Source: Pseudomonas eucalypticola (GTDB taxonomy: Bacteria; Pseudomonadota; Gammaproteobacteria; Pseudomonadales; Pseudomonadaceae). Taken from it: a stretch of DNA of 64,000 nucleotides. The translations under genes and the position numbers were made by a program. A model generated the notes under the pieces. That model was not told where the DNA came from. It made no database searches and saw nothing but the letters and a program-made list of their open reading frames with translations. Numbering within the stretch: the stretch's first letter is position 1; each line of letters opens with the position of its first letter. The stretch lies in the NCBI RefSeq assembly GCF_013374995.1, contig NZ_CP056030.1, positions 1,396,501 to 1,460,500 on the forward strand, in the 5' to 3' direction. Below are positions 1 through 64,000 of the stretch, in pieces.

Positions 1-198
1 TTCATCGTCGCCCGCCCCGGCGTGACCCTCACCAAGGATCAGGTCATGGAGCACATGCGCGCCAACGTCACCGGCTACAAGGTGCCTCGCGCCGTGGAGT
101 TCCGCGAAGCGCTGCCGACCACCAACGTCGGCAAGATCCTGCGCCGTGAGCTGCGGGACGAAGAACTGAAAAAGCTGGGGCTGAAGAAGATCGCCTGA
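1..198 (+). CDS. fadD: Long-chain fatty acyl-CoA ligase, C-terminal fragment
   Basis: Only the last 65 residues lie in the window; the gene starts before base 1. The frame opens at base 1 and ends at a TGA at 196-198. The fragment has the C-terminal signature of the AMP-binding (ANL) superfamily: a GYKVPR segment followed by LPTTNVGKILRREL, which holds the lysine that closes over the adenylate. FadD enzymes activate free fatty acids with ATP and CoA for beta-oxidation. The ending in LRDEELKKLG is typical of Pseudomonas FadD proteins. The fragment cannot separate FadD from other medium- or long-chain acyl-CoA ligases, so the symbol is a family-level guess. Confidence 0.75.
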   Translation, partial: FIVARPGVTLTKDQVMEHMRANVTGYKVPRAVEFREALPTTNVGKILRRELRDEELKKLGLKKIA

Positions 199-204
199 CG
201 GCAG

Positions 205-262
205 AAGCACGCGGCAAGCTGCAAGCGGGGCGGTCCGCGTGCAGCTTGTCGCTGGCAGCTTC
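205..262. repeat. Imperfect inverted repeat after the acyl-CoA ligase
   Basis: The stretch between the ligase stop and hrpA contains GGCAAGCTGCAAGCGG and, after a short loop, GCAGCTTGTCGC, followed by another GGCAGCTTCAG. The arms can fold imperfectly. The same words (GGCTGCAAGCTGCAAG, GAAGCTTGCGACTGCC) recur at about 35709-35781 in another intergenic region, which suggests a dispersed intergenic palindrome rather than a gene-specific site. There is no clear T-run, so it is not called a terminator. Confidence 0.4.
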
Positions 263-352
263 AGTTCACTGCACCTGGCCAATATGATTACGCTGCCCAA
301 ATCTGCGACAATCGCGGCCATTCTCTTTGCCGCGTAGCCATTTGCGTACCTG

Positions 353-3300
353 ATGACTGACCAGACCCCCGTTATCGACACCCTGTTCAAGAACCTCGAC
401 CAGGCCATGATCAGCGACCGCCATCGCCTGCGCCGGCAGTTGCATGACCTGCGCAAGAAACCCGACGAGGGCAAGCTGGCCCAGTGGGTGGAGCGGGCGC
501 AGGCGTCCATGGCCCAGGTCACTGCGCGGCGCCAGAGCGTGCCGACCATCCGCTACGATGACAGCCTGCCCATCGCCGCCAAACGCGATGAAATCAAGAA
601 GATCCTGGCCGAACACCAGGTGCTGATCATTGCTGGCGAGACGGGCTCGGGCAAGACCACCCAGTTACCGAAGATCTGCCTGGAACTGGGCCGCGGCCAG
701 CATGGCCTGATCGCCCATACCCAGCCACGCCGGATTGCCGCCCGCAGCGTCGCCACCCGGGTCGCCGAGGAGCTGGCCACGCCCTTGGGCGCGCTGGTGG
801 GCTACCAGGTGCGCTTCGAAGACCAGAGCGACGCCAATACCCTGGTCAAGCTGATGACCGACGGCATCCTGCTGGCCGAAACCCAGCACGACCGCTTTCT
901 GGAACGCTACGACACCATCATCGTCGACGAAGCCCATGAACGCAGCCTGAACATCGACTTTCTGCTGGGCTACCTCAAGACCCTGCTGCCGCGCCGACCC
1001 GACCTCAAGGTCATCATCACCTCGGCAACCATCGACCTGGAGCGTTTTTCCAAGCACTTCAACGACGCGCCGATCATCGAAGTGTCGGGGCGTACCTACC
1101 CGGTGGACGTCTGGTACCGCCCGCTCACCAGCGAGCAGGACGAGGAGGGCAACAGCGTCGAGGACGACCTGACCGTCGACCAGGCCATCATCGCCGCGCT
1201 GGATGAAATCGCCTCGTTCGAGCGCAGTGAAGGCAAGCGCCCGGGCGATGTGCTGGTGTTCCTGCCCGGTGAACGCGAGATCCGTGATGCCGCTGAAATG
1301 CTGCGCAAGGCCCAGCTCAAGCACACCGAGATTCTGCCGTTGTACGCGCGCCTGTCACCGGCCGAGCAGCAGAAGATTTTCCAGAGCCACCCGGGCCGTC
1401 GAGTGGTGCTGGCCACCAACGTCGCCGAAACCTCGCTGACCGTTCCCGGCATTCGCTACGTGATCGACAGTGGCACCGCGCGCATCAGCCGCTACAGCTA
1501 CCGCGCCAAGGTGCAGCGCCTGCCCATCGAGGCGGTGTCCCAGGCCAGCGCCAACCAGCGCAAGGGCCGCTGCGGCCGCGTCGAGCCCGGCATCTGCATT
1601 CGCTTGTACAGCGAAGAGGACTTCACCAGCCGGCCGGAATTCACCGACCCCGAGATATTGCGCACCAACCTGGCGGCGGTGATCCTGCAGATGCTGCACC
1701 TGCGCCTGGGCGAGATCGACCAGTTCCCGTTCATCGAGCCCCCGGATGGCAAGGCCATCACCGATGGCTTCAACTTGCTGCAAGAGCTGTCGGCGGTCAA
1801 CCGCGAGAACCAGCTGACCCCGATCGGCCGCCAGTTGGCGCGCCTGCCGGTGGACCCGCGCATGGGCCGCATGCTGCTGGAAGCAGCGAGGCAGGGCAGC
1901 CTGCAGGAAGTGCTGATCATCGCCAGTGCGCTGTCAGTGCAGGACGTGCGCGAGCGCCCGCCGGAGCGCCAGCAGGCCGCCGACCAGGCTCACGCTCAGT
2001 GGAAGGATGCCGATTCGGACTTCGCCGCGCTGGTCAACCTGTGGCGCGGCTTCGAGGAGCAGCGCCAGGCCCTGACCGCCAGCCCGCTGCGCAACTGGTG
2101 CCGCAAGAACTTCCTCAACTACCTGCGCCTGCGCGAATGGCGCGATGCCCATCGGCAGTTGAGCCTGATCTGCCGTGACCTGCAGTTGGCCATCAACAAG
2201 GAGCCGGCTGACTACCCCAAATTCCACAAGGCGATCCTCTCTGGCCTGCTCAGCCAGGTCGGCCAAAAAACCGAGGAAGGCGACTACCTGGGCGCGCGCC
2301 AGCGGCGTTTCTGGATTCACCCCTCGTCGGGCATCGGCAAGAAGCGCCCGCAATGGTTGATGACCGCCGAGCTGATGGAAACCACCAAGCTCTATGCGCG
2401 CATGGTGGCCAAGATCGACGCCGACTGGATCGAGCCCCTGGCTGGGCACCTGATCAAGAAGAACCACTTCGAACCCCATTGGGAGAAGAAGCGCGGCCAG
2501 GTAGTGGCCTACGAACAGATCACCCTGTTCGGCCTGATCGTGGTGGGCCGTCGCCCCGTGCATTACGGCCCCATCGACCCAGTGGTCGCGCGCGAACTGT
2601 TCATCCGCGAAGGCCTGGTGCGGGGCGAGATCCAGTCGCGGGCCAAGTGCCTCGTGGCCAACCGCGAACTGCTGGAGCAGCTCGACGCGCTGGAGGCCAA
2701 GGCGCGGCGCCGGGACATCCTGGCCGATGAAGAGACCCTGTACGCCTTCTACGATGCGCGGGTACCCGCCGAGATTCACCAGACGGCCACCTTCGACCAG
2801 TGGTACAAGACCGAGAGCCACAAGAACCCCAAGCTGCTGATCATGCGCGAGGAAGACGTGCTGGCCCGCGAGGCCAGTGAAGTCACTGCCGGCCAATACC
2901 CGGATACCTTGCGCCTGGGCGACCTGACCCTGGCCCTTAGCTACCACTTCGAGCCCAACCACCCGCGCGACGGCGTCACCGTCAGCGTGCCGGCACCGCT
3001 GTTGCCAGCGCTGCCCAACGAACGCCTGGAGTGGCTGGTACCCGGCTTGCTGGAAGCCAAGTGCATCGCGCTGGTGCGCAACCTGCCCAAGGCGATCCGC
3101 AAGAACTTCGTGCCGGTGCCGGACTTCGTCCGTGCTGCCCTGCAGCGCATCACCTTCGCCGAGGGCTCGCTGCCCCAGGCGCTGGGCCGCGAACTGCTGC
3201 GCATGACCGGCGCGAGGGTCGGCGACGAGGCCTGGGCCGAGTCCGAACAGCAAGTGGACAGCCACCTGCGCATGAACATCGAAGTGCTCGACGGCCAAGG

Positions 3301-4264
3301 CAAATTCCTCGGTGAGGGGCGCGACCTGGCCGAGCTGACCGCGCGTTTCGTGCAGGCCAGCCAGGCCGCCCTGGCCGCGCCGCCATCGGCCAAGGCCCAG
3401 CAGCCGGTGGAGGCCAAAGCGTTCGCCGCGGTGGCCGAGACCACCCAGCAGAAGATCGCCGGGCTGTCGATGACGGTCTACCCGGCGCTGGTGGAAGAGA
3501 ACGGTACCGTCAAGGAAGGCCGTTTCTCCACCGCCGCCGAAGCCGAGTTCCAGCACCGCCGCGCCTTGCAGCGCCTGCTGTTGCAGCAATTAGCCGAGCC
3601 GGCCAAGTTTCTGCGTGGCAAGCTGCCCGGGCTGACCGAGCTGGGGTTGCTGTACCGCGAGCTGGGGCGCGTCGAGGCGCTGGTGGAAGATATCCTGCTG
3701 GCCAGCCTGGACACCTGCATTCTTGACGGCGAAGCCAGCTTGCCCCGTGACGGCGCCGGCCTGGCTGCCCTGGCCGAACGCAAGCGTGGTGCCTGGGCCG
3801 AGCACGCCGAACGCCTGGGGCGCCAGACCCTGGACATTCTCAAGCTGTGGCATGGCCTGCAGAAGCGCTTCAAGGGCAAGATCGACCTGGCCCAGGCCGT
3901 GGCCCTGAACGACATCAAGCAGCAACTGGGCAACCTGGTGTACCCGGGCTTCGTGCGCCAGACCCCATCAGCCTGGTTCAAGGAATTGCCGCGTTACCTC
4001 AAGGCCATCGAACTGCGCCTGGAAAAACTGGGCAGCCAGGTGCAGAAGGACCGGGTGTGGAGCATCGAGTTGGGCAACCTGTGGGCACAGTACCAGGCAC
4101 GCCAGGCCAAGCATGGCCAGGAAGGCAAGCGTGACCCCGAACTCGAGGTTTACCGCTGGCTGATTGAGGAATACCGGGTTTCATTGTTCGCCCAGCAACT
4201 GGGCACCAAGGTGCCTATCTCTGACAAGCGCCTGGGTAAGCAATGGACCCAGGTGGAGGCCTGA
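353..4264 (+). CDS. hrpA: ATP-dependent RNA helicase HrpA (DEAH family)
   Basis: This 1303-residue DEAH-box helicase has the full HrpA length. Walker A (GETGSGKT) is at residues 95-102 and DEAH at 192-195. SAT (motif III) and the QRKGRCGR motif VI follow, then the helicase-associated and OB-fold regions and a long C-terminal extension that is specific to bacterial HrpA. HrpA proteins unwind RNA and have been linked to mRNA processing and rescue of stalled ribosomes. The ATG at 353 is the first in frame and fits the family N-terminus. The gene stands alone and ends at a hairpin at 4273-4297. Confidence 0.93.
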   Translation: MTDQTPVIDTLFKNLDQAMISDRHRLRRQLHDLRKKPDEGKLAQWVERAQASMAQVTARRQSVPTIRYDDSLPIAAKRDEIKKILAEHQVLIIAGETGSGKTTQLPKICLELGRGQHGLIAHTQPRRIAARSVATRVAEELATPLGALVGYQVRFEDQSDANTLVKLMTDGILLAETQHDRFLERYDTIIVDEAHERSLNIDFLLGYLKTLLPRRPDLKVIITSATIDLERFSKHFNDAPIIEVSGRTYPVDVWYRPLTSEQDEEGNSVEDDLTVDQAIIAALDEIASFERSEGKRPGDVLVFLPGEREIRDAAEMLRKAQLKHTEILPLYARLSPAEQQKIFQSHPGRRVVLATNVAETSLTVPGIRYVIDSGTARISRYSYRAKVQRLPIEAVSQASANQRKGRCGRVEPGICIRLYSEEDFTSRPEFTDPEILRTNLAAVILQMLHLRLGEIDQFPFIEPPDGKAITDGFNLLQELSAVNRENQLTPIGRQLARLPVDPRMGRMLLEAARQGSLQEVLIIASALSVQDVRERPPERQQAADQAHAQWKDADSDFAALVNLWRGFEEQRQALTASPLRNWCRKNFLNYLRLREWRDAHRQLSLICRDLQLAINKEPADYPKFHKAILSGLLSQVGQKTEEGDYLGARQRRFWIHPSSGIGKKRPQWLMTAELMETTKLYARMVAKIDADWIEPLAGHLIKKNHFEPHWEKKRGQVVAYEQITLFGLIVVGRRPVHYGPIDPVVARELFIREGLVRGEIQSRAKCLVANRELLEQLDALEAKARRRDILADEETLYAFYDARVPAEIHQTATFDQWYKTESHKNPKLLIMREEDVLAREASEVTAGQYPDTLRLGDLTLALSYHFEPNHPRDGVTVSVPAPLLPALPNERLEWLVPGLLEAKCIALVRNLPKAIRKNFVPVPDFVRAALQRITFAEGSLPQALGRELLRMTGARVGDEAWAESEQQVDSHLRMNIEVLDGQGKFLGEGRDLAELTARFVQASQAALAAPPSAKAQQPVEAKAFAAVAETTQQKIAGLSMTVYPALVEENGTVKEGRFSTAAEAEFQHRRALQRLLLQQLAEPAKFLRGKLPGLTELGLLYRELGRVEALVEDILLASLDTCILDGEASLPRDGAGLAALAERKRGAWAEHAERLGRQTLDILKLWHGLQKRFKGKIDLAQAVALNDIKQQLGNLVYPGFVRQTPSAWFKELPRYLKAIELRLEKLGSQVQKDRVWSIELGNLWAQYQARQAKHGQEGKRDPELEVYRWLIEEYRVSLFAQQLGTKVPISDKRLGKQWTQVEA

Positions 4265-4272
4265 GGCTCGGG

Positions 4273-4300
4273 GTGCCCTTTATCGTGTAAAGGGCACTTT
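4273..4300 (+). terminator. Terminator-like hairpin after hrpA
   Basis: A perfect 10-bp stem (GTGCCCTTTA, 4273-4282, with TAAAGGGCAC, 4288-4297) encloses a 5-nt loop and starts 8 bases after the hrpA stop codon. Only three T residues follow before a C-run, so termination may be partial. Confidence 0.6.
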
Positions 4301-4468
4301 CCCCGCGAATCTGGCACAATTGGCCACCGTTTCACCCGCGACCATGGGTTGCCTGACCCGTTTCGCGCCCGTGACAGTGCTTTCTTGAAATTGGTACGTT
4401 AGTGCCAGTTTATTGCGACTCACTCTGCCGCTGCCCAGGCAACGGCCCCGAATAATAGAGGAACGAGC

Positions 4469-5590
4469 GTGCATAACGTCGTCATCAGCGGCACCGGCCT
4501 GTACACCCCGGCCGACAGCATCTCCAACGAAGAGCTGGTTGCCTCCTTCAATGCTTGGGCGCACCAGTTCAACGTCGACAACGCCGCCGCCATCGAGCGC
4601 GGCGAATTGGCGGCGCAGACGGAATCCAGTGCCGCTTTCATCGAAAAAGCCTCGGGTATCAAGAGCCGCTTCGTCATGGACAAAGCCGGCATCCTCGACC
4701 CCGAGCGCATGAAACCGCGCCTGCCGGAGCGTTCCAACGACGAACAGTCCATCCTCTGCCAGATGGCCGTGGCGGCCGCCGAGCAGGCGCTGCAACGGGC
4801 GGGCAAGACCGCTGCCGACATCGACGCGGTGATCGTCGCCTGTTCGAACCTGCAGCGTCCCTACCCGGCGGTGGCCATTGAAGTGCAGCAGGCCCTGGGT
4901 ATTCAGGGCTTTGGTTTCGACATGAACGTGGCCTGTTCCTCGGCCACCTTCGGTATCCAGACGGCGTTCAACGCTGTGGCCTTGGGCCAGGCACGGGCGG
5001 TGTTGGTGGTGGACCCCGAGATCTGTACCGGCCACCTGAACTTCCGTGACCGCGACAGCCACTTCATCTTCGGCGACGCCGCCACCGCGGTCATCGTCGA
5101 GCGTGCCGACCTGGCGACCTCGCCCTACCAGTTCGAGATCGTCGGCACCAAACTGCTGACCCAGTTCTCCAACAACATCCGCAACAACTTCGGCTTCCTC
5201 AACCGTGCGGCGGAAGAGGGTATCGACGCGGCCGACAAGCTGTTCGTGCAGGAAGGCCGCAAAGTGTTCCGCGAGGTGTGCCCGATGGTGGCGCAACTGA
5301 TTGGCGAGCACCTCACCGAGAACCGTATCGACGTGGCTGACGTCAAGCGCTTCTGGTTGCACCAGGCCAACCTGAGCATGAACCACCTGATCGTGAAGAA
5401 GCTATTGGGCCGCGAGGCGTCCGTGGAGGAAGCGCCGGTGATTCTCGACACCTACGCCAATACCAGTTCGGCCGGGTCGGTGATTGCTTTCCATAAATAC
5501 CAGGATGATTTGGGCAGGGGCGCCCTGGCGGTGCTCAGCTCGTTCGGTGCGGGTTACTCCATCGGCAGTGTGATCCTGCGCAAGCTGTAA
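4469..5590 (+). CDS. Beta-ketoacyl-ACP synthase III family protein (FabH-like)
   Basis: This 373-residue thiolase-fold condensing enzyme has the KAS III triad: Cys156 in NVACSSAT, His298 in WLHQAN and Asn331 in YANTSSAGS. It is about 50 residues longer than housekeeping FabH (about 317). The extra sequence lies in the N-terminal third (about residues 25-90). Length, composition and setting match the P. aeruginosa KAS III paralogue (PA3286, from memory), reported to condense octanoyl-CoA from beta-oxidation with malonyl-ACP and so return degraded fatty acid to synthesis. That substrate is inferred here. The location near hrpA and a fatty acyl-CoA ligase supports it. The start codon is GTG at 4469, after AGAGGAACGA. 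Confidence 0.8.
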   Translation: MHNVVISGTGLYTPADSISNEELVASFNAWAHQFNVDNAAAIERGELAAQTESSAAFIEKASGIKSRFVMDKAGILDPERMKPRLPERSNDEQSILCQMAVAAAEQALQRAGKTAADIDAVIVACSNLQRPYPAVAIEVQQALGIQGFGFDMNVACSSATFGIQTAFNAVALGQARAVLVVDPEICTGHLNFRDRDSHFIFGDAATAVIVERADLATSPYQFEIVGTKLLTQFSNNIRNNFGFLNRAAEEGIDAADKLFVQEGRKVFREVCPMVAQLIGEHLTENRIDVADVKRFWLHQANLSMNHLIVKKLLGREASVEEAPVILDTYANTSSAGSVIAFHKYQDDLGRGALAVLSSFGAGYSIGSVILRKL

Positions 5591-5609
5591 GCCGGTCCTC
5601 GATGCGAAC

Positions 5610-5634
5610 GCCACCTTCGGGTGGCTTTTTTTTT
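5610..5634 (+). terminator. Rho-independent terminator of the FabH-like gene
   Basis: The stem GCCACC (5610-5615)/GGTGGC (5620-5625) has a stable TTCG tetraloop and is followed by nine T residues. It begins 20 bases after the stop codon. Confidence 0.92.
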
Positions 5635-5743
5635 CAAAACATAGCCCTTGAAAATCGACCTCGACCTGTAAGAAGTGACAGTTGAGGCGCTTGCCCACCC
5701 CTCCGATACTCACTACTTCTCGACCGAGACAGTGGTGAACAAC

Positions 5744-8338
5744 ATGCATACCAAACGCGCGGCAGAACGGGCACTACCCGGTGACCTCGATACTTCGTTC
5801 AACTCAACCGGGGAAGTGCATCGGCCGTTTTCAGGTGTAGGCCTGGGGGCCTCCGCCTATAAGGACAGCGTATGTTTGACCAGCCGGCGTAGTGTCACAG
5901 GGACCGATGGCGTGTTCGAAGTGTGGGTGACGAACCTGGCAGGGCAGGCGCTGAAATCGTGGGAAGGGAAATTTTCCGCAGCAGGATTCCCGGGCTATGC
6001 ACGCGCCGTGGAGTTGCCCAACCGACAATTCCTGGTGTATGGCCGCGATGACCACAACCCAGGGGGGGGTGGTAGGGTCTCCCAGGTAGCATTGGCGCTG
6101 TATGACTCGAATCGGCAACTCGTCGACACCTTTGGCACCAAAGGCGTTTTGTTGCTGGACGCGGGGGGCGAGGCGGCGGCGCTCGCGCTGCCGGTGGATG
6201 TGGCTCTTGTTCCCCGCAAAGACAGTGACGAGGTGGACTTCATTGTCGCGTGTTATCGCTACGTCTGGAAGGTAACCAGTGGTGGAAAGCTGGATGATGG
6301 TTTCGGCGATAGTGACCGTATTAATTTTTATCTCGGCCCGCAGTCCTCTACCCGTGCCTCGAGTGTAACGGTATTGCGTAACGGCAAGATCATGCTGGCA
6401 GGCGCGTTGCGCCAAAGTTCCAATGGCGACCATCATGCCTGCGTGCGCAAGGTGGATCAAACAGGCAAGCCGGATGACAGCTTTGCGATATACGTGGATT
6501 CCGGCCCCGGCGACCCGTTAGACATAGGGTTACTGGAATTGGCTAACGGCAAGCTGCTCGTCTATTACAAGTCACCCATGACCTACTGCTCCATGCGCGT
6601 GCTGAACGCCGACGGCAGTGTCGATACTGGCTTCGATAGCGAGATGTTGCAATGGCCGAAGACGGGTGATAGGCCCGATGGTTTTTTGAGCCGATGGGTA
6701 GGCGCCATAAACGGGAAGAATGGGGCAGTGTTCCTGATTGGCGAAACGCCAGATGGCATGATCATGGCCAGTGTCACTGCAGCGGGCAAGCCCGATACCG
6801 CCTTCGCTCCGTCCGGGTACAAAAGGCTGGGCACCGCGTACATTGTCGAGAGCTTTGCGCACTTCCAGCCCGACAACAAAGTAGTGGTCAGCCAGCACAG
6901 GTCCATGAATTTCCCCGGTGGCACCGGCCAGCCGTTTTTCTACCGCTACCACGCCGCGGATGGGGAAGGGGGCGGACCAGGGCCCGAAGGTCAATTGCGG
7001 CTGGACCCGGAATTCAATCAAACAGGGAAATTCCTGGGGAGGCTGGGCACCCAACGCTCCACATCGGTATCCGCAGGGGAGGATTACCTATGCTTGTCTG
7101 CAGTCGACGAGGAGCCCACCTCCAATCACGCCTACTATCTGTACATCACCGATTATCAAGGTGTCGAGCGGGTATCGGAGCCGGCGACAGGCAATCTGCC
7201 GGGCGGGGGGCCTACCCTGACGGTTCACGGGCGTTACGTGCCCAGCAGCGATTCGGAACCCCGGGAGTACATTTTGGTTGACGGTATCTGCGAGGTGACC
7301 ACGGACCATGGGCTAAGCGAGAAGTTCGCCGCATCGGGGCACTTCGCCAATGGGATCAACCAGCAGAAGGTGAAGGAGGATGGCAAGCCCAATAGCGATT
7401 GGACCGTCATACCGGCCACGAGTGAGCACTTGTTTGAAATGGACCAGCCATGGCGTACCACCGAACGCCGCTTGATTCACCCAGCAACGGGCCATGCGCT
7501 CAATGCAACCCGTCTGGCAGGGGCTACTCTCCAGCGTAACGACCAGAAGACCTGGATTTACCGGCCTTGCCGGCGAGGCCTGCAAAAAGTCGATACGCAG
7601 GGCGCGTTCGACGAATTTTACGGCAGTGGCCAAGGTTTTGCGCCTGTCGACTACTATCCGGGGACCAAGTCCCAGTTCACCACCGTCAGTGCCGTGGTGT
7701 TCCCCGACCATCAGGCCGTTGTGTTGGGCTACGCCCTGTCAGTGGAGCAAGGCACGCCCTTGGGCATCGCCGTGGCACGGCTGAGCGCTACGGGGCAACT
7801 CGTTCCTGGGGAGAATGCTGGTAACTTCAACATAATTTCGACACTCAGCATCGACAACCTCGATCGCCAAACCGAGATCGGCGGCTTGCTGAAGAGACCA
7901 GGTAACGGGACGGTGTCGTTCTTGTACGATCCCGTGAGGAAACAGACTGTCCTTGTTGCCCTCAATGAACGGAACGGCTACGACAAGCACTTCCTGGGCG
8001 GGCACGAGTTACGCATGGAGCGTTTCCGGGCCTATGCCGGACATGTTGACGCGGCCGGTGCCATCACCTTGGTGGGCGCGAGTATCGACGACGCTGGCGA
8101 GCCGTTGGACGGGGTGGTACTGGCATCGGTATTGGCTGACGGCACCCTGGACAAGCGTTTCGGCGAGTACGGTATTTCCGACAACATGGCGGCCGGTATC
8201 GCGGTTGATGTCACGGTACAGGCCAACAAGCGCATCCTGGTAGCGGCACGATTGGAGCAAGGCCCGTGCTTCATGCGCTTTACGCTGGAGCCGGAGGAGA
8301 CAGAATCGGTGTCCAGCCAGCTTGACCCCTTTATATGA
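5744..8338 (+). CDS. Delta-60 repeat (DUF5122-like) beta-propeller protein
   Basis: The frame is open from a GTG at 5675 (887 codons). The ATG at 5744 gives 864 residues and is the more normal start; neither has a strong ribosome site. The protein contains many LDxxFxxxG-type units, numbered from the GTG: LDTSFNSTG near 38, KLDDGF near 205, KPDDSF near 265, SVDTGF near 315, KPDTAF near 372, LDPEFNQTG near 443 and LDKRFGEYG near the end. These are hallmarks of delta-60/DUF5122 repeats, which build beta-propellers. The N-terminal block from about 37 is echoed from about 441, after a glycine-rich GGGPGPEG linker, so the protein looks like two duplicated lobes. No signal peptide or membrane segment is obvious. 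Such proteins recur as uncharacterised paralogues in pseudomonads; function is unknown. Confidence 0.7.
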   Translation: MHTKRAAERALPGDLDTSFNSTGEVHRPFSGVGLGASAYKDSVCLTSRRSVTGTDGVFEVWVTNLAGQALKSWEGKFSAAGFPGYARAVELPNRQFLVYGRDDHNPGGGGRVSQVALALYDSNRQLVDTFGTKGVLLLDAGGEAAALALPVDVALVPRKDSDEVDFIVACYRYVWKVTSGGKLDDGFGDSDRINFYLGPQSSTRASSVTVLRNGKIMLAGALRQSSNGDHHACVRKVDQTGKPDDSFAIYVDSGPGDPLDIGLLELANGKLLVYYKSPMTYCSMRVLNADGSVDTGFDSEMLQWPKTGDRPDGFLSRWVGAINGKNGAVFLIGETPDGMIMASVTAAGKPDTAFAPSGYKRLGTAYIVESFAHFQPDNKVVVSQHRSMNFPGGTGQPFFYRYHAADGEGGGPGPEGQLRLDPEFNQTGKFLGRLGTQRSTSVSAGEDYLCLSAVDEEPTSNHAYYLYITDYQGVERVSEPATGNLPGGGPTLTVHGRYVPSSDSEPREYILVDGICEVTTDHGLSEKFAASGHFANGINQQKVKEDGKPNSDWTVIPATSEHLFEMDQPWRTTERRLIHPATGHALNATRLAGATLQRNDQKTWIYRPCRRGLQKVDTQGAFDEFYGSGQGFAPVDYYPGTKSQFTTVSAVVFPDHQAVVLGYALSVEQGTPLGIAVARLSATGQLVPGENAGNFNIISTLSIDNLDRQTEIGGLLKRPGNGTVSFLYDPVRKQTVLVALNERNGYDKHFLGGHELRMERFRAYAGHVDAAGAITLVGASIDDAGEPLDGVVLASVLADGTLDKRFGEYGISDNMAAGIAVDVTVQANKRILVAARLEQGPCFMRFTLEPEETESVSSQLDPFI

Positions 8339-8676
8339 GTAGGCTCTGCAGATAAGGCGATGGAGGGAACTGGCGAGCGTTTGCAGACTTAAACCTGCAC
8401 GCATGACAGTTCCGCCGTTGCACGCTGCACGACCGCTCACTCGACCCTAAAAAAATGTTCACTTGGTTTACCGAGTTAGCCCCTGTTGCACCGCTGAACA
8501 TTAACGAATCCTTCATGCTGGAAAGTTCCGCTGTCATCAAATCTTAATATTCGAGCCACCTCGCTGAAATATCCGCTGTTCAAGATGCCCTCCCATAAAG
8601 CTTGCCGGACTTGCGCCCGCATACCAGGCAGCGTCGCTGAAAAAACTCAAAAAGCAGTACTCAAAGGAGTAAATCA
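8339..8676. other. Intergenic region, 338 bp, upstream of the porin gene
   Basis: This gap separates the delta-60 repeat gene from the OprD-type porin. It is visibly richer in A and T than the flanking genes, as expected for a promoter region. A good ribosome site (AAAGGAG, 8663-8669) sits 7 bases before the porin ATG. Short open frames here have neither a ribosome site nor a recognisable product. No clear terminator, RNA gene or operator was found. Confidence 0.5.
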
Positions 8677-10035
8677 ATGAACAAGTCCACCGTGGCCCTG
8701 ACCATGGCCCTGGGCGTCATGGCACAGCAGGCTATGGCCGAAGGCTTTCTTGACGACAGCAAGGCGACCCTGAAGCTGCGCAACTATTACATCAACACCG
8801 ACAACCGCGACTCGGCCGCCGCCAAGAATGCCAACTACACCGCTGAATGGGGCCAGGGCTTCCAGCTCGAATACCAATCGGGTTACACCGCCGGCACCGT
8901 CGGCTTCGGCGTGGATGCCATTGGCCTGCTGGGCGTGAAGCTGGACTCCAGCACCGCCAAGCACGGTAACCCTACCGGCACCCTGGACGGCGGTACCGTG
9001 TTCCCGAGCGATGGCAACCAGGCTGCCGACGATTTCGCCAGCCTGGGTCTGACCGCCAAGGCCAAGATCTCCAAGACCGAGCTGAAACTGGGCACCCTGA
9101 TGCCCAAGCTGCCGGTCATCCAGTACAACGATGGTCGTCTGCTGCCGCAAACCTTCCAGGGCGGCCAGATCACCTCGAACGACATCAAGGACCTGACCCT
9201 GACCGCCGGCCAGATCAGCCAGGTCAAGGGGCGTAACTCCAGCAACAACGAGAACCTGTCCATCAGCGGCGCCAACGGCAGTGGCAACAGCAACATTGGC
9301 GAGCGCAGCAACAAGTTCTACTACGCCGGTGCCGACTACAAGATCACCAAGGACCTGCTGGTCCAGTACTACTACGGTGAGCTGGACCAATTCTACAAGC
9401 AGCACTTCCTGGGCCTGGTCCACAACTGGGCCATCGGCCCGGGCGTGCTGAAGTCCGACCTGCGCGTGTTCCACAGCACCGACGACGGCGCCAACGGCAA
9501 CGATGCGGCCTACTACACCACCGGCAACTACAGCGGCGTGGCCAGCGGCAAGGGCCCGGTGGACAACAACCTGTACAGCGGCCTGTTCCTGTACACCGTG
9601 GCCGGCCACACCTTCGGCGGTGGCTACCAGGTCAGCAACGGCAGCTCGGACTTCCCGTGGCTGAACCAGGGCGACGGCTCGTCGAACTACACCATCACCG
9701 ACATGCAGATCCAGAAGTTCGGCCGTGCCGGCGAGCGCACCTGGCAGGCGCGCTACTCGTATGACTTCTCGGCCATCGGCTTCCCTGGCGCTACAGCCGG
9801 CCTGGTGTACCTGCGTGGCGACAACATCGACACCGTGGCCACCAGCGGCGCGGTGGCCGGTTCCGGCCGTTCCGAGTGGGAGCGCGACCTGACCCTGGCC
9901 TACGTCGTACCGCAAGGCACCTTCAAGGGCCTGGGCCTGATGTGGAAAAACGCCATGTGGCGCAACGACATCCCTGGCCAACGCGACCAGGACGAAAACC
10001 GCGTGATCGTGAGCTACTCGATCCCGCTGTTGTAA
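8677..10035 (+). CDS. OprD family outer-membrane porin
   Basis: The protein has 452 residues. A signal peptide ends near AMAEGF (residue about 21) and the mature protein starts with SKATLKLRNYYIN, the first strand typical of the OprD/Opd family. The rest alternates aromatic and small residues as in an 18-strand beta-barrel, with GQISQVKGR and FYYAGADYKI conserved, and ends in a hydrophobic strand (VIVSYSIPLL) as outer-membrane insertion requires. OprD proteins are substrate-selective channels for amino acids, small peptides and aromatic or organic acids. The substrate cannot be told here because no catabolic gene is adjacent. The ribosome site is AAAGGAG, and a strong terminator follows at 10081-10108. 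Confidence 0.9.
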   Translation: MNKSTVALTMALGVMAQQAMAEGFLDDSKATLKLRNYYINTDNRDSAAAKNANYTAEWGQGFQLEYQSGYTAGTVGFGVDAIGLLGVKLDSSTAKHGNPTGTLDGGTVFPSDGNQAADDFASLGLTAKAKISKTELKLGTLMPKLPVIQYNDGRLLPQTFQGGQITSNDIKDLTLTAGQISQVKGRNSSNNENLSISGANGSGNSNIGERSNKFYYAGADYKITKDLLVQYYYGELDQFYKQHFLGLVHNWAIGPGVLKSDLRVFHSTDDGANGNDAAYYTTGNYSGVASGKGPVDNNLYSGLFLYTVAGHTFGGGYQVSNGSSDFPWLNQGDGSSNYTITDMQIQKFGRAGERTWQARYSYDFSAIGFPGATAGLVYLRGDNIDTVATSGAVAGSGRSEWERDLTLAYVVPQGTFKGLGLMWKNAMWRNDIPGQRDQDENRVIVSYSIPLL

Positions 10036-10080
10036 TGCGTTTCAGGTAACACCGTTTTTGCTCATCCGTTAAAGCTCATT

Positions 10081-10108
10081 AGCCCCGCCTGCGTGCGGGG
10101 CTTTTTTT
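10081..10108 (+). terminator. Rho-independent terminator of the porin gene
   Basis: An 8-bp perfect stem, AGCCCCGC (10081-10088)/GCGGGGCT (10095-10102), has a 6-nt loop and runs into a tract of seven T residues. Confidence 0.92.
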
Positions 10109-10190
10109 GCCTGGAATTTTTCATTGCTCGGGAAGGAGGCGACAGCCAACCTGAATATGGCATCCTTGCACTATCCAAGGGGGAAATGCC

Positions 10191-11309
10191 ATGCCACTGC
10201 ACGTCACGCAAAGCCTGGGCGAGGTATCGGCCAGCGACTGGGATGCGTTGTTGCCGATTGATCAGCCCTTCCTGCGCCACGCATTCCTCAGCGCCCTGGA
10301 AGACAGCGGTAGCCTGAGCAAACAGTCGGGCTGGCGCCCAGAGCATTTGCTGCACATCGAAGACGGCCGCTTGATCGCGGCGATGCCGGCCTACCGCAAA
10401 TGGCATTCCTACGGCGAATACATCTTTGACCACGGCTGGGCCGACGCTTGCCGCCGCGCCGGTATCGATTATTACCCCAAACTGCTCTGTGCCGTGCCGT
10501 TCAGCCCGGTCAGCGGCCCGCGGCTGCTGGGTGACGGGCTGGCGCTGTTGCAGGCGGTGCCTGGCTATGTGGAGGTCGAGGCGCTTTCGAGTGCGCACAT
10601 CAACTTCACCGACCCTGCGCTGGATGCCCTGGTCGCCCAGGAGCCCGGCTGGCTGGAGCGCCTGGGGTGCCAATACCACTGGCATAACCGCGGCTACCGG
10701 GACTTCCAGGATTTCCTCGATAGCCTCAGTTCACGCAAGCGCAAGCAAATGCGCAAGGAGCGCGAGCAAGTGGCGGCCCAGGGTTTCGAGTTCGAGTGGC
10801 GCGAAGGCCGCAGCCTGGCCGAGACCGAATGGGATTTCGTGTATGCCTGTTACGCCAATACCTACGCAGTACGCCGCCAGGCACCCTACCTGACCCGGGC
10901 CTTCTTCAGCCTGCTGGCCGAGCGCATGCCCGAGGCTATCCGCGTGGTGTTTGCTCGCCAGGCGGGCCGGCCGGTGGCCATGGCGTTCAGCCTGGTGGGC
11001 GGGGATAGCTTCTATGGCCGTTACTGGGGCTGCCTGGCGGAGTTCGATCGCCTGCATTTCGAGACCTGCTTCTACCAGGGCATGGACTACGCCATTGCCC
11101 AGGGCTACCAGCGCTTCGACGCCGGAGCCCAGGGTGAACACAAGTTGATTCGTGGCTTTGAACCAGTGATTACCCGGTCTTGGCATTACCTCAGCCACCC
11201 AGGGTTGAAGGATGCGGTAGCCGACTTTCTGCAGGAAGAGCGTGCGGGCGTGCGGGCCTATGCCGAGCAGGCGCGCGCGGCGCTGCCCTATCGCCAGACG
11301 GCTGAATGA
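10191..11309 (+). CDS. FemAB-like GNAT-fold acyltransferase (PF04339 type)
   Basis: This 372-residue cytoplasmic protein resembles the peptidogalycan/FemAB-like family found in many proteobacteria. Supporting features are a central basic helix SSRKRKQMRKEREQ, YWGCLAEFDRLHFETC in the C-terminal acyltransferase fold, and the YQRFDAGAQGEHKL segment typical of the family. FemAB proteins transfer aminoacyl groups in cell-wall synthesis, but the role of this bacterial subgroup is not established, so only the fold is assigned. The ATG at 10191 follows AAGGGGGAAATGCC and is preferred over upstream starts. It is a single-gene unit with no obvious partner; the ABC exporter downstream converges on it. 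Confidence 0.75.
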   Translation: MPLHVTQSLGEVSASDWDALLPIDQPFLRHAFLSALEDSGSLSKQSGWRPEHLLHIEDGRLIAAMPAYRKWHSYGEYIFDHGWADACRRAGIDYYPKLLCAVPFSPVSGPRLLGDGLALLQAVPGYVEVEALSSAHINFTDPALDALVAQEPGWLERLGCQYHWHNRGYRDFQDFLDSLSSRKRKQMRKEREQVAAQGFEFEWREGRSLAETEWDFVYACYANTYAVRRQAPYLTRAFFSLLAERMPEAIRVVFARQAGRPVAMAFSLVGGDSFYGRYWGCLAEFDRLHFETCFYQGMDYAIAQGYQRFDAGAQGEHKLIRGFEPVITRSWHYLSHPGLKDAVADFLQEERAGVRAYAEQARAALPYRQTAE

Positions 11310-11378
11310 CCGTAGCAGCGGACCCGGCCGCGTCCCGACCACCGCACCGACCCTGACCCAGCGCATGCGGCTCCAGGG

Positions 11379-13211
11379 TCAATCCATGCCGACGAACCCA
11401 CCCGTCTGATGGTGCCACAGCCGCGCGTACAGCCCCTGATGCGCCAACAGCTCCTGATGGCTACCCAGCTCGACGATCCGACCATGCTCCAGCACCACCA
11501 GCCGGTCCATCTTGGCGATGGTCGACAGGCGGTGGGCGATGGCGATCACGGTTTTGCCCTGCATAAGGGTCTCCAGGCTTTCCTGAATCGCGGCTTCCAC
11601 TTCCGAATCCAGCGCCGACGTCGCTTCGTCCATGATCAGGATCGGTGAATTCTTCAGCAGCACCCGGGCAATCGCGATGCGCTGGCGCTGGCCCCCGGAC
11701 AGTTTCACCCCGCGCTCACCCACGTGGGCGTCCAGCCCCAGGCGGCCCTGGGCATCGGACAGATGGGGGATGAACTCGTCGGCACGGGCCTTGACCACCG
11801 CGTGCCAGAGTTGCTCGTCGCTGGCGCCGGGGCGGCCGTACAACAGGTTCTCGCGAATGGACCGGTGCAACAGCGACGTGTCCTGGGTAATCATGCCGAT
11901 CTGCGCGCGCAGGCTTTCCTGGCTGACATGGGCAATGTCCTGGCCGTCGATGAGAATACGCCCGCCGGGCAGGTCATACAGGCGCAGCAACAGGTTCACC
12001 AAGGTCGATTTGCCGGCGCCCGACGGGCCTATCAGGCCGATCTTCTCGCCGGGGCGAATGTCCAGGGTCAGGCTTTCAATGATCTTGCTGCCCTTGCCAT
12101 AGTGAAAGTCGACGTTCTCGAAACGCACGGCGCCGCGGTCCACTTTCAGCTTCGGTGCGCTTTTCACGTCGGTGACGCTGACCGGCTGGGCGATGGTCTG
12201 CAGGCCATCCTGGACCATCCCTATATTTTCGAAGATGCCGTTGACCACCCACATGATCCAGCCCGACATGTTGACGATACGGATCACCAGGCCCGTCGCC
12301 AGGGCAATGGCGCCCACCGAGATCAGCGACTGGGTCCACAGCCACAAGGCAAGGCCGGTGGTGCCGACGATCAGCAGGCCATTGAGGGCGGTGATGGCCA
12401 CGTCCATGCTGGTGATGACGCGGCTGGCCATCTGCGACTTCTCGGTCTGCTCGGTGATGGCCTCGCGGGCGTAGTGCTGTTCCATGTTGGTGTGGGCGAA
12501 CAGCTTGAGGGTGGCGATGTTGGTGTAGCCGTCGACGATGCGGCCCATGAGCTTGGAGCCAGCGTCGGAGGAAATCACCGAACGTTCCTTCACCCGCGGC
12601 ACGAAGTAGTACAGGGCAATGATGTAGGCCACGATCCAGGCAATCAGCGGGATCATCAGCCGCCAGTCGGCTTCGGCGAACAGGATCAGTGAGCTGACCG
12701 CGTAGATCAGCACGTGCCAGAGCGCGTCCACCGCCTGCACCGACGAGTCGCGCAGGGCGTTGCCGGTCTGCATGATGCGCTGGGCAATGCGCCCGGCGAA
12801 ATCGCTCTGGAAAAAATTCAGGCTCTGCTTGAGCACGTAGTTGTGGTTCTGCCAGCGAATCATGCTGGTCATGCCCGGGCTGATGGTCTGGTGCACCAGC
12901 AGGTCGTGCAGGCCGACGAAAATCGGCCGCAGCACCAGGGCCACCACGGCCATCCAGGCCAGTTCCCCGGCATGGTCGCCGAAGAAATGCACATTGGGCG
13001 CGCCTTGGGCCAGGTCGATGATGCGGCTGAGGTAGTTGAACAGCGCTACTTCGATCAGCGCGCCCACCAGCCCCACCACCAGCAAGGCAGCGAAGCTGGG
13101 CCATACCTGGCGCAGGTAGTACACGTAGAAGGCCAGTACCCGGGTAGGTGGCGCCTCGGTAGGCGCCTCACGGAAGATATCGATCCATTTTTCAAAACGA
13201 CGGTACACCAT
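11379..13211 (-). CDS. ABC exporter, fused permease and ATPase
   Basis: This 610-residue half-transporter has a six-helix membrane domain (about residues 35-330) followed by a nucleotide-binding domain. Walker A GPSGAGKS is at 395-402, the LSGGQ signature at 504-508 and Walker B ILIMDE at 524-529, followed by the H-loop in AIAHRLS. It belongs to the MsbA/multidrug exporter type and should act as a dimer; the substrate is unknown. It is the last gene of a minus-strand run: LysR regulator, alpha/beta hydrolase, cyclophilin, exporter. The same order occurs in P. aeruginosa (PA3225-PA3228, from memory). The gap to the cyclophilin stop is 42 bp. Confidence 0.88.
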   Translation of the reverse strand: MVYRRFEKWIDIFREAPTEAPPTRVLAFYVYYLRQVWPSFAALLVVGLVGALIEVALFNYLSRIIDLAQGAPNVHFFGDHAGELAWMAVVALVLRPIFVGLHDLLVHQTISPGMTSMIRWQNHNYVLKQSLNFFQSDFAGRIAQRIMQTGNALRDSSVQAVDALWHVLIYAVSSLILFAEADWRLMIPLIAWIVAYIIALYYFVPRVKERSVISSDAGSKLMGRIVDGYTNIATLKLFAHTNMEQHYAREAITEQTEKSQMASRVITSMDVAITALNGLLIVGTTGLALWLWTQSLISVGAIALATGLVIRIVNMSGWIMWVVNGIFENIGMVQDGLQTIAQPVSVTDVKSAPKLKVDRGAVRFENVDFHYGKGSKIIESLTLDIRPGEKIGLIGPSGAGKSTLVNLLLRLYDLPGGRILIDGQDIAHVSQESLRAQIGMITQDTSLLHRSIRENLLYGRPGASDEQLWHAVVKARADEFIPHLSDAQGRLGLDAHVGERGVKLSGGQRQRIAIARVLLKNSPILIMDEATSALDSEVEAAIQESLETLMQGKTVIAIAHRLSTIAKMDRLVVLEHGRIVELGSHQELLAHQGLYARLWHHQTGGFVGMD

Positions 13212-13253
13212 GGGGCGAAAGCTCCTGCGTTAAAGGTCCTGGCCTTCAGGCCA

Positions 13254-13817
13254 TCAGTCGACGCGCTTGGCGGACTTGATCAGCACCGGGTCGGAGGGCA
13301 CATCCTGCATGCCCGCCTTGGTGGTGGTCGGGGAGTGCACGATCTGGTCGACGACGTCCATGCCGCTCACGACCTTGCCGAACACGGCATAGCCGAAGTC
13401 GCGGTTGCCGTGGTCGAGGATTTCGTTGTCGTTGACGTTGATGAAGAACTGGCTGGTGGCCGAATTGACAGCCGAAGTACGGGCCATCGACAGGGTGCCG
13501 CGCACGTTCTTGAGGCCGTTGTCAGCTTCGTTCTTGATCGGGTCGCGGGTCTGTTTTTCCTGCATCTGCGGGGTGAAGCCGCCGCCCTGGACCATGAAGC
13601 CCGGGATCACGCGGTGGAAGAGGGTGTTGTTGTAGAACCCGCTGTCCACGTAGGCCAGGAAGTTCTTGCTGCTGATCGGGGCCTTGACCATGTCCAGTTC
13701 GATTTCCACTTTGCCGAAGCTGGTGTCCATCAGCACGTGAGGGTGCTGGGCATCGGCGGCCATCAAGTGGCTGGCGAACATCAGGGAGCAGGCGGCGAGG
13801 GCGATTTTTTTCAGCAT
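13254..13817 (-). CDS. ppiA: Periplasmic peptidyl-prolyl isomerase (cyclophilin A type)
   Basis: The protein has 187 residues with a signal peptide ([14 protein letters not shown], cleavage near residue 20) followed by a single cyclophilin domain. The active-site region [14 protein letters not shown] and the SQFFINV segment are intact. It should isomerise proline bonds of folding proteins in the periplasm, like E. coli PpiA. The start codon lies inside the end of the upstream hydrolase gene (overlap of 7 bases), so translation is probably coupled. Confidence 0.9.
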
Positions 13818-14626
13818 GGGACTCGTTGATCCTTGGGGGTGGAGGACACGGCGGCGAGGAAGTCCTTGAGTGTCCGGTTGAAGTGTTCCGGTTGGTCCAG
13901 CGGCGTAGCGTGCCGCGAATCGGTGATGACCGCCAGTCTTGCCTGGGGGATCAGCCTGACGTACTGCTCTTTGAGCGCCACCGGGGTGTAGTCGTGGTCA
14001 GCGCTGATGATTAAGGTGGGACAGCGGATCTGCCCGATGCGTTCCTGCACACCCCAGCCAACGATGGCATTGAAGCTGGCGATGTAGGCGTGTTTGTCGT
14101 TGCGCGCCCAGCGCTCGCTGATCATGCGCCGCAGGTCGGCCTGTTCCGGCCGAGGGAACAGTGACTGGCCCAGGCCCCGGCCAATGGCCCCCATGCTCAC
14201 CAGGTGCATCAGGCTCCAGCGCTTGAACCACTGCCAGTAGTCCAGGGGCTTGCGCAGCTTCACTTCCGGGGCACTGTTGACGATGGTCAGGCTGCGCAGC
14301 AGGGCGGGGTGGTCCACCGCCATCTGGAAGCCCGTCATGCCGCCCATGGACAAGCCCACATAATGAACGGGGCCGGTAGCCAGGCGCTCGAGCAAGGCGG
14401 CGAGGTCGGCGGCGAAGCCGGCGATACTGTAGCGTTCGCGGGGTTTTTCCGAACGGCCATGGCCGCGCAGGTCGACCACGATCACGCGATAGCAGGGCGC
14501 CAGGGCCGGTACCTGGTATTCCCAGTCCTGGGCGCTGGAGCCCAGGCCGTGGACCAGCAGCAGGGGCTCACCCTGGCCGTACTCTTCGTAGTGCAGTGTG
14601 CAACCGTCATGTTCGAAAAAGGCCAT
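13811..14626 (-). CDS. Alpha/beta hydrolase
   Basis: The frame extends to 14812, but the first 62 codons read as low-complexity out-of-frame sequence from the LysR gene. The ATG at 14626 starts a normal family N-terminus ([19 protein letters not shown]), giving 271 residues. The oxyanion motif HG is at 26-27, the nucleophile elbow GLSMGG has Ser93, the acidic residue is probably in ADHDYTP and the catalytic His in [10 protein letters not shown]. The fold includes esterases, lactonases and ring-cleavage product hydrolases, so the substrate is undetermined. It sits between a LysR gene (13 bp upstream) and ppiA (7-bp overlap), in an apparent operon. Confidence 0.85.
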
Positions 14627-14639
14627 GGCGACAATCCTG

Positions 14640-15566
14640 TCAGGCGGGTTGAGGGGCGGCGAAGGGGGTATCCAGGGGCGCGGTGTCGAACTGGCGCAGC
14701 AGTTCCACCAGGATCTGCGTGGCCGGGCCCAGGGGCTTGTCTTTGTTGGAGTAAAGGTAGAACACCGGATGGCGGCTGCCGCCTTGTTCCAGTGGCAATG
14801 GCTTGAGCACATTTTCCCGCAGCTGCCGTTCGATCAGGTGGCGCGGCAGCCAGGCGAAGCCCAGCCCCGAGCCGACGAACGTCGCGGCCGTGGCCAGGCT
14901 GCCCACTGTCCAGCGCTGCTCGGCGCCCAGCCAGCCGACGTCCTGGGGTTGCCGGCGACCGCTGTCGCGGATCACCACCTGCAACTGGCTTTCCAGGTCC
15001 TGGAAGCTCAAGGGGCGGTTGAGGCGATGCAGGGCATGGTCGGGGTGGGCCACGGCAACGAATTCCACGGCGCTCATTTCGGTGCCCAGGTAGCCAGCGA
15101 TGGCGTACCCGCTGATCGCCAGATCGGCGACGCCCTCGGTCAGCACTTCATCCACCCCGGAGAGTACTTCTTCGCGCAGGCGCACGCGGCAGCCGCGGCT
15201 CTGCGGCATGAACGCGGTGAGCGCGCGCACCAGGCGGGCACTGGGGTAGGCGGCATCGACCACCAGGCGCACCTCGGCCTCCCAGCCTTGCTCCATGTGG
15301 TGGGCAAGGTCTTCCAGCTGGCTGGCGTTTTTCACCAGTTGTCGCGAACGGCGCAGCAGCACGCCGCCCGCTTCGGTGAGCACCGCCTTGCGCCCGTCGA
15401 TGCGCAGCAGCGGCACGCCGAGCTGGTCCTGCATGCGCGCCACGGTATAGCTGACCGACGACTGGGAACGGTGCAAGGCTTCGGCGGCCTGGGCAAACCC
15501 GCCATGGTCGACCACCGCCTGCAGGGTTCGCCACTGATCCAGGGTAACGCGGGGCGCTTTCATCAT
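14640..15566 (-). CDS. LysR family transcriptional regulator
   Basis: This 308-residue protein has an N-terminal winged helix-turn-helix (about residues 5-65, including GGFAQAAEALHRSQSSVSYT) and a C-terminal periplasmic-binding-like effector domain. The gene begins with two ATG codons after an AGGAGCCG ribosome site; the first is used here. It is followed within 13 bp by the alpha/beta hydrolase gene, so it may be co-transcribed with the genes it controls. A dyad in the 47-bp gap to the divergent small gene (15588-15611) is a candidate operator. The effector is unknown. Confidence 0.88.
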   Translation of the reverse strand: MMKAPRVTLDQWRTLQAVVDHGGFAQAAEALHRSQSSVSYTVARMQDQLGVPLLRIDGRKAVLTEAGGVLLRRSRQLVKNASQLEDLAHHMEQGWEAEVRLVVDAAYPSARLVRALTAFMPQSRGCRVRLREEVLSGVDEVLTEGVADLAISGYAIAGYLGTEMSAVEFVAVAHPDHALHRLNRPLSFQDLESQLQVVIRDSGRRQPQDVGWLGAEQRWTVGSLATAATFVGSGLGFAWLPRHLIERQLRENVLKPLPLEQGGSRHPVFYLYSNKDKPLGPATQILVELLRQFDTAPLDTPFAAPQPA

Positions 15567-15587
15567 CGGCTCCTGATGTCCTAAGCT

Positions 15588-15611
15588 GGCAGTTCCATCG
15601 TGGAGACTGCC
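15588..15611. promoter_or_regulatory. Dyad between LysR gene and divergent small gene
   Basis: GGCAGTTCCA (15588-15597) faces TGGAGACTGCC (15601-15611), an inverted repeat with a one-base indel. It occupies most of the short divergent intergenic region, where a LysR-type autoregulatory site would be expected. No experimental site is known to me for this regulator. Confidence 0.4.
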
Positions 15612-15613
15612 GA

Positions 15614-15928
15614 ATGAAAAGTTGCTGTGCGCTCTTGCTGACGCTGTTGCCGTTCACTGCCTTTGCCTACCCCATCGAGGTGGAGAAGCACCTGGCCGGA
15701 ACGGGCATTTCCTTCACTACCGATGACACCGCTGGCGACATGGGCGCCATCACCTTGCGCAATGATGGCCCCCAGGCCGCGCAATGCACGGTGGAGTTCC
15801 GCAACGGGCCGGAAGCGCCACGCGTGCGCAGGGCGAGCGTGGAGCCCGGCAAGAGTGCCACGGTGTTGCAGCGGTTCAATCGGGACATTCTCAAGCTGCG
15901 GCTGAAGGTGACCTGTGAAGCCTCCTAG
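15614..15928 (+). CDS. Small secreted protein of unknown function
   Basis: The 104-residue product begins with a clear signal peptide (MKSCCALLLTLLPFTAFA, cleavage near residue 18). The mature part is a compact beta-rich domain of about 85 residues. Phrases such as GAITLRNDG and CTVEFRNGPEAPRVRRA suggest an immunoglobulin-like fold for a periplasmic protein. Two cysteines in the mature part could form a disulfide. It is divergent from the LysR gene and its reading frame and composition look genuinely coding. Function unknown. Confidence 0.7.
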   Translation: MKSCCALLLTLLPFTAFAYPIEVEKHLAGTGISFTTDDTAGDMGAITLRNDGPQAAQCTVEFRNGPEAPRVRRASVEPGKSATVLQRFNRDILKLRLKVTCEAS

Positions 15929-15964
15929 GGGGGCTTCTGAAAGAGTAGAGGAATGACCGTACAA

Positions 15965-15979
15965 ATCAACTTAGTTGAT
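15965..15979. promoter_or_regulatory. Perfect 15-bp palindrome upstream of the EamA gene
   Basis: ATCAACT-T-AGTTGAT is a perfect inverted repeat with a one-base centre, in an A/T-rich 247-bp gap about 196 bp before the transporter ATG. Its size and symmetry suit a dimeric regulator, possibly the Lrp/AsnC protein encoded just downstream, but it differs from the palindrome at 22460-22474. Confidence 0.4.
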
Positions 15980-16175
15980 GGATTAGTGGTCGTTTTCGAG
16001 ATTTTTTATCAGCTTGGTGTCGCTGGAAGGGGCCGATTCGAGGCTTTCTGCGTTATCGAGACCGAGCGCCGCGCCGGCGGCCCCCCTAGGCAAACACCCC
16101 TGGCCCACACCAATCAGGGATTGCCCACCCCCGCCCAACCCGTTAAGGTCGCCGCCTCTAAGGCAAGGGGCACCC

Positions 16176-17033
16176 ATGGGCTATCTACTTCTGGTTACAT
16201 TGATTCAGGCGTTTTCCTTCAACCTCATCGGCGTGTACCTCGCCGGCCACGTCGACAGCTATTTCGCCGTGGTGGCGCGGGTGGTGATCGCCGGCCTGGT
16301 GTTCATTCCCTTGACCCGCTGGCGGCGGGTGGAGCCCGCCTTTCTGCGCTCGATGCTGGTGATCGGCGCCTTGCAGTTCGGCGTTACCTACGTGTGCCTG
16401 TACCTGAGCTTCCGAGTGCTTACGGTGCCCGAAGTGCTGCTGTTCACCATACTCACGCCCCTGCACGTGACCTTGATCGAAGATGCCCTCAACCGTCGCT
16501 TCAACGCCTGGGCACTGCTGGCGGCCGTGGTGGCGGTGGCGGGTGCGGCCATCATCCGTTTCGACCGGGTGAACCCGGATTTCTTCATGGGCTTTTTGCT
16601 GCTGCAACTGGCGAACTTCACCTATGCTGCTGGCCAGGTGCTATATAAGCGTCTGGTCGCCCGCTACCCCAGTGATGAACCGCAGTACCGTCGCTTCGGT
16701 TATTTCTTCGTTGGCGCGTTGCTGGTGGCCTTGCCGGCGTTCCTGGCGTTCGGTAACCCCCACCACCTGCCGGAAACCTCGCTGCAGTGGGGGGTGTTGG
16801 TGTTTCTCGGTCTGGTGGCCACGGCGTTGGGCATGTACGCATGGAACAAGGGCGCCAGCCAGGTCAGCGCCGCGACGCTGGCCGTGATGAACAACTTGCA
16901 CATCCCCACGGGGTTGCTGCTCAACTTGCTGATCTGGAATCAGAGCGAACCGTTGGGGCGCCTGGCGCTGGGCGGCGTGGTCATCCTGGGGTCGCTGTGG
17001 ATCAGCCGACGCGGTATGGCGACCAGCCGGTAG
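16176..17033 (+). CDS. EamA/DMT family transporter
   Basis: The open frame begins at 16014, but the family N-terminus (MGYLLLVTLIQAFSFNLIGVY) starts at the ATG at 16176, giving 285 residues. It has about ten hydrophobic segments in two EamA repeats, with a basic C-terminus. DMT carriers of this type move amino acids, amines, carboxylates or vitamins, often outward. An Lrp/AsnC gene follows by 118 bp on the same strand, a pairing common for amino-acid exporters. It lies next to the SznF-like operon and could handle a precursor or product, but this is only positional inference. Confidence 0.82.
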   Translation: MGYLLLVTLIQAFSFNLIGVYLAGHVDSYFAVVARVVIAGLVFIPLTRWRRVEPAFLRSMLVIGALQFGVTYVCLYLSFRVLTVPEVLLFTILTPLHVTLIEDALNRRFNAWALLAAVVAVAGAAIIRFDRVNPDFFMGFLLLQLANFTYAAGQVLYKRLVARYPSDEPQYRRFGYFFVGALLVALPAFLAFGNPHHLPETSLQWGVLVFLGLVATALGMYAWNKGASQVSAATLAVMNNLHIPTGLLLNLLIWNQSEPLGRLALGGVVILGSLWISRRGMATSR

Positions 17034-17151
17034 GTGTGTTGTATCGAGTTACCTTTTGCCCGGCGAGCGCACCGCCGCAGCCGTGGCAAAATCGTCAGGG
17101 CCAGCGCCCGTGAAAGTGTGGATCGAGGGGTGTGCCTGCAGGGGCGTGAAG

Positions 17152-17568
17152 ATGGACAAGGTCGACAAGCAGATCATCGCCGCATTGCAAGAAGACGCCA
17201 GGGTCAGCCTGGCGCAACTGTCGCGCCAGGTGCACAAGTCGCGCACGGCGGTGGAGGCTCGCGTCCAGAAGCTGATCGACAATGGCGTGATCCTCGGTTT
17301 CACCATCAACGTGGCCAAGCCCGAGCAATCCGAACAGACGGCGTTCCTGATGCTGACCTTGCATGGCAACGTCTGCCACCTGGTGTTTCCGCAGATTCAC
17401 GCCTACAGCGAAATCATCCATGCCTATTCGCTGTTCGGCGACACCGACATGATGTTGCAGGTCAGCTATCAGCAATTCGAGGAACTGATGGTCCTGAAGG
17501 ACAACCTCATGGCCCTCGAACACGTGGCTGACGTGGTCATCAACCCTGTGCTCAAGGCCTGGCGCTGA
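17152..17568 (+). CDS. Lrp/AsnC family transcriptional regulator
   Basis: This 138-residue protein starts at the ATG at 17152 after AGGGGCG; an in-frame TTG at 17056 is unlikely. An N-terminal helix-turn-helix of Lrp type (VDKQIIAALQEDARVSLAQL, then SRTAVEARVQKL) precedes a RAM/AsnC ligand domain (about residues 65-135). Lrp-type proteins sense amino acids and form octamers. The gene converges tail-to-tail with the SznF-like operon, with three bases between the stop codons. A 15-bp palindrome resembling the E. coli Lrp consensus lies upstream of that operon (22460-22474), so it is a good candidate for its regulator. Confidence 0.87.
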   Translation: MDKVDKQIIAALQEDARVSLAQLSRQVHKSRTAVEARVQKLIDNGVILGFTINVAKPEQSEQTAFLMLTLHGNVCHLVFPQIHAYSEIIHAYSLFGDTDMMLQVSYQQFEELMVLKDNLMALEHVADVVINPVLKAWR

Positions 17569-17571
17569 CCT

Positions 17572-18243
17572 TCAGGCAGCAGCCGATGGCAGGAAGTGGT
17601 GTTGCAGGCCGGGCAGGGTTTCGCGCAGCGTATCCACCAGTTCTTCCAGTACCCGCTGGTTGAAGGCGCGCGGTGTGTCGTGGTGGCCGAGCACTACCGC
17701 TACCAGGCGCGACGAACTGTCGGTCAGGCGGAACTCGTGGGCATCGGCGTCGGTTTTACCGATGCAGGCCAGCAATGCATCGGCACAGGTGTAGACCAGG
17801 TCGCCGGGCGCCACGGTAGCGTCTTTCTTGGCGAACAGCGGGCGAAACTTCATGGGCGTCGCCGCGCGGAACACATGGATGTCTTCAGCCTGTTCATAGG
17901 TATGCACGCCGATGCTCACCCCATGGCGGATGGCGATGGCGTTGTAGGCATCCACTACGTTGTTGATGGAACGCACCCCGCGGGAAATGAAGGCCTTGAG
18001 CAATTTTTCATTGGCCGCGACGGCATTGGGGTAGCCCATTTCCTGCAGCTGGCGCGAGAAACCGTCGTAGATCGGGTTGGTGGCCAGGTTGTCCAGGTGC
18101 GAGGCGACCTGGTTCAGGTTGCGGGTCAGCAGCGGCACATACCCTGGGTCGTTGTTGACCTGGATATTTTCAAGCACCACGGCGCAGGCATTGCCGGCAC
18201 CCAGGGCGGCGGCACACGGGTTGATGATCAGGTTGGCGGTCAT
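17572..18243 (-). CDS. B3/B4 domain protein (phenylalanyl-tRNA synthetase editing-domain family)
   Basis: The product has 223 residues from the ATG at 18243, which follows GGAG at 12 bases; an upstream in-frame ATG at 18261 would add six residues but lacks a ribosome site. Residues about 85-185 match the B3/B4 fold of the PheRS beta subunit: SINNVVDAYNAIAIRHGVS, then a GVHTYE loop, HVFRAAT, PGDLVYTCADALLAC and RLVAVVLGHHDT. In PheRS this domain hydrolyses mischarged tRNA; free-standing relatives are presumed trans-editing factors. It is the last gene of the SznF-like operon and overlaps or abuts the ATP-grasp stop. I infer a self-protection role against mischarging by the cluster product or precursor. 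A catalytic role in the pathway is the alternative. Confidence 0.7.
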   Translation of the reverse strand: MTANLIINPCAAALGAGNACAVVLENIQVNNDPGYVPLLTRNLNQVASHLDNLATNPIYDGFSRQLQEMGYPNAVAANEKLLKAFISRGVRSINNVVDAYNAIAIRHGVSIGVHTYEQAEDIHVFRAATPMKFRPLFAKKDATVAPGDLVYTCADALLACIGKTDADAHEFRLTDSSSRLVAVVLGHHDTPRAFNQRVLEELVDTLRETLPGLQHHFLPSAAA

Positions 18244-18248
18244 GGGTA

Positions 18249-19472
18249 TCACTGGCTCCATAGCAGGGCGCGGATCTGCTCTGCGCTGTGGTCGAGTTGC
18301 CGGGCATCGTCGTGGCTCAGCCAGAACAGACCGGGGCAGGTGGCGAAATCGATGGTGGTGGGCACGTGGGCGCCCGTGGCGACGAAGTAGCGGTGGCCGC
18401 CATAGCCAGGCACCTTGCCAGCCTCCACCATCGGTTCGAAGCCGGGGCCTTCGAAGGTGGACGGGCGTTCGGCCCAGAAGAAGCCGATGCGGCCATGGCG
18501 CAGCTGCCGCGAACAGCCGCTGCCCGCCGGTGCGGGGCGGCCCAGGTAGCTGTCGATGGCCACCGACAACAAGTCGGGTTGGTACACCTGCTGGAACAGG
18601 CGCGGAGCGATACCGCCGTGCAGACGGGCACCGGCCTCGATCATCACCGGGCCCTGCGGCGACCAGATGATTTCCATGTGCAGCGGGCCGTGCAGCACGT
18701 TCAGGGCGGCGGCCGCCTGACGCGCATAATCGAGCAGCGGTTGCAGGTCGGTGTCGTTCGGGTCCAGGGTATCGAGGCTGTCATACACGAACGGGCTGCC
18801 ATTGCGCAGGATCTTGGTGTATCTGCACACCGTGGCGACATGGTAGGTGCCGTTGAACGCCACCAGGTCCACCACGTACTCGGGGCCGCTGATGAAGGGC
18901 TGCACCACGAACCCCAGGTTGACTTCGCCCAGGTCATTGCGCTGGTCCCAGCCCGCGTTCAGCAGGGCCTGTTCCACGGCGGCGCGGCCAGTGGCGAACA
19001 CCACGCCCTGGGTAGCCGCCGAGTTGAGCGGCTTGACCACGTACTGCTGGTCCGGGGCGATGGTCGTGAGCACAGCGGCTATCTGGTCGGGGTGGGTCAC
19101 CAGGTGGCTGTCGATGTGGGCCAGTTCGCGCCGGTCCAGGGCTTGCTGCATGCTGTACTTGTTGCGGCGCTGGTCGCTGGTGGCGGGGCTGTTGCCGCGC
19201 ACCCCCAATGCCTCGGTGAGGTGGTCGGTAAGGTGAATGGCCGTTTCACAGCCGGCGATCACCGCTACCACGCCCAGCGCATCCAGGGTTTCCACCAGCT
19301 CCGGGCGCCAGTCCAGCACCTGGGTGAAGTGTTCGGCGACCAGGTCCTGGGTGAAATGCGCAGGCAGGTCGGGCCGCGAGATGATGGCGATGCAGTTCAG
19401 CCCACGGGCATTGAGCAAGGGGGCGTACAGTTTGCCGGTGGAGAAGGGGTCGACGATAACGATATGGTTCAT
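18249..19472 (-). CDS. ATP-grasp ligase
   Basis: This 407-residue protein has the ATP-grasp architecture. The N-terminal nucleotide-like fold starts IVIVDPFSTGKLYAPLL. The central ATP-binding lobe has lysine in YVVKPLNSAATQG and the ISGPEYVVDLV strand. The Mg-binding region is MIEAGARLHGG, where the usual Asn before the Arg motif is replaced by Gly, as in several L-amino-acid ligase-like proteins. Such enzymes join a carboxylate to an amine through an acyl phosphate, for example forming dipeptides or amides. It lies 12 bp after the MFS gene and just before the B3/B4 gene. In this cluster it probably conjugates an amino-acid product; substrates are unknown. Confidence 0.85.
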   Translation of the reverse strand: MNHIVIVDPFSTGKLYAPLLNARGLNCIAIISRPDLPAHFTQDLVAEHFTQVLDWRPELVETLDALGVVAVIAGCETAIHLTDHLTEALGVRGNSPATSDQRRNKYSMQQALDRRELAHIDSHLVTHPDQIAAVLTTIAPDQQYVVKPLNSAATQGVVFATGRAAVEQALLNAGWDQRNDLGEVNLGFVVQPFISGPEYVVDLVAFNGTYHVATVCRYTKILRNGSPFVYDSLDTLDPNDTDLQPLLDYARQAAAALNVLHGPLHMEIIWSPQGPVMIEAGARLHGGIAPRLFQQVYQPDLLSVAIDSYLGRPAPAGSGCSRQLRHGRIGFFWAERPSTFEGPGFEPMVEAGKVPGYGGHRYFVATGAHVPTTIDFATCPGLFWLSHDDARQLDHSAEQIRALLWSQ

Positions 19473-19484
19473 GGGGCGGTTTTC

Positions 19485-20660
19485 CTACTTGGCCACGATG
19501 ACAGGGCGTGGTGCCGGCCAGAGCGTGCGCAGCAATACGGCGCTGCCCAGCAGCACGGCAGAAGCGACCATCAGTACGCGAGCGCCTTCCATGCCGAGCA
19601 GTGCCTGGGTGGTGAACAGGGTCAGCAACATGGGCGCGGCGCCGCTGACCAGCAGATAGAACAGTGAGCTGCGTGCGGCGATGACATCGGCAGTGTGCTC
19701 GTCCGGGGCGGCTTCGATAAGCTGGCGGCGCAGCTCGATACGCAGGCTGTTGATGCAGAAGCCGAGCACGCCGGCGGCGGCCATCATGACCCCTTCATGG
19801 GTGAAATAGACCATGGCCACGTCGGCCGCGATGATCAACGCCACGGCACCGTAGCTGCCCAGGCGCACTCGCGGCAGCACCGCCGCGCAGAAGGCGCCGA
19901 GCCCCGCCAGGCCACTGGCGGTGCCGAACAGGGTGGCGTTCCAGCCATTGAGTTTCTGGAAGACGATGGGCACCAGGCTGTTGAACGCGCCGATATGGAA
20001 CCCGATCATGCTCAGCACCACGATCAGCAGGTACAGCTGCGGCCCCAGGCTGGCCGAAGGCGACTGCGGCGCCGGCGCCGCTTGCCCGGCCTGGGCAGGC
20101 GTGGCGGCTACCAGGGCGATGGCGGCCAGCGAAACGATGGCGGCGATACCGATGATCTGCAGGGTTGCGTTGACCGCGAAGCGGTCGACGATGACCCCGC
20201 CCAACAAGGCGCCGCCAAACGCGCCGATTTGGATGGCGGTCTGCATCAGCCGCGCCGAGGTGTCGCTGGTGGTGTGCCCCGCGAGTACCAGTCGGGTGTT
20301 CTGCGATTCCAGGGTGCTGATGGTGAAGTAGTCGGTCACCCCCACCAGGAACGCAATGCCCAGGAAGCCAATGGGCAGCGCCGCGGCCTGGGTGAACGAA
20401 AGCGCCACGATGCTGGCGAACACCACCAGGCGGATATACAGCAAGCGGCGCATGCTCATCTGCACCACCCGGTCGCGGCTCAGGTATTGCTCCAGGGCAT
20501 AGGGCACCACCGTGGCGATGCACAACGTGACGCCCACCAGAAAGGTGGAGCCGGTGGTTTGCAGGCCGAACCACACCATGGCGATGACAATGGCCATGTC
20601 CAGGCCAGTGAACAGCGTGACGATGGCGTAGAACGCAGGTAGCGTGGTTTTGTTGTTCAT
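19485..20660 (-). CDS. MFS transporter, probable exporter of the SznF-like cluster
   Basis: This 391-residue membrane protein has about 12 hydrophobic segments, an acidic/basic loop RDRVVQMSMRRL between early helices, and a central loop (TPAQAGQAAPAPQSPSA, near residue 190) between the two six-helix halves, as in the major facilitator superfamily. Its ATG overlaps the Rieske gene stop by four bases (ATGA), showing tight co-translation. A dedicated MFS carrier within a biosynthetic operon usually exports the product and gives resistance; this role is inferred from context. Confidence 0.85.
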   Translation of the reverse strand: MNNKTTLPAFYAIVTLFTGLDMAIVIAMVWFGLQTTGSTFLVGVTLCIATVVPYALEQYLSRDRVVQMSMRRLLYIRLVVFASIVALSFTQAAALPIGFLGIAFLVGVTDYFTISTLESQNTRLVLAGHTTSDTSARLMQTAIQIGAFGGALLGGVIVDRFAVNATLQIIGIAAIVSLAAIALVAATPAQAGQAAPAPQSPSASLGPQLYLLIVVLSMIGFHIGAFNSLVPIVFQKLNGWNATLFGTASGLAGLGAFCAAVLPRVRLGSYGAVALIIAADVAMVYFTHEGVMMAAAGVLGFCINSLRIELRRQLIEAAPDEHTADVIAARSSLFYLLVSGAAPMLLTLFTTQALLGMEGARVLMVASAVLLGSAVLLRTLWPAPRPVIVAK

Positions 20661-20980
20661 GACGTTTCACCGTGGCGAATGATGCGCAGCAATGGGGTGC
20701 AGTCGTGGTCCGTGGGGATCACGGTGCTCAGGCGCTTGCCCACCCGCACGGTGGGCAGCGCCTTCTTCTCCAGGTTGCACAGCGGATAGGCGTTGTCGTG
20801 CCAGGGGCAGATCACCCGTTCACCGTTGTCGGACGCCTGGCCCATGTGCAGCGGGCCGCCGCGATGGGGGCACAGCGTGGGCAACAGGTAGGTGGACTGG
20901 GCATGCTGGTTGAGGAAATAGGTCTTGCCGCCCACCGCCAGGTAGGGGGTGTGGTCGGCATCCAGGGTCACGGATTTCAT
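20657..20980 (-). CDS. Rieske [2Fe-2S] ferredoxin
   Basis: The protein has 107 residues and consists of a single Rieske domain. Cluster ligands are Cys37 and His39 in CPHRGG and Cys58 and His61 in CPWHDN. There is no oxygenase catalytic domain, so it is a free electron carrier like the ferredoxins of multicomponent oxygenases. It sits 12 bp after the diiron/cupin gene and overlaps the MFS gene by four bases. The simplest reading is that it reduces the diiron centre of its neighbour, as T4moC does for toluene 4-monooxygenase. No ferredoxin reductase is in the operon, so a general one would be needed. Confidence 0.88.
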   Translation of the reverse strand: MKSVTLDADHTPYLAVGGKTYFLNQHAQSTYLLPTLCPHRGGPLHMGQASDNGERVICPWHDNAYPLCNLEKKALPTVRVGKRLSTVIPTDHDCTPLLRIIRHGETS

Positions 20981-20992
20981 CGTGGCAGGCCC

Positions 20993-22372
20993 TCAGAGCG
21001 CAGTGACGGTGTAGGTGCAGGACGGGCTGGTGACCTGGGTACCATGCAGCATTCCCTTGGGAATGATGATGCCTTCCCCGGCGCTGAGCTTGACCGACAG
21101 CTGCGGGGTGACCACGAAGTCCAGTTCACCTTCTTCCACCCAGAACAGCTCATTGCCGGCATGGGTGTGCAGCACCGATACCTCGCCCTGGGCCTCGGTG
21201 AAGCGCGCATCGGCGGGCTTGCTGGCGTGCAGCATGGCGGCACGCGCGCGGTGGGCGTCCAGTTCGTCGTGCCACTTGATGTGGGCGTAGAGTTCCTCGT
21301 CGGCCTGGTCCTGCAGCAGCCTGAACTCTTCGAAACCGCGAATGATGTCCGGGATCACCTGCTTGCCGTATTGGCGGATCATGGGAATGATCAAGCGCTG
21401 CAAGGCCATGCGCCCGTGGTGCACGTCGATGTGCTGATGCTCGTCGAAATACTCGGTCGACACCTCGTCGCCGAAGATGTCGCGAATGGCCCGTGACTGG
21501 TGGCCAGTGGTCAGTGCCAGGGACGCTTCGGTGTAGTACATGGCGCCGATGTAGCGGAAGAACTCGCCATGGTTGGCCGAGATATAGTGGAAATAGTTGG
21601 TCAGTGACAGGGAGCTGGCGGTGTAGAACTGCCAGTAATGGTGCACCTGGCTGCTCAGCCCGGCCTGTTCGAGCAGGCCCTCGAAAATGCTGCTGTGCTT
21701 TTTCTTGTCGATGCCGTAGCCATATTCATCGATGAGGATCTTGAACAGCTCGCTGGTGTGCGCGCCGGCATTGCCCAGCACGTTGCGCGCCATGGCCGAG
21801 GCTTCGCTGAGGAAATCACCGGCGCACTGGATCAGGAAAAAACGCGCCGCCCGGCGCGGGTCATGGCTGCCGGTCAGTACCTGGTGCAACCGCGATGGCG
21901 CCTTGGCCACGTCGTCGAGCACCTTGTCGGTGTGGGCGATAAACGACTCCTCGCACCAGGCGCCGTTGATATGCACCTCTTCCTTCAGCCAGCCGTAGGT
22001 GCACTGCTCCAGGCGTGGTCGTACCTGTTTGCCCAAGGCCATGTGCGCCGGCTCGTAGAAGCCCTTGAAGGCTTTCATGTCGAGTTTGGCGGGCGGCTTG
22101 GGCAGGAACACCAGGTCCTGTTCATAGATGTTCAGCAACAGGCGCTGGGCCAGCAAATGCTCGGGCGTGGCGAGGTCCGCGCTGGTCAGTTGCGTGCGCA
22201 GCAGGGTCTCGGTGACGTCCTGGGGGCGCAACGGGCGCTGGTACGGGTTCGCGGTGTAGAACGAGCGCGGCTGGGCAAACGCCGGCGCAGCGCTGAAGCC
22301 TCGAAGGGCCTGGAAGTCTTCGGCTGGCAGGGTATCGATGGCTGCGGTGGAGGTGCGGGTTATCCCTAACAT
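20993..22372 (-). CDS. SznF-like heme-oxygenase-like diiron enzyme with C-terminal cupin
   Basis: This 459-residue fusion has an N-terminal helical region (about 1-130), a heme-oxygenase-like diiron domain (about 131-370) and a C-terminal cupin (about 385-459). Candidate diiron ligands are Glu190, Glu216, His226, Glu282, His312, Asp316 and His319. The cupin has HTHAGNE (His402, His404, Glu408) and GEGIIIPKGMLH (His443). Domain order, length and ligand spacing fit SznF/StzF (about 471 residues), the streptozotocin enzyme that N-hydroxylates a methylarginine guanidine and rearranges it to an N-nitrosourea. The substrate here is unknown: no N-methyltransferase gene is nearby. It is the first gene of a five-gene operon, with a possible -10 (TATAGC, 22417-22412) and a palindrome at 22460-22474 upstream. 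Confidence 0.85.
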   Translation of the reverse strand: MLGITRTSTAAIDTLPAEDFQALRGFSAAPAFAQPRSFYTANPYQRPLRPQDVTETLLRTQLTSADLATPEHLLAQRLLLNIYEQDLVFLPKPPAKLDMKAFKGFYEPAHMALGKQVRPRLEQCTYGWLKEEVHINGAWCEESFIAHTDKVLDDVAKAPSRLHQVLTGSHDPRRAARFFLIQCAGDFLSEASAMARNVLGNAGAHTSELFKILIDEYGYGIDKKKHSSIFEGLLEQAGLSSQVHHYWQFYTASSLSLTNYFHYISANHGEFFRYIGAMYYTEASLALTTGHQSRAIRDIFGDEVSTEYFDEHQHIDVHHGRMALQRLIIPMIRQYGKQVIPDIIRGFEEFRLLQDQADEELYAHIKWHDELDAHRARAAMLHASKPADARFTEAQGEVSVLHTHAGNELFWVEEGELDFVVTPQLSVKLSAGEGIIIPKGMLHGTQVTSPSCTYTVTAL

Positions 22373-22459
22373 TGTCTGACGCCTATGGTCGTGAGATCGA
22401 TGGGCGTGAATGCTATAAGTCGGGATGGATGATGGGCAGTTTGAAAAAAACGCTTTGGG

Positions 22460-22474
22460 TAGTGAAATTCACTA
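22460..22474. promoter_or_regulatory. Lrp-like palindrome upstream of the SznF-like operon
   Basis: TAGTGAA-A-TTCACTA is a perfect 15-bp inverted repeat with a one-base centre, 88-102 bases before the first operon ATG. It agrees at 12 of 15 positions with the E. coli Lrp consensus YAGHAWATTWTDCTR as I recall it. Further out, CGCTTT on the left and AAAGCG on the right extend the symmetry with a GGG/GGGT interruption. The Lrp/AsnC gene at the far end of the operon is the natural candidate to bind here. Confidence 0.55.
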
Positions 22475-22545
22475 AAGCGGGGGCGGGTGTGATACGGAAG
22501 GCGTAGCGGCGGCCTCACGGCCGCTGCAGGTGCCCGGGCCAGCGG

Positions 22546-23802
22546 CTATCGCGCCGTGATCATTCCCCGGCGAAAATCCGTCCCGCTAGGCTGCTGATAC
22601 AGGCTCAAGCCGAACTCCGGCATCACCGCCAGCAGGTAATCGAAGATATCCCCCTGAATCCGCTCATAGTCCGCCCACACCGTGGTCCGCGTGAAGCAGT
22701 AGATTTCCAGCGGCACGCCCTGGGCGCCGGTTTCCATCTGGCGGACCATGCAGGTCATGTTCGGCTGGATGTCGGGGTGGCTTTTCAGGTAGGCCAGGGC
22801 GAATGCGCGGAAGGTCCCGAGGTTGGTCAGGTTGCGGCGGTTGGCGGCCAGGTCGGCGACTTCGCCCTGGGCTTCGTTCCAGCTGTGCAGCTCGGCCTGC
22901 TTGCGGCCCACGTAGTCGGTCAGCAGGCGCACCTGGGTGAGGCGCTGCTGTTCGTCGGCGTTCAGGAAGCGCACGCCGCTGGCGTCGATGTGCAGGCTGC
23001 GCTTGATGCGGCGGCCGCCGGACTGCTGCATGCCGCGCCAGTTCTTGAACGACTCGGACATTAACCGCCAGGTGGGAATGCTGACGATGGTCTTGTCGAA
23101 ATTCTGCACCTTGACCGTGTGCAGGGTGATGTCCACCACGTCGCCGTCGGCGCCCACCTGGGGCATTTCGATCCAGTCGCCCACGCGCAGCATGTCGTTG
23201 CTGGTCAACTGCACGCTGGCCACGAACGATAGCAAGGTGTCCTTGTACACCAGCAGGATGACCGCCGACATGGCCCCCAGCCCCGACAGCAGCAACAACG
23301 GCGAGCGATCGATCAGGGTCGCGACGACGATGATGGCGGCGAAGATGTACAGCACCATCTTGGCCAATTGCACGTAGCCCTTGATGGAGCGCGTGCGGGC
23401 GTGTTCGGTGCGCGCGTAGATGTCCAGCAGGGCGTTGAGCAGGGCGCCCATGGCCAGGGTCAGGAACAGGATGGTGACCGCCAGCGCGACATTGCCGATG
23501 AAGTGCGCGGCTTTTTCACTCAGCACCGGCACCAGGGTGAGGCCGAACTGGATCACCAGCGACGGCACCGTCTGGGCGAGGCGGTGGAAAACCTTGTTGT
23601 GCAACAGGTCATTGAGCCAGTGCAGCGCGGGTTGGCGCCCCAGCAGCTTGACGCCGTGCAGGATCAGGAAGCGCGCCACGCGGCCCAGCACCAGGGCGAT
23701 GGTCAGCAACAGCGCCAGGCTCAGGCCAGCACGCAGTAACGGGTGGTTGTCCAGTGAACTCCAGTGGGCCTGGGCCTGGAGCCAGAAGTCTCGAATATCC
23801 AT
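22546..23802 (-). CDS. ybdG: Mechanosensitive channel, YbdG/MscM type
   Basis: The product has 418 residues from the ATG at 23802; an upstream in-frame ATG at 23916 would add atypical sequence. It has four to five N-terminal membrane helices, then the MscS pore helix and beta domain (SGLGAMSAVILLVYKDTLL, VGDWIEMPQVGADGDVVDI, IPTWRLMSESFKNW) and a long cytoplasmic C-terminus. E. coli YbdG has nearly the same length (415) and contributes the MscM mini-conductance in response to osmotic downshock. The stop codon is 173 bp from the SznF-like gene, with a GC-rich hairpin in the gap. Confidence 0.85.
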   Translation of the reverse strand: MDIRDFWLQAQAHWSSLDNHPLLRAGLSLALLLTIALVLGRVARFLILHGVKLLGRQPALHWLNDLLHNKVFHRLAQTVPSLVIQFGLTLVPVLSEKAAHFIGNVALAVTILFLTLAMGALLNALLDIYARTEHARTRSIKGYVQLAKMVLYIFAAIIVVATLIDRSPLLLLSGLGAMSAVILLVYKDTLLSFVASVQLTSNDMLRVGDWIEMPQVGADGDVVDITLHTVKVQNFDKTIVSIPTWRLMSESFKNWRGMQQSGGRRIKRSLHIDASGVRFLNADEQQRLTQVRLLTDYVGRKQAELHSWNEAQGEVADLAANRRNLTNLGTFRAFALAYLKSHPDIQPNMTCMVRQMETGAQGVPLEIYCFTRTTVWADYERIQGDIFDYLLAVMPEFGLSLYQQPSGTDFRRGMITAR

Positions 23803-23965
23803 GGGTTGCAGCCGATGTTCAGTGGGTGATGAACGGCGCATTAGAGCGCATTGCTCGGGCAAAAAGGCAAATAGTGCGTTACCAGACGTAAAGAAATTCG
23901 GCTTATTGCCGCACAAACCGTTACGCTATGCAGTTGAATTTATGTACTTCGCCGAGGTAACACCC

Positions 23966-25303
23966 GTGTTTTCCCAATTCGCCTTGCATGAACGCCTGCT
24001 CAAAGCCGTGGCCGAGCTGAACTTTGTCGAGCCTACCCCGGTGCAGGTAGCGGCCATCCCGCTGGCAGTGCAAGGACGTGACCTGCGGGTGACGGCGCAG
24101 ACCGGCAGCGGCAAGACCGCGGCATTCGTGCTGCCGATCCTCAACCGCCTGATCGGCCCGGCCAAGGTGCGGGTGGACATTCGCGCCATCATCCTGCTGC
24201 CAACCCGCGAGCTGGCCCAGCAGACCCTGAAGGAAGTGGAGCGTTTCTCCCAGTTCACCTTCATCAAGTCCGGCCTGATCACCGGCGGTGAAGACTTCAA
24301 GGTCCAGGCCGCCATGCTGCGCAAGGTGCCGGACATCCTGATCGGCACCCCGGGCCGCCTGTTGGAACACCTGAACGCCGGCAACCTGGACCTGAGCAAG
24401 GTCGAGGTCATGGTGCTGGACGAAGCCGACCGCATGCTGGACATGGGCTTCGCCGAAGACGTCACGCGCCTGAGCGACGAGTGCAAGCACCGCGAGCAGA
24501 CCCTGCTGTTCTCCGCCACCACCGGCGGCGCCGGCCTGCGCGACATGATGGGCAAAGTGCTGAAAGACCCCGAGCACCTGCTGATCAACAACGTCAGCCA
24601 GCTGGCCGAAGGCACCCGCCAGCAGATCGTCACCGCTGACCACAACGTGCACAAGGAACAGATTCTCAACTGGCTGCTGGCCAACGAGACGTATCAGAAG
24701 GCCATTGTCTTCACCAACACCCGTGCCATGGCCGACCGCATCTACGGCCGTCTGGTGGCCCAGGACTACAAAGCCTTCGTGCTGCACGGCGACAAGGACC
24801 AGAAGGACCGCAAGCTGGCCATCGACCGCCTGAAGCAAGGTGGGGTGAAGATTCTGGTGGCCACCGACGTTGCCGCTCGCGGCCTGGACGTGGATGGCCT
24901 GGACCTGGTGGTGAACTTCGACATGCCGCGCAGCGGCGACGAGTACGTGCACCGCATCGGCCGTACCGGCCGTGCCGGTAACGAAGGCCTGGCCATCTCG
25001 CTGATCTGCCACGGTGACTGGAACCTGATGTCCAGCATCGAGCGCTACCTGAAGCAGAAGTTCGAGCGCCGGGTGATCAAGGAAGTCAAAGGCACCTATG
25101 CGGGGCCGAAGAAGGTCAAGGCGTCCGGCAAAGCCGTGGGCGTGAAGAAGAAAAAGACCGACGCCAAGAAAGGCGACAAGAAAACCGCCGCCAAGGGCCC
25201 AACCAAGCGCAAGACGGTCAACAAGCCCAAGGCCGAGCAACTGGTGAGCGCCGACGGCATGGCGCCGCTCAAGCGCCGCAAGCCAGCGCCTACCGCGGAA
25301 TAA
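23966..25303 (+). CDS. DEAD-box ATP-dependent RNA helicase
   Basis: The GTG at 23966 is preferred as start because GAGG (23954-23957) sits eight bases upstream and the protein then begins with the family N-terminus (VFSQFALHERLLKAVAEL). The 445 residues contain the Q motif (near Gln27), AQTGSGKT at 44-51, PTRELAQQ, TPGR, DEAD at 152-155, SAT and HRIGRTGR at 329-336. A lysine-rich tail (from about 395) should bind RNA, as in RhlE/SrmB-type helicases that act in ribosome assembly or RNA decay. The exact subfamily was not decided. Confidence 0.9.
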   Translation: MFSQFALHERLLKAVAELNFVEPTPVQVAAIPLAVQGRDLRVTAQTGSGKTAAFVLPILNRLIGPAKVRVDIRAIILLPTRELAQQTLKEVERFSQFTFIKSGLITGGEDFKVQAAMLRKVPDILIGTPGRLLEHLNAGNLDLSKVEVMVLDEADRMLDMGFAEDVTRLSDECKHREQTLLFSATTGGAGLRDMMGKVLKDPEHLLINNVSQLAEGTRQQIVTADHNVHKEQILNWLLANETYQKAIVFTNTRAMADRIYGRLVAQDYKAFVLHGDKDQKDRKLAIDRLKQGGVKILVATDVAARGLDVDGLDLVVNFDMPRSGDEYVHRIGRTGRAGNEGLAISLICHGDWNLMSSIERYLKQKFERRVIKEVKGTYAGPKKVKASGKAVGVKKKKTDAKKGDKKTAAKGPTKRKTVNKPKAEQLVSADGMAPLKRRKPAPTAE

Positions 25304-25321
25304 GGGCTTTCGCGCTGCGGG

Positions 25322-25597
25322 TCAGGACTCGGCTTTCTTGTTCGCCTGGTCCAGCTCCTGCAAACGCTGGTCGATCAACTGGCACTTGTCTGGCAAGTCC
25401 TTGCTGGCAGTGCCCAGTTGCATATGCTGCAACTCCTCGTTTATTTCCTTGGCCTTCTGCGGGTTCTGCTGGGTGATCTTGGCCACTTCGCGGGCGAGTT
25501 GCTCGCGCTTGGCCGTGGCTTCCTCGGGCGTGCACGCCTGGCTGGCCGCGCTGACCAGCAGCGCGACCACGGCGACGGTGCTCAACAAGGCCTTCAT
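25322..25597 (-). CDS. Small secreted alpha-helical protein
   Basis: The product has 91 residues: a signal peptide (MKALLSTVAVVALLVSAASQA, cleavage near residue 21) and a mature part of about 70 residues that is mostly helical and rich in Gln, Glu and Lys. Two cysteines (in ACTPEE and DKCQLID) are spaced to form a disulfide. It converges with the helicase gene, 18 bp apart. It resembles small periplasmic proteins annotated only as hypothetical in pseudomonads; no function can be given. Confidence 0.72.
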   Translation of the reverse strand: MKALLSTVAVVALLVSAASQACTPEEATAKREQLAREVAKITQQNPQKAKEINEELQHMQLGTASKDLPDKCQLIDQRLQELDQANKKAES

Positions 25598-25726
25598 GCT
25601 TCAACCTCCTCTGCCGATAACCGGTGGAGCACACAGCAAGACACAAGTTCAGCGTGAACGGCTACGCGGCGCGTGGGTCACACCTTGTGTAGGCCTTTTA
25701 TCACTTGGTGTTGGAGGTTGCTCAGG

Positions 25727-26131
25727 ATGACCACGTACAACTGGGATTTGATCGAACGTTTGCTCCGCGAAGCGCAGAACAGCGCCGGGCACAGCTTCAC
25801 CCCGCGTCCCTATGCAGAGCAGCATGCCGCGCAGAAAGCCGCCGAAGGCGAGGCGCCGGGTGACCTGGACCACCTCAAGGCGGTCGCCGACGAGTATGAA
25901 AAGCTGTTGCTGGACCGAGGCTACATAGCGCCGCGCCCTGAAGATGAAGGCGGCAACGGTGAGAACTTCGTGTTGACGCCCCGCGGTTCGAGCTTGCTGA
26001 GCCTGCTGGACAGCAGCATCCCGGGGCACGAGCACCCGCGCCAGGTGTTGGATGATCAGGAGGATGCGCTGTTGCCGGAAACCTTTGACGAGGTGGCCAG
26101 CAAGGCACAGATCGCAGGCGGCTCGGTGTAA
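25727..26131 (+). CDS. Small protein with a probable winged-helix fold (DUF2513-like)
   Basis: The open frame begins at 25673, but the ATG at 25727, nine bases after GGAGG, is the likely start, giving 134 residues. The N-terminal YNWDLIERLLREAQ helix, central HLKAVADEYEKLLLDRGYI and FVLTPRGSSLLSLLDS resemble the layout of DUF2513-type putative regulators, in which a Leu-Thr-x-x-Gly turn follows a winged helix. The match is by eye and weak. The C-terminal 35 residues are acidic and probably flexible. Confidence 0.55.
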   Translation: MTTYNWDLIERLLREAQNSAGHSFTPRPYAEQHAAQKAAEGEAPGDLDHLKAVADEYEKLLLDRGYIAPRPEDEGGNGENFVLTPRGSSLLSLLDSSIPGHEHPRQVLDDQEDALLPETFDEVASKAQIAGGSV

Positions 26132-26294
26132 CGAGGGCGGTGGCCGGGCATTCGTCGGCTGAAAGATTAAATTCACGGTATATGAGACTTTTTGCCGCAC
26201 TTTGGCCGATGCGCGGGGTGGCAATCAGGACTATGATCAGCTTGAGACGGCGAAACATTGACCCGCCGCTCAGGTTTACCCTAAGGGGGGCTCT

Positions 26295-26417
26295 ATGAAC
26301 CGCACTCTGTACAACTGGCTCCACGACCTCGGTGTTGCCCTGGGCCTGATCCCGCCGCCACTGCAGCCGATTCCGATTCCCACCGAAGACCGCGACCGCC
26401 GCCAGCCTCGCCGCTGA
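26295..26417 (+). CDS. Conserved-looking 40-residue peptide
   Basis: The ATG at 26295 follows a strong purine tract (AAGGGGGG, 26282-26289). It opens a 40-codon frame ending at TGA 26415-26417. The peptide starts MNRTLYNWLHDLGVALGLI, then a proline-rich PPPLQPIPIP segment and a basic tail (DRDRRQPRR). The good ribosome site, isolated position and amphipathic start suggest a real small protein, and I believe similar sequences occur in other Pseudomonas genomes. Function unknown. Confidence 0.55.
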   Translation: MNRTLYNWLHDLGVALGLIPPPLQPIPIPTEDRDRRQPRR

Positions 26418-26475
26418 CCCGGTTTACCTGACCCGCTCGGGGCCCCGGTTCCGAGCGTCGCCCGGTCTTACTGCG

Positions 26476-26724
26476 TCAATGCCTGGTGATCTGCTGCAGG
26501 AACCGCCACAGGTCATTGGCCGTCACGGCCTGCTCCAGCAACTTGTCTTCCTCGCTGGTGAAGGCAGTTAGCCCGTACTCGTCCTCTAAACGAGTAATCA
26601 GTTCCATGATGTCTTTCTTGTCGAGCCCAAGGTCCTCAAGCGCGACATCGTCGTCGAAGTCACCGTCGCCGATGTAGTCGGTGATGAAATTGTGCACGGT
26701 CTTGCGAATACCGAACCGGGGCAT
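26476..26724 (-). CDS. Acyl-carrier-like protein lacking the phosphopantetheine serine
   Basis: The frame opens at 26754, but AGGAG lies seven to eight bases before the ATG at 26724, giving 82 residues. The four-helix ACP pattern is visible: acidic loop DGDFDDDVALEDLGL, helix KKDIMELITRLEDEYGL matching ACP helix II, and a final helix TANDLWRFLQQI. The position that holds the modified serine in the DSL motif is lysine (LDKKD), so 4'-phosphopantetheine cannot be attached there. It is preceded by a second ACP-like gene 10 bp upstream. The pair may be structural or regulatory rather than acyl carriers. Confidence 0.65.
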   Translation of the reverse strand: MPRFGIRKTVHNFITDYIGDGDFDDDVALEDLGLDKKDIMELITRLEDEYGLTAFTSEEDKLLEQAVTANDLWRFLQQITRH

Positions 26725-26734
26725 GGCCGTGCTC

Positions 26735-26962
26735 CTAGGCTGAAGCGCAGTCATGGCGGGTCATTTCCTGAATGATACCGCTCAAGTCATTGATGGTGCT
26801 GACCCTGGGCAGTACACGAGCGGGGTCCAGATGCACCTGGAACACGCGCTCCAGGCGATCGAACAGTTCCAGCAGATCGAGGCAGGGGGCCTCTGTGGCC
26901 TGGGCGGCCAGTTGTCGCTGGATGGTGTGGTGAATCTGCAGCTGGATGTCTGTTCTGTTCAT
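26735..26962 (-). CDS. Second acyl-carrier-like protein, cysteine at the serine position
   Basis: The product has 75 residues with GAGG seven bases before the ATG at 26962. It aligns by eye with ACP helix II and beyond: APCLDLLELFDRLERVF, where the DSL motif of true ACPs reads PCL, so serine is replaced by cysteine. The region ending VSTINDLSGIIQEM matches the last ACP helix. It is the first gene of a two-gene unit with the lysine-containing ACP-like protein. No condensing, ligase or transferase gene is adjacent. Confidence 0.6.
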   Translation of the reverse strand: MNRTDIQLQIHHTIQRQLAAQATEAPCLDLLELFDRLERVFQVHLDPARVLPRVSTINDLSGIIQEMTRHDCASA

Positions 26963-27007
26963 GGCAGCCCTCGAATGCGAGTAAAGCTTAGTTCGGCAAT
27001 TCGTTTG

Positions 27008-27074
27008 CGGCTGTCACGATAACAGCGGTCAATCCTTGTTGGTGACAGCCGCTCCAGGGGACGCGGCTGTTTTT
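27008..27074 (+). terminator. Orphan plus-strand terminator with an overlapping alternative hairpin
   Basis: Hairpin B is ACAGCCGC (27045-27052) with GCGGCTGT (27063-27070), followed by TTTTT (27070-27074): a normal intrinsic terminator reading rightward. Hairpin A is CGGCTGTCAC (27008-27017) with GTGACAGCCG (27042-27051), a perfect 10-bp stem that shares its right arm with hairpin B, so the two exclude each other. Both flanking genes are on the minus strand and have no T-run here in their direction. This suggests an unannotated plus-strand transcript, perhaps a small RNA. Confidence 0.5.
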
Positions 27075-27081
27075 CAAAAGC

Positions 27082-28461
27082 TTATGCCAGTTTTGCCACG
27101 ATTGCCGGGCGGCGTGACAAAAGGCTGACAACCACAAAGCTCACCAGGCCGACCGCGAGGCTGTAATAGATGGGTGTGTTGGCGTCCAGGCCATCCTTGA
27201 ACATGAACACCAGGGCGGTCATGAAACCCAGTGTCATGCTGCAAATTGCCCCAGAGGTCGTCGCACGTTTCCAGAAAATGGCCCCTATCAGCGGAATCAG
27301 CATGCCGCCCACCAGCAGGTTGTACGCCAGGGTCAGGGCGCTGATCACGTCGTTGACCACCAGGGCAATGCCCAGCACTGCCACACCGGTCAGCAGGGTA
27401 AACAGACGGTTGATGCCCAGGCTCGACTGCTTACCGCCCCGCAACTTGGGCAGCAGGTCTTCGGTCAGTACCGTGGAAGCGGCCAGCAGGCCGGCGCTGG
27501 CGGTGGACATCATGGCCGCCAGGGCGGCAGCAATCACCAGGCCGCGCAGGCCGTCAGGCAAGCTGGCTTTGACGATGGCGGCGAAGGCATTGTTGACGTT
27601 GTCGAGGTCCGGCAGTAGCACATGGGCAGCCATGCCGATCAGCGCGCAGGCCAGGCCGTAGAAAATGCAGTAGATACCTGCGGTGGTACCGGCGTACACC
27701 GCCACTTTCTCGCTTTTGGCAGTGAACACCCGTTGCCAGATATCCTGGCCAATGAGGATGCCGAAAAAGTAGATCATGAAGTAGGTGATGATGGTGTCCC
27801 AGCCGATGCTGGTGAAGCTGAAACTGGAGGCCGGCAACTTCGCCACCAGCTCGTCCCAGCCACCCACCCGGTACAGGCAGATGGGCAACAGGATGAACAT
27901 CAGGCCCACGGTCTTGATCACGAACTGGACGATGTCGGTCAGGGTCAGCGACCACATGCCGCCGATGGTCGAGTACACCACCACCACGCCACCGCCCAGC
28001 ACCACCGACAGCCAGAACGGCAGGCCGAACAGCACCTGCAGCACCGTGCCGATGGCCAGTATCGACGTCACGCCGATCATTAAGGCATACGCCAGCATGA
28101 TCACCGCGCTGGCCTGGCGAGCCATGGGGTTGTAGCGCTTTTCCAGAACCTGTGTCACGGTGAAGATTTTCAGTTTCAGCAGCGGTTTGGCCAGGAACAG
28201 GTTGAGGGCGACGATGCCCAGGCCCAGGGCCGCGCACAGCCAGAAACCGGAAATGCCGTGCACGTAGCCCAGGCGCACGGTACCGACAGTGCTCGCGCCG
28301 CCCAGCACGGTGGCGGCCATGGTGCCCATGTACAGCGAAGGGCCCAGGTTGCGGCCGGCCACGAGGTAATCTTCATGGGTTTTTGCCTTGCGCATGCCGT
28401 ACCAGCCGAGCAGCAGCATGCCTGCCGCGTAGATCGCGACAACGAAAATATCCAAAGCCAT
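27082..28461 (-). CDS. Sodium:solute symporter (SSS family)
   Basis: This 459-residue protein has about 13 hydrophobic segments. Early segments DYLVAGRNLGPSLYMGTMAAT and GGASTVGTVRLGY are typical of the SSS (PutP/PanF) family, as is the sodium-site helix SAGLLAASTVLTEDL. It is the last gene of the guanidinobutyrate cluster (NCS1 permease, NTF2-like protein, GbuA). The same order exists in P. aeruginosa (PA1418-PA1422, from memory). It may import a guanidino compound or a breakdown product, but the substrate is not shown. The gap to the upstream permease gene is 54 bp. Confidence 0.87.
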   Translation of the reverse strand: MALDIFVVAIYAAGMLLLGWYGMRKAKTHEDYLVAGRNLGPSLYMGTMAATVLGGASTVGTVRLGYVHGISGFWLCAALGLGIVALNLFLAKPLLKLKIFTVTQVLEKRYNPMARQASAVIMLAYALMIGVTSILAIGTVLQVLFGLPFWLSVVLGGGVVVVYSTIGGMWSLTLTDIVQFVIKTVGLMFILLPICLYRVGGWDELVAKLPASSFSFTSIGWDTIITYFMIYFFGILIGQDIWQRVFTAKSEKVAVYAGTTAGIYCIFYGLACALIGMAAHVLLPDLDNVNNAFAAIVKASLPDGLRGLVIAAALAAMMSTASAGLLAASTVLTEDLLPKLRGGKQSSLGINRLFTLLTGVAVLGIALVVNDVISALTLAYNLLVGGMLIPLIGAIFWKRATTSGAICSMTLGFMTALVFMFKDGLDANTPIYYSLAVGLVSFVVVSLLSRRPAIVAKLA

Positions 28462-28515
28462 GGGGCATCTCTCCAGGTGTTTTTCTTATTGGGGTACTGC
28501 CTGCGGGCGCCGTGA

Positions 28516-30012
28516 TCAGACGGTGGCGCCGTTGGGCACGGCGGTGCTACCGCGCGCACCGTTTGGGCCATACACCGCGGCCGGTTCCGGCACCAGCTTG
28601 AGCAGCACCAGGTACACCACGGCCGCCAGCGCGAGGGTAACCGGCAAGCTGATGTCGATGCCGCCGGCCAGGTTGCCCAGCGGCCCCACGAACTGGCCCG
28701 GCAGGTTGACGAAGCACAAGCCCACCAGCGCGCTGGGAATCCAGGCGCCGAGGCCGCGCCAGTTCCAGCCATGGTGGAACCAGTAGCGTCCGCCTTGTTC
28801 ACCGCGGGTGAACACCTGCAGGTCATCGGGGCAATACCAGCCGCGGCGCATCAGCAGGCCAATCAGCATGATCACCATCCACGGCGTGGTGCAGGTGATG
28901 ATCAGCACCACGAAGGTCGACACGCTCTGAACCAAGTTGAAGGCGAAACGGCCGATGAAGATGAACGCAATGGACATCACGCCGATCAGCAACGTGGCTT
29001 GTACCCGCGACAGCAGCCGTGGGAACACGCTGGACATGTCCAGGCCGGTGCCATACAGCGCAGTGGTGCCGGTGGACATGCCGCCGATGACCGCCAGCAG
29101 GCACACCGGCAGGAAGAACCAACCCGGCGATACCGCCAGCAGGCCGCCCACGTAGTTGTTATTGGCGATGTAGTCCGGCGCCTGGGTGGCGACGATGGTC
29201 GCGGTGGCCAGGCCGAACAGCAAGGGCAGCAGCGTGGCCAGTTGGGCGCAGATGACCGCGCCCATGATCCGCGATCTGGCGGTAGTGCGCGGAATATAGC
29301 GCGACCAGTCACCCAGGAAGGCGCCGAACGAGATCGGGTTGCTCATGGCCACCAGCGATGCGCCGATGAACGCTGCCCAGAAACCGGCCTGGCCGTGGCT
29401 GACACTACCGGCATAGTTGACGTCGAACGCCCCGGCGAATGCGGCGATGCCCGACAGGAACAGGGCGCTGGCGGTCCATACGGCGATCTTGTTGACCCAC
29501 AGCATGAACCGGAAACCATAGATGCATACCGCCAGTACCAGCAGTGCGAACAGGCCATAGGTCAGGCCAAGGCTCAGGTCGGTTTCCGGCAAGCCGATCA
29601 GGCGCTTGGCGCCGCCGACCAGGGCGTCCCCCGAGCTCCACACCGACAGCGAGAAGAAGGCGATGGCGGTGAGCAGCGACAGGAACGAGCCGACGATGCG
29701 CCCGTGCACGCCGAAGTGGGCACCGGAAGACACGGCGTTGTTGGTACCGTTGATGGCACCGAACAACCCCATGGGCGCGAGGATCACCGCGCCCACCAGT
29801 GTGCCTAGCAGAACGGCCACCAGGCCGGCCTGGAAAGACAGGCCGAACAGCACGGGAAAACTCCCCAGCACGGCGGTGGAGAAGGTATTGGCACCGCCGA
29901 AAATCAGGCGGAACAGGTCCAGGGGTTTGGCGTTCCTTTCATGGTCGGGAATCTGTTCGACCCCGAAGGTTTCTATCTGGCTAATCTGGGACGTACTGTT
30001 GTTATTGTTCAT
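28516..30012 (-). CDS. NCS1 family (purine/cytosine permease type) transporter
   Basis: This 498-residue protein has twelve predicted membrane helices. The N-terminal region HERNAKPLDLFRLIFGGANT, followed by MGLFGAINGTNNAVSSGAHFGV, is characteristic of the NCS1 (codB/purine-cytosine permease) family. The N-terminus is unusually rich in Asn and Ser (MNNNNSTSQIS). It lies in the gbu cluster, 49 bp after the NTF2-like gene, and probably brings in a nitrogen-rich substrate for GbuA or a related pathway. Substrate unproven. Confidence 0.87.
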   Translation of the reverse strand: MNNNNSTSQISQIETFGVEQIPDHERNAKPLDLFRLIFGGANTFSTAVLGSFPVLFGLSFQAGLVAVLLGTLVGAVILAPMGLFGAINGTNNAVSSGAHFGVHGRIVGSFLSLLTAIAFFSLSVWSSGDALVGGAKRLIGLPETDLSLGLTYGLFALLVLAVCIYGFRFMLWVNKIAVWTASALFLSGIAAFAGAFDVNYAGSVSHGQAGFWAAFIGASLVAMSNPISFGAFLGDWSRYIPRTTARSRIMGAVICAQLATLLPLLFGLATATIVATQAPDYIANNNYVGGLLAVSPGWFFLPVCLLAVIGGMSTGTTALYGTGLDMSSVFPRLLSRVQATLLIGVMSIAFIFIGRFAFNLVQSVSTFVVLIITCTTPWMVIMLIGLLMRRGWYCPDDLQVFTRGEQGGRYWFHHGWNWRGLGAWIPSALVGLCFVNLPGQFVGPLGNLAGGIDISLPVTLALAAVVYLVLLKLVPEPAAVYGPNGARGSTAVPNGATV

Positions 30013-30061
30013 GATCTGCTCCGATCATTGCGGGCGCCCGTCTATGCGGGCGTCGCGGCGG

Positions 30062-30469
30062 TCAAGGGGAGGGCAGTGTCGTGGGTGCAGCGGATAAGTG
30101 TTCGTGGCAGGCCAGCCAGCGGCCTTCTTGTTGTTGGCGAAACACAATGGTTTCGCGCTCCTGGCTAAAGTACAGCTCCCCTTGCATGCGCAACTGTGTC
30201 GCCACGTCATGCATGAATATCGCCACGTCGCCCTGCAGGCTGACCACGGCGTTGCTCGACCTGCACTCCAGCACCTCGAAGCCATCGTCGCGCCGCCAGC
30301 CATCCCAGACCTCACGGTAGGCGTCGCGGGACAGCAGCGGTTGCTCCAGGGTGTGGAACACAAAGCTGGCATCGGCCGTGAACGCCCCGAAGTAGGCTTC
30401 ACGGTCGTTGCTGGCGAAGGCCGTGACCAGTTCGGCGGCGGCTTGTAATACCTGTTCGCGCGCGTTCAT
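30062..30469 (-). CDS. NTF2-like (SnoaL/SgcJ type) protein
   Basis: The long frame runs to 30565, but the real start is the ATG at 30469, eight bases after GAGG; an ATG at 30475 is too close to that site. The 135-residue product has the cone-shaped NTF2 pattern: helix REQVLQAAAELVTAFASND, then FTADASFVFHTLE, and beta strands VAIFMHDVATQ and ERETIVFRQQQEGRW. Members include ketosteroid isomerases and many proteins of unknown activity. It is located ten bases after gbuA. A role in guanidino compound metabolism is inferred from position only. Confidence 0.75.
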   Translation of the reverse strand: MNAREQVLQAAAELVTAFASNDREAYFGAFTADASFVFHTLEQPLLSRDAYREVWDGWRRDDGFEVLECRSSNAVVSLQGDVAIFMHDVATQLRMQGELYFSQERETIVFRQQQEGRWLACHEHLSAAPTTLPSP

Positions 30470-30479
30470 GGCCATGTCC

Positions 30480-31430
30480 TCAGCGGTGTACCACGCCGGG
30501 CAGCACGCAGAGCATTTCATACAGCAGGTTGGCCCCCAGCAGCGAGGTGTTGCCAGTGGTGTCATAGGGCGGCGAGACTTCTACCAGATCGCAGCCGACC
30601 AGGTCCAGGCCCTGGCAGCCACGCACGATCTCGATGGCCTGGATGGTGGTCAGCCCGCCGATTTCCGGGGTGCCGGTGCCTGGCGCCCAGGCCGGGTCGA
30701 TGCCGTCGATGTCGAAGCTCAGGTACACCGGGCCGTCGCCGACCTTGGCGCGGACTTCCTCCATCAGCGGCGCCAGCGACTTGTGCCAGCATTCTTCGGC
30801 CTGCACCACGCGGAAGCCCTGGTTGCGGCTCCAGTTGAAGTCTTCGGCGGTATAGCCCTGGGCGCGCAGGCCGATCTGCACCACGCGGTCGCAGTCCAGC
30901 AGGCCTTCTTCCACGGCGCGGCGGAAGGTGGTGCCGTGGGCGATCTTCTCGCCGAACATGTGGTCGTTGACGTCGGCGTGGGCGTCGATGTGCACCAGGC
31001 CGACCTTGCCGTGCTTCTTGTGAATGGCACGCAGGATCGGCAAGGTCACGGTGTGGTCGCCGCCCAGGGTCAGCGGGATGACGTTGTGTTCCAGGATCTC
31101 GTCGTAGGCTTCTTCGATGATGCGCACGGCGTCCAGCAGGTTGAAGGTATTGATCGCGACGTCGCCGATGTCGGCCACCGACAGGGAGTCGAAGGGCGCG
31201 GCACCGGTGGCCATGTTGTAGGGGCGGATCATCACCGATTCGGCGCGGATCTCACGCGGGCCGAAGCGGGTGCCGGACCGCAGCGAGGTACCGATGTCCA
31301 GGGGAATACCGACGAAGGCCGCGTCCAGGCCGGCTGCGGTTTGCAGGTGCGGCAGGCGCATCATGGTGGCGATGCCGCCGAAACGCGGCATTTCGTTACC
31401 GCCCAGTGGTTGGTGAAGAATCTTGTCCAC
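30480..31430 (-). CDS. gbuA: Guanidinobutyrase (ureohydrolase family)
   Basis: This 316-residue enzyme of the arginase/agmatinase family has manganese ligands in GGDH (His126), VHIDAHAD (Asp149, His151, Asp153) and SFDIDGIDPA (Asp240, Asp242). GbuA hydrolyses 4-guanidinobutyrate to 4-aminobutyrate and urea, the last step of arginine use through the dehydrogenase/decarboxylase routes. The choice of GbuA rather than agmatinase (SpeB) rests on the divergent LysR gene and the two-transporter context, which match the gbu locus of P. aeruginosa. A 24-bp dyad lies between gbuA and the regulator gene. Confidence 0.85.
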   Translation of the reverse strand: MDKILHQPLGGNEMPRFGGIATMMRLPHLQTAAGLDAAFVGIPLDIGTSLRSGTRFGPREIRAESVMIRPYNMATGAAPFDSLSVADIGDVAINTFNLLDAVRIIEEAYDEILEHNVIPLTLGGDHTVTLPILRAIHKKHGKVGLVHIDAHADVNDHMFGEKIAHGTTFRRAVEEGLLDCDRVVQIGLRAQGYTAEDFNWSRNQGFRVVQAEECWHKSLAPLMEEVRAKVGDGPVYLSFDIDGIDPAWAPGTGTPEIGGLTTIQAIEIVRGCQGLDLVGCDLVEVSPPYDTTGNTSLLGANLLYEMLCVLPGVVHR

Positions 31431-31538
31431 GGGTTACCTCATCGTTTGTCTTTTTTCTTGAAGCTCGGTCTGAAGCCGGCACGTTGAGGCGGAGTCTGCA
31501 AAAGGTAGTGCGCTTGAAGAATCGCTACCGAGAAATAC

Positions 31539-31562
31539 TTAGTTCAGATTTTTCTGAACTAA
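31539..31562. promoter_or_regulatory. 24-bp dyad between gbuA and gbuR, candidate GbuR operator
   Basis: TTAGTTCAG (31539-31547) and CTGAACTAA (31554-31562) are perfect 9-bp arms around ATTTTT. The site lies 109-132 bases upstream of gbuA and about 78-101 bases upstream of the regulator start, as expected for a LysR activator controlling the divergent gene and itself. Confidence 0.6.
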
Positions 31563-31585
31563 TGCAGGTACACTCTGTTTGATGC

Positions 31586-31610
31586 GGAACCGGGCGAAGC
31601 TCTGTCCCCC
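31586..31610 (+). repeat. Single REP-like unit before gbuR
   Basis: GGAACCGGGCGAAGCTCTG matches the REP-like core (GACCGGGCGAAGCTCGGG) seen in several other intergenic spots of this window. It lies inside the leader region of gbuR, unlike most copies, which sit between gene ends. Confidence 0.5.
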
Positions 31611-31639
31611 CCTCAGCACCTCAGCCGATGTCAGAGACC

Positions 31640-32533
31640 ATGGCCAACGCACTTCCCGACCTGAAACTGCTGCGTATCTTCGTCAGCGTCGTCCGCCACC
31701 AGGGCTTTGCCAACGCCCAGCAGGAACTGAACCTGTCCACCTCGGCCATCAGTACCTACATGAGCCAGCTCGAGGCTGCCTTGGGTATCGTGCTGTGCCA
31801 CCGCGGCCGTGGCGGTTTCAGCCTGACCAGCAAGGGCGAGCTGTTTCATCAGGAAACCCTGCGCCTGATGGCGGAGATGGAAGGCTTCGAACAGTACGCG
31901 GCGGCCCTCAAGGGCGAGTTGCGCGGCACCCTGAACCTGGGGGTAATCGATTCCACGGTCAGCGACCGGGCGTTGCCGTTTGCCGAGGCCATCGGCGCCT
32001 ACTGCCAGGAACACCCGGCGGTGCACCTGCACCTGTCGGTGTCCAGCCCCTACGAGTTGCAACTGGGTGTGCAGGAAAACCGCCTGGACCTGGCCATCGG
32101 GGCGTTCTCCACGCGCATGAGCGGCCTGGTCTACCAGCCGCTGTACCGCGAGCAGCACTGGCTGTACTGCAGCAACCGCCACCCGTTGTACGCCGAGCGG
32201 CGTATTCCAGAGCAGGTCATTACCCAGCAACGCATGGTCGGCCGCGGCTACTGGAGCCAGGCCGAGCTGGCGCGCCACGGCTTCAAGCACAGCGCGGCGA
32301 CGGTGGAGTCCATGGAGGCCCAACTGATTCTGGTGCTGTCCGGTGCCTACATCGGTTACCTGCCCGAGCATTACGCGCAACCCTGGGCAGACAAAGGCGA
32401 CCTGCGGGTACTGTCCCCGGCGACCTTCGGCTATCAGGCGCCATTCTCCATGATCACCCGCCGGGGCCGCAGCCGTGAACCCTTGATCCAGACGTTCCGC
32501 GACCTGTTGAAAGCGCAGCTCACGCCCGTGTGA
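31640..32533 (+). CDS. gbuR: LysR family regulator of guanidinobutyrate use
   Basis: The frame permits an ATG at 31628; the one at 31640 gives the family N-terminus (MANALPDLKLLRIF) and 297 residues and is preferred, though its ribosome site is weak. The winged helix covers about residues 8-65 (QGFANAQQELNLSTSAIS); the effector domain follows. It is divergent from gbuA, with a strong dyad between them. GbuR of P. aeruginosa activates gbuA in response to 4-guanidinobutyrate; identity here is inferred from synteny and sequence. Confidence 0.8.
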   Translation: MANALPDLKLLRIFVSVVRHQGFANAQQELNLSTSAISTYMSQLEAALGIVLCHRGRGGFSLTSKGELFHQETLRLMAEMEGFEQYAAALKGELRGTLNLGVIDSTVSDRALPFAEAIGAYCQEHPAVHLHLSVSSPYELQLGVQENRLDLAIGAFSTRMSGLVYQPLYREQHWLYCSNRHPLYAERRIPEQVITQQRMVGRGYWSQAELARHGFKHSAATVESMEAQLILVLSGAYIGYLPEHYAQPWADKGDLRVLSPATFGYQAPFSMITRRGRSREPLIQTFRDLLKAQLTPV

Positions 32534-32687
32534 TTATTACGTGTGACGTTTGGCCGCAGCGGCCAAGGGCTATTATTTGTGCGTTTTTTGAAACTTCCCA
32601 CGTCGTAGGGCCCTACGAGTCTGAAACGGTCTGCTACACCTTTCAGGGCTTGATGACCTTTTCATCGACAGCAGGGACCGCCCCGAC

Positions 32688-34253
32688 ATGCGCATGAACT
32701 TGCCCGTTACCTCTACCGAACGTACGTTTTCAAGCGAGCAGCGGCTGATTTCCACCACTGACCTCAACAGCCATATCACCTACTGCAATGATGCCTTCGT
32801 CAGCATCAGTGGTTTCACCTACGAAGAGCTGGTGGGCAAGCCCCACAACCTGGTGCGCCACCCGGACATGCCGGCGTCGGTGTTCGCGCAGATGTGGGAC
32901 ACCATCAAGACCGGCAAGCCGTGGATGGGGATCGTCAAGAATCGCGCCAAGAACGGCGATTTCTATTGGGTGAGCGCCTACGTCACTGCTATCTACGAAA
33001 ATGGCCGCATCAGCGGGTTCGAGTCGGTCAGGTCACTGCCGACTCGCGAACAGATCCGCCGTGCCGAGGCGTTGTACGCGCGCCTGCGGGCGGGCAAGTC
33101 ACCGGTTTCCCCTGGGGTGCGGTTGGGCAAGATGTTCCAGCGCGGCTGGCCTATCCTGGCGGCGGCCGCGGTGTCGGTGCTCAGCCATTTCCTGCTCGAC
33201 GGCTACCTGGCGCTGGCGGTGGTATTGCTGAGTCTGGTGGGGGCCTGGGGCCTGACCGAGCGTCGGCAGGTGCGCGATATCGAGCGCACGCTCGACGAGC
33301 ACCCTAAATCGTTCACCAGCCCGCTGGTGGCCTTGACCTACAGCGATACTCCCGGTGCTCAAGGGCGGCTGGAACTGGCCATGTACAGCGAGCAAGCGCG
33401 GTTGCAGACCGCGCTGACCCGGCTGGTGGACGCGGGCGTCAGCGTGCGGGAGCGCGCTTCCCAGTCTTCCGACCTGTCCGGGGCGCAGGCTGAGCTGCTC
33501 GACCGCCAGCGCAGTGAGACCGACCAGTCGGCTACAGCCATTGCCGAAATGGCCGCGACCATTCAGGAAGTGACGCACAACGTGCAGAACACCGCCGTGG
33601 CCGCTGCCGATGCCGACCAACTGGCACAACAGGGCAGTGCACTGGCCCAGCAAAGCTTGCAGGCCATGGGCCTGATGAGCAGCGCCGTCAGCGAAATCGG
33701 CCAGGCGGTCAATGCCCTGGCGCAGGAAACCCAGTCGATTGGCAGCGTCGCTGATGTGATCACCGCCATCGCCGAGCAGACCAACCTGCTGGCCTTGAAC
33801 GCCGCCATCGAAGCCGCACGCGCAGGCGAGCAGGGCCGTGGTTTCGCCGTGGTAGCCGACGAAGTGCGGTCCCTGGCCATGCGGACTCGAACCTCCACCG
33901 AGCAGATCCATCAGATCATCACCTCGTTGCAATCGGGCGCCACCCGCGCGGTGCAGACGGCCGACCGAGGGCAGCAGATCTCCCAGGAAAGCGTGCAGAG
34001 CGTGGAAGCCGTGCAGACCGCCCTGGTGGGCATCAGCCAGGCGGTCAGCCGCATCACCGGCATGAGCCAGCAGATGGCCACGGCCTCGGAAGAACAAAGC
34101 CACGTGGCCGAAGACATCAACCAGCAGATCACCCGCATCGCCCAGCTCTGCGACCGCAGCGCCAACCAGGCGCGCCAGGGCGCCGAGGTGAGCCAGGAAC
34201 TGGAGCGCATGGCCGAATACCTCCACAGCCTGGCAGAGCGGTTCAGCCGCTGA
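32688..34253 (+). CDS. PAS-containing methyl-accepting chemotaxis protein (Aer type)
   Basis: The product has 521 residues. An N-terminal PAS domain (about 20-115, with [28 protein letters not shown] and [17 protein letters not shown]) precedes two close hydrophobic segments (about 152-188). There is no periplasmic domain. A HAMP-like stretch and a signalling domain with the conserved hairpin ([20 protein letters not shown]) follow. This is the layout of aerotaxis receptors, which sense redox state or oxygen through flavin in the PAS domain. Pseudomonas genomes hold several Aer paralogues, so the exact signal is uncertain. There is no C-terminal CheR-binding pentapeptide. Confidence 0.86.
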
Positions 34254-34287
34254 CCTGGCGGCGGAAATGCCTGACGGTCCGCGGCGC

Positions 34288-34376
34288 CTGCTTCCCGAGC
34301 TGGCGCCCGGTCCCACAGGGAATGGCCGCGGGGGCCGCGTGTTTCCTTGTGGGACCGGGCGAAGCTCGGGAACGGG
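34288..34376. repeat. Inverted pair of REP-like units
   Basis: CTGCTTCCCGAGC...CCCGGTCCCACAGGG (34288-34320) faces CTTGTGGGACCGGGCGAAGC...GGGAACGGG (34346-34376). The two units are near inverted complements and should form a large hairpin between the chemoreceptor gene and tapT. They belong to the REP-like family found elsewhere in the window. Confidence 0.75.
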
Positions 34377-34443
34377 CGCTGCAGGATGCCTGACGCGCCA
34401 CGCCACCTGGCCCGATACAGGCGATCCTGTGGCAAAATAGCCA

Positions 34444-35037
34444 ATGCCTCGAATTCAATGCCCCCGCTGTCACCGCCCCGAAACCCGCTGCCTGTGCGGA
34501 CTGATCCCCAGTCTGCCAAGCCGCACCCGCGTGCTCGTCCTGCAGCACCCCAGCGAAGTCAATCACGCACTCAACACCGCGCGCCTGGCAGCCCTTGGCC
34601 TGGCCAACGCTCAGCTGATAGTCGGTGAGACCTTCGAGGGGCTCGAAACCTTGCTGAACCCACCGGGCTACCGCGCTTGCCTGCTGTTCCCCGGCGAAGA
34701 AGCCCAGGTGATCCAGGCCTATGCCACCGACGATAGGCCCTGGTTGCTGGTAGTACCCGACGGCACCTGGCGCAAGGCGCGCAAACTGCTGCACCTCAAC
34801 CCGGTGCTGGCCGCCTTGCCTAGGGTTACCCTGGATGGCGCGCCGCCATCGCGCTACCGGCTGCGCAAGGCACCCGGCCCCGGCGCGTTGTCGACCATCG
34901 AGGCCATTACCCAAGCATTGGAAGTGCTGGAAGCACCCACGTCATTCCAAGCACTGCTCAAACCCTTCGACGCCTTGATCGAAGGGCAGATCGCGGCCAT
35001 GGGGGAAGCGGTCTACCAACGCAATCACACCCAGTGA
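34444..35037 (+). CDS. tapT: tRNA-uridine aminocarboxypropyltransferase (DTW domain)
   Basis: The protein has 197 residues. A zinc-type N-terminus (CPRC at 6-9, CLC at 16-18) is followed by the DTW domain, with the signature here as DGTW at 106-109 (usual form DTW or DxTW) and the conserved RYRLRKAPG and LSTIEA segments. E. coli TapT (YfiP) transfers the aminocarboxypropyl group of SAM to uridine 47 of several tRNAs (acp3U). The stop overlaps the convergent HAD gene by 13 bp. Confidence 0.87.
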   Translation: MPRIQCPRCHRPETRCLCGLIPSLPSRTRVLVLQHPSEVNHALNTARLAALGLANAQLIVGETFEGLETLLNPPGYRACLLFPGEEAQVIQAYATDDRPWLLVVPDGTWRKARKLLHLNPVLAALPRVTLDGAPPSRYRLRKAPGPGALSTIEAITQALEVLEAPTSFQALLKPFDALIEGQIAAMGEAVYQRNHTQ

Positions 35038-35678
35038 TGAATCGGCCAGCCCGCCTTCTCGGCATGCTCGCGCAGCACCGGGTCGGGGTTGACCACATGG
35101 GGATGATCCACCTTGAGCAGCAGCGGCAAGTCATTGCGTGAATCCGAGTAGAACGTCGCCCCTTCCAGGTTTTCTTCTTCCTGGTCCAGCCATTCCAGCA
35201 GGCGGGTAATCTTGCCTTCGCGGTAGGTCAAGGTGCCGACCGTGGCGCCGCTGTAGACGCCATGCTGCACGTCCAGGTCGATGGCGAGAATTTCATCCAC
35301 GCCAAGGCGCTCGGCGATCGGGCCGACCAGGTGCGTACCCGAGGCCGAGATGATCAGGATGCGGTCGCCCGCCTGGCGGTGCTGGGCGATGGTTTTGGTG
35401 GCGTCGCTGAAGATGATCGGTTCGATGAAGTCCTCGACCCAGGGGCCCACCAGGTGGTCGACTTCCTCTGGCGTGCGGCCGATCATCGGCTCCAGGCTGA
35501 AGGCCATGTAGTCTTCCATGGCCAGCTTGCCTTGGCTGTACGCGTCCATCAGTTCATTGTTCTTGCGCATGAACGACTCCGGGTCCACCCAACCCAGGCG
35601 GCCCATCTGCTCGCTCCACAGGGTGGCGCAGTCACCGTGGATCAGGGTTTCGTCCAGGTCGAAGATTGCCAATGCCAT
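35025..35678 (-). CDS. HAD-IB family phosphatase (SerB-like)
   Basis: The product has 217 residues. HAD motif I is FDLDETL (Asp7 and Asp9), motif II is in ILIISASGT (Ser), and motif III/IV include YREGKITRLL and FYSDSRNDLPLL. This is the HAD-IB subfamily (TIGR01490-like). Members include phosphoserine phosphatase-like and histidinol-phosphatase-like enzymes; the protein is not the housekeeping SerB, which has an ACT-like extension in Pseudomonas. It is alone on the minus strand and overlaps tapT at its 3' end. Confidence 0.8.
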   Translation of the reverse strand: MALAIFDLDETLIHGDCATLWSEQMGRLGWVDPESFMRKNNELMDAYSQGKLAMEDYMAFSLEPMIGRTPEEVDHLVGPWVEDFIEPIIFSDATKTIAQHRQAGDRILIISASGTHLVGPIAERLGVDEILAIDLDVQHGVYSGATVGTLTYREGKITRLLEWLDQEEENLEGATFYSDSRNDLPLLLKVDHPHVVNPDPVLREHAEKAGWPIHHWV

Positions 35679-35702
35679 TTAAGAATTATCTCCTGCTCAA
35701 GG

Positions 35703-35781
35703 CCTGAAGGCAGTTGCACGCTACCGGCTGCAAGCTGCAAGAAAAGGCGCCGCGTTCACGTGAAGCTTGCGACTGCCGTCA
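35703..35781. repeat. Palindromic intergenic repeat between HAD and ABC genes
   Basis: GGCAGTTGCACGC...GGCTGCAAGCTGCAAG on the left is matched by GTGAAGCTTGCGACTGCC on the right, giving an imperfect long hairpin. It shares words with the repeat at 205-262, pointing to a second intergenic repeat family distinct from the GACCGGGCGAAGC type. Confidence 0.5.
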
Positions 35782-36768
35782 GGCTACCTCACAAAGCGCC
35801 TGCGGATCGATGCTCAGTGATACTCGCTGCCCATTGGGCAGCAGGTCGCTCGCCGAGCGGTTGAGTACATCGACCACCAATTCCACGCCCCGGGCCTGCA
35901 CGCGGTAGCGAATCACGTTACCCAGCAGGCTGTGGCTGCGGATCTCGCCGTCCAGCTCGCCGGTCAAACTCAAGCTGATGGCCTCGGGCCGGATGGCCAG
36001 ACGGGTGTGGACGGGCCGTTGCAGCAGCTTGCCCGCCTGCTCGGCGTCGAGCAGGTTGTAGTTGCCGATGAAACCGGCGGCGAAGGCATCGGTGGGCGCG
36101 GTGTAGAGACTCTGGGCGTCGCCGCTCTGGACGATCTTGCCCTTGTTCATCAGGAAGATGCGGTCGCTCATGGTCAGCGCTTCTTCCTGGTCGTGGGTCA
36201 CGAAGATGGTGGTCAGCCCCAGTTCCTGCTGAATGGCGCGAATCTGCTCGCGCAGGTGCTTGCGAATGCGTGCATCCAGCGCCGACAGGGGCTCATCCAG
36301 CAACAGCAGGCGCGGGCGGGTAACCAGCGAGCGCGCCAATGCCACCCGTTGGCACTGGCCGCCTGACAGTTGGTGCGGGTAGCGGTTGGCCAGTTCGTGC
36401 AGCTCCACCAGGGCCAGCACCTCGCTGACGCGCTGGTGGATCTGGCCTTTGTCGATCTTCTGCATGCGCAGCCCAAAGGCCACGTTCTGCTCCACGGTCA
36501 TGTTGGGAAACAGGGCGTAGCTCTGGAACACCATGCCGATGTCACGTTTCTGCGGGCTGAGGGGAACGAGATCCTGCCCTTCCAGCAGGATACGGCCGCT
36601 GTTGACCGGGGTCAGGCCGGCGATGCAGCGCAACAGAGTGGACTTGCCGCAGCCTGAAGGCCCCAGCAAGGTGACGAATTCGCCCCGGGCGATGGTGAAG
36701 TTGATGTCGCTGAACACCGGCGTGTCGCCGTAGTGCTTTTGCAATTGTTCGACGCTGACGAAACTCAT
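35779..36768 (-). CDS. ABC transporter ATP-binding protein (PotA/FbpC type)
   Basis: The product has 329 residues. Walker A GPSGCGKST (near residue 35), Q-loop in GMVFQSYALFP, signature LSGGQCQR, Walker B LLLLDEPLSALDA and the H-loop HDQEEA are all present. A TOBE-like C-terminal domain (about 245-329) is typical of importers of the spermidine/iron/phosphonate group. It is the last gene of an operon with two permeases, a phosphatase-family hydrolase and a binding protein; its start is one base after the previous stop. Confidence 0.88.
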   Translation of the reverse strand: MSFVSVEQLQKHYGDTPVFSDINFTIARGEFVTLLGPSGCGKSTLLRCIAGLTPVNSGRILLEGQDLVPLSPQKRDIGMVFQSYALFPNMTVEQNVAFGLRMQKIDKGQIHQRVSEVLALVELHELANRYPHQLSGGQCQRVALARSLVTRPRLLLLDEPLSALDARIRKHLREQIRAIQQELGLTTIFVTHDQEEALTMSDRIFLMNKGKIVQSGDAQSLYTAPTDAFAAGFIGNYNLLDAEQAGKLLQRPVHTRLAIRPEAISLSLTGELDGEIRSHSLLGNVIRYRVQARGVELVVDVLNRSASDLLPNGQRVSLSIDPQALCEVA

Positions 36769-36769
36769 C

Positions 36770-37567
36770 TCAGTCTTTGTCCTTGTTCAAGCGGTTGGCG
36801 GCCCAGGTCAGCACCAGCACAAACAGGAAATAGGAAATCACCAGCGCGCTGTTGAAGTGCCCGCTGCTGTTGCGCATGTTGTTGAGGTACACCTGCAGGG
36901 TTTCGTAGCGGGTGCCGACCAGCAGGTTGGCGAACACGAATTCGCCGAACAGGAACGAGAACGACAGCAGCAATGCCACCATCAGGCCCTTGCGCAGGTT
37001 GGGCAGCACCACCAGCAGCGCGGCCTGGAAGGTGCTGGCGCCCAGCAGGTGGGCGGCGTCCATCAGGTCGCGCAGGTTGATGGCCTGCAGGTTGTTGGTG
37101 ATGGCCCGGTACATGAACGGCAAGGCCACGGTGAAGTAGCAGCCGATCAGAATCCAGGGTGTGCCGACCATGGCCATCGGGCCCGACCCGTACAGTTGCA
37201 GCAGCCCCACCGAGGACACCACCGGCGGTACCGCGAAGGGCAGCAGGATGAGGATGTTCATGAGCGCGTCGAGGCGCGGAAAGTGGTAATGCACCACGAA
37301 CAGCAGTGGCAGGATCAGCACCACCGACAGCACCAGGGCGCCCACGCACACCACCAGCGACTGGCCGAACGCGTGCAGGAAGCGCGTGTCGCTCCACAGG
37401 TCCAGGTACCAGTGCAAGGTCAGGCCACTGGGCAAGATGGTCGCCGACCAACTGGTGGCCAGGGAGTAGAGCAAGGTGCCTGCCAGGGGCAACAGCAGGA
37501 TCAGGAACAGCAGCCACGCGACTACCCGGTGGTAGAGGCTGGCCGGGCCGATTTCAGCGCGCGACAT
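36770..37567 (-). CDS. ABC transporter permease, second subunit
   Basis: This 265-residue protein has six membrane segments and a binding-protein-dependent transport signature, with an EAA-like loop around RDLMDAAHLLGASTFQAALL. It overlaps the preceding permease gene by 14 bp and the ATPase gene follows directly. It is the PotC-like partner in an importer of the phosphonate/polyamine/iron type. Confidence 0.86.
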   Translation of the reverse strand: MSRAEIGPASLYHRVVAWLLFLILLLPLAGTLLYSLATSWSATILPSGLTLHWYLDLWSDTRFLHAFGQSLVVCVGALVLSVVLILPLLFVVHYHFPRLDALMNILILLPFAVPPVVSSVGLLQLYGSGPMAMVGTPWILIGCYFTVALPFMYRAITNNLQAINLRDLMDAAHLLGASTFQAALLVVLPNLRKGLMVALLLSFSFLFGEFVFANLLVGTRYETLQVYLNNMRNSSGHFNSALVISYFLFVLVLTWAANRLNKDKD

Positions 37568-38396
37568 GGTAGCTCCTCTTCAACAGCCACTGATGAACCA
37601 GGGTGACCAGGGTCATCATGCCCACCAGGATCATCGCCAGGGCGGCGGCCAGGTCGGGGTTGAGGCTGATGTCGCCGGCCACCATGGCGGCGATGCGGAT
37701 GGGCAGCACGTTGAAGTTGCCGGTGGTCAGTGCGTACACCGTGGCATAGGCGCCCAGGGCGTTGGCCAGCAGGATCACGAAAGTACCCAGCAGCGCCGGG
37801 GTCAGGACCGGCAGGCCGATATGACGCCAGTATTGCCAGGCGCTGGCCCCCAGCAGTGCCGAAGACTCGCGCCAGTCTTCACGCAGCGCGTCGAAGGCGG
37901 GGTAGAGAAGGAGCACGCCCAGGGGGATCTGGAAGTAGGTGTAGAGAATGATCAGCCCGGTCTTGGAATACAGGTTGAAGTCGTCGATCAGCCCGGCCTG
38001 CTTGAGGATCATGGTCAGGCTGCCGTTGAACCCCAGCAGGATGATGAAGGCAAAGGCCAGCGGCACCCCGGCGAAGTTGCTGGTCATGTTGGCGAAGGCA
38101 CTGACGAAGTCGCGCAGCTTGGAGTCCACCCGGCGCAAGGAGTAGCTGCCCAGGACAGCGATGATGATGCCGAACAGGCTGGACCAGAAGCTGATCTCCA
38201 GGCTGAACTGCATGGCCTGGCGATAGAAACGCGAACTGAAGGCCGCGACGAAGTTGTCCAGGCCCCAGCCGCTGTCGGTGCGCAGGCTGTGCAACGCCAC
38301 CCAGGCCAGCGGTGCGATCTGGAACACGATGAACACCAGGGCGAATGGCACCAGGCATAGCAGGGCCCAGCCCTTGCCACTACGTGGTCGGCTCAT
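37554..38396 (-). CDS. ABC transporter permease, first subunit
   Basis: The product has 280 residues from the ATG at 38396. The open frame extends to 38462 but the upstream part lies inside the phosphatase gene. It has six helices with the EAA-type loop near DWRESSALLGASAWQYWRHI. Its ATG overlaps the stop codon of the upstream phosphatase-like gene (ATGA), which places that enzyme firmly in the transport operon. Confidence 0.86.
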   Translation of the reverse strand: MSRPRSGKGWALLCLVPFALVFIVFQIAPLAWVALHSLRTDSGWGLDNFVAAFSSRFYRQAMQFSLEISFWSSLFGIIIAVLGSYSLRRVDSKLRDFVSAFANMTSNFAGVPLAFAFIILLGFNGSLTMILKQAGLIDDFNLYSKTGLIILYTYFQIPLGVLLLYPAFDALREDWRESSALLGASAWQYWRHIGLPVLTPALLGTFVILLANALGAYATVYALTTGNFNVLPIRIAAMVAGDISLNPDLAAALAMILVGMMTLVTLVHQWLLKRSYHVAR

Positions 38397-39220
38397 TTGA
38401 GCAGCTCCCGGCAGAAGGGTTTGTCGTGGGGTACGCCCAGCAACTGGCACAAGGTGCCGCACAATTCCAGCTGCCGCGGGCGTGCCTGTGGGTCCAGGCT
38501 GAAGGCATCGCCCAGCACGAACAGCGGTACCTGGCGTTCTTCGGGCAGCAGGCCGTTGTGGGAGCGGTCGTTGTTCATGCCGTGGTCGGCGGTCACCAGC
38601 ACCTGGTAGCCGGCGTCGAGCCAGGCTTGCAGGTAGTCGGCGAGTATCACGTCGGCGCCGCGGGCGCTGTTGCGGTATTGCGGGCTGTCGAGGCCGTGCT
38701 TGTGCCCGGCGTCGTCGATGTTCATGGGGTGTATCAGCAGGAAGTCCGGCGCGTGGCGCAGGCGCAGGTCTTCACCGTCGGCGAACAGGTGGGAATCGGG
38801 GTTGTGATCGGCCCAGTAGAAATGCCCGTATTGGATAGGCAATTGCGGCGCCACGGTGTGGCGGTCACGGGCAGCGTCGAAGGGCGAGCGGTTGTAGAGC
38901 TCGCTGACCCAATGATAGGCCGCAGCCGCGGTGACCTTGCCGGCGTCGCGCGCATAGTGGAACACGCTGCGCTGGCTGGACAGGCGGCTGACGTTGTTGT
39001 GCACGATACCGCTGTCGATGGGCGTGACGCCGGTGAGAATGCATTCGTACAGCGGGCGTGAAAGGGCTGGCAGCTCGCATTCCAGTTGATACAGCGCAGC
39101 CTTGCCGGCAGCCACGTAGGCATGCAGGTGGCCCATGGCGTGCTCAGCGACCTGGTAGCTGAGGCCGTCGAGCAATACCAGCAGGGTTTTGTGGGGCATG
39201 GTGCTCGCCTTGTGGATCAT
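38393..39220 (-). CDS. Alkaline phosphatase superfamily hydrolase (NPP/phosphodiesterase type)
   Basis: The product has 275 residues from the ATG at 39220 (GGAAGG eight bases upstream); an ATG at 39199 with AAGG is also possible. The superfamily metal sites are visible: Asp in LLVLLDGLS, a nucleophile region LPALSRPLYECILTG with serine where the family usually has threonine or serine, IDDAGHKHG and VTADHGMN. No signal peptide is visible, so it should act in the cytoplasm on an imported substrate. It is embedded in an ABC import operon. Candidates are phosphodiesterase, phosphomonoesterase or phosphonoacetate-hydrolase-like activity on a phospho- or phosphonate compound. Confidence 0.75.
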   Translation of the reverse strand: MIHKASTMPHKTLLVLLDGLSYQVAEHAMGHLHAYVAAGKAALYQLECELPALSRPLYECILTGVTPIDSGIVHNNVSRLSSQRSVFHYARDAGKVTAAAAYHWVSELYNRSPFDAARDRHTVAPQLPIQYGHFYWADHNPDSHLFADGEDLRLRHAPDFLLIHPMNIDDAGHKHGLDSPQYRNSARGADVILADYLQAWLDAGYQVLVTADHGMNNDRSHNGLLPEERQVPLFVLGDAFSLDPQARPRQLELCGTLCQLLGVPHDKPFCRELLK

Positions 39221-39230
39221 GGGGGTGGCC

Positions 39231-39279
39231 TTCCGAGCTTCACCCGTTCCCTGCGGAGCCGGGAAAAGCTCGGGAAAAG
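39231..39279. repeat. Degenerate REP-like pair inside the ABC operon
   Basis: TTCCGAGCTTCACCCGTTCC faces GAGCCGGGAAAAGCTCGGGAA, an inverted pair of the REP-like core. It lies between the binding-protein gene and the phosphatase-family gene, where it could lower downstream expression or stabilise the binding-protein message. Confidence 0.65.
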
Positions 39280-39290
39280 AGCGGCGCGGG

Positions 39291-40355
39291 TCAGTTCATC
39301 TCGATGATGACCTGCTCGTTCCACTGCTGCGGCAAGGCCTTGGAGCTCTTCTCCCAGGCGTCAGGGTTCTTGATCGGCTTGGCGTTCTTGTACTGCTCGT
39401 TGGGCAGCAGCTTGCTGGCAACGTCTTCCGGCAGTTTCAGGTGCTCGGCACGGATCGGCCGGGCGTGCCCGCGTGCCAGGTTGAACTGGCCTTCGTCACT
39501 GAAGATGTATTCGCGCGCCAGTTTGGCGGCATTGGGGTGCTTGGCGTATTTGTTGATGATGGTGGTGTAGCCGGAAATCACCGTGCCGTCGGAGGGGATC
39601 AGCACCGTGAAGCGGGTGGGGTCGATCTTGTCGCGGTAGCTCAGGCCGTTGAAGTCCCAGACCACGCCGACTTCTACCTCACCCTTTTCCAGGGTCTGGA
39701 TGGTGGGGTTGGCCAGCGACAGGCGTTTCTGCTGGGCCAGCTTGGTGAACAGTTCCAGGCCCGGGGCCAGGTTGGTTTCGTCACCGCCACGGGCGATGGC
39801 GGCGGCCAGCACGCCGTTGGCGGCTTGGGCAGCGGTGCTCACGTCGCCGATGGCGACCTTGTACTTGCCTTTTTCCAGGTCGGCCCAGCTTTTGGGGGCG
39901 TCTTCATCCTTGACCAGTTGCTTGTTGATGATGAAGGCGATGGTGCCCGTGTAGGCCAATGCCCAGTGGCCGTCCTTGTCCTTGGCCCAGTCGGGGATCT
40001 GGTCCCAGGTGGTGGGCTTGTACGGCTGGGTCACGCCCTTGGCCGCGGCGATGGGGCCGAAGGCAGCGCCCACGTCGCCGATGTCGGCGCTGGCGTTGTC
40101 TTTCTCGGCATCGAACTTGGCCACTTCCTGGGCCGAGCTCATGTCGGTGTCCATGTGGGTCAGGCCATATTTGGCCAGCAGCCCCGCCCAGGTGCCTTTC
40201 CAGTTGGCCCAGTCATCGGGCATGCCGACGCTGTTGACCGCGCCTTCGGCCTTGGCGGCCGCTTCCAGGGTTTTCAAATCGACGTCGGCGGCCATCGCGT
40301 TCATGCTCATGGCGATGCCCATGCCTACCAGTGATGCCAGGAAAAGCTTTTTCAT
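39291..40355 (-). CDS. ABC transporter periplasmic substrate-binding protein
   Basis: This 354-residue protein has a signal peptide ending near SMNAMAADVD (residue about 22). The mature part follows the class-I extracellular binding-protein pattern of the spermidine/iron/aminoethylphosphonate cluster: MPDDWANWKGTW, GDVGAAFGPIAAAKGV, SWADLEKGKYKVAIGD and TVISGYTTIINKYAKHPNAA. It is the first gene of the operon, 61 bp after an operator-like palindrome (40416-40427). The ligand is not apparent; the operon enzyme suggests a phosphorus-containing compound. Confidence 0.86.
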   Translation of the reverse strand: MKKLFLASLVGMGIAMSMNAMAADVDLKTLEAAAKAEGAVNSVGMPDDWANWKGTWAGLLAKYGLTHMDTDMSSAQEVAKFDAEKDNASADIGDVGAAFGPIAAAKGVTQPYKPTTWDQIPDWAKDKDGHWALAYTGTIAFIINKQLVKDEDAPKSWADLEKGKYKVAIGDVSTAAQAANGVLAAAIARGGDETNLAPGLELFTKLAQQKRLSLANPTIQTLEKGEVEVGVVWDFNGLSYRDKIDPTRFTVLIPSDGTVISGYTTIINKYAKHPNAAKLAREYIFSDEGQFNLARGHARPIRAEHLKLPEDVASKLLPNEQYKNAKPIKNPDAWEKSSKALPQQWNEQVIIEMN

Positions 40356-40415
40356 CCGAAGCTCCTTGGGCGCGTTCAGCGAACGCTGGTGTTTGTCTGG
40401 ACGGTGTCGCGGTAG

Positions 40416-40427
40416 TGGTCTAGGTCA
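40416..40427. promoter_or_regulatory. Candidate GntR/UTRA operator near the ABC operon
   Basis: TGGTCTAGGTCA, one base short of the perfect palindrome TGGTCTAGACCA, lies 61 bases upstream of the binding-protein ATG. The sister site is at 40674-40685. The pattern resembles the TGGTATAGACCA operator reported for the GntR/UTRA regulator PhnF of M. smegmatis (from memory). Confidence 0.55.
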
Positions 40428-40673
40428 GCAATACCTGAGCCAATCTAGGGTGCGGTGATGACAATTTGATGTAGGGCGCGCTGGCGCGGCGCTTGCACGC
40501 GCATTCCCGGCACCCGTGGGCAATAAGCGTAGTTCAGTTTTAACGGCTTGATCTGTAAGGGGTTGGGACCGGGTCTGTAGGGCGTTTCCGGGCTGGCTGT
40601 CATCCCGTGGTCATTTATTTTGCCTAGGCTGCAGCCAGGGCAGCCCCAGCGGTGCGGTGCCCCTTTTTGTGGC

Positions 40674-40685
40674 TGGACTAGACCA
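40674..40685. promoter_or_regulatory. Candidate GntR/UTRA operator at its own gene
   Basis: TGGACTAGACCA, again one base from TGGTCTAGACCA, ends 11 bases before the regulator ATG at 40697. It overlaps the region where RNA polymerase or ribosomes would act, which suits autorepression. Confidence 0.55.
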
Positions 40686-40696
40686 GGCAGGTTGAA

Positions 40697-41419
40697 ATGA
40701 TGCGTAACAGTGCACCCCGGGCCGTCACGGCGATCTGCCAGGCCCTGCAGGAACAGATCCAGCATGGCCTGTTGGCGCCCGGCTGCAAGCTGCCGGCCGA
40801 ACGCAAGTTGAGCGAAGTATTCGACACCACCCGCATCACCTTGCGCGAGGCACTGGTACAACTGGAAGCCCGGGGGCTGATCTACCGCGAGGAGCGTCGC
40901 GGCTGGTTCATCTCGCCGCCGCGCCTGACCTATGACTTGATGAAACGCAGCCACTTTCACGCCATGGTCCGCGAGCAGGGCCGCGAGCCGTCCACGCAGT
41001 TGCTGTCAGGGCGCCTGGTGCCCGCCTCGGCGGCGATCTGTGCCAGCCTGCGATTGCCGCCACTGTCCAGCGTGATTCGGCTGTGCCGCACGCGGCGCAT
41101 CGACCAGCGCCTGGTGCTGTACGTGGAGCATTACCTGAACCCCCAGTATTTTCCGGGCATTCTGGACCTGGACCTGAGCCAGCCGCTCACGGAGATCTAT
41201 GCTCGCCAGTACGGCATCGAATACGGCCGGGTGTGTTTCGAGATGGCACCCACGGCCCTGCGAGCCGAAGCGGCCAGTGCGCTGAAGGTCTCCGTGGGGA
41301 GCCCGGGGCTACGTATCACCCGGGTCAACCATGACCAGCAGGGAAGGTTGATCGACTGCGACCTGGAGTACTGGCGCCATGACGCCATTGCCCTCAGAGC
41401 CGATGTCTCGCCGCCTTGA
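40697..41419 (+). CDS. GntR family regulator with UTRA domain (PhnF/PhnR-like)
   Basis: This 240-residue protein has an N-terminal GntR winged helix (about 5-75: LAPGCKLPAERKLSEVF, TRITLREALVQLEARGLI, REERRGWFISPP) and a UTRA ligand domain (about 90-235) ending in DLEYWRHDAI. The sequence strongly recalls regulators of phosphonate uptake genes. It is divergent from the ABC/phosphatase operon, with matching palindromes at both ends of the gap. It probably represses that operon until its ligand is present. The gene overlaps the convergent MEKHLA gene by 26 bp. Confidence 0.83.
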   Translation: MMRNSAPRAVTAICQALQEQIQHGLLAPGCKLPAERKLSEVFDTTRITLREALVQLEARGLIYREERRGWFISPPRLTYDLMKRSHFHAMVREQGREPSTQLLSGRLVPASAAICASLRLPPLSSVIRLCRTRRIDQRLVLYVEHYLNPQYFPGILDLDLSQPLTEIYARQYGIEYGRVCFEMAPTALRAEAASALKVSVGSPGLRITRVNHDQQGRLIDCDLEYWRHDAIALRADVSPP

Positions 41420-41879
41420 TCTCCACTTCCGTCAGCCAGAACAGCGAAGCCTGTCCCAGGCGCGAGGGGGCATCGGGCGGCGACATTTCCCAGATCTCGC
41501 CGTCGTAGATCTGGAAGGTCTGGCCGCTGCGCGAATAACGCTCGCCCTGATAGTTGAAGCTGTAGCCGGCGCGCCGGACGCGGTCAAGGTAGTGCTGGCG
41601 CGACGTGCGTTGGCTGGGCGGCGAGCTGAGTTCCGAGACCATGCCGATGAACTGTTCCAGCGGGTAGTCGAAACAGCGCAATGCCTGTTCATTGGCATAG
41701 ATGAACCGCGGCGTTTCGCTGCCGTCGTGGGCCAGCAGGCCGTAGGGCGCTTCTTCATGCACCCATTGCAGGTCCACGGGGGCACCAGGGATCGCCATCG
41801 GCAAATGCCTGCCGGTGTGGTGAAAGTAGGCTTCGTCGATTTGCCGCAGTTGGCTCTCTAGCTCGGGGCCAAGCATCAC
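41394..41879 (-). CDS. MEKHLA domain protein
   Basis: The product has 161 residues. A MEKHLA-type PAS-like domain is seen in APYGLLAHDGSETPRFIYAN, ALRCFDYPLEQFIGM, SELSSPPSQRTSRQHYLDRV and GYSFNYQGERYSRSGQTFQI. MEKHLA domains occur in plants and bacteria and are thought to be sensory; no enzymatic role is known. The gene starts with two ATG codons. Its end overlaps the convergent GntR gene by 26 bp. Confidence 0.82.
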   Translation of the reverse strand: MMLGPELESQLRQIDEAYFHHTGRHLPMAIPGAPVDLQWVHEEAPYGLLAHDGSETPRFIYANEQALRCFDYPLEQFIGMVSELSSPPSQRTSRQHYLDRVRRAGYSFNYQGERYSRSGQTFQIYDGEIWEMSPPDAPSRLGQASLFWLTEVEIKAARHRL

Positions 41880-41964
41880 GTCATTCCTCTACTGCACTTC
41901 ACTGAGTCCAGGCCCCACGCTACCCCGTGGGGGATGACAGGTCTATTGTCAGAATTGACACACG

Positions 41965-44142
41965 TCAGGCAGAAGCGTCCTGGGCCTGGGCACTGACTGC
42001 CCCGCCCGCGCTGGTGACCACCTGCACGCTCAGGCGCGGGGTGGCCAGGTCCAGGCCGCTTTCGTCCAGCTGGCGCTTGAGCGCCAGGTTGAAGGCTCGG
42101 GACACTTCCCATTGCTTGATGGGCGCGGTCTTGAAACGGGCACGCAGGATGGCGGTGCCGGCCTCGAAACTCTCCACGCCCTGAATTTCCAGGGGCGACC
42201 AGATGTTGCGGCGCTGCAGCGGGTCGGTGCGCATTTTCTGGCCGACGTCGCGCATCAACTTGATGGCTGTGTCGATGTCCATGGTGTGCGGTACGTTGAC
42301 GCGGAAAATCGCGTAGCCGAACTCGCGCGAGTAGTTCTTGATGCTCTTGATCTCGCTGAATGGAATCGTGTGGACGATACCGTCGATGTCCCGTAGGCGC
42401 ACCGTGCGGATGGTCAGGCCTTCCACCGTGCCCAGGTGGCCGCCCACGTCCACGTAGTCGTCGATGGCCAGGGAGTCTTCGATGATGATGAACAGGCCGG
42501 TGATCAGGTCGGCCACCAGGGACTGGGCGCCGAAACCGATCGCCAGGCCGATCACACCGGCACCGGCCAGCAGCGGCGTGACGTTCATGCCCATGTTCGC
42601 CAGGGCGACGATGGCGGCGATGATGAAGATGGCGATGAACAGCACGTTGCGGATCAGCGGCATCATGGTCTGCGCGCGGGCATTGGCCAGGCCTTTGCGC
42701 GAGTGGGTGAGTGCGTGGTGCACGGCGGTATCGGCCAGTATCCACACCAGCCATGCCAGAATCAGCGTGCCTGCCAGGCTGAACAGCTTGACGCTGATGT
42801 CGTGGCCGTCGCCTTCGGTGAAGCGTATCAGCGACATGTCCCACACCCGCAGGCCCAGCTCGATGAAGCACAGCCAGATGGCCAGGTGAGCCAGGGTGTA
42901 GCCGAAGCTGCGCAGGCGCTCGAAGTATACGGCCTGGCGCTTGATGCCCTTGCGCGGCTTGTTGAAATGGCGGCGCACCAGGCCATTGCAGACCATGCAC
43001 AGCACCAGCAGCACCGTGCATACCAGCGACTGGCGCAACACGGCGCTGGTGTCACCGGCGTTGATGAACGTGGCCACCAGTGACAGGCCTACCAGCACCA
43101 GCGCCGGCAGGTACCAGAACGTGCCAAGGATATCGATGGTGTCGCTCAGGGCTCGCCGGGTCAGGCGCCGGGCCAGGGGCTGGTTGCGGATCAGGTGCGC
43201 GATGGGGCGGCGGAAACGCAGGATGAACATGCCGCTGCATAGGGCTGCCATGACATTGGCCAGGGTTGCCGCCAGGTGGGCCAGGTGCGAGCCGAGGCTG
43301 GCCACCAGGCGCGGGTCGTTGAGGGCTTCGCCGAAGGCGGCGAAGCTGCCGATCAGCCACAGCGGCCGGAAGGCCTGGTGGCGCAGGATGTACAGGGCGC
43401 GGTGGCGATGCGGGCCGTCGAGCAGCGAGAAGGCCACCACGCAGATCGCCGAGAAACAGGTACCCACCACCAGGGCATAGGCCAGCACCATGGCCAGGTC
43501 CTTGCCCAGTGAGGAGGGCAGGGCATAACCCACCCACACCGTAATGATCAGCGCCACCAGCCAGGGCCCCAGCTTGCGCAGGGCAAAGCGCAGCAGGTCG
43601 AGGGTACGCGGCAGCTGCGGCAGTTCTTCGCTGAGGCCGAAGCGCATGCGGATGTGATGGCTGATCCAGTTGAGCGCGTACGCCAGCAGGCTCCACACCA
43701 GGATGATCAGCACGAAGGCGAAGATGATCGGCGGCCACTCGGCCAGTGGCAGCATCAGGTCGGACAGTTCTTGCTTGGCCAGGTCCGCTTCGGTGGACCA
43801 GCGGGAAAAGGGACTGTCGTCGCCGGAAAATTGTTTTTCGAAATGGCCAAGGGTGCTGCCGATCAGCCCGAGCACGCCTTCTTCACCGGCCGGCTGAGCC
43901 TTCTTGGTGGTATCGCGCAGGCGCTTGAGGTCGGTCAGCAATTGCGTGCGTTGCTGGTCGTTCTCCAGTGACTTGATCACCTCATCGAGCGATTGTGCCA
44001 ACGGCTCGGTGGGTTCGGGCTGGGCTTTCGCCGAACTGCCCAGCAGGCTCGGCAAGCCGGCCGCCTGGGCGGGTGGCAGGATGCCCAGCAGGCAGATCAG
44101 CAGCAGCGTGAAAAAGGCAGGCAGACGGAAAAAGGCAGGCAC
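41965..44142 (-). CDS. Large mechanosensitive channel, YbiO/MscS type
   Basis: The frame opens at 44262, but the N-terminus before residue 41 overlaps an upstream small gene and looks non-coding. A GTG at 44142 starts directly before a signal-like segment (LPAFFTLLLICLLGILPPAQA), giving about 725 residues. A periplasmic coiled region follows, then about ten membrane helices, then the MscS pore and beta domain (GAGVIGLAIGFGAQSLV, IEDSLAIDDYVDVGG, IPFSEIKSIKNYSREFGYAI). Size and layout match E. coli YbiO (741). It should open on membrane tension. The start is uncertain by some tens of residues. Confidence 0.8.
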   Translation of the reverse strand: MPAFFRLPAFFTLLLICLLGILPPAQAAGLPSLLGSSAKAQPEPTEPLAQSLDEVIKSLENDQQRTQLLTDLKRLRDTTKKAQPAGEEGVLGLIGSTLGHFEKQFSGDDSPFSRWSTEADLAKQELSDLMLPLAEWPPIIFAFVLIILVWSLLAYALNWISHHIRMRFGLSEELPQLPRTLDLLRFALRKLGPWLVALIITVWVGYALPSSLGKDLAMVLAYALVVGTCFSAICVVAFSLLDGPHRHRALYILRHQAFRPLWLIGSFAAFGEALNDPRLVASLGSHLAHLAATLANVMAALCSGMFILRFRRPIAHLIRNQPLARRLTRRALSDTIDILGTFWYLPALVLVGLSLVATFINAGDTSAVLRQSLVCTVLLVLCMVCNGLVRRHFNKPRKGIKRQAVYFERLRSFGYTLAHLAIWLCFIELGLRVWDMSLIRFTEGDGHDISVKLFSLAGTLILAWLVWILADTAVHHALTHSRKGLANARAQTMMPLIRNVLFIAIFIIAAIVALANMGMNVTPLLAGAGVIGLAIGFGAQSLVADLITGLFIIIEDSLAIDDYVDVGGHLGTVEGLTIRTVRLRDIDGIVHTIPFSEIKSIKNYSREFGYAIFRVNVPHTMDIDTAIKLMRDVGQKMRTDPLQRRNIWSPLEIQGVESFEAGTAILRARFKTAPIKQWEVSRAFNLALKRQLDESGLDLATPRLSVQVVTSAGGAVSAQAQDASA

Positions 44143-44210
44143 GCGACAAGAGACCCGGGGCAATTCTAGATCAGGGCAGTGTACGAGGCGTGCCGGGGCA
44201 ATGCGAGTGC

Positions 44211-44378
44211 TTAAGCGCCAATTCGGACGAGGATCTTGTACAGCACGATCCCCAGCAGGCAAAGCATGCCGAACCAGATCATCAGCACGCCCAGGTCGCG
44301 CTCGCGCAGGCTGAAACCGACGGTAAGCAGGCCAAGGCTGGCCATGACTTGCATGAGCAACAGGGTGAAATCGTCCAT
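44211..44378 (-). CDS. 55-residue inner-membrane protein
   Basis: The ATG at 44378 follows AAGGA by about nine bases. The product has two hydrophobic helices (LLLMQVMASLGLLTVGF and LGVLMIWFGMLCLLGIVLY) joined by a charged turn (SLRERD). It lies 68 bp upstream of the YbiO-type channel on the same strand and may be co-transcribed. Small two-helix proteins of this sort are common next to channel genes in pseudomonads; function unknown. Confidence 0.65.
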   Translation of the reverse strand: MDDFTLLLMQVMASLGLLTVGFSLRERDLGVLMIWFGMLCLLGIVLYKILVRIGA

Positions 44379-44541
44379 GATGCGCGTCCTTGTGGGAGGG
44401 CCTTCTACCAGTTTAGGCCTGGATGCGCGGTGGCACTTGATGTGCGTCATGTAAATGTGGGCTGCGCCGTTCGGCGCAGGGCCAGGCTTGCCAGCGAGCT
44501 TTTCGATGCAGCTCGCCGACAGCGGTGTGCAACCGAACGGG

Positions 44542-45831
44542 TTACGGCAGTTCGCGGCTGCGGTAGAAGGCTTCCAGCACCTTGACCAGATGAGCCAGGT
44601 CCTGGCTGCCGCACAGTTCGCGGATCGAGTGCATGGCGAAGGTCGGCAGGCCGATGTCCACGGTGCGCACGCCCAGGTGGCTGGCGGTGATCGGGCCGAT
44701 GGTGGACCCACAGCCCATGTCACTGCGCACCACGAAGCTCTGCACCGGCACTTCCTCGGCCATGCACAAGTGGCGGAAGAAACCGGCGGTTTCGCTGTTG
44801 GTGGCGTAGCGCTGGTTGCTGTTGACCTTGATCACCGGGCCGGCGTTGAGTTTCGGGCCATGGTTGGCGTCGTGCTTGTCGGCGTAGTTGGGGTGCACGC
44901 CGTGGGCGTTGTCGGCCGACACCAGCAGCGAGCGCTGGATGGTGCGCACGAAATCGTCGCCGTCAGGCAGCAGGCGGCGCAGGGTCTGTTCCAGCATCGG
45001 GCCATCGGCGCCACAGGCCGAGCAGGAGCCGATTTCCTCGTGGTCGTTGGCCACGAACACGCAGGTTTCTTCGCTGTCGGCGTTGAGCAGGGCCTGCAGC
45101 GCGGCGTAGCACGACAGCAGGTTGTCCAGGCGCGCGCCAGCGATGAACTCGCCGTGCAGGCCGACGACGGCGGCGCTCTGGGTGTCGTAGAAGCTCAACT
45201 CGTAGTCCAGCACCACGTCGGCATTCAGGCCGTGCTCACGGGCCAACTGGTCAGTGAGCAGGGCGCGGAAGTCCGGGCGCTCGTCGCCGGCCACCTGGGC
45301 GAGGATTGGCGGTAATTCGTTCTGGGGGTTGATGGCCCAGCCCTGGTTCGCCTCGCGGTTGAGGTGGATGGCCAGGTTGGGGATGACGGCGATCGGCAGC
45401 TTGAAGTCCACCAGCTGGCTTTCCACCTTGCCGTCGCGGCGGAAGGTAACGCGGCCGGCCAGCGACAGGTCGCGGTCGAACCAGGGCGCCAGCAGCGCGC
45501 CGCCATACACTTCCACGCCCAGTTGCCAGAAGCCCTGGCGTTGCAGTTCGGGCTGCGGCTTGACGCGCAGGCACGGGCTATCGGTGTGGGCGCCTACCAG
45601 GCGGATACCGCCGATCAGCGGCGAATGACGGCCCAGCTTGATGGCGATGATCGAGGAGTCGTTGCGGGTCAGGTAATAGCGCCCGCCGGCCACGGTGGCC
45701 CAGGTGTCGCGCTCGTCGAGACGCTGGTAACCGGCGGCCTCCAGGCGCATGGCCAGGCTGGCGGTGGCGTGGAAGGGCGTGGGGGAGGCCTTGAGAAAAT
45801 CGATCAGGCCCTGGTTCAAAGCTTCGCGCAT
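44542..45831 (-). CDS. apeB: M18 family aspartyl/aminoacyl aminopeptidase
   Basis: The product has 429 residues from the ATG at 45831; the frame continues to 46011 into repeat DNA. Zinc-binding and catalytic motifs are intact: [28 protein letters not shown] and [12 protein letters not shown]18 peptidases are large cytosolic oligomers that remove N-terminal acidic or other residues from peptides. The gene is followed in the transcription direction by the small membrane protein and channel genes, and preceded by a repeat-rich region. Synteny with rluA and minCDE matches other pseudomonads. Confidence 0.9.
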
Positions 45832-46284
45832 AGGTGGCTCCAGACAGCAATGGCGCGAGTTTAACGTATTGACGCCGGCTTTGTGCGCTGACTTGAAACA
45901 CCATGCGACGGCCCTGTGGGACCGGGCGAAGCTCGGGCAGGGTGGTGCCTGCTTCCCAGGCAAGCCTGGTCCCACACCCTTCGCGGCAGTGGGGTCAGTG
46001 AGGCAAAGCACTTAGCCCTGAAGGCATGGCAGGTCTAGCCGGAACTGGCCTGACGGCCCCCCTTCTGTGGGACTGGGCTTGCCCGGGCAGGGCGGTGCCT
46101 GCTTCCCAGGCAAGCCTGGTCCCACACCCTTCGCGGCAGTTGGGTCAGTGAGGCAAAGCACTTAGCCCTGGAGGCATGGCAGGTCTAGCCGGAACTGGCC
46201 TGACGGCCTCTCCTCTGTGGGACCGGGCTTGCCCGGGAAGGGCGCGCCGCGTAGTGCCTGCTCGTTCGACAGGGGAGCGGCAGA
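45832..46284. repeat. Repeat-rich intergenic region with a 150-bp tandem duplication
   Basis: Within this 453-bp gap a unit of 150 bp occurs about twice in tandem: 45915-46064 and 46065-46214, with the start of a third copy to about 46240. The copies differ at only a few positions (for example 46021-46022 AA versus 46171-46172 GA, and 46056-46062 versus 46206-46212). Each unit contains REP-like arms (TGTGGGACCGGGC... and CAAGCCTGGTCCCACA) that can pair. No gene lies here; the frames crossing it come from repetition. Confidence 0.85.
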
Positions 46285-46920
46285 TCAGAACGGCGCGGGG
46301 CACTCGAAACGTACGCGCTCGCCACTCACCGGGTGGGTGAAGCTCAGCATGCTGGCATGCAGGCATAGCCGCGGGTAGGCCGCCAGGGCCTCGGGGTGGG
46401 CGTACAGGCCGTCACCCAGCAGCGGGTGGCCGATGGAAAGCATGTGCACGCGCAACTGGTGCGAACGGCCGGTAATGGGCGTCAGCTCCACGCGGCACCA
46501 GTCACCGCAGCGCTCCAGCACTTTCCAGAAGGTCAGGGCATGCTTGCCCTGTTCGTGGTCGACCACGTGGCGCGGCTTGGTGGGCGGGTCGTAGCGCAGC
46601 GGCAGGTCGATGCTGCCACTGTCCAGGGCCGGTTGACCCCAGGCCAGCGCGGTGTAGGCCTTCTCGGTTTCGCGGTCATGAAACTGACGCGACAGCTCGC
46701 GGTGGGTATCGGCGTCCCGCGCCAGCAGGATGATGCCCGAGGTTTCCCAGTCCAGCCGGTGCACGATGCGCGCCTCGGGGAAGCCGTTTTCCTGCAGCCG
46801 GGTGATCAGGCAGTCCTTGTTGTCCTCTGCCCGGCCGGGCACCGACAGCAGCAGCGTAGGCTTGTTGATCACCAGGATGGCGGCGTCCTGGTGCAGGATT
46901 TCGATGTTCGACAGCGGCAT
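46285..46920 (-). CDS. rluA: RNA pseudouridine synthase, RluA family
   Basis: The product has 211 residues from the ATG at 46920; the frame upstream to 47019 enters REP DNA. The catalytic loop HRLDWETSGIILLARD holds the conserved aspartate. VLERCGDWCRVELTPITGRS and HQLRVHM complete the RluA/RluC/RluD core. There is no N-terminal S4 domain, as in RluA itself (219 residues in E. coli), which modifies U746 of 23S rRNA and U32 of several tRNAs. Position next to minE matches the Pseudomonas rluA locus. Confidence 0.83.
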   Translation of the reverse strand: MPLSNIEILHQDAAILVINKPTLLLSVPGRAEDNKDCLITRLQENGFPEARIVHRLDWETSGIILLARDADTHRELSRQFHDRETEKAYTALAWGQPALDSGSIDLPLRYDPPTKPRHVVDHEQGKHALTFWKVLERCGDWCRVELTPITGRSHQLRVHMLSIGHPLLGDGLYAHPEALAAYPRLCLHASMLSFTHPVSGERVRFECPAPF

Positions 46921-46975
46921 TGAAGTTGTCTCGGTAAAAACGCCAACGGCGGTGAGGATCGACTTGAGACCCGTG

Positions 46976-47050
46976 GTGCCTGCTTCCCGAGCTTCACCCG
47001 GTCCCATTACGTATGGCATGTGGGACCGGGCGAAGCTCGGGAAACAGGCG
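46976..47050. repeat. Inverted pair of REP-like units between rluA and minE
   Basis: GTGCCTGCTTCCCGAGCTTC...CCGGTCCCAT on the left is an inverted complement of ATGTGGGACCGGGCGAAGC...GGGAAACAGG on the right; the arms are more than 30 bases each with a short loop. It is one of the best-preserved members of the family in the window. Confidence 0.8.
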
Positions 47051-47099
47051 GCACAGGCCTGCCGCCGATCCCCACCGCCGCGGGTACCGCCTGGCCGGA

Positions 47100-47351
47100 T
47101 TAACGGTCAGGCAGGGTGATGTTGAGTTCCAGAATCGAACAGCTGCCCTGGTTTTCCAGTGCCACCTGCACATCCTCGTTGCCGATATTCACGTACTTGC
47201 GGATCACCTCGACCAGCTCTTTCTGCAGGGCTGGCAGGTAGTCCGGGGTACTGCGCTGGCCACGCTCGTGCGCCACGATGATCTGTAGACGCTCTTTCGC
47301 TACCGACGCGGTATTGACCTTTTTGGAACGAAAGAAGTCAAAAATGCTCAT
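47100..47351 (-). CDS. minE: Cell division topological specificity factor MinE
   Basis: The product has 83 residues. An N-terminal membrane-targeting and anti-MinCD region ([31 protein letters not shown]) precedes the dimerising C-terminal domain ([18 protein letters not shown]). MinE drives pole-to-pole oscillation of MinD and so keeps division at mid-cell. Its ATG overlaps the minD stop by one base (TGATG), a sign of coupled translation in the minCDE operon. Confidence 0.96.
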
Positions 47352-48163
47352 CAGTTGCCTCCAAAGAGCCGCTCAAAGAATCCTTTCTTCTGCTGTTCGA
47401 GGAAGCGGTGTTCCACGTTCTTGCCCAGCAGACGGTCGACGGCATCACTGTAGGCCTGGCCGGCGTCGCTCTGGTCGTCGAGGATCACCGGTACGCCCTG
47501 GTTGGAAGCTTTCAGCACTGCCTGGGATTCGGGGATGACACCCAGCAGGGTCACCGACAGGATTTCCTTGACGTCTTCCACGCCCAGCATCTCGCCCTTG
47601 CTCACGCGCTCGGGGTTGTAGCGGGTCAGCAGCAGGTGTTCCTTGATCGGGTCCTCACCTTTCTCGGCGCGGCGCGACTTGCTGGCCAGCAGGCCCAGCA
47701 TGCGGTCGGAGTCACGTACCGAAGACACTTCGGGGTTGGTCACGACGATGGCCTCGTCGGCGAAGTACATCGCCAGGTGGGCACCGGTCTCGATACCGGC
47801 CGGCGAGTCGCAGACCACGTATTCGAAGGTTTCCTTGAGCTCCATCAGGACTTTTTCAACGCCTTCCTTGGTCAGCGCGTCCTTGTCGCGGGTCTGGCTG
47901 GCGGCCAGCACGTACAGGTTTTCAAGGCGCTTGTCCTTGATCAGGGCCTGCTGCAGGTTGGCTTCGCCGTTGACGACGTTGACGAAGTCGTACACCACGC
48001 GGCGTTCACAGCCCATGATCAGGTCGAGGTTGCGCAGGCCCACGTCGAAGTCGACGATGACTGTCTTGTGGCCACGCAGGGCCAGACCGGTACCGATGGC
48101 GGCGCTGGTGGTGGTCTTGCCCACACCACCTTTGCCGGATGTAACCACGAGAATCTTGGACAA
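47351..48163 (-). CDS. minD: Septum site-determining ATPase MinD
   Basis: The product has 270 residues. The deviant Walker A KGGVGKTT is at about 11-18. Further ParA/MinD features are [25 protein letters not shown] and the C-terminal amphipathic membrane helix ([13 protein letters not shown]). With ATP it binds the inner membrane and recruits MinC and MinE. It is in an operon order minC-minD-minE on the minus strand. Confidence 0.97.
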
Positions 48164-48302
48164 GGTGTATCACCCCTAATGAAAAAGGATTGCTAGTCCC
48201 TGAATGAAAGCATGACTTGTAAACAACTGCAGTCGGCCCGCCAGTTAATGGCCATAAGCCGCCAAGTTTAAAAGTTTGTACGGAAAATGGCGGCAGTATC
48301 CG

Positions 48303-49028
48303 TTAAAGGCGGGTGATGTTCAACACATCACCAGACAAGCTGACTTGTACACCGGCCCCCCACAAGGGATCGCGCCGCAGGTCTTCGGACACCTTGTACT
48401 GGCCAGCGATGGATAATAGCTCGGCGCCCAGATACTGGCAGAAGATACGGGCCCTGGTATCGCCCTTGATACCCGCCAGGGCGCGGCCGCGCATCTGGCC
48501 GTACACATGGATGTTGCCGTCGGCCAGAAGTTCCGCACCGGAGCTGACCGTGGCCATGACCACCAGGTCGCCGCCCGGGGCGTATACCTGCTGGCCACTG
48601 CGCACGGGCAGGGTGATGATTTTGGTCGGGTTGACCACCGGCTTGGGCGGCTCCGGTGGCTTGGGCGGCTCCAGTTCGATGGTGCGCTCACGGGCACCCG
48701 ACGGTGGCAGCACGGGCAGGTCGATGGCGATGGCGGCGGCGATGTCTTCGATCCGGCTGGCGCGAATGGCCAGCGTGCGCAGGCCGTGCTGGCGGCACAC
48801 GCGCATCAGCCCGGGCAGGTCGACAGCGCCTTCGCTGGCCGGCAGTTTGTCCAGCGCCAGCACCAGCGGCGTGTTGCTGAAGAAATTCGGGGCCTGGGCG
48901 ACCTTGGCCGCCAATTGGCGATCCAGCCCTTCAAGGTTGTTGCGGGCCAGTTCCAGAACGGTAATGGCGAGCATGCTGCCCTTGAGCTGGAACACGTTTT
49001 CCTGGTCTAGCGGTTCGGTCTGGGTCAT
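48303..49028 (-). CDS. minC: Septum site-determining protein MinC
   Basis: The product has 241 residues from the ATG at 49028. The frame continues to 49616, but that part is antisense to the lipid A acyltransferase gene. The N-terminal FtsZ-inhibiting domain (about 10-105) is joined by a proline-rich linker ([11 protein letters not shown]) to the C-terminal beta-helix (about 135-241, [20 protein letters not shown]) that binds MinD. It is separated from minD by 139 bp, more than is usual inside an operon, so an internal promoter is possible. Confidence 0.95.
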
Positions 49029-49149
49029 GGTCGGCAAAACGGCGCCTTGTAACGAAAAGTGCCGAGACTTATAACGAGAACGCCCGCCAGCCGCAAGCCG
49101 GGCGAACCCATGTAGAATGCGCGGCCATGTTGTCTGTCCGGAATCTGTA

Positions 49150-50085
49150 ATGGATCGCCCGCGTTTTACCCGTACCTTTCTACATCCGCGTTTCTGGCCG
49201 CTGCTGCTGGGCCTGGGCCTGCTTTGGCTGACCGTGCAGCTGCCATACCGCGTACTGCTGGTCATTGGCCGCCTGCTCGGCCTGGGCATGTACCGCGTTG
49301 CTGGGGAACGCCGCCGTATCGCGGCGCGAAACCTGGAGCTGTGCTTCCCCGAACTACCGCTCGTCGAAAGACAGCGTTTGCTCAAGGAAAATTTCGTTTC
49401 CACCGGCATCGCGTTCTTCGAAATGGCCATGAGTTGGTGGTGGCCAAAGGCCCGCCTGGCGCGGCTTGCGCACATCGAGGGGCTGGAACATTTGCAGGCG
49501 GCGCAGCAGGCTGGCGAGGGTGCCATTCTGATGGCCCTGCACTTCACGACCCTGGAAATCGGTGCGGCCCTGCTGGGCCAGCGCCATACCATCGACGGCA
49601 TGTACCGGGAGCACAAGAACCCGCTGTTCGACTACGTCCAGCGCCAGGGGCGCGAGCGTCACAACCTGGACTCCCTGGCGGTGGAACGCGAAGACGTGCG
49701 GGGCATGCTCAAGCTGCTGCGCAAGGGCCGGGCCATCTGGTACGCGCCAGACCAGGACTACGGTGCCAAGCAGGGGATCTTCGTACCGCTGTTCGGCATT
49801 CCTGCGGCCACGGTGACGGCCACCACCAAATTCGCCCGCCTGGGCAAGGCGCGGGTGATTCCGTTCACCCAGCAGCGCCTGGCTGATGGCAGTGGTTACC
49901 GGTTGGTGATCCATCCGCCGCTGGAAGACTTCCCCGGGGAAAGCGAAGAAGCTGACTGCCTGCGCATCAACCAGTGGGTGGAAGCGTCGATCCGTGAGTG
50001 CCCCGAGCAATACCTGTGGGCACACCGGCGTTTCAAGTCGCGGCCGCCCGGGTCGCCGAAGCTGTACGAAAAGCGCCGCCGCTGA
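49150..50085 (+). CDS. lpxL: Lipid A biosynthesis acyltransferase, LpxL/HtrB family
   Basis: The product has 311 residues from the ATG at 49150 (the frame is open from 49117). It has an N-terminal membrane helix ([19 protein letters not shown]) and the catalytic HX4E motif HFTTLE (His131 and Glu136), with [10 protein letters not shown] and YAPDQDYG conserved for the family. It adds a secondary acyl chain, usually laurate, to Kdo-lipid A on the inner membrane. It is divergent from minC (121-bp gap), as in other pseudomonads. Pseudomonas has two HtrB paralogues with different acyl positions; which one this is was not resolved. Confidence 0.88.
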
Positions 50086-50116
50086 CGGACGCTACCCCAA
50101 TGGGATGGACTTGACC

Positions 50117-50150
50117 CTGCAGTACCGGGCGAAGCTCGGTCCTGCAGGAA
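50117..50150. repeat. Short REP-like hairpin after lpxL
   Basis: CTGCAGTACCGGGCGAAGC followed by TCGGTCCTGCAG forms a hairpin around the GGGCGAAGCTCGG core. It sits between the convergent ends of lpxL and the MlaA-like gene and may serve as a weak bidirectional terminator. Confidence 0.6.
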
Positions 50151-50172
50151 TCCTCTGCTGCAAGGGCTGGGA

Positions 50173-50949
50173 TTACTCGGCGATCTGCAGCTTGCGCGAC
50201 TCGGTGTAGATGTAGCGCACTTTCTCATACTCGAACGGCGAGTTCAGCGAGCCATAGCGGAAGCTGGTGGTGTAGCGCTTGTCCACGGCGCGCAACGCCC
50301 AGATTTCCGGGTGGCGACTGCTTTCCTGCGACACGTTGAGGAAGTTGATCTGCGACTCGGCACCGTAGTCGAACAGCAGGCCGGTGGTGTCACGCAGGTT
50401 CGACGGGCCGAAGATCGGCAACACCAGGTACGGGCCGCCGGGCACGCCGTAGAAGCCCAGGGTCTGGCCGAAGTCCTCGGTCTGGTGTTGCAGGCCCATC
50501 TTGGTGGCCGGGTCCCACAGGCCAGCGATACCGACGGTGGTGTTGAGCAGCAGGCGGCCGGTGATTTCCAGCGAGCGCTTACCCTTGAGCTGCAACAGGC
50601 TGTTGACCAGGTTCGGCACGTCACCCAGGTTGCTGAAGAAGTTGCTCACGCCGGTGCGCAGGAAGCTGGGGGTCACGTAGCGGTAGCCATTGACCACGGG
50701 CAGGAACACCCATTCATCGAACCGATAGTTGAAGTGGTACACGCGCCGGTTCCAGTTCTCCAGCGGGTCGTACACGTTCAGCGCGGTGAGGCTGGCACGT
50801 TCGAATTCACGTTGGTCCAGCCCCGGGTTGAACGTGAGCTGCTTGAGCGGCTCGGTGAAACCGTCCCCGTCGACCGGGGTGGTGGTGTCGTCGGCGTGGG
50901 CCATGCCGGCGCACAGCAGTGCGGCGGCCAGGAATAAAGTCTTAGCCAC
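50173..50949 (-). CDS. MlaA/VacJ family outer-membrane lipid asymmetry protein
   Basis: The product has 258 residues with a GTG start at 50949, seven bases after GGAG; it overlaps the upstream gene by 8 bp. It has a signal peptide (MAKTLFLAAALLCAGMAHA) followed by the VacJ domain: NVYDPLENWNRRVYHFNYRFD, GVSNFFSNLGDVPNLVNSLL, GLWDPATKMGL and YGVPGGPYLVLPIFGPSNLR. MlaA proteins remove misplaced phospholipids from the outer leaflet. A canonical lipobox is not evident, so anchoring is unsure. Pseudomonas has more than one MlaA homologue; this one is linked with a hydrolase rather than with mlaBCDEF. Confidence 0.85.
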   Translation of the reverse strand: MAKTLFLAAALLCAGMAHADDTTTPVDGDGFTEPLKQLTFNPGLDQREFERASLTALNVYDPLENWNRRVYHFNYRFDEWVFLPVVNGYRYVTPSFLRTGVSNFFSNLGDVPNLVNSLLQLKGKRSLEITGRLLLNTTVGIAGLWDPATKMGLQHQTEDFGQTLGFYGVPGGPYLVLPIFGPSNLRDTTGLLFDYGAESQINFLNVSQESSRHPEIWALRAVDKRYTTSFRYGSLNSPFEYEKVRYIYTESRKLQIAE

Positions 50950-52240
50950 GGAAGAACTCCAGCATGGCGTCGGCGTTGACGCGGTAGTTGAGGTTGCCGC
51001 AATGGCCACCGTGCGGGTAAACGGTCAGGCGATCACCGAAGGTCTTGCGCAGGAAACCCAGGTCGCCCGGGCCGAGGATGATGTCGTCGGCGTTGTGCAT
51101 CACAGCGATTTTCGGGCTGTCGTGCAAGTAGTCCTTCAAGGCGTACAGGCTCACCTGGTCCACCAGTTGCAGCAGGCTGCCACCGTCCGTGCGGGCGCGC
51201 CACATGGGGATGACCTGGTCGGTCAGGTAGCAGTCGAAATCACACTGCAGCGCGCGCTTGAGGAACGGCGCCAGGCTGGTGCCCTCGCTGATCGGAAACT
51301 TGGGCGGGGTGATCAGCCCGCGGCGGTTGATCAGGTCGGAGGTAAAGGCGATATCGGCCGCCGAGAAGCGGAACGAGGTACCGATCAGCATGGCCATCTG
51401 TTCGTTGGACAGGTGCTGCTTGGATTGCTGAATGTCGTACAGCAACGCATCGTTGAGGTCGATGTAGCCCTTCTGCTGGAAATAGCGCGTGAGCTTCTGC
51501 AGCACCACTTCGTAGAACGTCGTGGTGTTGCTGATGCCCTTGACCTGCGCCTGCACCAGCTTGTCGAGGTTGCTGATGGAGGTATACAGGTTCACCGGCG
51601 GGTTGAGCAGCAGCACTTTCTTGAAGTTGAAACTGCGGCGTGTTTCATCCAGTTGGCTGACAAAGGCCGCGTCCAGCGCACCCAGGCTGTAGCCGGTCAG
51701 GTAATAGTCGGTGACCGCCAGCTTGGGATGCTGGGCACGCACGGCCTGCATCACGCGGTACAGGTCTTCGGCGTCTTCCTTGGTGACCCCTGGGGTGGCG
51801 AACCGCGAGGCGGCGCTCATGAAGTCATAGCTGGTGGGCGATGACAACTGCACCACGTGGTAGCCGGCCTGGTAATAGAGCTTCTTCAGGTACTCGTTCA
51901 GGCTGCTGTTATACGGGGCACCCGTACCGGCGATGAGGAAAATCAGCGGCGCGGCGTGGTCCTGGGTGGCCATGCGGTAATGCAGCTTTTTCACGGCCCA
52001 GAAGTTGTCCGGCAGGGTGAACTCGCGTTCAGGACGCAGGTTCAGGGTGTAGTCCGACTGCTTGATGTCGTCGTCCACCGGCAACTTGGGCCGCAGGTCC
52101 GGTGGGGTCGAGGCGATGGTGGCTTCGAACGGATTGGTCAGCGGGTAGCCATAGCTGGCGGCGTCGATATCTTTGGCCAGCGCGGACGCACTCAGAATGA
52201 GGCCGCCCACGAGGGCAGCGAAGTGCAATATTCGAAGCAT
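50942..52240 (-). CDS. Secreted alpha/beta hydrolase linked to the MlaA homologue
   Basis: The product has 432 residues from the ATG at 52240, eight bases after AGGGG. A signal peptide (MLRILHFAALVGGLILSASALA) is followed by an alpha/beta hydrolase fold with nucleophile elbow TGYSLGALDAA. IFLIAGTGAP may be the oxyanion region and HGGHCGNLNY the catalytic histidine loop. It overlaps the MlaA-like gene by 8 bp. Because the pair is translationally coupled, it may act on phospholipids or acyl chains in the periplasm; this is inferred. Confidence 0.75.
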   Translation of the reverse strand: MLRILHFAALVGGLILSASALAKDIDAASYGYPLTNPFEATIASTPPDLRPKLPVDDDIKQSDYTLNLRPEREFTLPDNFWAVKKLHYRMATQDHAAPLIFLIAGTGAPYNSSLNEYLKKLYYQAGYHVVQLSSPTSYDFMSAASRFATPGVTKEDAEDLYRVMQAVRAQHPKLAVTDYYLTGYSLGALDAAFVSQLDETRRSFNFKKVLLLNPPVNLYTSISNLDKLVQAQVKGISNTTTFYEVVLQKLTRYFQQKGYIDLNDALLYDIQQSKQHLSNEQMAMLIGTSFRFSAADIAFTSDLINRRGLITPPKFPISEGTSLAPFLKRALQCDFDCYLTDQVIPMWRARTDGGSLLQLVDQVSLYALKDYLHDSPKIAVMHNADDIILGPGDLGFLRKTFGDRLTVYPHGGHCGNLNYRVNADAMLEFFRG

Positions 52241-52455
52241 GACGGAGCCCCTAAAAAGGCGAAAGCAAAGTGAAGTACGCAGCCTCTGACAACCGCGCTG
52301 GTGGCAAGTTGCCAAGGATGGATGCATTTGGCACGCAAAATATTGTACGGCTGTGATACATCCTGCAGACACAATAGCCCGTGCCGGGGATTTCACCTTG
52401 CATAACGGGTGCGGACCGTTATTCTTGGCGCCGATTTTCCCTTCCGGAGTGTGCC

Positions 52456-52812
52456 ATGTCCCGCCGTACGTCGCTGATCGTGCTTTTTGTCCTGGTTGCC
52501 CTCAGCCTGGCGGCCAGTTATGGCGTGCGCTATGGGCTGATGGAAGACGCCCGCTGGGTGGGGTTGTGCAGCGACGAGGCCGGGCGGTGGGAGTGCCAGC
52601 TGCGTTCGGGCCTGGGCTACCTGATTCACTTCCGGGTCATCGCCATCGCGGCGCTGGTCACCTCGGTGGTGGCGTTCTTCGTTCCGCGCTGCCTGGGCTG
52701 GTGGCTGGCGGCCCTGGCGCTGGTCATCGGCATCCCGGCGCTGGTGCTCTACAGCGCCAGCCTGGCGGTGTTCGCGGTGGTGATTGCTGGCTTGCGCCTG
52801 GTTCGCCGCTGA
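52456..52812 (+). CDS. Small inner-membrane protein
   Basis: The product has 118 residues from the ATG at 52456, seven bases after GGAG. It has three or four hydrophobic helices (LIVLFVLVALSLAASYGV, VIAIAALVTSVVAFFV, LGWWLAALALVIGIPALVLY) and a soluble loop with two cysteines (GLCSDEAGRWECQL). The gene is divergent from the hydrolase gene and convergent with the GH17 gene. No family or function was recognised. Confidence 0.72.
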   Translation: MSRRTSLIVLFVLVALSLAASYGVRYGLMEDARWVGLCSDEAGRWECQLRSGLGYLIHFRVIAIAALVTSVVAFFVPRCLGWWLAALALVIGIPALVLYSASLAVFAVVIAGLRLVRR

Positions 52813-52827
52813 GCGGCCGCTCCAGCG

Positions 52828-52892
52828 GGTTCCCGAGCTTCGCCTGGTCTAGCAGGTAGTCTCCTCGCAGGACCGGGCAAAGCTCGCAAAGG
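52828..52892. repeat. Degenerate REP-like pair
   Basis: GGGTTCCCGAGCTTCGCCTGGTC faces AGGACCGGGCAAAGCTCGC. The arms still pair but carry several changes from the consensus. It is located between two convergent gene ends. Confidence 0.65.
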
Positions 52893-52894
52893 GC

Positions 52895-54445
52895 TTAGCG
52901 CGAAACCTTCAAGCTGCGCAGCAGCGCACCCGCCATCAATACGCTGACAAGCGCCCAGCCCCAGGCCTGCTGATTCTGCAGCCCTTCGATAGCCAGCTGC
53001 ACCGGTATGCCCACCGCCACGACGGCGGAAACGAAGCGGGCCTCGGGCTTGCGCACGGCCACCGGGCGCAGGAGGTATACCAGCGCCGGCAATACCAGGG
53101 CGGCGCTCGGGAAACTGCGGTAGCGGGCGTCGAAGACCAGCGCCAGCATCATCACTGCAGCCGCGAACCCCGCGCCGGCCAGCCACCAGTCAGCCCGGCG
53201 TTCCAGCCAGGCAAACAGGCGCTCGCGCCAGCCGCCGCGCGCTGCCAGGGCCAAGGTGCCATGGGCCAGCACCACCAGGTTCAGGCCCACCAGCAGCAGC
53301 GCCCACACCCACTCCTCGGCAAAGCGCGCGTTGATGCGCACCAGTTCGCCCCAGGCGCCCAGGCTGCCCGCGCCCACGGCGGCGACCAGCGGCAGCAGCA
53401 AGGCGCTGCGGCGGTTGTCCACGCGGCCGGCAAACACCAGGGTCGCCAGCCACAGCACCACGCCAGCGCCCAACCACTGCGGCCAGAAGGGCACATTGGT
53501 GACCGGGCCCTGCAGTACGCCCTTGTCCTGGCGGTCGGCATCGAACAGGCCCCAGTAGCCACCTACCGCGCCTTCACTCGCACGCTTCCAGGGCTGGTCA
53601 AAGGCTTCGATCAGGTTGTAGTGCCAGCCGCGCTGTTCGGCCATCGTTACCACGCCGCGGATGAACCGTGCTTCATTCACCCGGCTGGGCAGGGCGGTCT
53701 CGCGCTGGCGCCCCTCGCTGGGCCAGCCCGTCTCGCCGATCAAGATGTCCTTGGGCGCGAACAGCTTGGCGAATTTGTCGTGCACGTCGGCCACGTGGGC
53801 GAGGGCGGCGTCAATGCCGGTAGGGTTGTCTTCCCAATAGGGCAGCAGGTGGATGGTCAGGAAGTCCACCGCCGGCGCCACTTCCGGGTATTGCAACCAG
53901 AAGTCCCAGACGTCGGCATAGGTCACGGGCTGTTTGACCTGGCGCTTCACCTCGCCGATCAGCCGTGCCAGTTGCTTGCCAGTGACTTCCTTGCGCAGCA
54001 AGGTCTCGTTGCCGACGATCACCGCCGTCACCACGTCCTGGTTCTCGTTGGCCGCCTTGATCAGCGCCTTGATTTCCTTGCCCGTGTCCACCGGGTTGCC
54101 ATTGACCCAGGCCCCTATCATCAACTTCAGGCCGTGCTTGCGGGCAATGGCCGGAATGCCTTCCAGCCCGGTCATGGAGTAGGTACGAATGCACTCGAAG
54201 CGCGTGGCCAGCAACGCCAGGTCGGCGTCCATGCGCTCGGGACGCAGGGTGAACGGTTGGTCGAAGGGCGACTGGTCTTTGTCGAACGGCGTGTAGGAGG
54301 CGCATTGCAGCTTGTGGGTGGCCGTGGCGGCGTCCGGCAGTACCACCGGTCTGCCCAGGTCGTACCAGAAACCGACGAGGGCAAGCAGGCCGAGCAAACA
54401 GGCGAGCAGGTAGGGCGACAGCGTTGAGCGGGCAGTGGCAGGCAT
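52895..54445 (-). CDS. Membrane-bound GH17 beta-glucan enzyme
   Basis: This 516-residue protein has an N-terminal hydrophobic anchor (about 10-27), then a GH17 domain (about 45-300) with Glu147 (acid/base, in VIVGNETLLR) and Glu238 (nucleophile, in ILIGETGWPSEG), then about seven membrane helices (about 325-512). Similar proteobacterial GH17 domains (Glt1/Glt3/Glt20 type, from memory) are beta-1,3-glucan transglycosylases linked to periplasmic glucans. The active domain should face the periplasm. The activity, branching or elongating, is not decided. The first codon has no strong ribosome site. Confidence 0.83.
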   Translation of the reverse strand: MPATARSTLSPYLLACLLGLLALVGFWYDLGRPVVLPDAATATHKLQCASYTPFDKDQSPFDQPFTLRPERMDADLALLATRFECIRTYSMTGLEGIPAIARKHGLKLMIGAWVNGNPVDTGKEIKALIKAANENQDVVTAVIVGNETLLRKEVTGKQLARLIGEVKRQVKQPVTYADVWDFWLQYPEVAPAVDFLTIHLLPYWEDNPTGIDAALAHVADVHDKFAKLFAPKDILIGETGWPSEGRQRETALPSRVNEARFIRGVVTMAEQRGWHYNLIEAFDQPWKRASEGAVGGYWGLFDADRQDKGVLQGPVTNVPFWPQWLGAGVVLWLATLVFAGRVDNRRSALLLPLVAAVGAGSLGAWGELVRINARFAEEWVWALLLVGLNLVVLAHGTLALAARGGWRERLFAWLERRADWWLAGAGFAAAVMMLALVFDARYRSFPSAALVLPALVYLLRPVAVRKPEARFVSAVVAVGIPVQLAIEGLQNQQAWGWALVSVLMAGALLRSLKVSR

Positions 54446-54714
54446 CGTCTATTTTCGTCAGGCAACAAAGCCGCGCATGTTACCTGTATTTGCGTGAATC
54501 CAGCGCATTTGCCATGCAAAGTTCGGGCAGGCCAGTGGAGACGGTGGTCGCTACTGGCATAGTGATGTCGTTTCTCGCTGTATCGAGGTCGCAGCCAGAG
54601 CAGGATGCTCCAGGCATGAGGTTGATCATCAAGGTGCAGTCCATGGCGTCTTGCCCGCGCCGCACACGATCGATGCTCGACCCTCGTCGAGCGCAGCCTT
54701 TTGGGGAAGTCTGG

Positions 54715-55572
54715 ATGAATATGCGAAAAATGCTGGGGGCGGCCGCCGCTCTCGTACTTGCTACAAGTTCGACCCTGGCCAGCGCCGATAGCAAACCTGA
54801 GTTGAGCATCGGCTACGTCGATGGCTGGTCCGACAGCGTCGCCACCACGAACGTGGCCGCGCAAGTGATCGAGCAGAAGCTTGGCTATAAGGTGAAACTG
54901 CAGGCGGTGGCGACCGGGATCATGTGGCAGGGTGTCGCCACCGGCAAACTGGACGCCATGCTCTCGGCCTGGCTGCCCGTGACCCACGGCGAGTACTGGA
55001 CGAAGAACAAAGACAAGGTGGTCGACTACGGCCCCAACTTCAAGGACGCCAAGATCGGCCTGATCGTGCCGGAATACGTTACCGCCAAGTCCGTCGCCGA
55101 CCTCAAGACCGATACCAGCTTCAAGAACAAGATCGTCGGCATCGACGCAGGTTCCGGCGTGATGCTCAAGACCGACCAGGCCATCAAGGACTACGACCTG
55201 ACGGGCTACAAGCTGCAGGCCAGCTCTGGCGCCGCCATGACCGCCGAACTGGGCCGCGCTTACGACAAGCATGAGTCCATCGCCGTGACCGGTTGGGTGC
55301 CGCACTGGATGTTCGCCAAGTGGAAGCTGCGTTTCCTCGACGACCCGAAAGGCGTTTATGGCGCGGCCGAGACAGTCAACAGCATTGGCAGCAAGGAACT
55401 GGCCACCAAGGCACCTGAAGTCGCCACGTTCCTGAAAAACTTCCACTGGAACTCCAAGGACGAAATCGGCGAAGTGATGCTGGCCATTCAAGACGGCGCC
55501 AAACCCGAAGCCGCGGCCAAGGATTGGGTGGCCAAACACCCTGACCGTGTTGCCGAATGGACTGCCAAATAA
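54715..55572 (+). CDS. Glycine betaine-type ABC substrate-binding protein
   Basis: The product has 285 residues from the ATG at 54715, after TTGGGGAAG. A signal peptide (MNMRKMLGAAAALVLATSSTLASA) precedes an OpuAC-type domain: IGYVDGWSDSVATTNVAAQV, GKLDAMLSAWLPVTHGEYW, GIDAGSGVMLKTDQAI and VTGWVPHWMFAKW, with the aromatic residues that cage quaternary amines. There are no permease or ATPase genes beside it, so it probably feeds a transporter encoded elsewhere. It is followed by a strong terminator and then the DUF485-actP pair. Confidence 0.86.
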   Translation: MNMRKMLGAAAALVLATSSTLASADSKPELSIGYVDGWSDSVATTNVAAQVIEQKLGYKVKLQAVATGIMWQGVATGKLDAMLSAWLPVTHGEYWTKNKDKVVDYGPNFKDAKIGLIVPEYVTAKSVADLKTDTSFKNKIVGIDAGSGVMLKTDQAIKDYDLTGYKLQASSGAAMTAELGRAYDKHESIAVTGWVPHWMFAKWKLRFLDDPKGVYGAAETVNSIGSKELATKAPEVATFLKNFHWNSKDEIGEVMLAIQDGAKPEAAAKDWVAKHPDRVAEWTAK

Positions 55573-55604
55573 TCAACTGACCGCTCTACATCGCAACTTC
55601 CAGA

Positions 55605-55635
55605 GCCGCCGGGGTTTATTGCCCCGGCGGCTTTT
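55605..55635 (+). terminator. Rho-independent terminator of the binding-protein gene
   Basis: A perfect 10-bp stem GCCGCCGGGG (55605-55614)/CCCCGGCGGC (55622-55631) has a 7-nt loop and runs into TTTT. Confidence 0.88.
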
Positions 55636-55796
55636 CAGTGTCATGGGGAATGCTTTTTATTGTCATAGTTAGCTATGCAAGTTTTCCGAGTGGCAAAGTC
55701 GTAATGTCGATCTAATACTAAGGTCGTCTGGAGCGTCTTCCACAGCAGCCTAAAGTGGAATAGTTCCACCCCATCTGTGCTGCGAGGACAAAAACA

Positions 55797-56108
55797 ATGA
55801 ACGACAGCATTTACCTATCGATACAAAACAGCCCGCGCTTCAAGGAGCTGGTGCAAAAACGTGAACGGTTCGCCTGGATACTCTCGGCGATCATGCTCGG
55901 GCTCTATTCCGCGTTCATTCTGTTGATCGCTTACGGCCCCCATATACTCGGGGCAAAACTGTCCGCGGGCTCTTCGATCACCTGGGGCATTCCTATCGGT
56001 GTCGGGTTGATTCTCAGTGCCTTCGTGCTGACCGGCATTTACGTGCGCCGGGCCAATGGCGAGTTTGATGACCTGAACAACGAAATCCTGCGGGAGGCAC
56101 AACAATGA
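55797..56108 (+). CDS. DUF485 membrane protein (YjcH type)
   Basis: The 103-residue protein has two membrane helices ([20 protein letters not shown] and [20 protein letters not shown]) with a charged N-terminal part ([14 protein letters not shown]) typical of DUF485. It overlaps actP by four bases (ATGA). In enterobacteria yjcH lies between acs and actP in the same way, and it is thought to assist or regulate the acetate permease. Confidence 0.9.
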
Positions 56109-57763
56109 TCAAGCGATTATTGGCCAGCCTGGGCCTGTTGGCATTCGCCCCGGCACTGTTCGCCGCCGATGCCATTACCGGCGCCGTGCAAAAACAGCCG
56201 CTCAATGTCTCCGCCATCGTCATGTTCGTGGTGTTCGTCGGCGCAACCTTGTGCATTACTTACTGGGCATCCAAGCGCAACAAGTCGGCGGCCGATTATT
56301 ACGCCGCGGGCGGGCGCATCACCGGCTTCCAGAACGGCCTGGCCATCGCCGGCGATTACATGTCGGCAGCCTCGTTCCTGGGTATCTCGGCACTGGTGTT
56401 CACGTCCGGCTATGACGGGCTGATCTACTCCATCGGTTTCCTGGTGGGCTGGCCGATCATTCTGTTCCTGATCGCCGAGCGCCTGCGCAACCTGGGCAAG
56501 TATACCTTCGCCGACGTCGCCTCCTACCGCCTCAAGCAGACCGAGATCCGTACCTTGTCCGCCTGCGGTTCCCTGGTGGTGGTTGCGTTCTACCTGATCG
56601 CGCAGATGGTCGGCGCCGGCAAGCTGATCCAGTTGCTATTCGGCCTGGACTACCACGTGGCCGTGGTGCTGGTCGGCATCCTGATGTGCCTGTACGTGTT
56701 GTTCGGCGGCATGCTGGCCACCACCTGGGTGCAGATCATCAAGGCAGTGTTGCTGCTCTCTGGTGCCACCTTCATGGCCCTCATGGTGATGAAGCACGTC
56801 AACTTCGACTTCAACACCCTGTTCTCCGAAGCCATCAAGGTTCACCCCAAAGGTGAAGCCATCATGAGCCCCGGCGGGCTGGTCAAAGACCCGATCTCGG
56901 CGTTTTCCCTGGGCTTGGCGCTGATGTTCGGTACCGCTGGCCTGCCGCATATCCTGATGCGTTTCTTCACCGTTTCCGACGCCAAGGAAGCGCGCAAGAG
57001 CGTGCTGTATGCCACAGGATTCATCGGCTACTTCTACATCCTGACCTTCATCATCGGTTTCGGCGCCATTCTGCTGGTCAGCACCAACCCGGCGTTCAAG
57101 GACGCTGCGGGCGCCTTACTCGGCGGCAACAACATGGCAGCGGTGCATCTGGCCAACGCCGTGGGCGGTAGCGTGTTCCTGGGCTTCATCTCGGCAGTGG
57201 CCTTCGCCACCATCCTGGCAGTGGTCGCCGGCCTGACCCTGGCCGGTGCCTCGGCAGTGTCCCATGACCTGTACGCCAGCGTGATCAAGAAGGGCAAGGC
57301 CAACGAGAAGGAAGAGATTCGCGTCTCCAAGATCACCACCATCGCCCTGGGGATCCTGGCCATTGGCCTGGGTATCCTGTTCGAGAACCAGAACATCGCA
57401 TTCATGGTGGGCCTGGCATTCTCGATCGCCGCCAGTTGCAACTTCCCGGTGCTGTTCCTTTCCATGTACTGGAAGCGCTTGACCACCCGCGGCGCCATGA
57501 TCGGTGGTTGGCTGGGCTTGATCAGCGCCGTGGGGCTGATGATTCTGGGCCCGACCATCTGGGTGCAGATCCTGGGGCATGAAAAGGCCATTTACCCCTA
57601 CGAATACCCGGCGCTGTTCTCCATGATCATTGCGTTCGTGGGCATCTGGTTCTTCTCCATCACCGACAAGTCCAAGGCTGCGGCCGACGAGCAGGCGCTG
57701 TTCATGCCACAGTTCGTGCGTTCGCAAACCGGCCTGGGTGCCAGTGGGGCTGTGGCCCACTGA
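56105..57763 (+). CDS. actP: Cation/acetate symporter ActP
   Basis: This 552-residue SSS transporter has about 13-14 helices. It begins with a cleavable-looking signal segment ([15 protein letters not shown]), as ActP proteins do, then [20 protein letters not shown] and [18 protein letters not shown], characteristic of the acetate branch. It imports acetate, propionate or glycolate with sodium or protons. It forms an operon with the DUF485 gene and ends at a hairpin terminator at 57783-57805. Confidence 0.9.
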
Positions 57764-57782
57764 TTTCATCGGGCATGAAAAA

Positions 57783-57805
57783 AGGCAGCCAAGGCTGCCT
57801 TTTTT
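57783..57805. terminator. Bidirectional-type terminator after actP
   Basis: AGGCAGCC (57783-57790) faces GGCTGCCT (57793-57800) with T residues after it and A residues before it, so it can stop transcription from actP and from the convergent DUF3309 gene. Confidence 0.85.
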
Positions 57806-57821
57806 CATGGAACGCTAGCGT

Positions 57822-57974
57822 TTATATCCTGCCAAGCAATACCAATATCAGCAGGACCACCAATACCACGCCGATAATGCCCGACGGCCCGTAACCCCAG
57901 CTTCTGGAGTGTGGAAATACAGGAAGACCACCGATCAACAGCAGGATGAGGATGATGATAAGTATGGTGCCCAT
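57822..57974 (-). CDS. DUF3309 family 50-residue membrane protein
   Basis: The ATG at 57974 follows AAGGA by about nine bases and opens a 50-codon frame ending at 57822. Two hydrophobic runs (TILIIILILLLIGGLPVF and GIIGVVLVVLLILVLLG) flank the signature PHSRSWGYGPSG, diagnostic of DUF3309. These tiny proteins are widespread in proteobacteria and often stress-induced; function unknown. Confidence 0.82.
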   Translation of the reverse strand: MGTILIIILILLLIGGLPVFPHSRSWGYGPSGIIGVVLVVLLILVLLGRI

Positions 57975-58196
57975 GGCGTTTTCCTTATTCGACGTTTAGG
58001 GTGCAGGTTTTTAGCGTCAGTGAAAACCTTGACCGCTTAATACCTCGGACTACGCGTCGCTGAGAAAAGTGCAAATTATTTTAACGGTCGTCTGCCGATT
58101 GTTTGCTTCACCCATTCACTAACCTGATGGTGAATGAGCCGCTGATGTTCCTTCACTAGACTGCCCCTACCATTCAAGAACAACGGGGCATGGGCT

Positions 58197-59018
58197 ATGC
58201 ACAACCGCATGATGATCACTGGCGCCGGCTCGGGGTTGGGCCGCGAAATTGCCTTGCGCTGGGCGCGCGAGGGCTGGCAGTTGGCATTGTCCGACGTCAA
58301 CGAGGCGGGGTTGCAGGAAACCCTGCGCCTGGTCCGCGAGGCGGGGGGCGACGGCTTCGTGCAGCGCTGCGATGTGCGTGACTACAGCCAGCTGACCGCC
58401 TTGGCCCAGGCGTGCGAAGAGAAACTGGGCGGCATCGACGTGATCGTCAACAACGCCGGCGTGGCCTCGGGGGGCTTTTTCAGTGAGCTGCAGCTGGAGG
58501 ACTGGGACTGGCAGATCGCGATCAACCTCATGGGCGTGGTCAAGGGCTGCAAGGCGTTCCTGCCTCTGCTGGAACAGAGCAAGGGCACCATCATCAACAT
58601 CGCGTCCATGGCGGCGCTGATGCAAGGCCCGGCCATGAGCAACTACAACGTCGCCAAGGCAGGCGTCCTGGCCTTGTCCGAAAGCCTGCTGGCCGAACTG
58701 CGCGAACAGGAAGTGCGGGTGCACGTGGTATGCCCGTCCTTCTTCCAGACTAACCTGCTGGACTCCTTCCGCGGCCCTACGCCGGCCATGAAAGCCCAGG
58801 TGGGCAAGTTGCTGGAAAGCTCGCCTATCAGTGCCGCCGACATCGCTGACTACATCTTCCAGCGCGTGGCCGCGGGCGAGTTCATGATCCTGCCCCACGA
58901 GCAGGGGCGCATGGCCTGGCAGCTCAAGCAGCAGAACCCGCAATTGCTCTATGACGAAATGGCCAGCATGGCGGAAAAGATGCGCGCCAAGGCTCGCCAA
59001 GGGCGCAGCGGCGAATAG
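58197..59018 (+). CDS. Short-chain dehydrogenase/reductase
   Basis: The product has 273 residues. The NAD(P) motif TGAGSGLG is at 8-15, NNAG at about 85-88, catalytic Ser137, Tyr150 and Lys154 (YNVAK). It is a classical SDR with an extended C-terminus (about 225-273, helical and charged). The substrate is unknown; related pseudomonad proteins are annotated only as SDR oxidoreductases. A terminator follows at 59038. Confidence 0.88.
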   Translation: MHNRMMITGAGSGLGREIALRWAREGWQLALSDVNEAGLQETLRLVREAGGDGFVQRCDVRDYSQLTALAQACEEKLGGIDVIVNNAGVASGGFFSELQLEDWDWQIAINLMGVVKGCKAFLPLLEQSKGTIINIASMAALMQGPAMSNYNVAKAGVLALSESLLAELREQEVRVHVVCPSFFQTNLLDSFRGPTPAMKAQVGKLLESSPISAADIADYIFQRVAAGEFMILPHEQGRMAWQLKQQNPQLLYDEMASMAEKMRAKARQGRSGE

Positions 59019-59037
59019 GCTTGGCGTATCCTTGAGC

Positions 59038-59064
59038 ACCCGGGCCAGGCGCCCGGGTTTTTTT
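59038..59064 (+). terminator. Rho-independent terminator of the SDR gene
   Basis: ACCCGGGC (59038-59045) pairs with GCCCGGGT (59051-59058), followed by a run of seven T residues. The downstream gene ribosome site begins only about six bases later. Confidence 0.88.
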
Positions 59065-59081
59065 CGCCCAAGGAGGCCTGC

Positions 59082-59414
59082 GTGCTCAACTACCTGTGGT
59101 TTTTCCTCGCCGCGCTCTTCGAGATTGCCGGCTGTTATGCCTTCTACCTGTGGTTGCGGCTGGGCAAGAGCGCCTGGTGGATCGCCCCTGCGCTGCTCAG
59201 CCTGACCTGTTTCGGCCTGCTGCTGACCCGCGTCGAAGCGGCGTACGCCGGCCGCGCCTATGCCGCCTATGGTGGCCTTTACATCATTACGTCGCTGGCC
59301 TGGCTAGCGGTGGTGGAGCGCGTGCGTCCGTCCGGCAGCGACTGGTGGGGGGCTGCGTTTTGCGTGGTGGGCGCCAGCATCATTCTGTGGGGGCCGAGGT
59401 TGCAGAGTTCATGA
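59082..59414 (+). CDS. UPF0060 (YnfA-type) membrane protein
   Basis: The product has 110 residues with a GTG start at 59082, five bases after a near-perfect AAGGAGG. It has four membrane helices with [18 protein letters not shown] and [20 protein letters not shown], diagnostic of the UPF0060 family, which is related to small multidrug resistance exporters. E. coli YnfA has been reported to export some toxic compounds; the role here is open. Confidence 0.88.
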
Positions 59415-59594
59415 CCGTGCAACTTTATTCAATGGTGTTTAATTGTATGCATCCGTCCGGTAATTACTAAGAAAGGTCTGTAGTCCTTTTCAATTCGCAC
59501 CTGTAGGGCATCCCTCTTTTAGCGTGGATGCATTGATAGTGCCGCCTTCGCGGCGCAGTCTCGTTACTCATTCAAATGGATTGAGAGCGGGACA

Positions 59595-59804
59595 ATGTTG
59601 GTGCTGACACGGGTAGTGGGGGAGACGATCGTCATCGGTGACGATGTATGGGTGAAGATCCTGGAAGTGCGGGGCAGTCATGTTCGACTGGGGGTTCAGG
59701 CGCCCAGGAATGTCGATATCCACCGGGCGGAGGTCCATCGACGAATACAGGCGCAGATGGCGAGGCAGGCAGGTGAACTGCCTGCCGAGGAGGAGGCTTC
59801 CTGA
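59595..59804 (+). CDS. rsmI: CsrA/RsmA family translational regulator, probably RsmI
   Basis: This 69-residue protein starts MLVLTRVVGETIVIGDD and contains VRLGVQAPRNVDIHRAEV, the CsrA fold with the RNA-binding arginine (position about 44, in the RNVDIHR region). It differs from RsmA/RsmE (MLILTRKVGE, GVNAPKEVAVHREEI), and its place just after actP and a UPF0060 gene fits the third P. putida paralogue RsmI. It binds GGA motifs in mRNA leaders and blocks or stabilises translation. Its own leader (59415-59594) has GGA in GTGGATGC and ATGGATTG, so autoregulation is possible. Confidence 0.8.
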   Translation: MLVLTRVVGETIVIGDDVWVKILEVRGSHVRLGVQAPRNVDIHRAEVHRRIQAQMARQAGELPAEEEAS

Positions 59805-59810
59805 CCGGCG

Positions 59811-60038
59811 TCAGTCGAACAGCTCACGGGGGATATCGTGCTTGAGCATCAGCGTGCACTGCTGGCTTTCGGGGTCGAAGACGATGAAGGCCTGGGCCTT
59901 GGCCAGGGCATGGCGCACGCGTTCCACGCGGGTCTGCAGCGGGGTTTCGTCGCCGTTGTCGGTGCCGTCACGGGTGACGAAATCCTCGATGAGCAGGGTG
60001 AGGGTTTCGGGTGACAGTTGGTCGTGGGGGATCAGCAT
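59811..60038 (-). CDS. YheU/UPF0270 family small protein
   Basis: The product has 75 residues. It starts MLIPHDQLSPETLTLLIEDF and includes VTRDGTDNG and QAFIVFDPESQQCTL, matching the UPF0270 (YheU) family. The domain is small, acidic and cytoplasmic. It is convergent with rsmI, six bases apart. Function unknown. Confidence 0.85.
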   Translation of the reverse strand: MLIPHDQLSPETLTLLIEDFVTRDGTDNGDETPLQTRVERVRHALAKAQAFIVFDPESQQCTLMLKHDIPRELFD

Positions 60039-60198
60039 GGTGGCTCTCGCAAAGGGTCAGCAATGCTAGCACAGCTCTGCGGGCTGCCAGCCATCCTGTG
60101 GTGACGCTGGGTAGAGGGTGCTTGCGGTGTACCCGGTGCTGGGCGGTGCGTGTGACGCGGCCGGGTCCGCTGCTACGCGTCCTACGCACAGCAGCGGA

Positions 60199-64000
<3,802 letters not shown>

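Follow-up and report, generated by a model that had tools for sequence, protein, structure and literature searches.

The window, a 64,000-nucleotide stretch of the Pseudomonas eucalypticola genome (contig NZ_CP056030.1), contains five closely spaced minus-strand genes between positions 17572 and 22372, with a convergent regulatory gene at one end and conserved upstream elements at the other:

17152–17568, plus strand: Lrp/AsnC-family regulator, 138 aa from the ATG at 17152 (ORF, Pfam, neighbourhoods)
17572–18261, minus strand: standalone B3/4 protein, 229 aa, with a CtdA-like fold; putative tRNA(Arg) deacylase for self-protection (Pfam, fold search)
18249–19472, minus strand: ATP-grasp ligase, 407 aa, with an L-amino-acid (dipeptide) ligase fold (Pfam, NCBIfam, fold search)
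19485–20660, minus strand: MFS-type transporter, 391 aa; putative exporter (ORF, Pfam, neighbourhoods)
20657–20980, minus strand: small Rieske [2Fe-2S] ferredoxin, 107 aa, motif CxH...CxxH (ORF, Pfam, neighbourhoods)
20993–22372, minus strand: HDO-cupin enzyme, a SznF homologue, 459 aa (ORF, Pfam, SznF alignment, tree)
22410–22417, minus strand: conserved TATAGCAT, promoter −10-like as judged by eye (conservation upstream of the operon)
22460–22474, no strand assigned: 15-bp palindrome TAGTGAAATTCACTA, candidate operator for the Lrp/AsnC regulator (conservation upstream of the operon)

The open-reading-frame list confirmed the five operon genes and the tight packing that a preliminary description had given them, with gaps of at most 12 bp. 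From the coordinates, the HDO/Rieske and MFS/ATP-grasp junctions are 12-bp gaps and the Rieske and MFS genes overlap by 4 bp; the ATP-grasp and B3/4 genes overlap by 13 bp, or are separated by 5 bp if the B3/4 protein starts at the ATG at 18243 (223 aa). Pfam searches identified Haem_oxygenas_2 and Cupin_2 in the first protein and Rieske, MFS_1, ATP-grasp_4 with ATP-grasp_3, and B3_4 in the other four, so that the HDO, cupin, Rieske, ATP-grasp and B3_4 assignments were all confirmed by profile. The extent of the unit was only partly right as first drawn: the five genes stand, but the Lrp/AsnC gene and the palindrome, both missed, belong to it, making a six-gene module with the regulator. A foreign base composition was considered and rejected, as GC content gives no signal (64.2% in the module, 63.1% in the window). 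Long plus-strand frames opposite the operon, such as 18288–19667, were set aside as probable shadows of GC-rich coding frames.

The complete six-gene module was found in 22 of 398 genomes sampled across Pseudomonas. Gene order was identical in all 22, which argues that the packing is not due to chance and, with the five genes kept together in relatives, supports the earlier reading. An empty site seen in eight relatives marks the insertion boundaries of the module. In a class-level sample, none of 368 other genomes matched at an E value of 1e-30, and a phylum-level sample of 397 genomes gave four matches, of which G1026 alone was new, the other three being Pseudomonas genomes found before. Duplicate records (L040 and L128; L041 and L124) were counted once, and L037 and L038, repeats of L020 and L021, were left out of the counts.

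The HDO-cupin protein is a full-length homologue of SznF, which acts on N-methylarginine in the biosynthesis of the drug streptozotocin. Residues 41–456 align with residues 40–461 of crystallized SznF (E of approximately 2e-107, 180 of 415 aligned positions identical), with the HDO domain and C-terminal cupin in one chain that is alignable from end to end. All ten metal ligands are kept, comprising the seven diiron ligands E190, E216, H226, E282, H312, D316 and H319 and the three cupin histidines H402, H404 and H443, as is the tyrosine Y454. The cupin histidines and tyrosine are present in 130 of 130 aligned homologues, a set picked for resembling the query, and this conservation speaks for retained cupin chemistry. 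A FastTree phylogeny of 130 proteins, with homologues taken as the best 120 of 516 matches (7996 candidates scored) and SznF entered as residues 40–461, agreed with the alignment in grouping the protein with SznF and not with unrelated diiron enzymes, as its proposed SznF/StzF architecture had implied; within the tree, the module proteins lie on a different branch from SznF. On the favoured model, the enzyme would catalyse guanidine N-hydroxylation and, probably, N–N bond formation. A pathway that stops at N-hydroxylation, yielding an N-hydroxyarginine dipeptide that acts as a canavanine-like antimetabolite and leaving the cupin with other work, would also suit the complete HDO ligands and would offer the most direct reason for a tRNA(Arg) editor, but the cupin residues kept throughout that similarity-picked set make it quite improbable.

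Compared as a protein, szn cluster content aside, the enzyme matches SznF/StzF in its three-part HDO-cupin organization, ten metal ligands and tyrosine, whereas the module lacks an arginine methyltransferase and adds ATP-grasp, B3/4 and Lrp/AsnC genes. Three relatives do carry a PRMT_C-type or related methyltransferase: genome G250 (L036) and plasmids of Pantoea dispersa (L046) and Methylobacterium indicum (L045). They share the HDO-cupin, Rieske and ATP-grasp genes with the module, and L036 and L046 also a transporter, but they have Ada and no B3/4 protein. Among the matches listed, these three have ada within 0.2–7.5 kb (around 7.5 kb in the Methylobacterium locus) and group with SznF in the tree. 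By contrast, neither an SznE-like methyltransferase nor ada was found in the 23 distinct module loci, all of which have B3/4. A search with the L036 methyltransferase, rather than SznE, as the query gave no arginine methyltransferase match at 1e-5 in 16 of 17 module genomes, and a partial match (33%) in G171. A streptozotocin-type methylated nitrosourea, made from N-methylarginine supplied from elsewhere, would be in keeping with SznF as the closest characterized enzyme; the lack of an SznE-like substrate methyltransferase in the module and, bar the G171 match, in the 17 genomes argues against it, as do the lack of ada near the module and the separation from SznF in the tree, and we consider it very unlikely. 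Tentatively, and at somewhat less than even odds, we suggest that two kinds of self-protection track the product: where a methyltransferase is present, a DNA-methylating product would be met by Ada repair, and where there is none, an arginine mimic would be met by a freestanding tRNA editor, immunity in Pseudomonas then being the proofreading of mischarged tRNA(Arg).

A single enzyme might instead make the diazeniumdiolate graminine from arginine, with the ligase capping it to give a very small metal-binding peptide. The accessible parts of PMC11177257 and PMC11705231 implicate the SznF relatives GrbD and ChmM in graminine formation in metallophores, and thus tie SznF homologues to arginine-derived N–N groups; the cupin site here is intact, and graminine derives from arginine without methylation. 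However, the same accessible parts describe the NRPS-associated enzymes as mostly lacking HDO ligands and as paired with a YqcI/YcgG haem enzyme and NRPS genes, whereas the module has intact HDO ligands and neither the YqcI/YcgG N-oxygenase nor NRPS partners. No YqcI/YcgG (PF08892) match was found in 16 of 17 module genomes, the one in G170 lying away from the module, and the module contains no receptor gene. We therefore regard this route as unlikely.

In each of the 31 loci inspected, the Rieske gene comes immediately after the HDO gene, an arrangement that suits an electron carrier and lends support, at the level of sequence, to the proposal that the Rieske protein supplies electrons. The ATP-grasp protein has its best fold matches among L-amino-acid (dipeptide) ligases, to which it is also related in sequence, so the fold favours the proposed carboxylate–amine ligation. 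It shares this fold with BL00235, RizA, BacD/YwfE and DdaF but misses the NCBIfam cut-offs (139.5 bits against the DdaF model). The MFS_1 match, at 31.0 bits, falls just below the Pfam cut-off of 33.4 bits.

The B3/4 protein has its best fold match, over 218 residues, to CtdA, the canavanyl-tRNA(Arg) deacylase that guards Pseudomonas canavaninivorans against plant canavanine. The two share a standalone B3/4 fold at 16–19% sequence identity; clear sequence membership was not found (E of 0.96 and 0.026; hhalign probability of 71% against the CtdA orthologue L085, itself matched to 9f7e at E 1e-91), and in a profile search PheRS beta (24.8 bits) outscored the CtdA entries (18.5 and 17.1 bits). 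The module gene adjoins a biosynthetic operon, whereas CtdA adjoins canavanine breakdown genes. In all 23 distinct module loci the B3/4 gene is co-directional with, and terminal in, the operon, and the window's genome has no other standalone B3/4 match, its one further match lying in a 795-aa frame the size of PheT. The tRNA-editing-type domain proposed earlier is present, although it had been counted among the parts supplied to the pathway and the evidence points to self-protection. It is doubtful that the protein instead wards off arginine analogues from outside or carries out a pathway step: CtdA itself protects against a plant compound, similarity to CtdA is low, and related methyltransferase-free clusters do without B3/4 (the surroundings of the HDO gene showed none in Gloeothece, in six Azospirillaceae-type loci or in one Rhizobium locus), but its constant operon-terminal position and its status as sole standalone match favour immunity.

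The Lrp/AsnC gene converges on the B3/4 gene and accompanies the module; starts upstream of 17152 are possible, and the query used in the neighbourhood search included sequence 5′ of the likely start. A "DEAD" landmark in that search came from an out-of-frame translation containing seven stops and was used solely to mark position. All 23 loci have the palindrome 5′ of the operon. A consensus scan upstream of the operon found no sigma-70-like promoter. Some CtdA genes are under riboswitch control; the same was rejected here, the single sub-threshold Rfam match over 15500–24500 (RF01151) being taken as chance.

From the observed gene content and order, their conservation, the intact metal sites, the candidate regulator site and the insertion boundaries, we infer a biosynthesis–export–immunity module, a reading to which we assign a probability of about 0.5. 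The Lrp/AsnC regulator would sense an amino acid and control the operon through the palindrome. The Rieske protein would pass electrons to the diiron site. The substrate there would be a guanidino amino acid without methylation, L-arginine being the simplest choice; the diiron site would hydroxylate its guanidine nitrogens, and the cupin iron would rearrange the dihydroxy intermediate into an N–N bonded amino acid product of the des-methyl N-nitroso or diazeniumdiolate kind. The ligase would couple this product to another amino acid and the MFS protein would export the peptide. Canavanine, the type of substrate on which CtdA acts, is similar to N-hydroxylated arginine. The B3/4 protein would protect the producer by deacylating tRNA(Arg) onto which ArgRS had loaded an arginine analogue, hydroxylated or nitrosated. 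Several observations count against this model, namely the low CtdA identity, the higher PheRS beta score, the B3/4-free relatives that also lack a methyltransferase, the small number (three) of methyltransferase/Ada loci among the matches listed, with the distant Methylobacterium ada, and the MFS score below cut-off; on chemical grounds, a des-methyl N-nitrosourea may also be unstable.

PMC13185094, in its accessible part, distinguishes at least 25 types of HDO/ATP-grasp cluster and describes the mangotoxin cluster mbo, likewise a small Pseudomonas pathway, with the HDO protein MboA and two ATP-grasp ligases; there MboA is described as an acetylenase, and that part mentions no cupin fusion for it. 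We found no description of the module's gene set in the open literature, although the list of 426 SznF homologues indicated in the accessible part of PMC11177257, or the cluster list of PMC13185094, may include it, and our literature search did not find trans-editing combined with self-resistance and a biosynthetic gene cluster. The module appears to be a variant on SznF-type clusters, with B3/4 and without methyltransferase and Ada.

If the main model is right, a single 5-kb unit, present in about one in twenty of the pseudomonads sampled, would bring together arginine-based N–N chemistry, peptide formation by a minimal pathway free of NRPS, and proofreading in translation. The Rieske protein would then be a candidate for an electron carrier that SznF-type enzymes have within their own clusters, and, should the two kinds of self-protection track the product, B3/4 versus Ada would be a sequence marker, the first predicting an arginine mimic and the second a DNA methylator.

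The preliminary description of this stretch had reported five closely packed minus-strand genes at 17572..22372, encoding HDO-cupin, Rieske, MFS, ATP-grasp and B3/4 proteins. An ORF listing of the window placed these genes, with their spacing, exactly as described, and Pfam matched the domains assigned to all five products, with the MFS match slightly below the Pfam cut-off. NCBIfam returned no specific name for four of the five proteins. About 4 kb beyond the module, on the same strand, a further run (26476-31430) holds genes for a sodium/solute symporter and an NCS1-type permease, for SnoaL-like and agmatinase-family proteins, and two small ORFs without Pfam matches.

Residues 41-456 of the 459-residue HDO-cupin protein align with crystallised SznF, the N-nitrosourea synthase of streptozotocin biosynthesis (E about 2e-107), with identity at 180 of 415 aligned positions. 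All of the SznF diiron residues, namely E189 (which we take to be a diiron ligand), E215, H225, E281, H311, D315 and H318, are matched in this alignment, as are the cupin residues H407, H409 and H448 together with Y459. Across 130 aligned homologues, picked by similarity, all of these residues are kept throughout apart from one D-to-N change. Most of them are named as essential in SznF in PMC11705231, and PMC13108848 describes SznF as a 3-His/4-carboxylate enzyme. A relative on a Rhizobium leguminosarum plasmid (L047:5770-7310), which adjoins a Rieske gene, aligned with all of the diiron ligands kept and the cupin ligands absent.

The enzyme was present in 18 of 298 Pseudomonas genomes in a first sample and in 23 of 398 in a larger, overlapping one. 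The whole module, comprising the five operon genes and a convergent Lrp/AsnC gene (17152-17568, plus strand, in the window), occurred in 22 of these 23 genomes; adding P. veronii (L039) to the 22 brought the number of distinct module loci to 23. The module lies between mscS and eamA in 17 of the 22 genomes, a count that includes one locus in which the eamA side alone was seen (L025) and one with eamA 2.0 kb away (L032). In the other five the module lies elsewhere, in each case with the Lrp gene still present. Among 15 genomes lacking the enzyme, ten had an mscS match (76-84% identity), and in eight of these ten mscS is immediately followed by eamA, neither Lrp nor any module gene lying between them; in the remaining two no eamA was present within the retrieved flank. 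These empty sites, together with the Lrp-accompanied modules at other sites, mark the Lrp-to-HDO stretch as one mobile or losable unit.

Common to the upstream regions of module operons is a 15-bp palindrome, TAGTGAAWTTCACTA, found in the window at 22460-22474 and consisting of a 7-bp inverted repeat around a single base. It was present with at most two mismatches in all 23 module loci, and exactly in 17, and 20 single-base shuffles of the 64-kb window yielded no copies at 0-1 mismatch. Thirteen of 17 module genomes carried one exact copy each, which in 12 of the 13 was that of the operon itself; in the other (G170) the exact copy lies away from the module (G170:C1:215316-215330) and the operon copy has two mismatches. 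The remaining four genomes held solely inexact copies, at the operon. Because it is the sole regulator that travels with the module, the Lrp/AsnC-type protein is the likely, putative binder of this palindrome.

The one enzyme-bearing Pseudomonas genome of the 23 with another cluster type, G250, carries the HDO-cupin and Rieske genes together with repair genes (a DNA-damage oxygenase, an HhH-GPD glycosylase and an Ada-type gene); the other genes of its cluster encode a PRMT_C methyltransferase, an MFS protein, hydrolases, an ATP-grasp protein and a flavin/2Fe-2S reductase. Related methyltransferase, Ada and ATP-grasp genes were found on plasmids of Pantoea dispersa and Methylobacterium indicum. 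The HDO-cupin clusters with methyltransferase, Ada, Rieske and ATP-grasp genes are:

L046:7769-14216, Pantoea dispersa plasmid, HDO-to-ada distance about 0.15 kb
L036:5229-17095, Pseudomonas genome G250, HDO-to-ada distance about 0.6 kb
L045:395-12053, Methylobacterium indicum plasmid, HDO-to-ada distance about 7.5 kb

In the tree SznF falls in a group with these three loci (local support 0.966), and we consider them candidate streptozotocin-like methylators outside Streptomyces. Neither methyltransferase nor Ada was found in the module loci, a contrast that involves just three loci of the methyltransferase/Ada type, and a search at E 1e-5 found no methyltransferase anywhere in 16 of the 17 module genomes searched.

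Against PRK07206 and DdaF the ATP-grasp protein scored 264.7 and 139.5 bits, below the respective NCBIfam cut-offs of 302 and 840. Foldseek with its structure model (pLDDT 92.5) filled the top six rows with the L-amino-acid ligases BL00235, RizA and BacD/YwfE, followed by PurK-like proteins and biotin carboxylases.

Methyltransferase-free relatives also occur outside the module, and Rieske adjoins HDO in all 31 loci examined. Six Azospirillaceae-type loci (L044, L048, L080-L082 and, in part, L083) combine HDO-cupin and Rieske genes with an amino-acid permease, which stands in place of the ligase and exporter, and five of the six have an Lrp gene; neither ATP-grasp nor B3/4 was found in these six. 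A Gloeothece locus contains HDO-cupin, Rieske, MFS and ATP-grasp genes only. A close orthologue of CtdA, the canavanyl-tRNA(Arg) deacylase that is the best fold match of the B3/4 protein, is encoded in G1032, a genome from the same order (L085:3027-3719, minus strand; E 1e-91 to the CtdA entry 9f7e), and provides a useful reference.

Since several methyltransferase-free relatives lack B3/4, our most telling negative result, the link of this protein to immunity would at best be specific to the Pseudomonas branch. The module is best read as a pathway to an arginine-mimic peptide that comes with self-protection at the level of translation; its genomic steps are observed directly, and the chemistry, export and immunity steps are putative.
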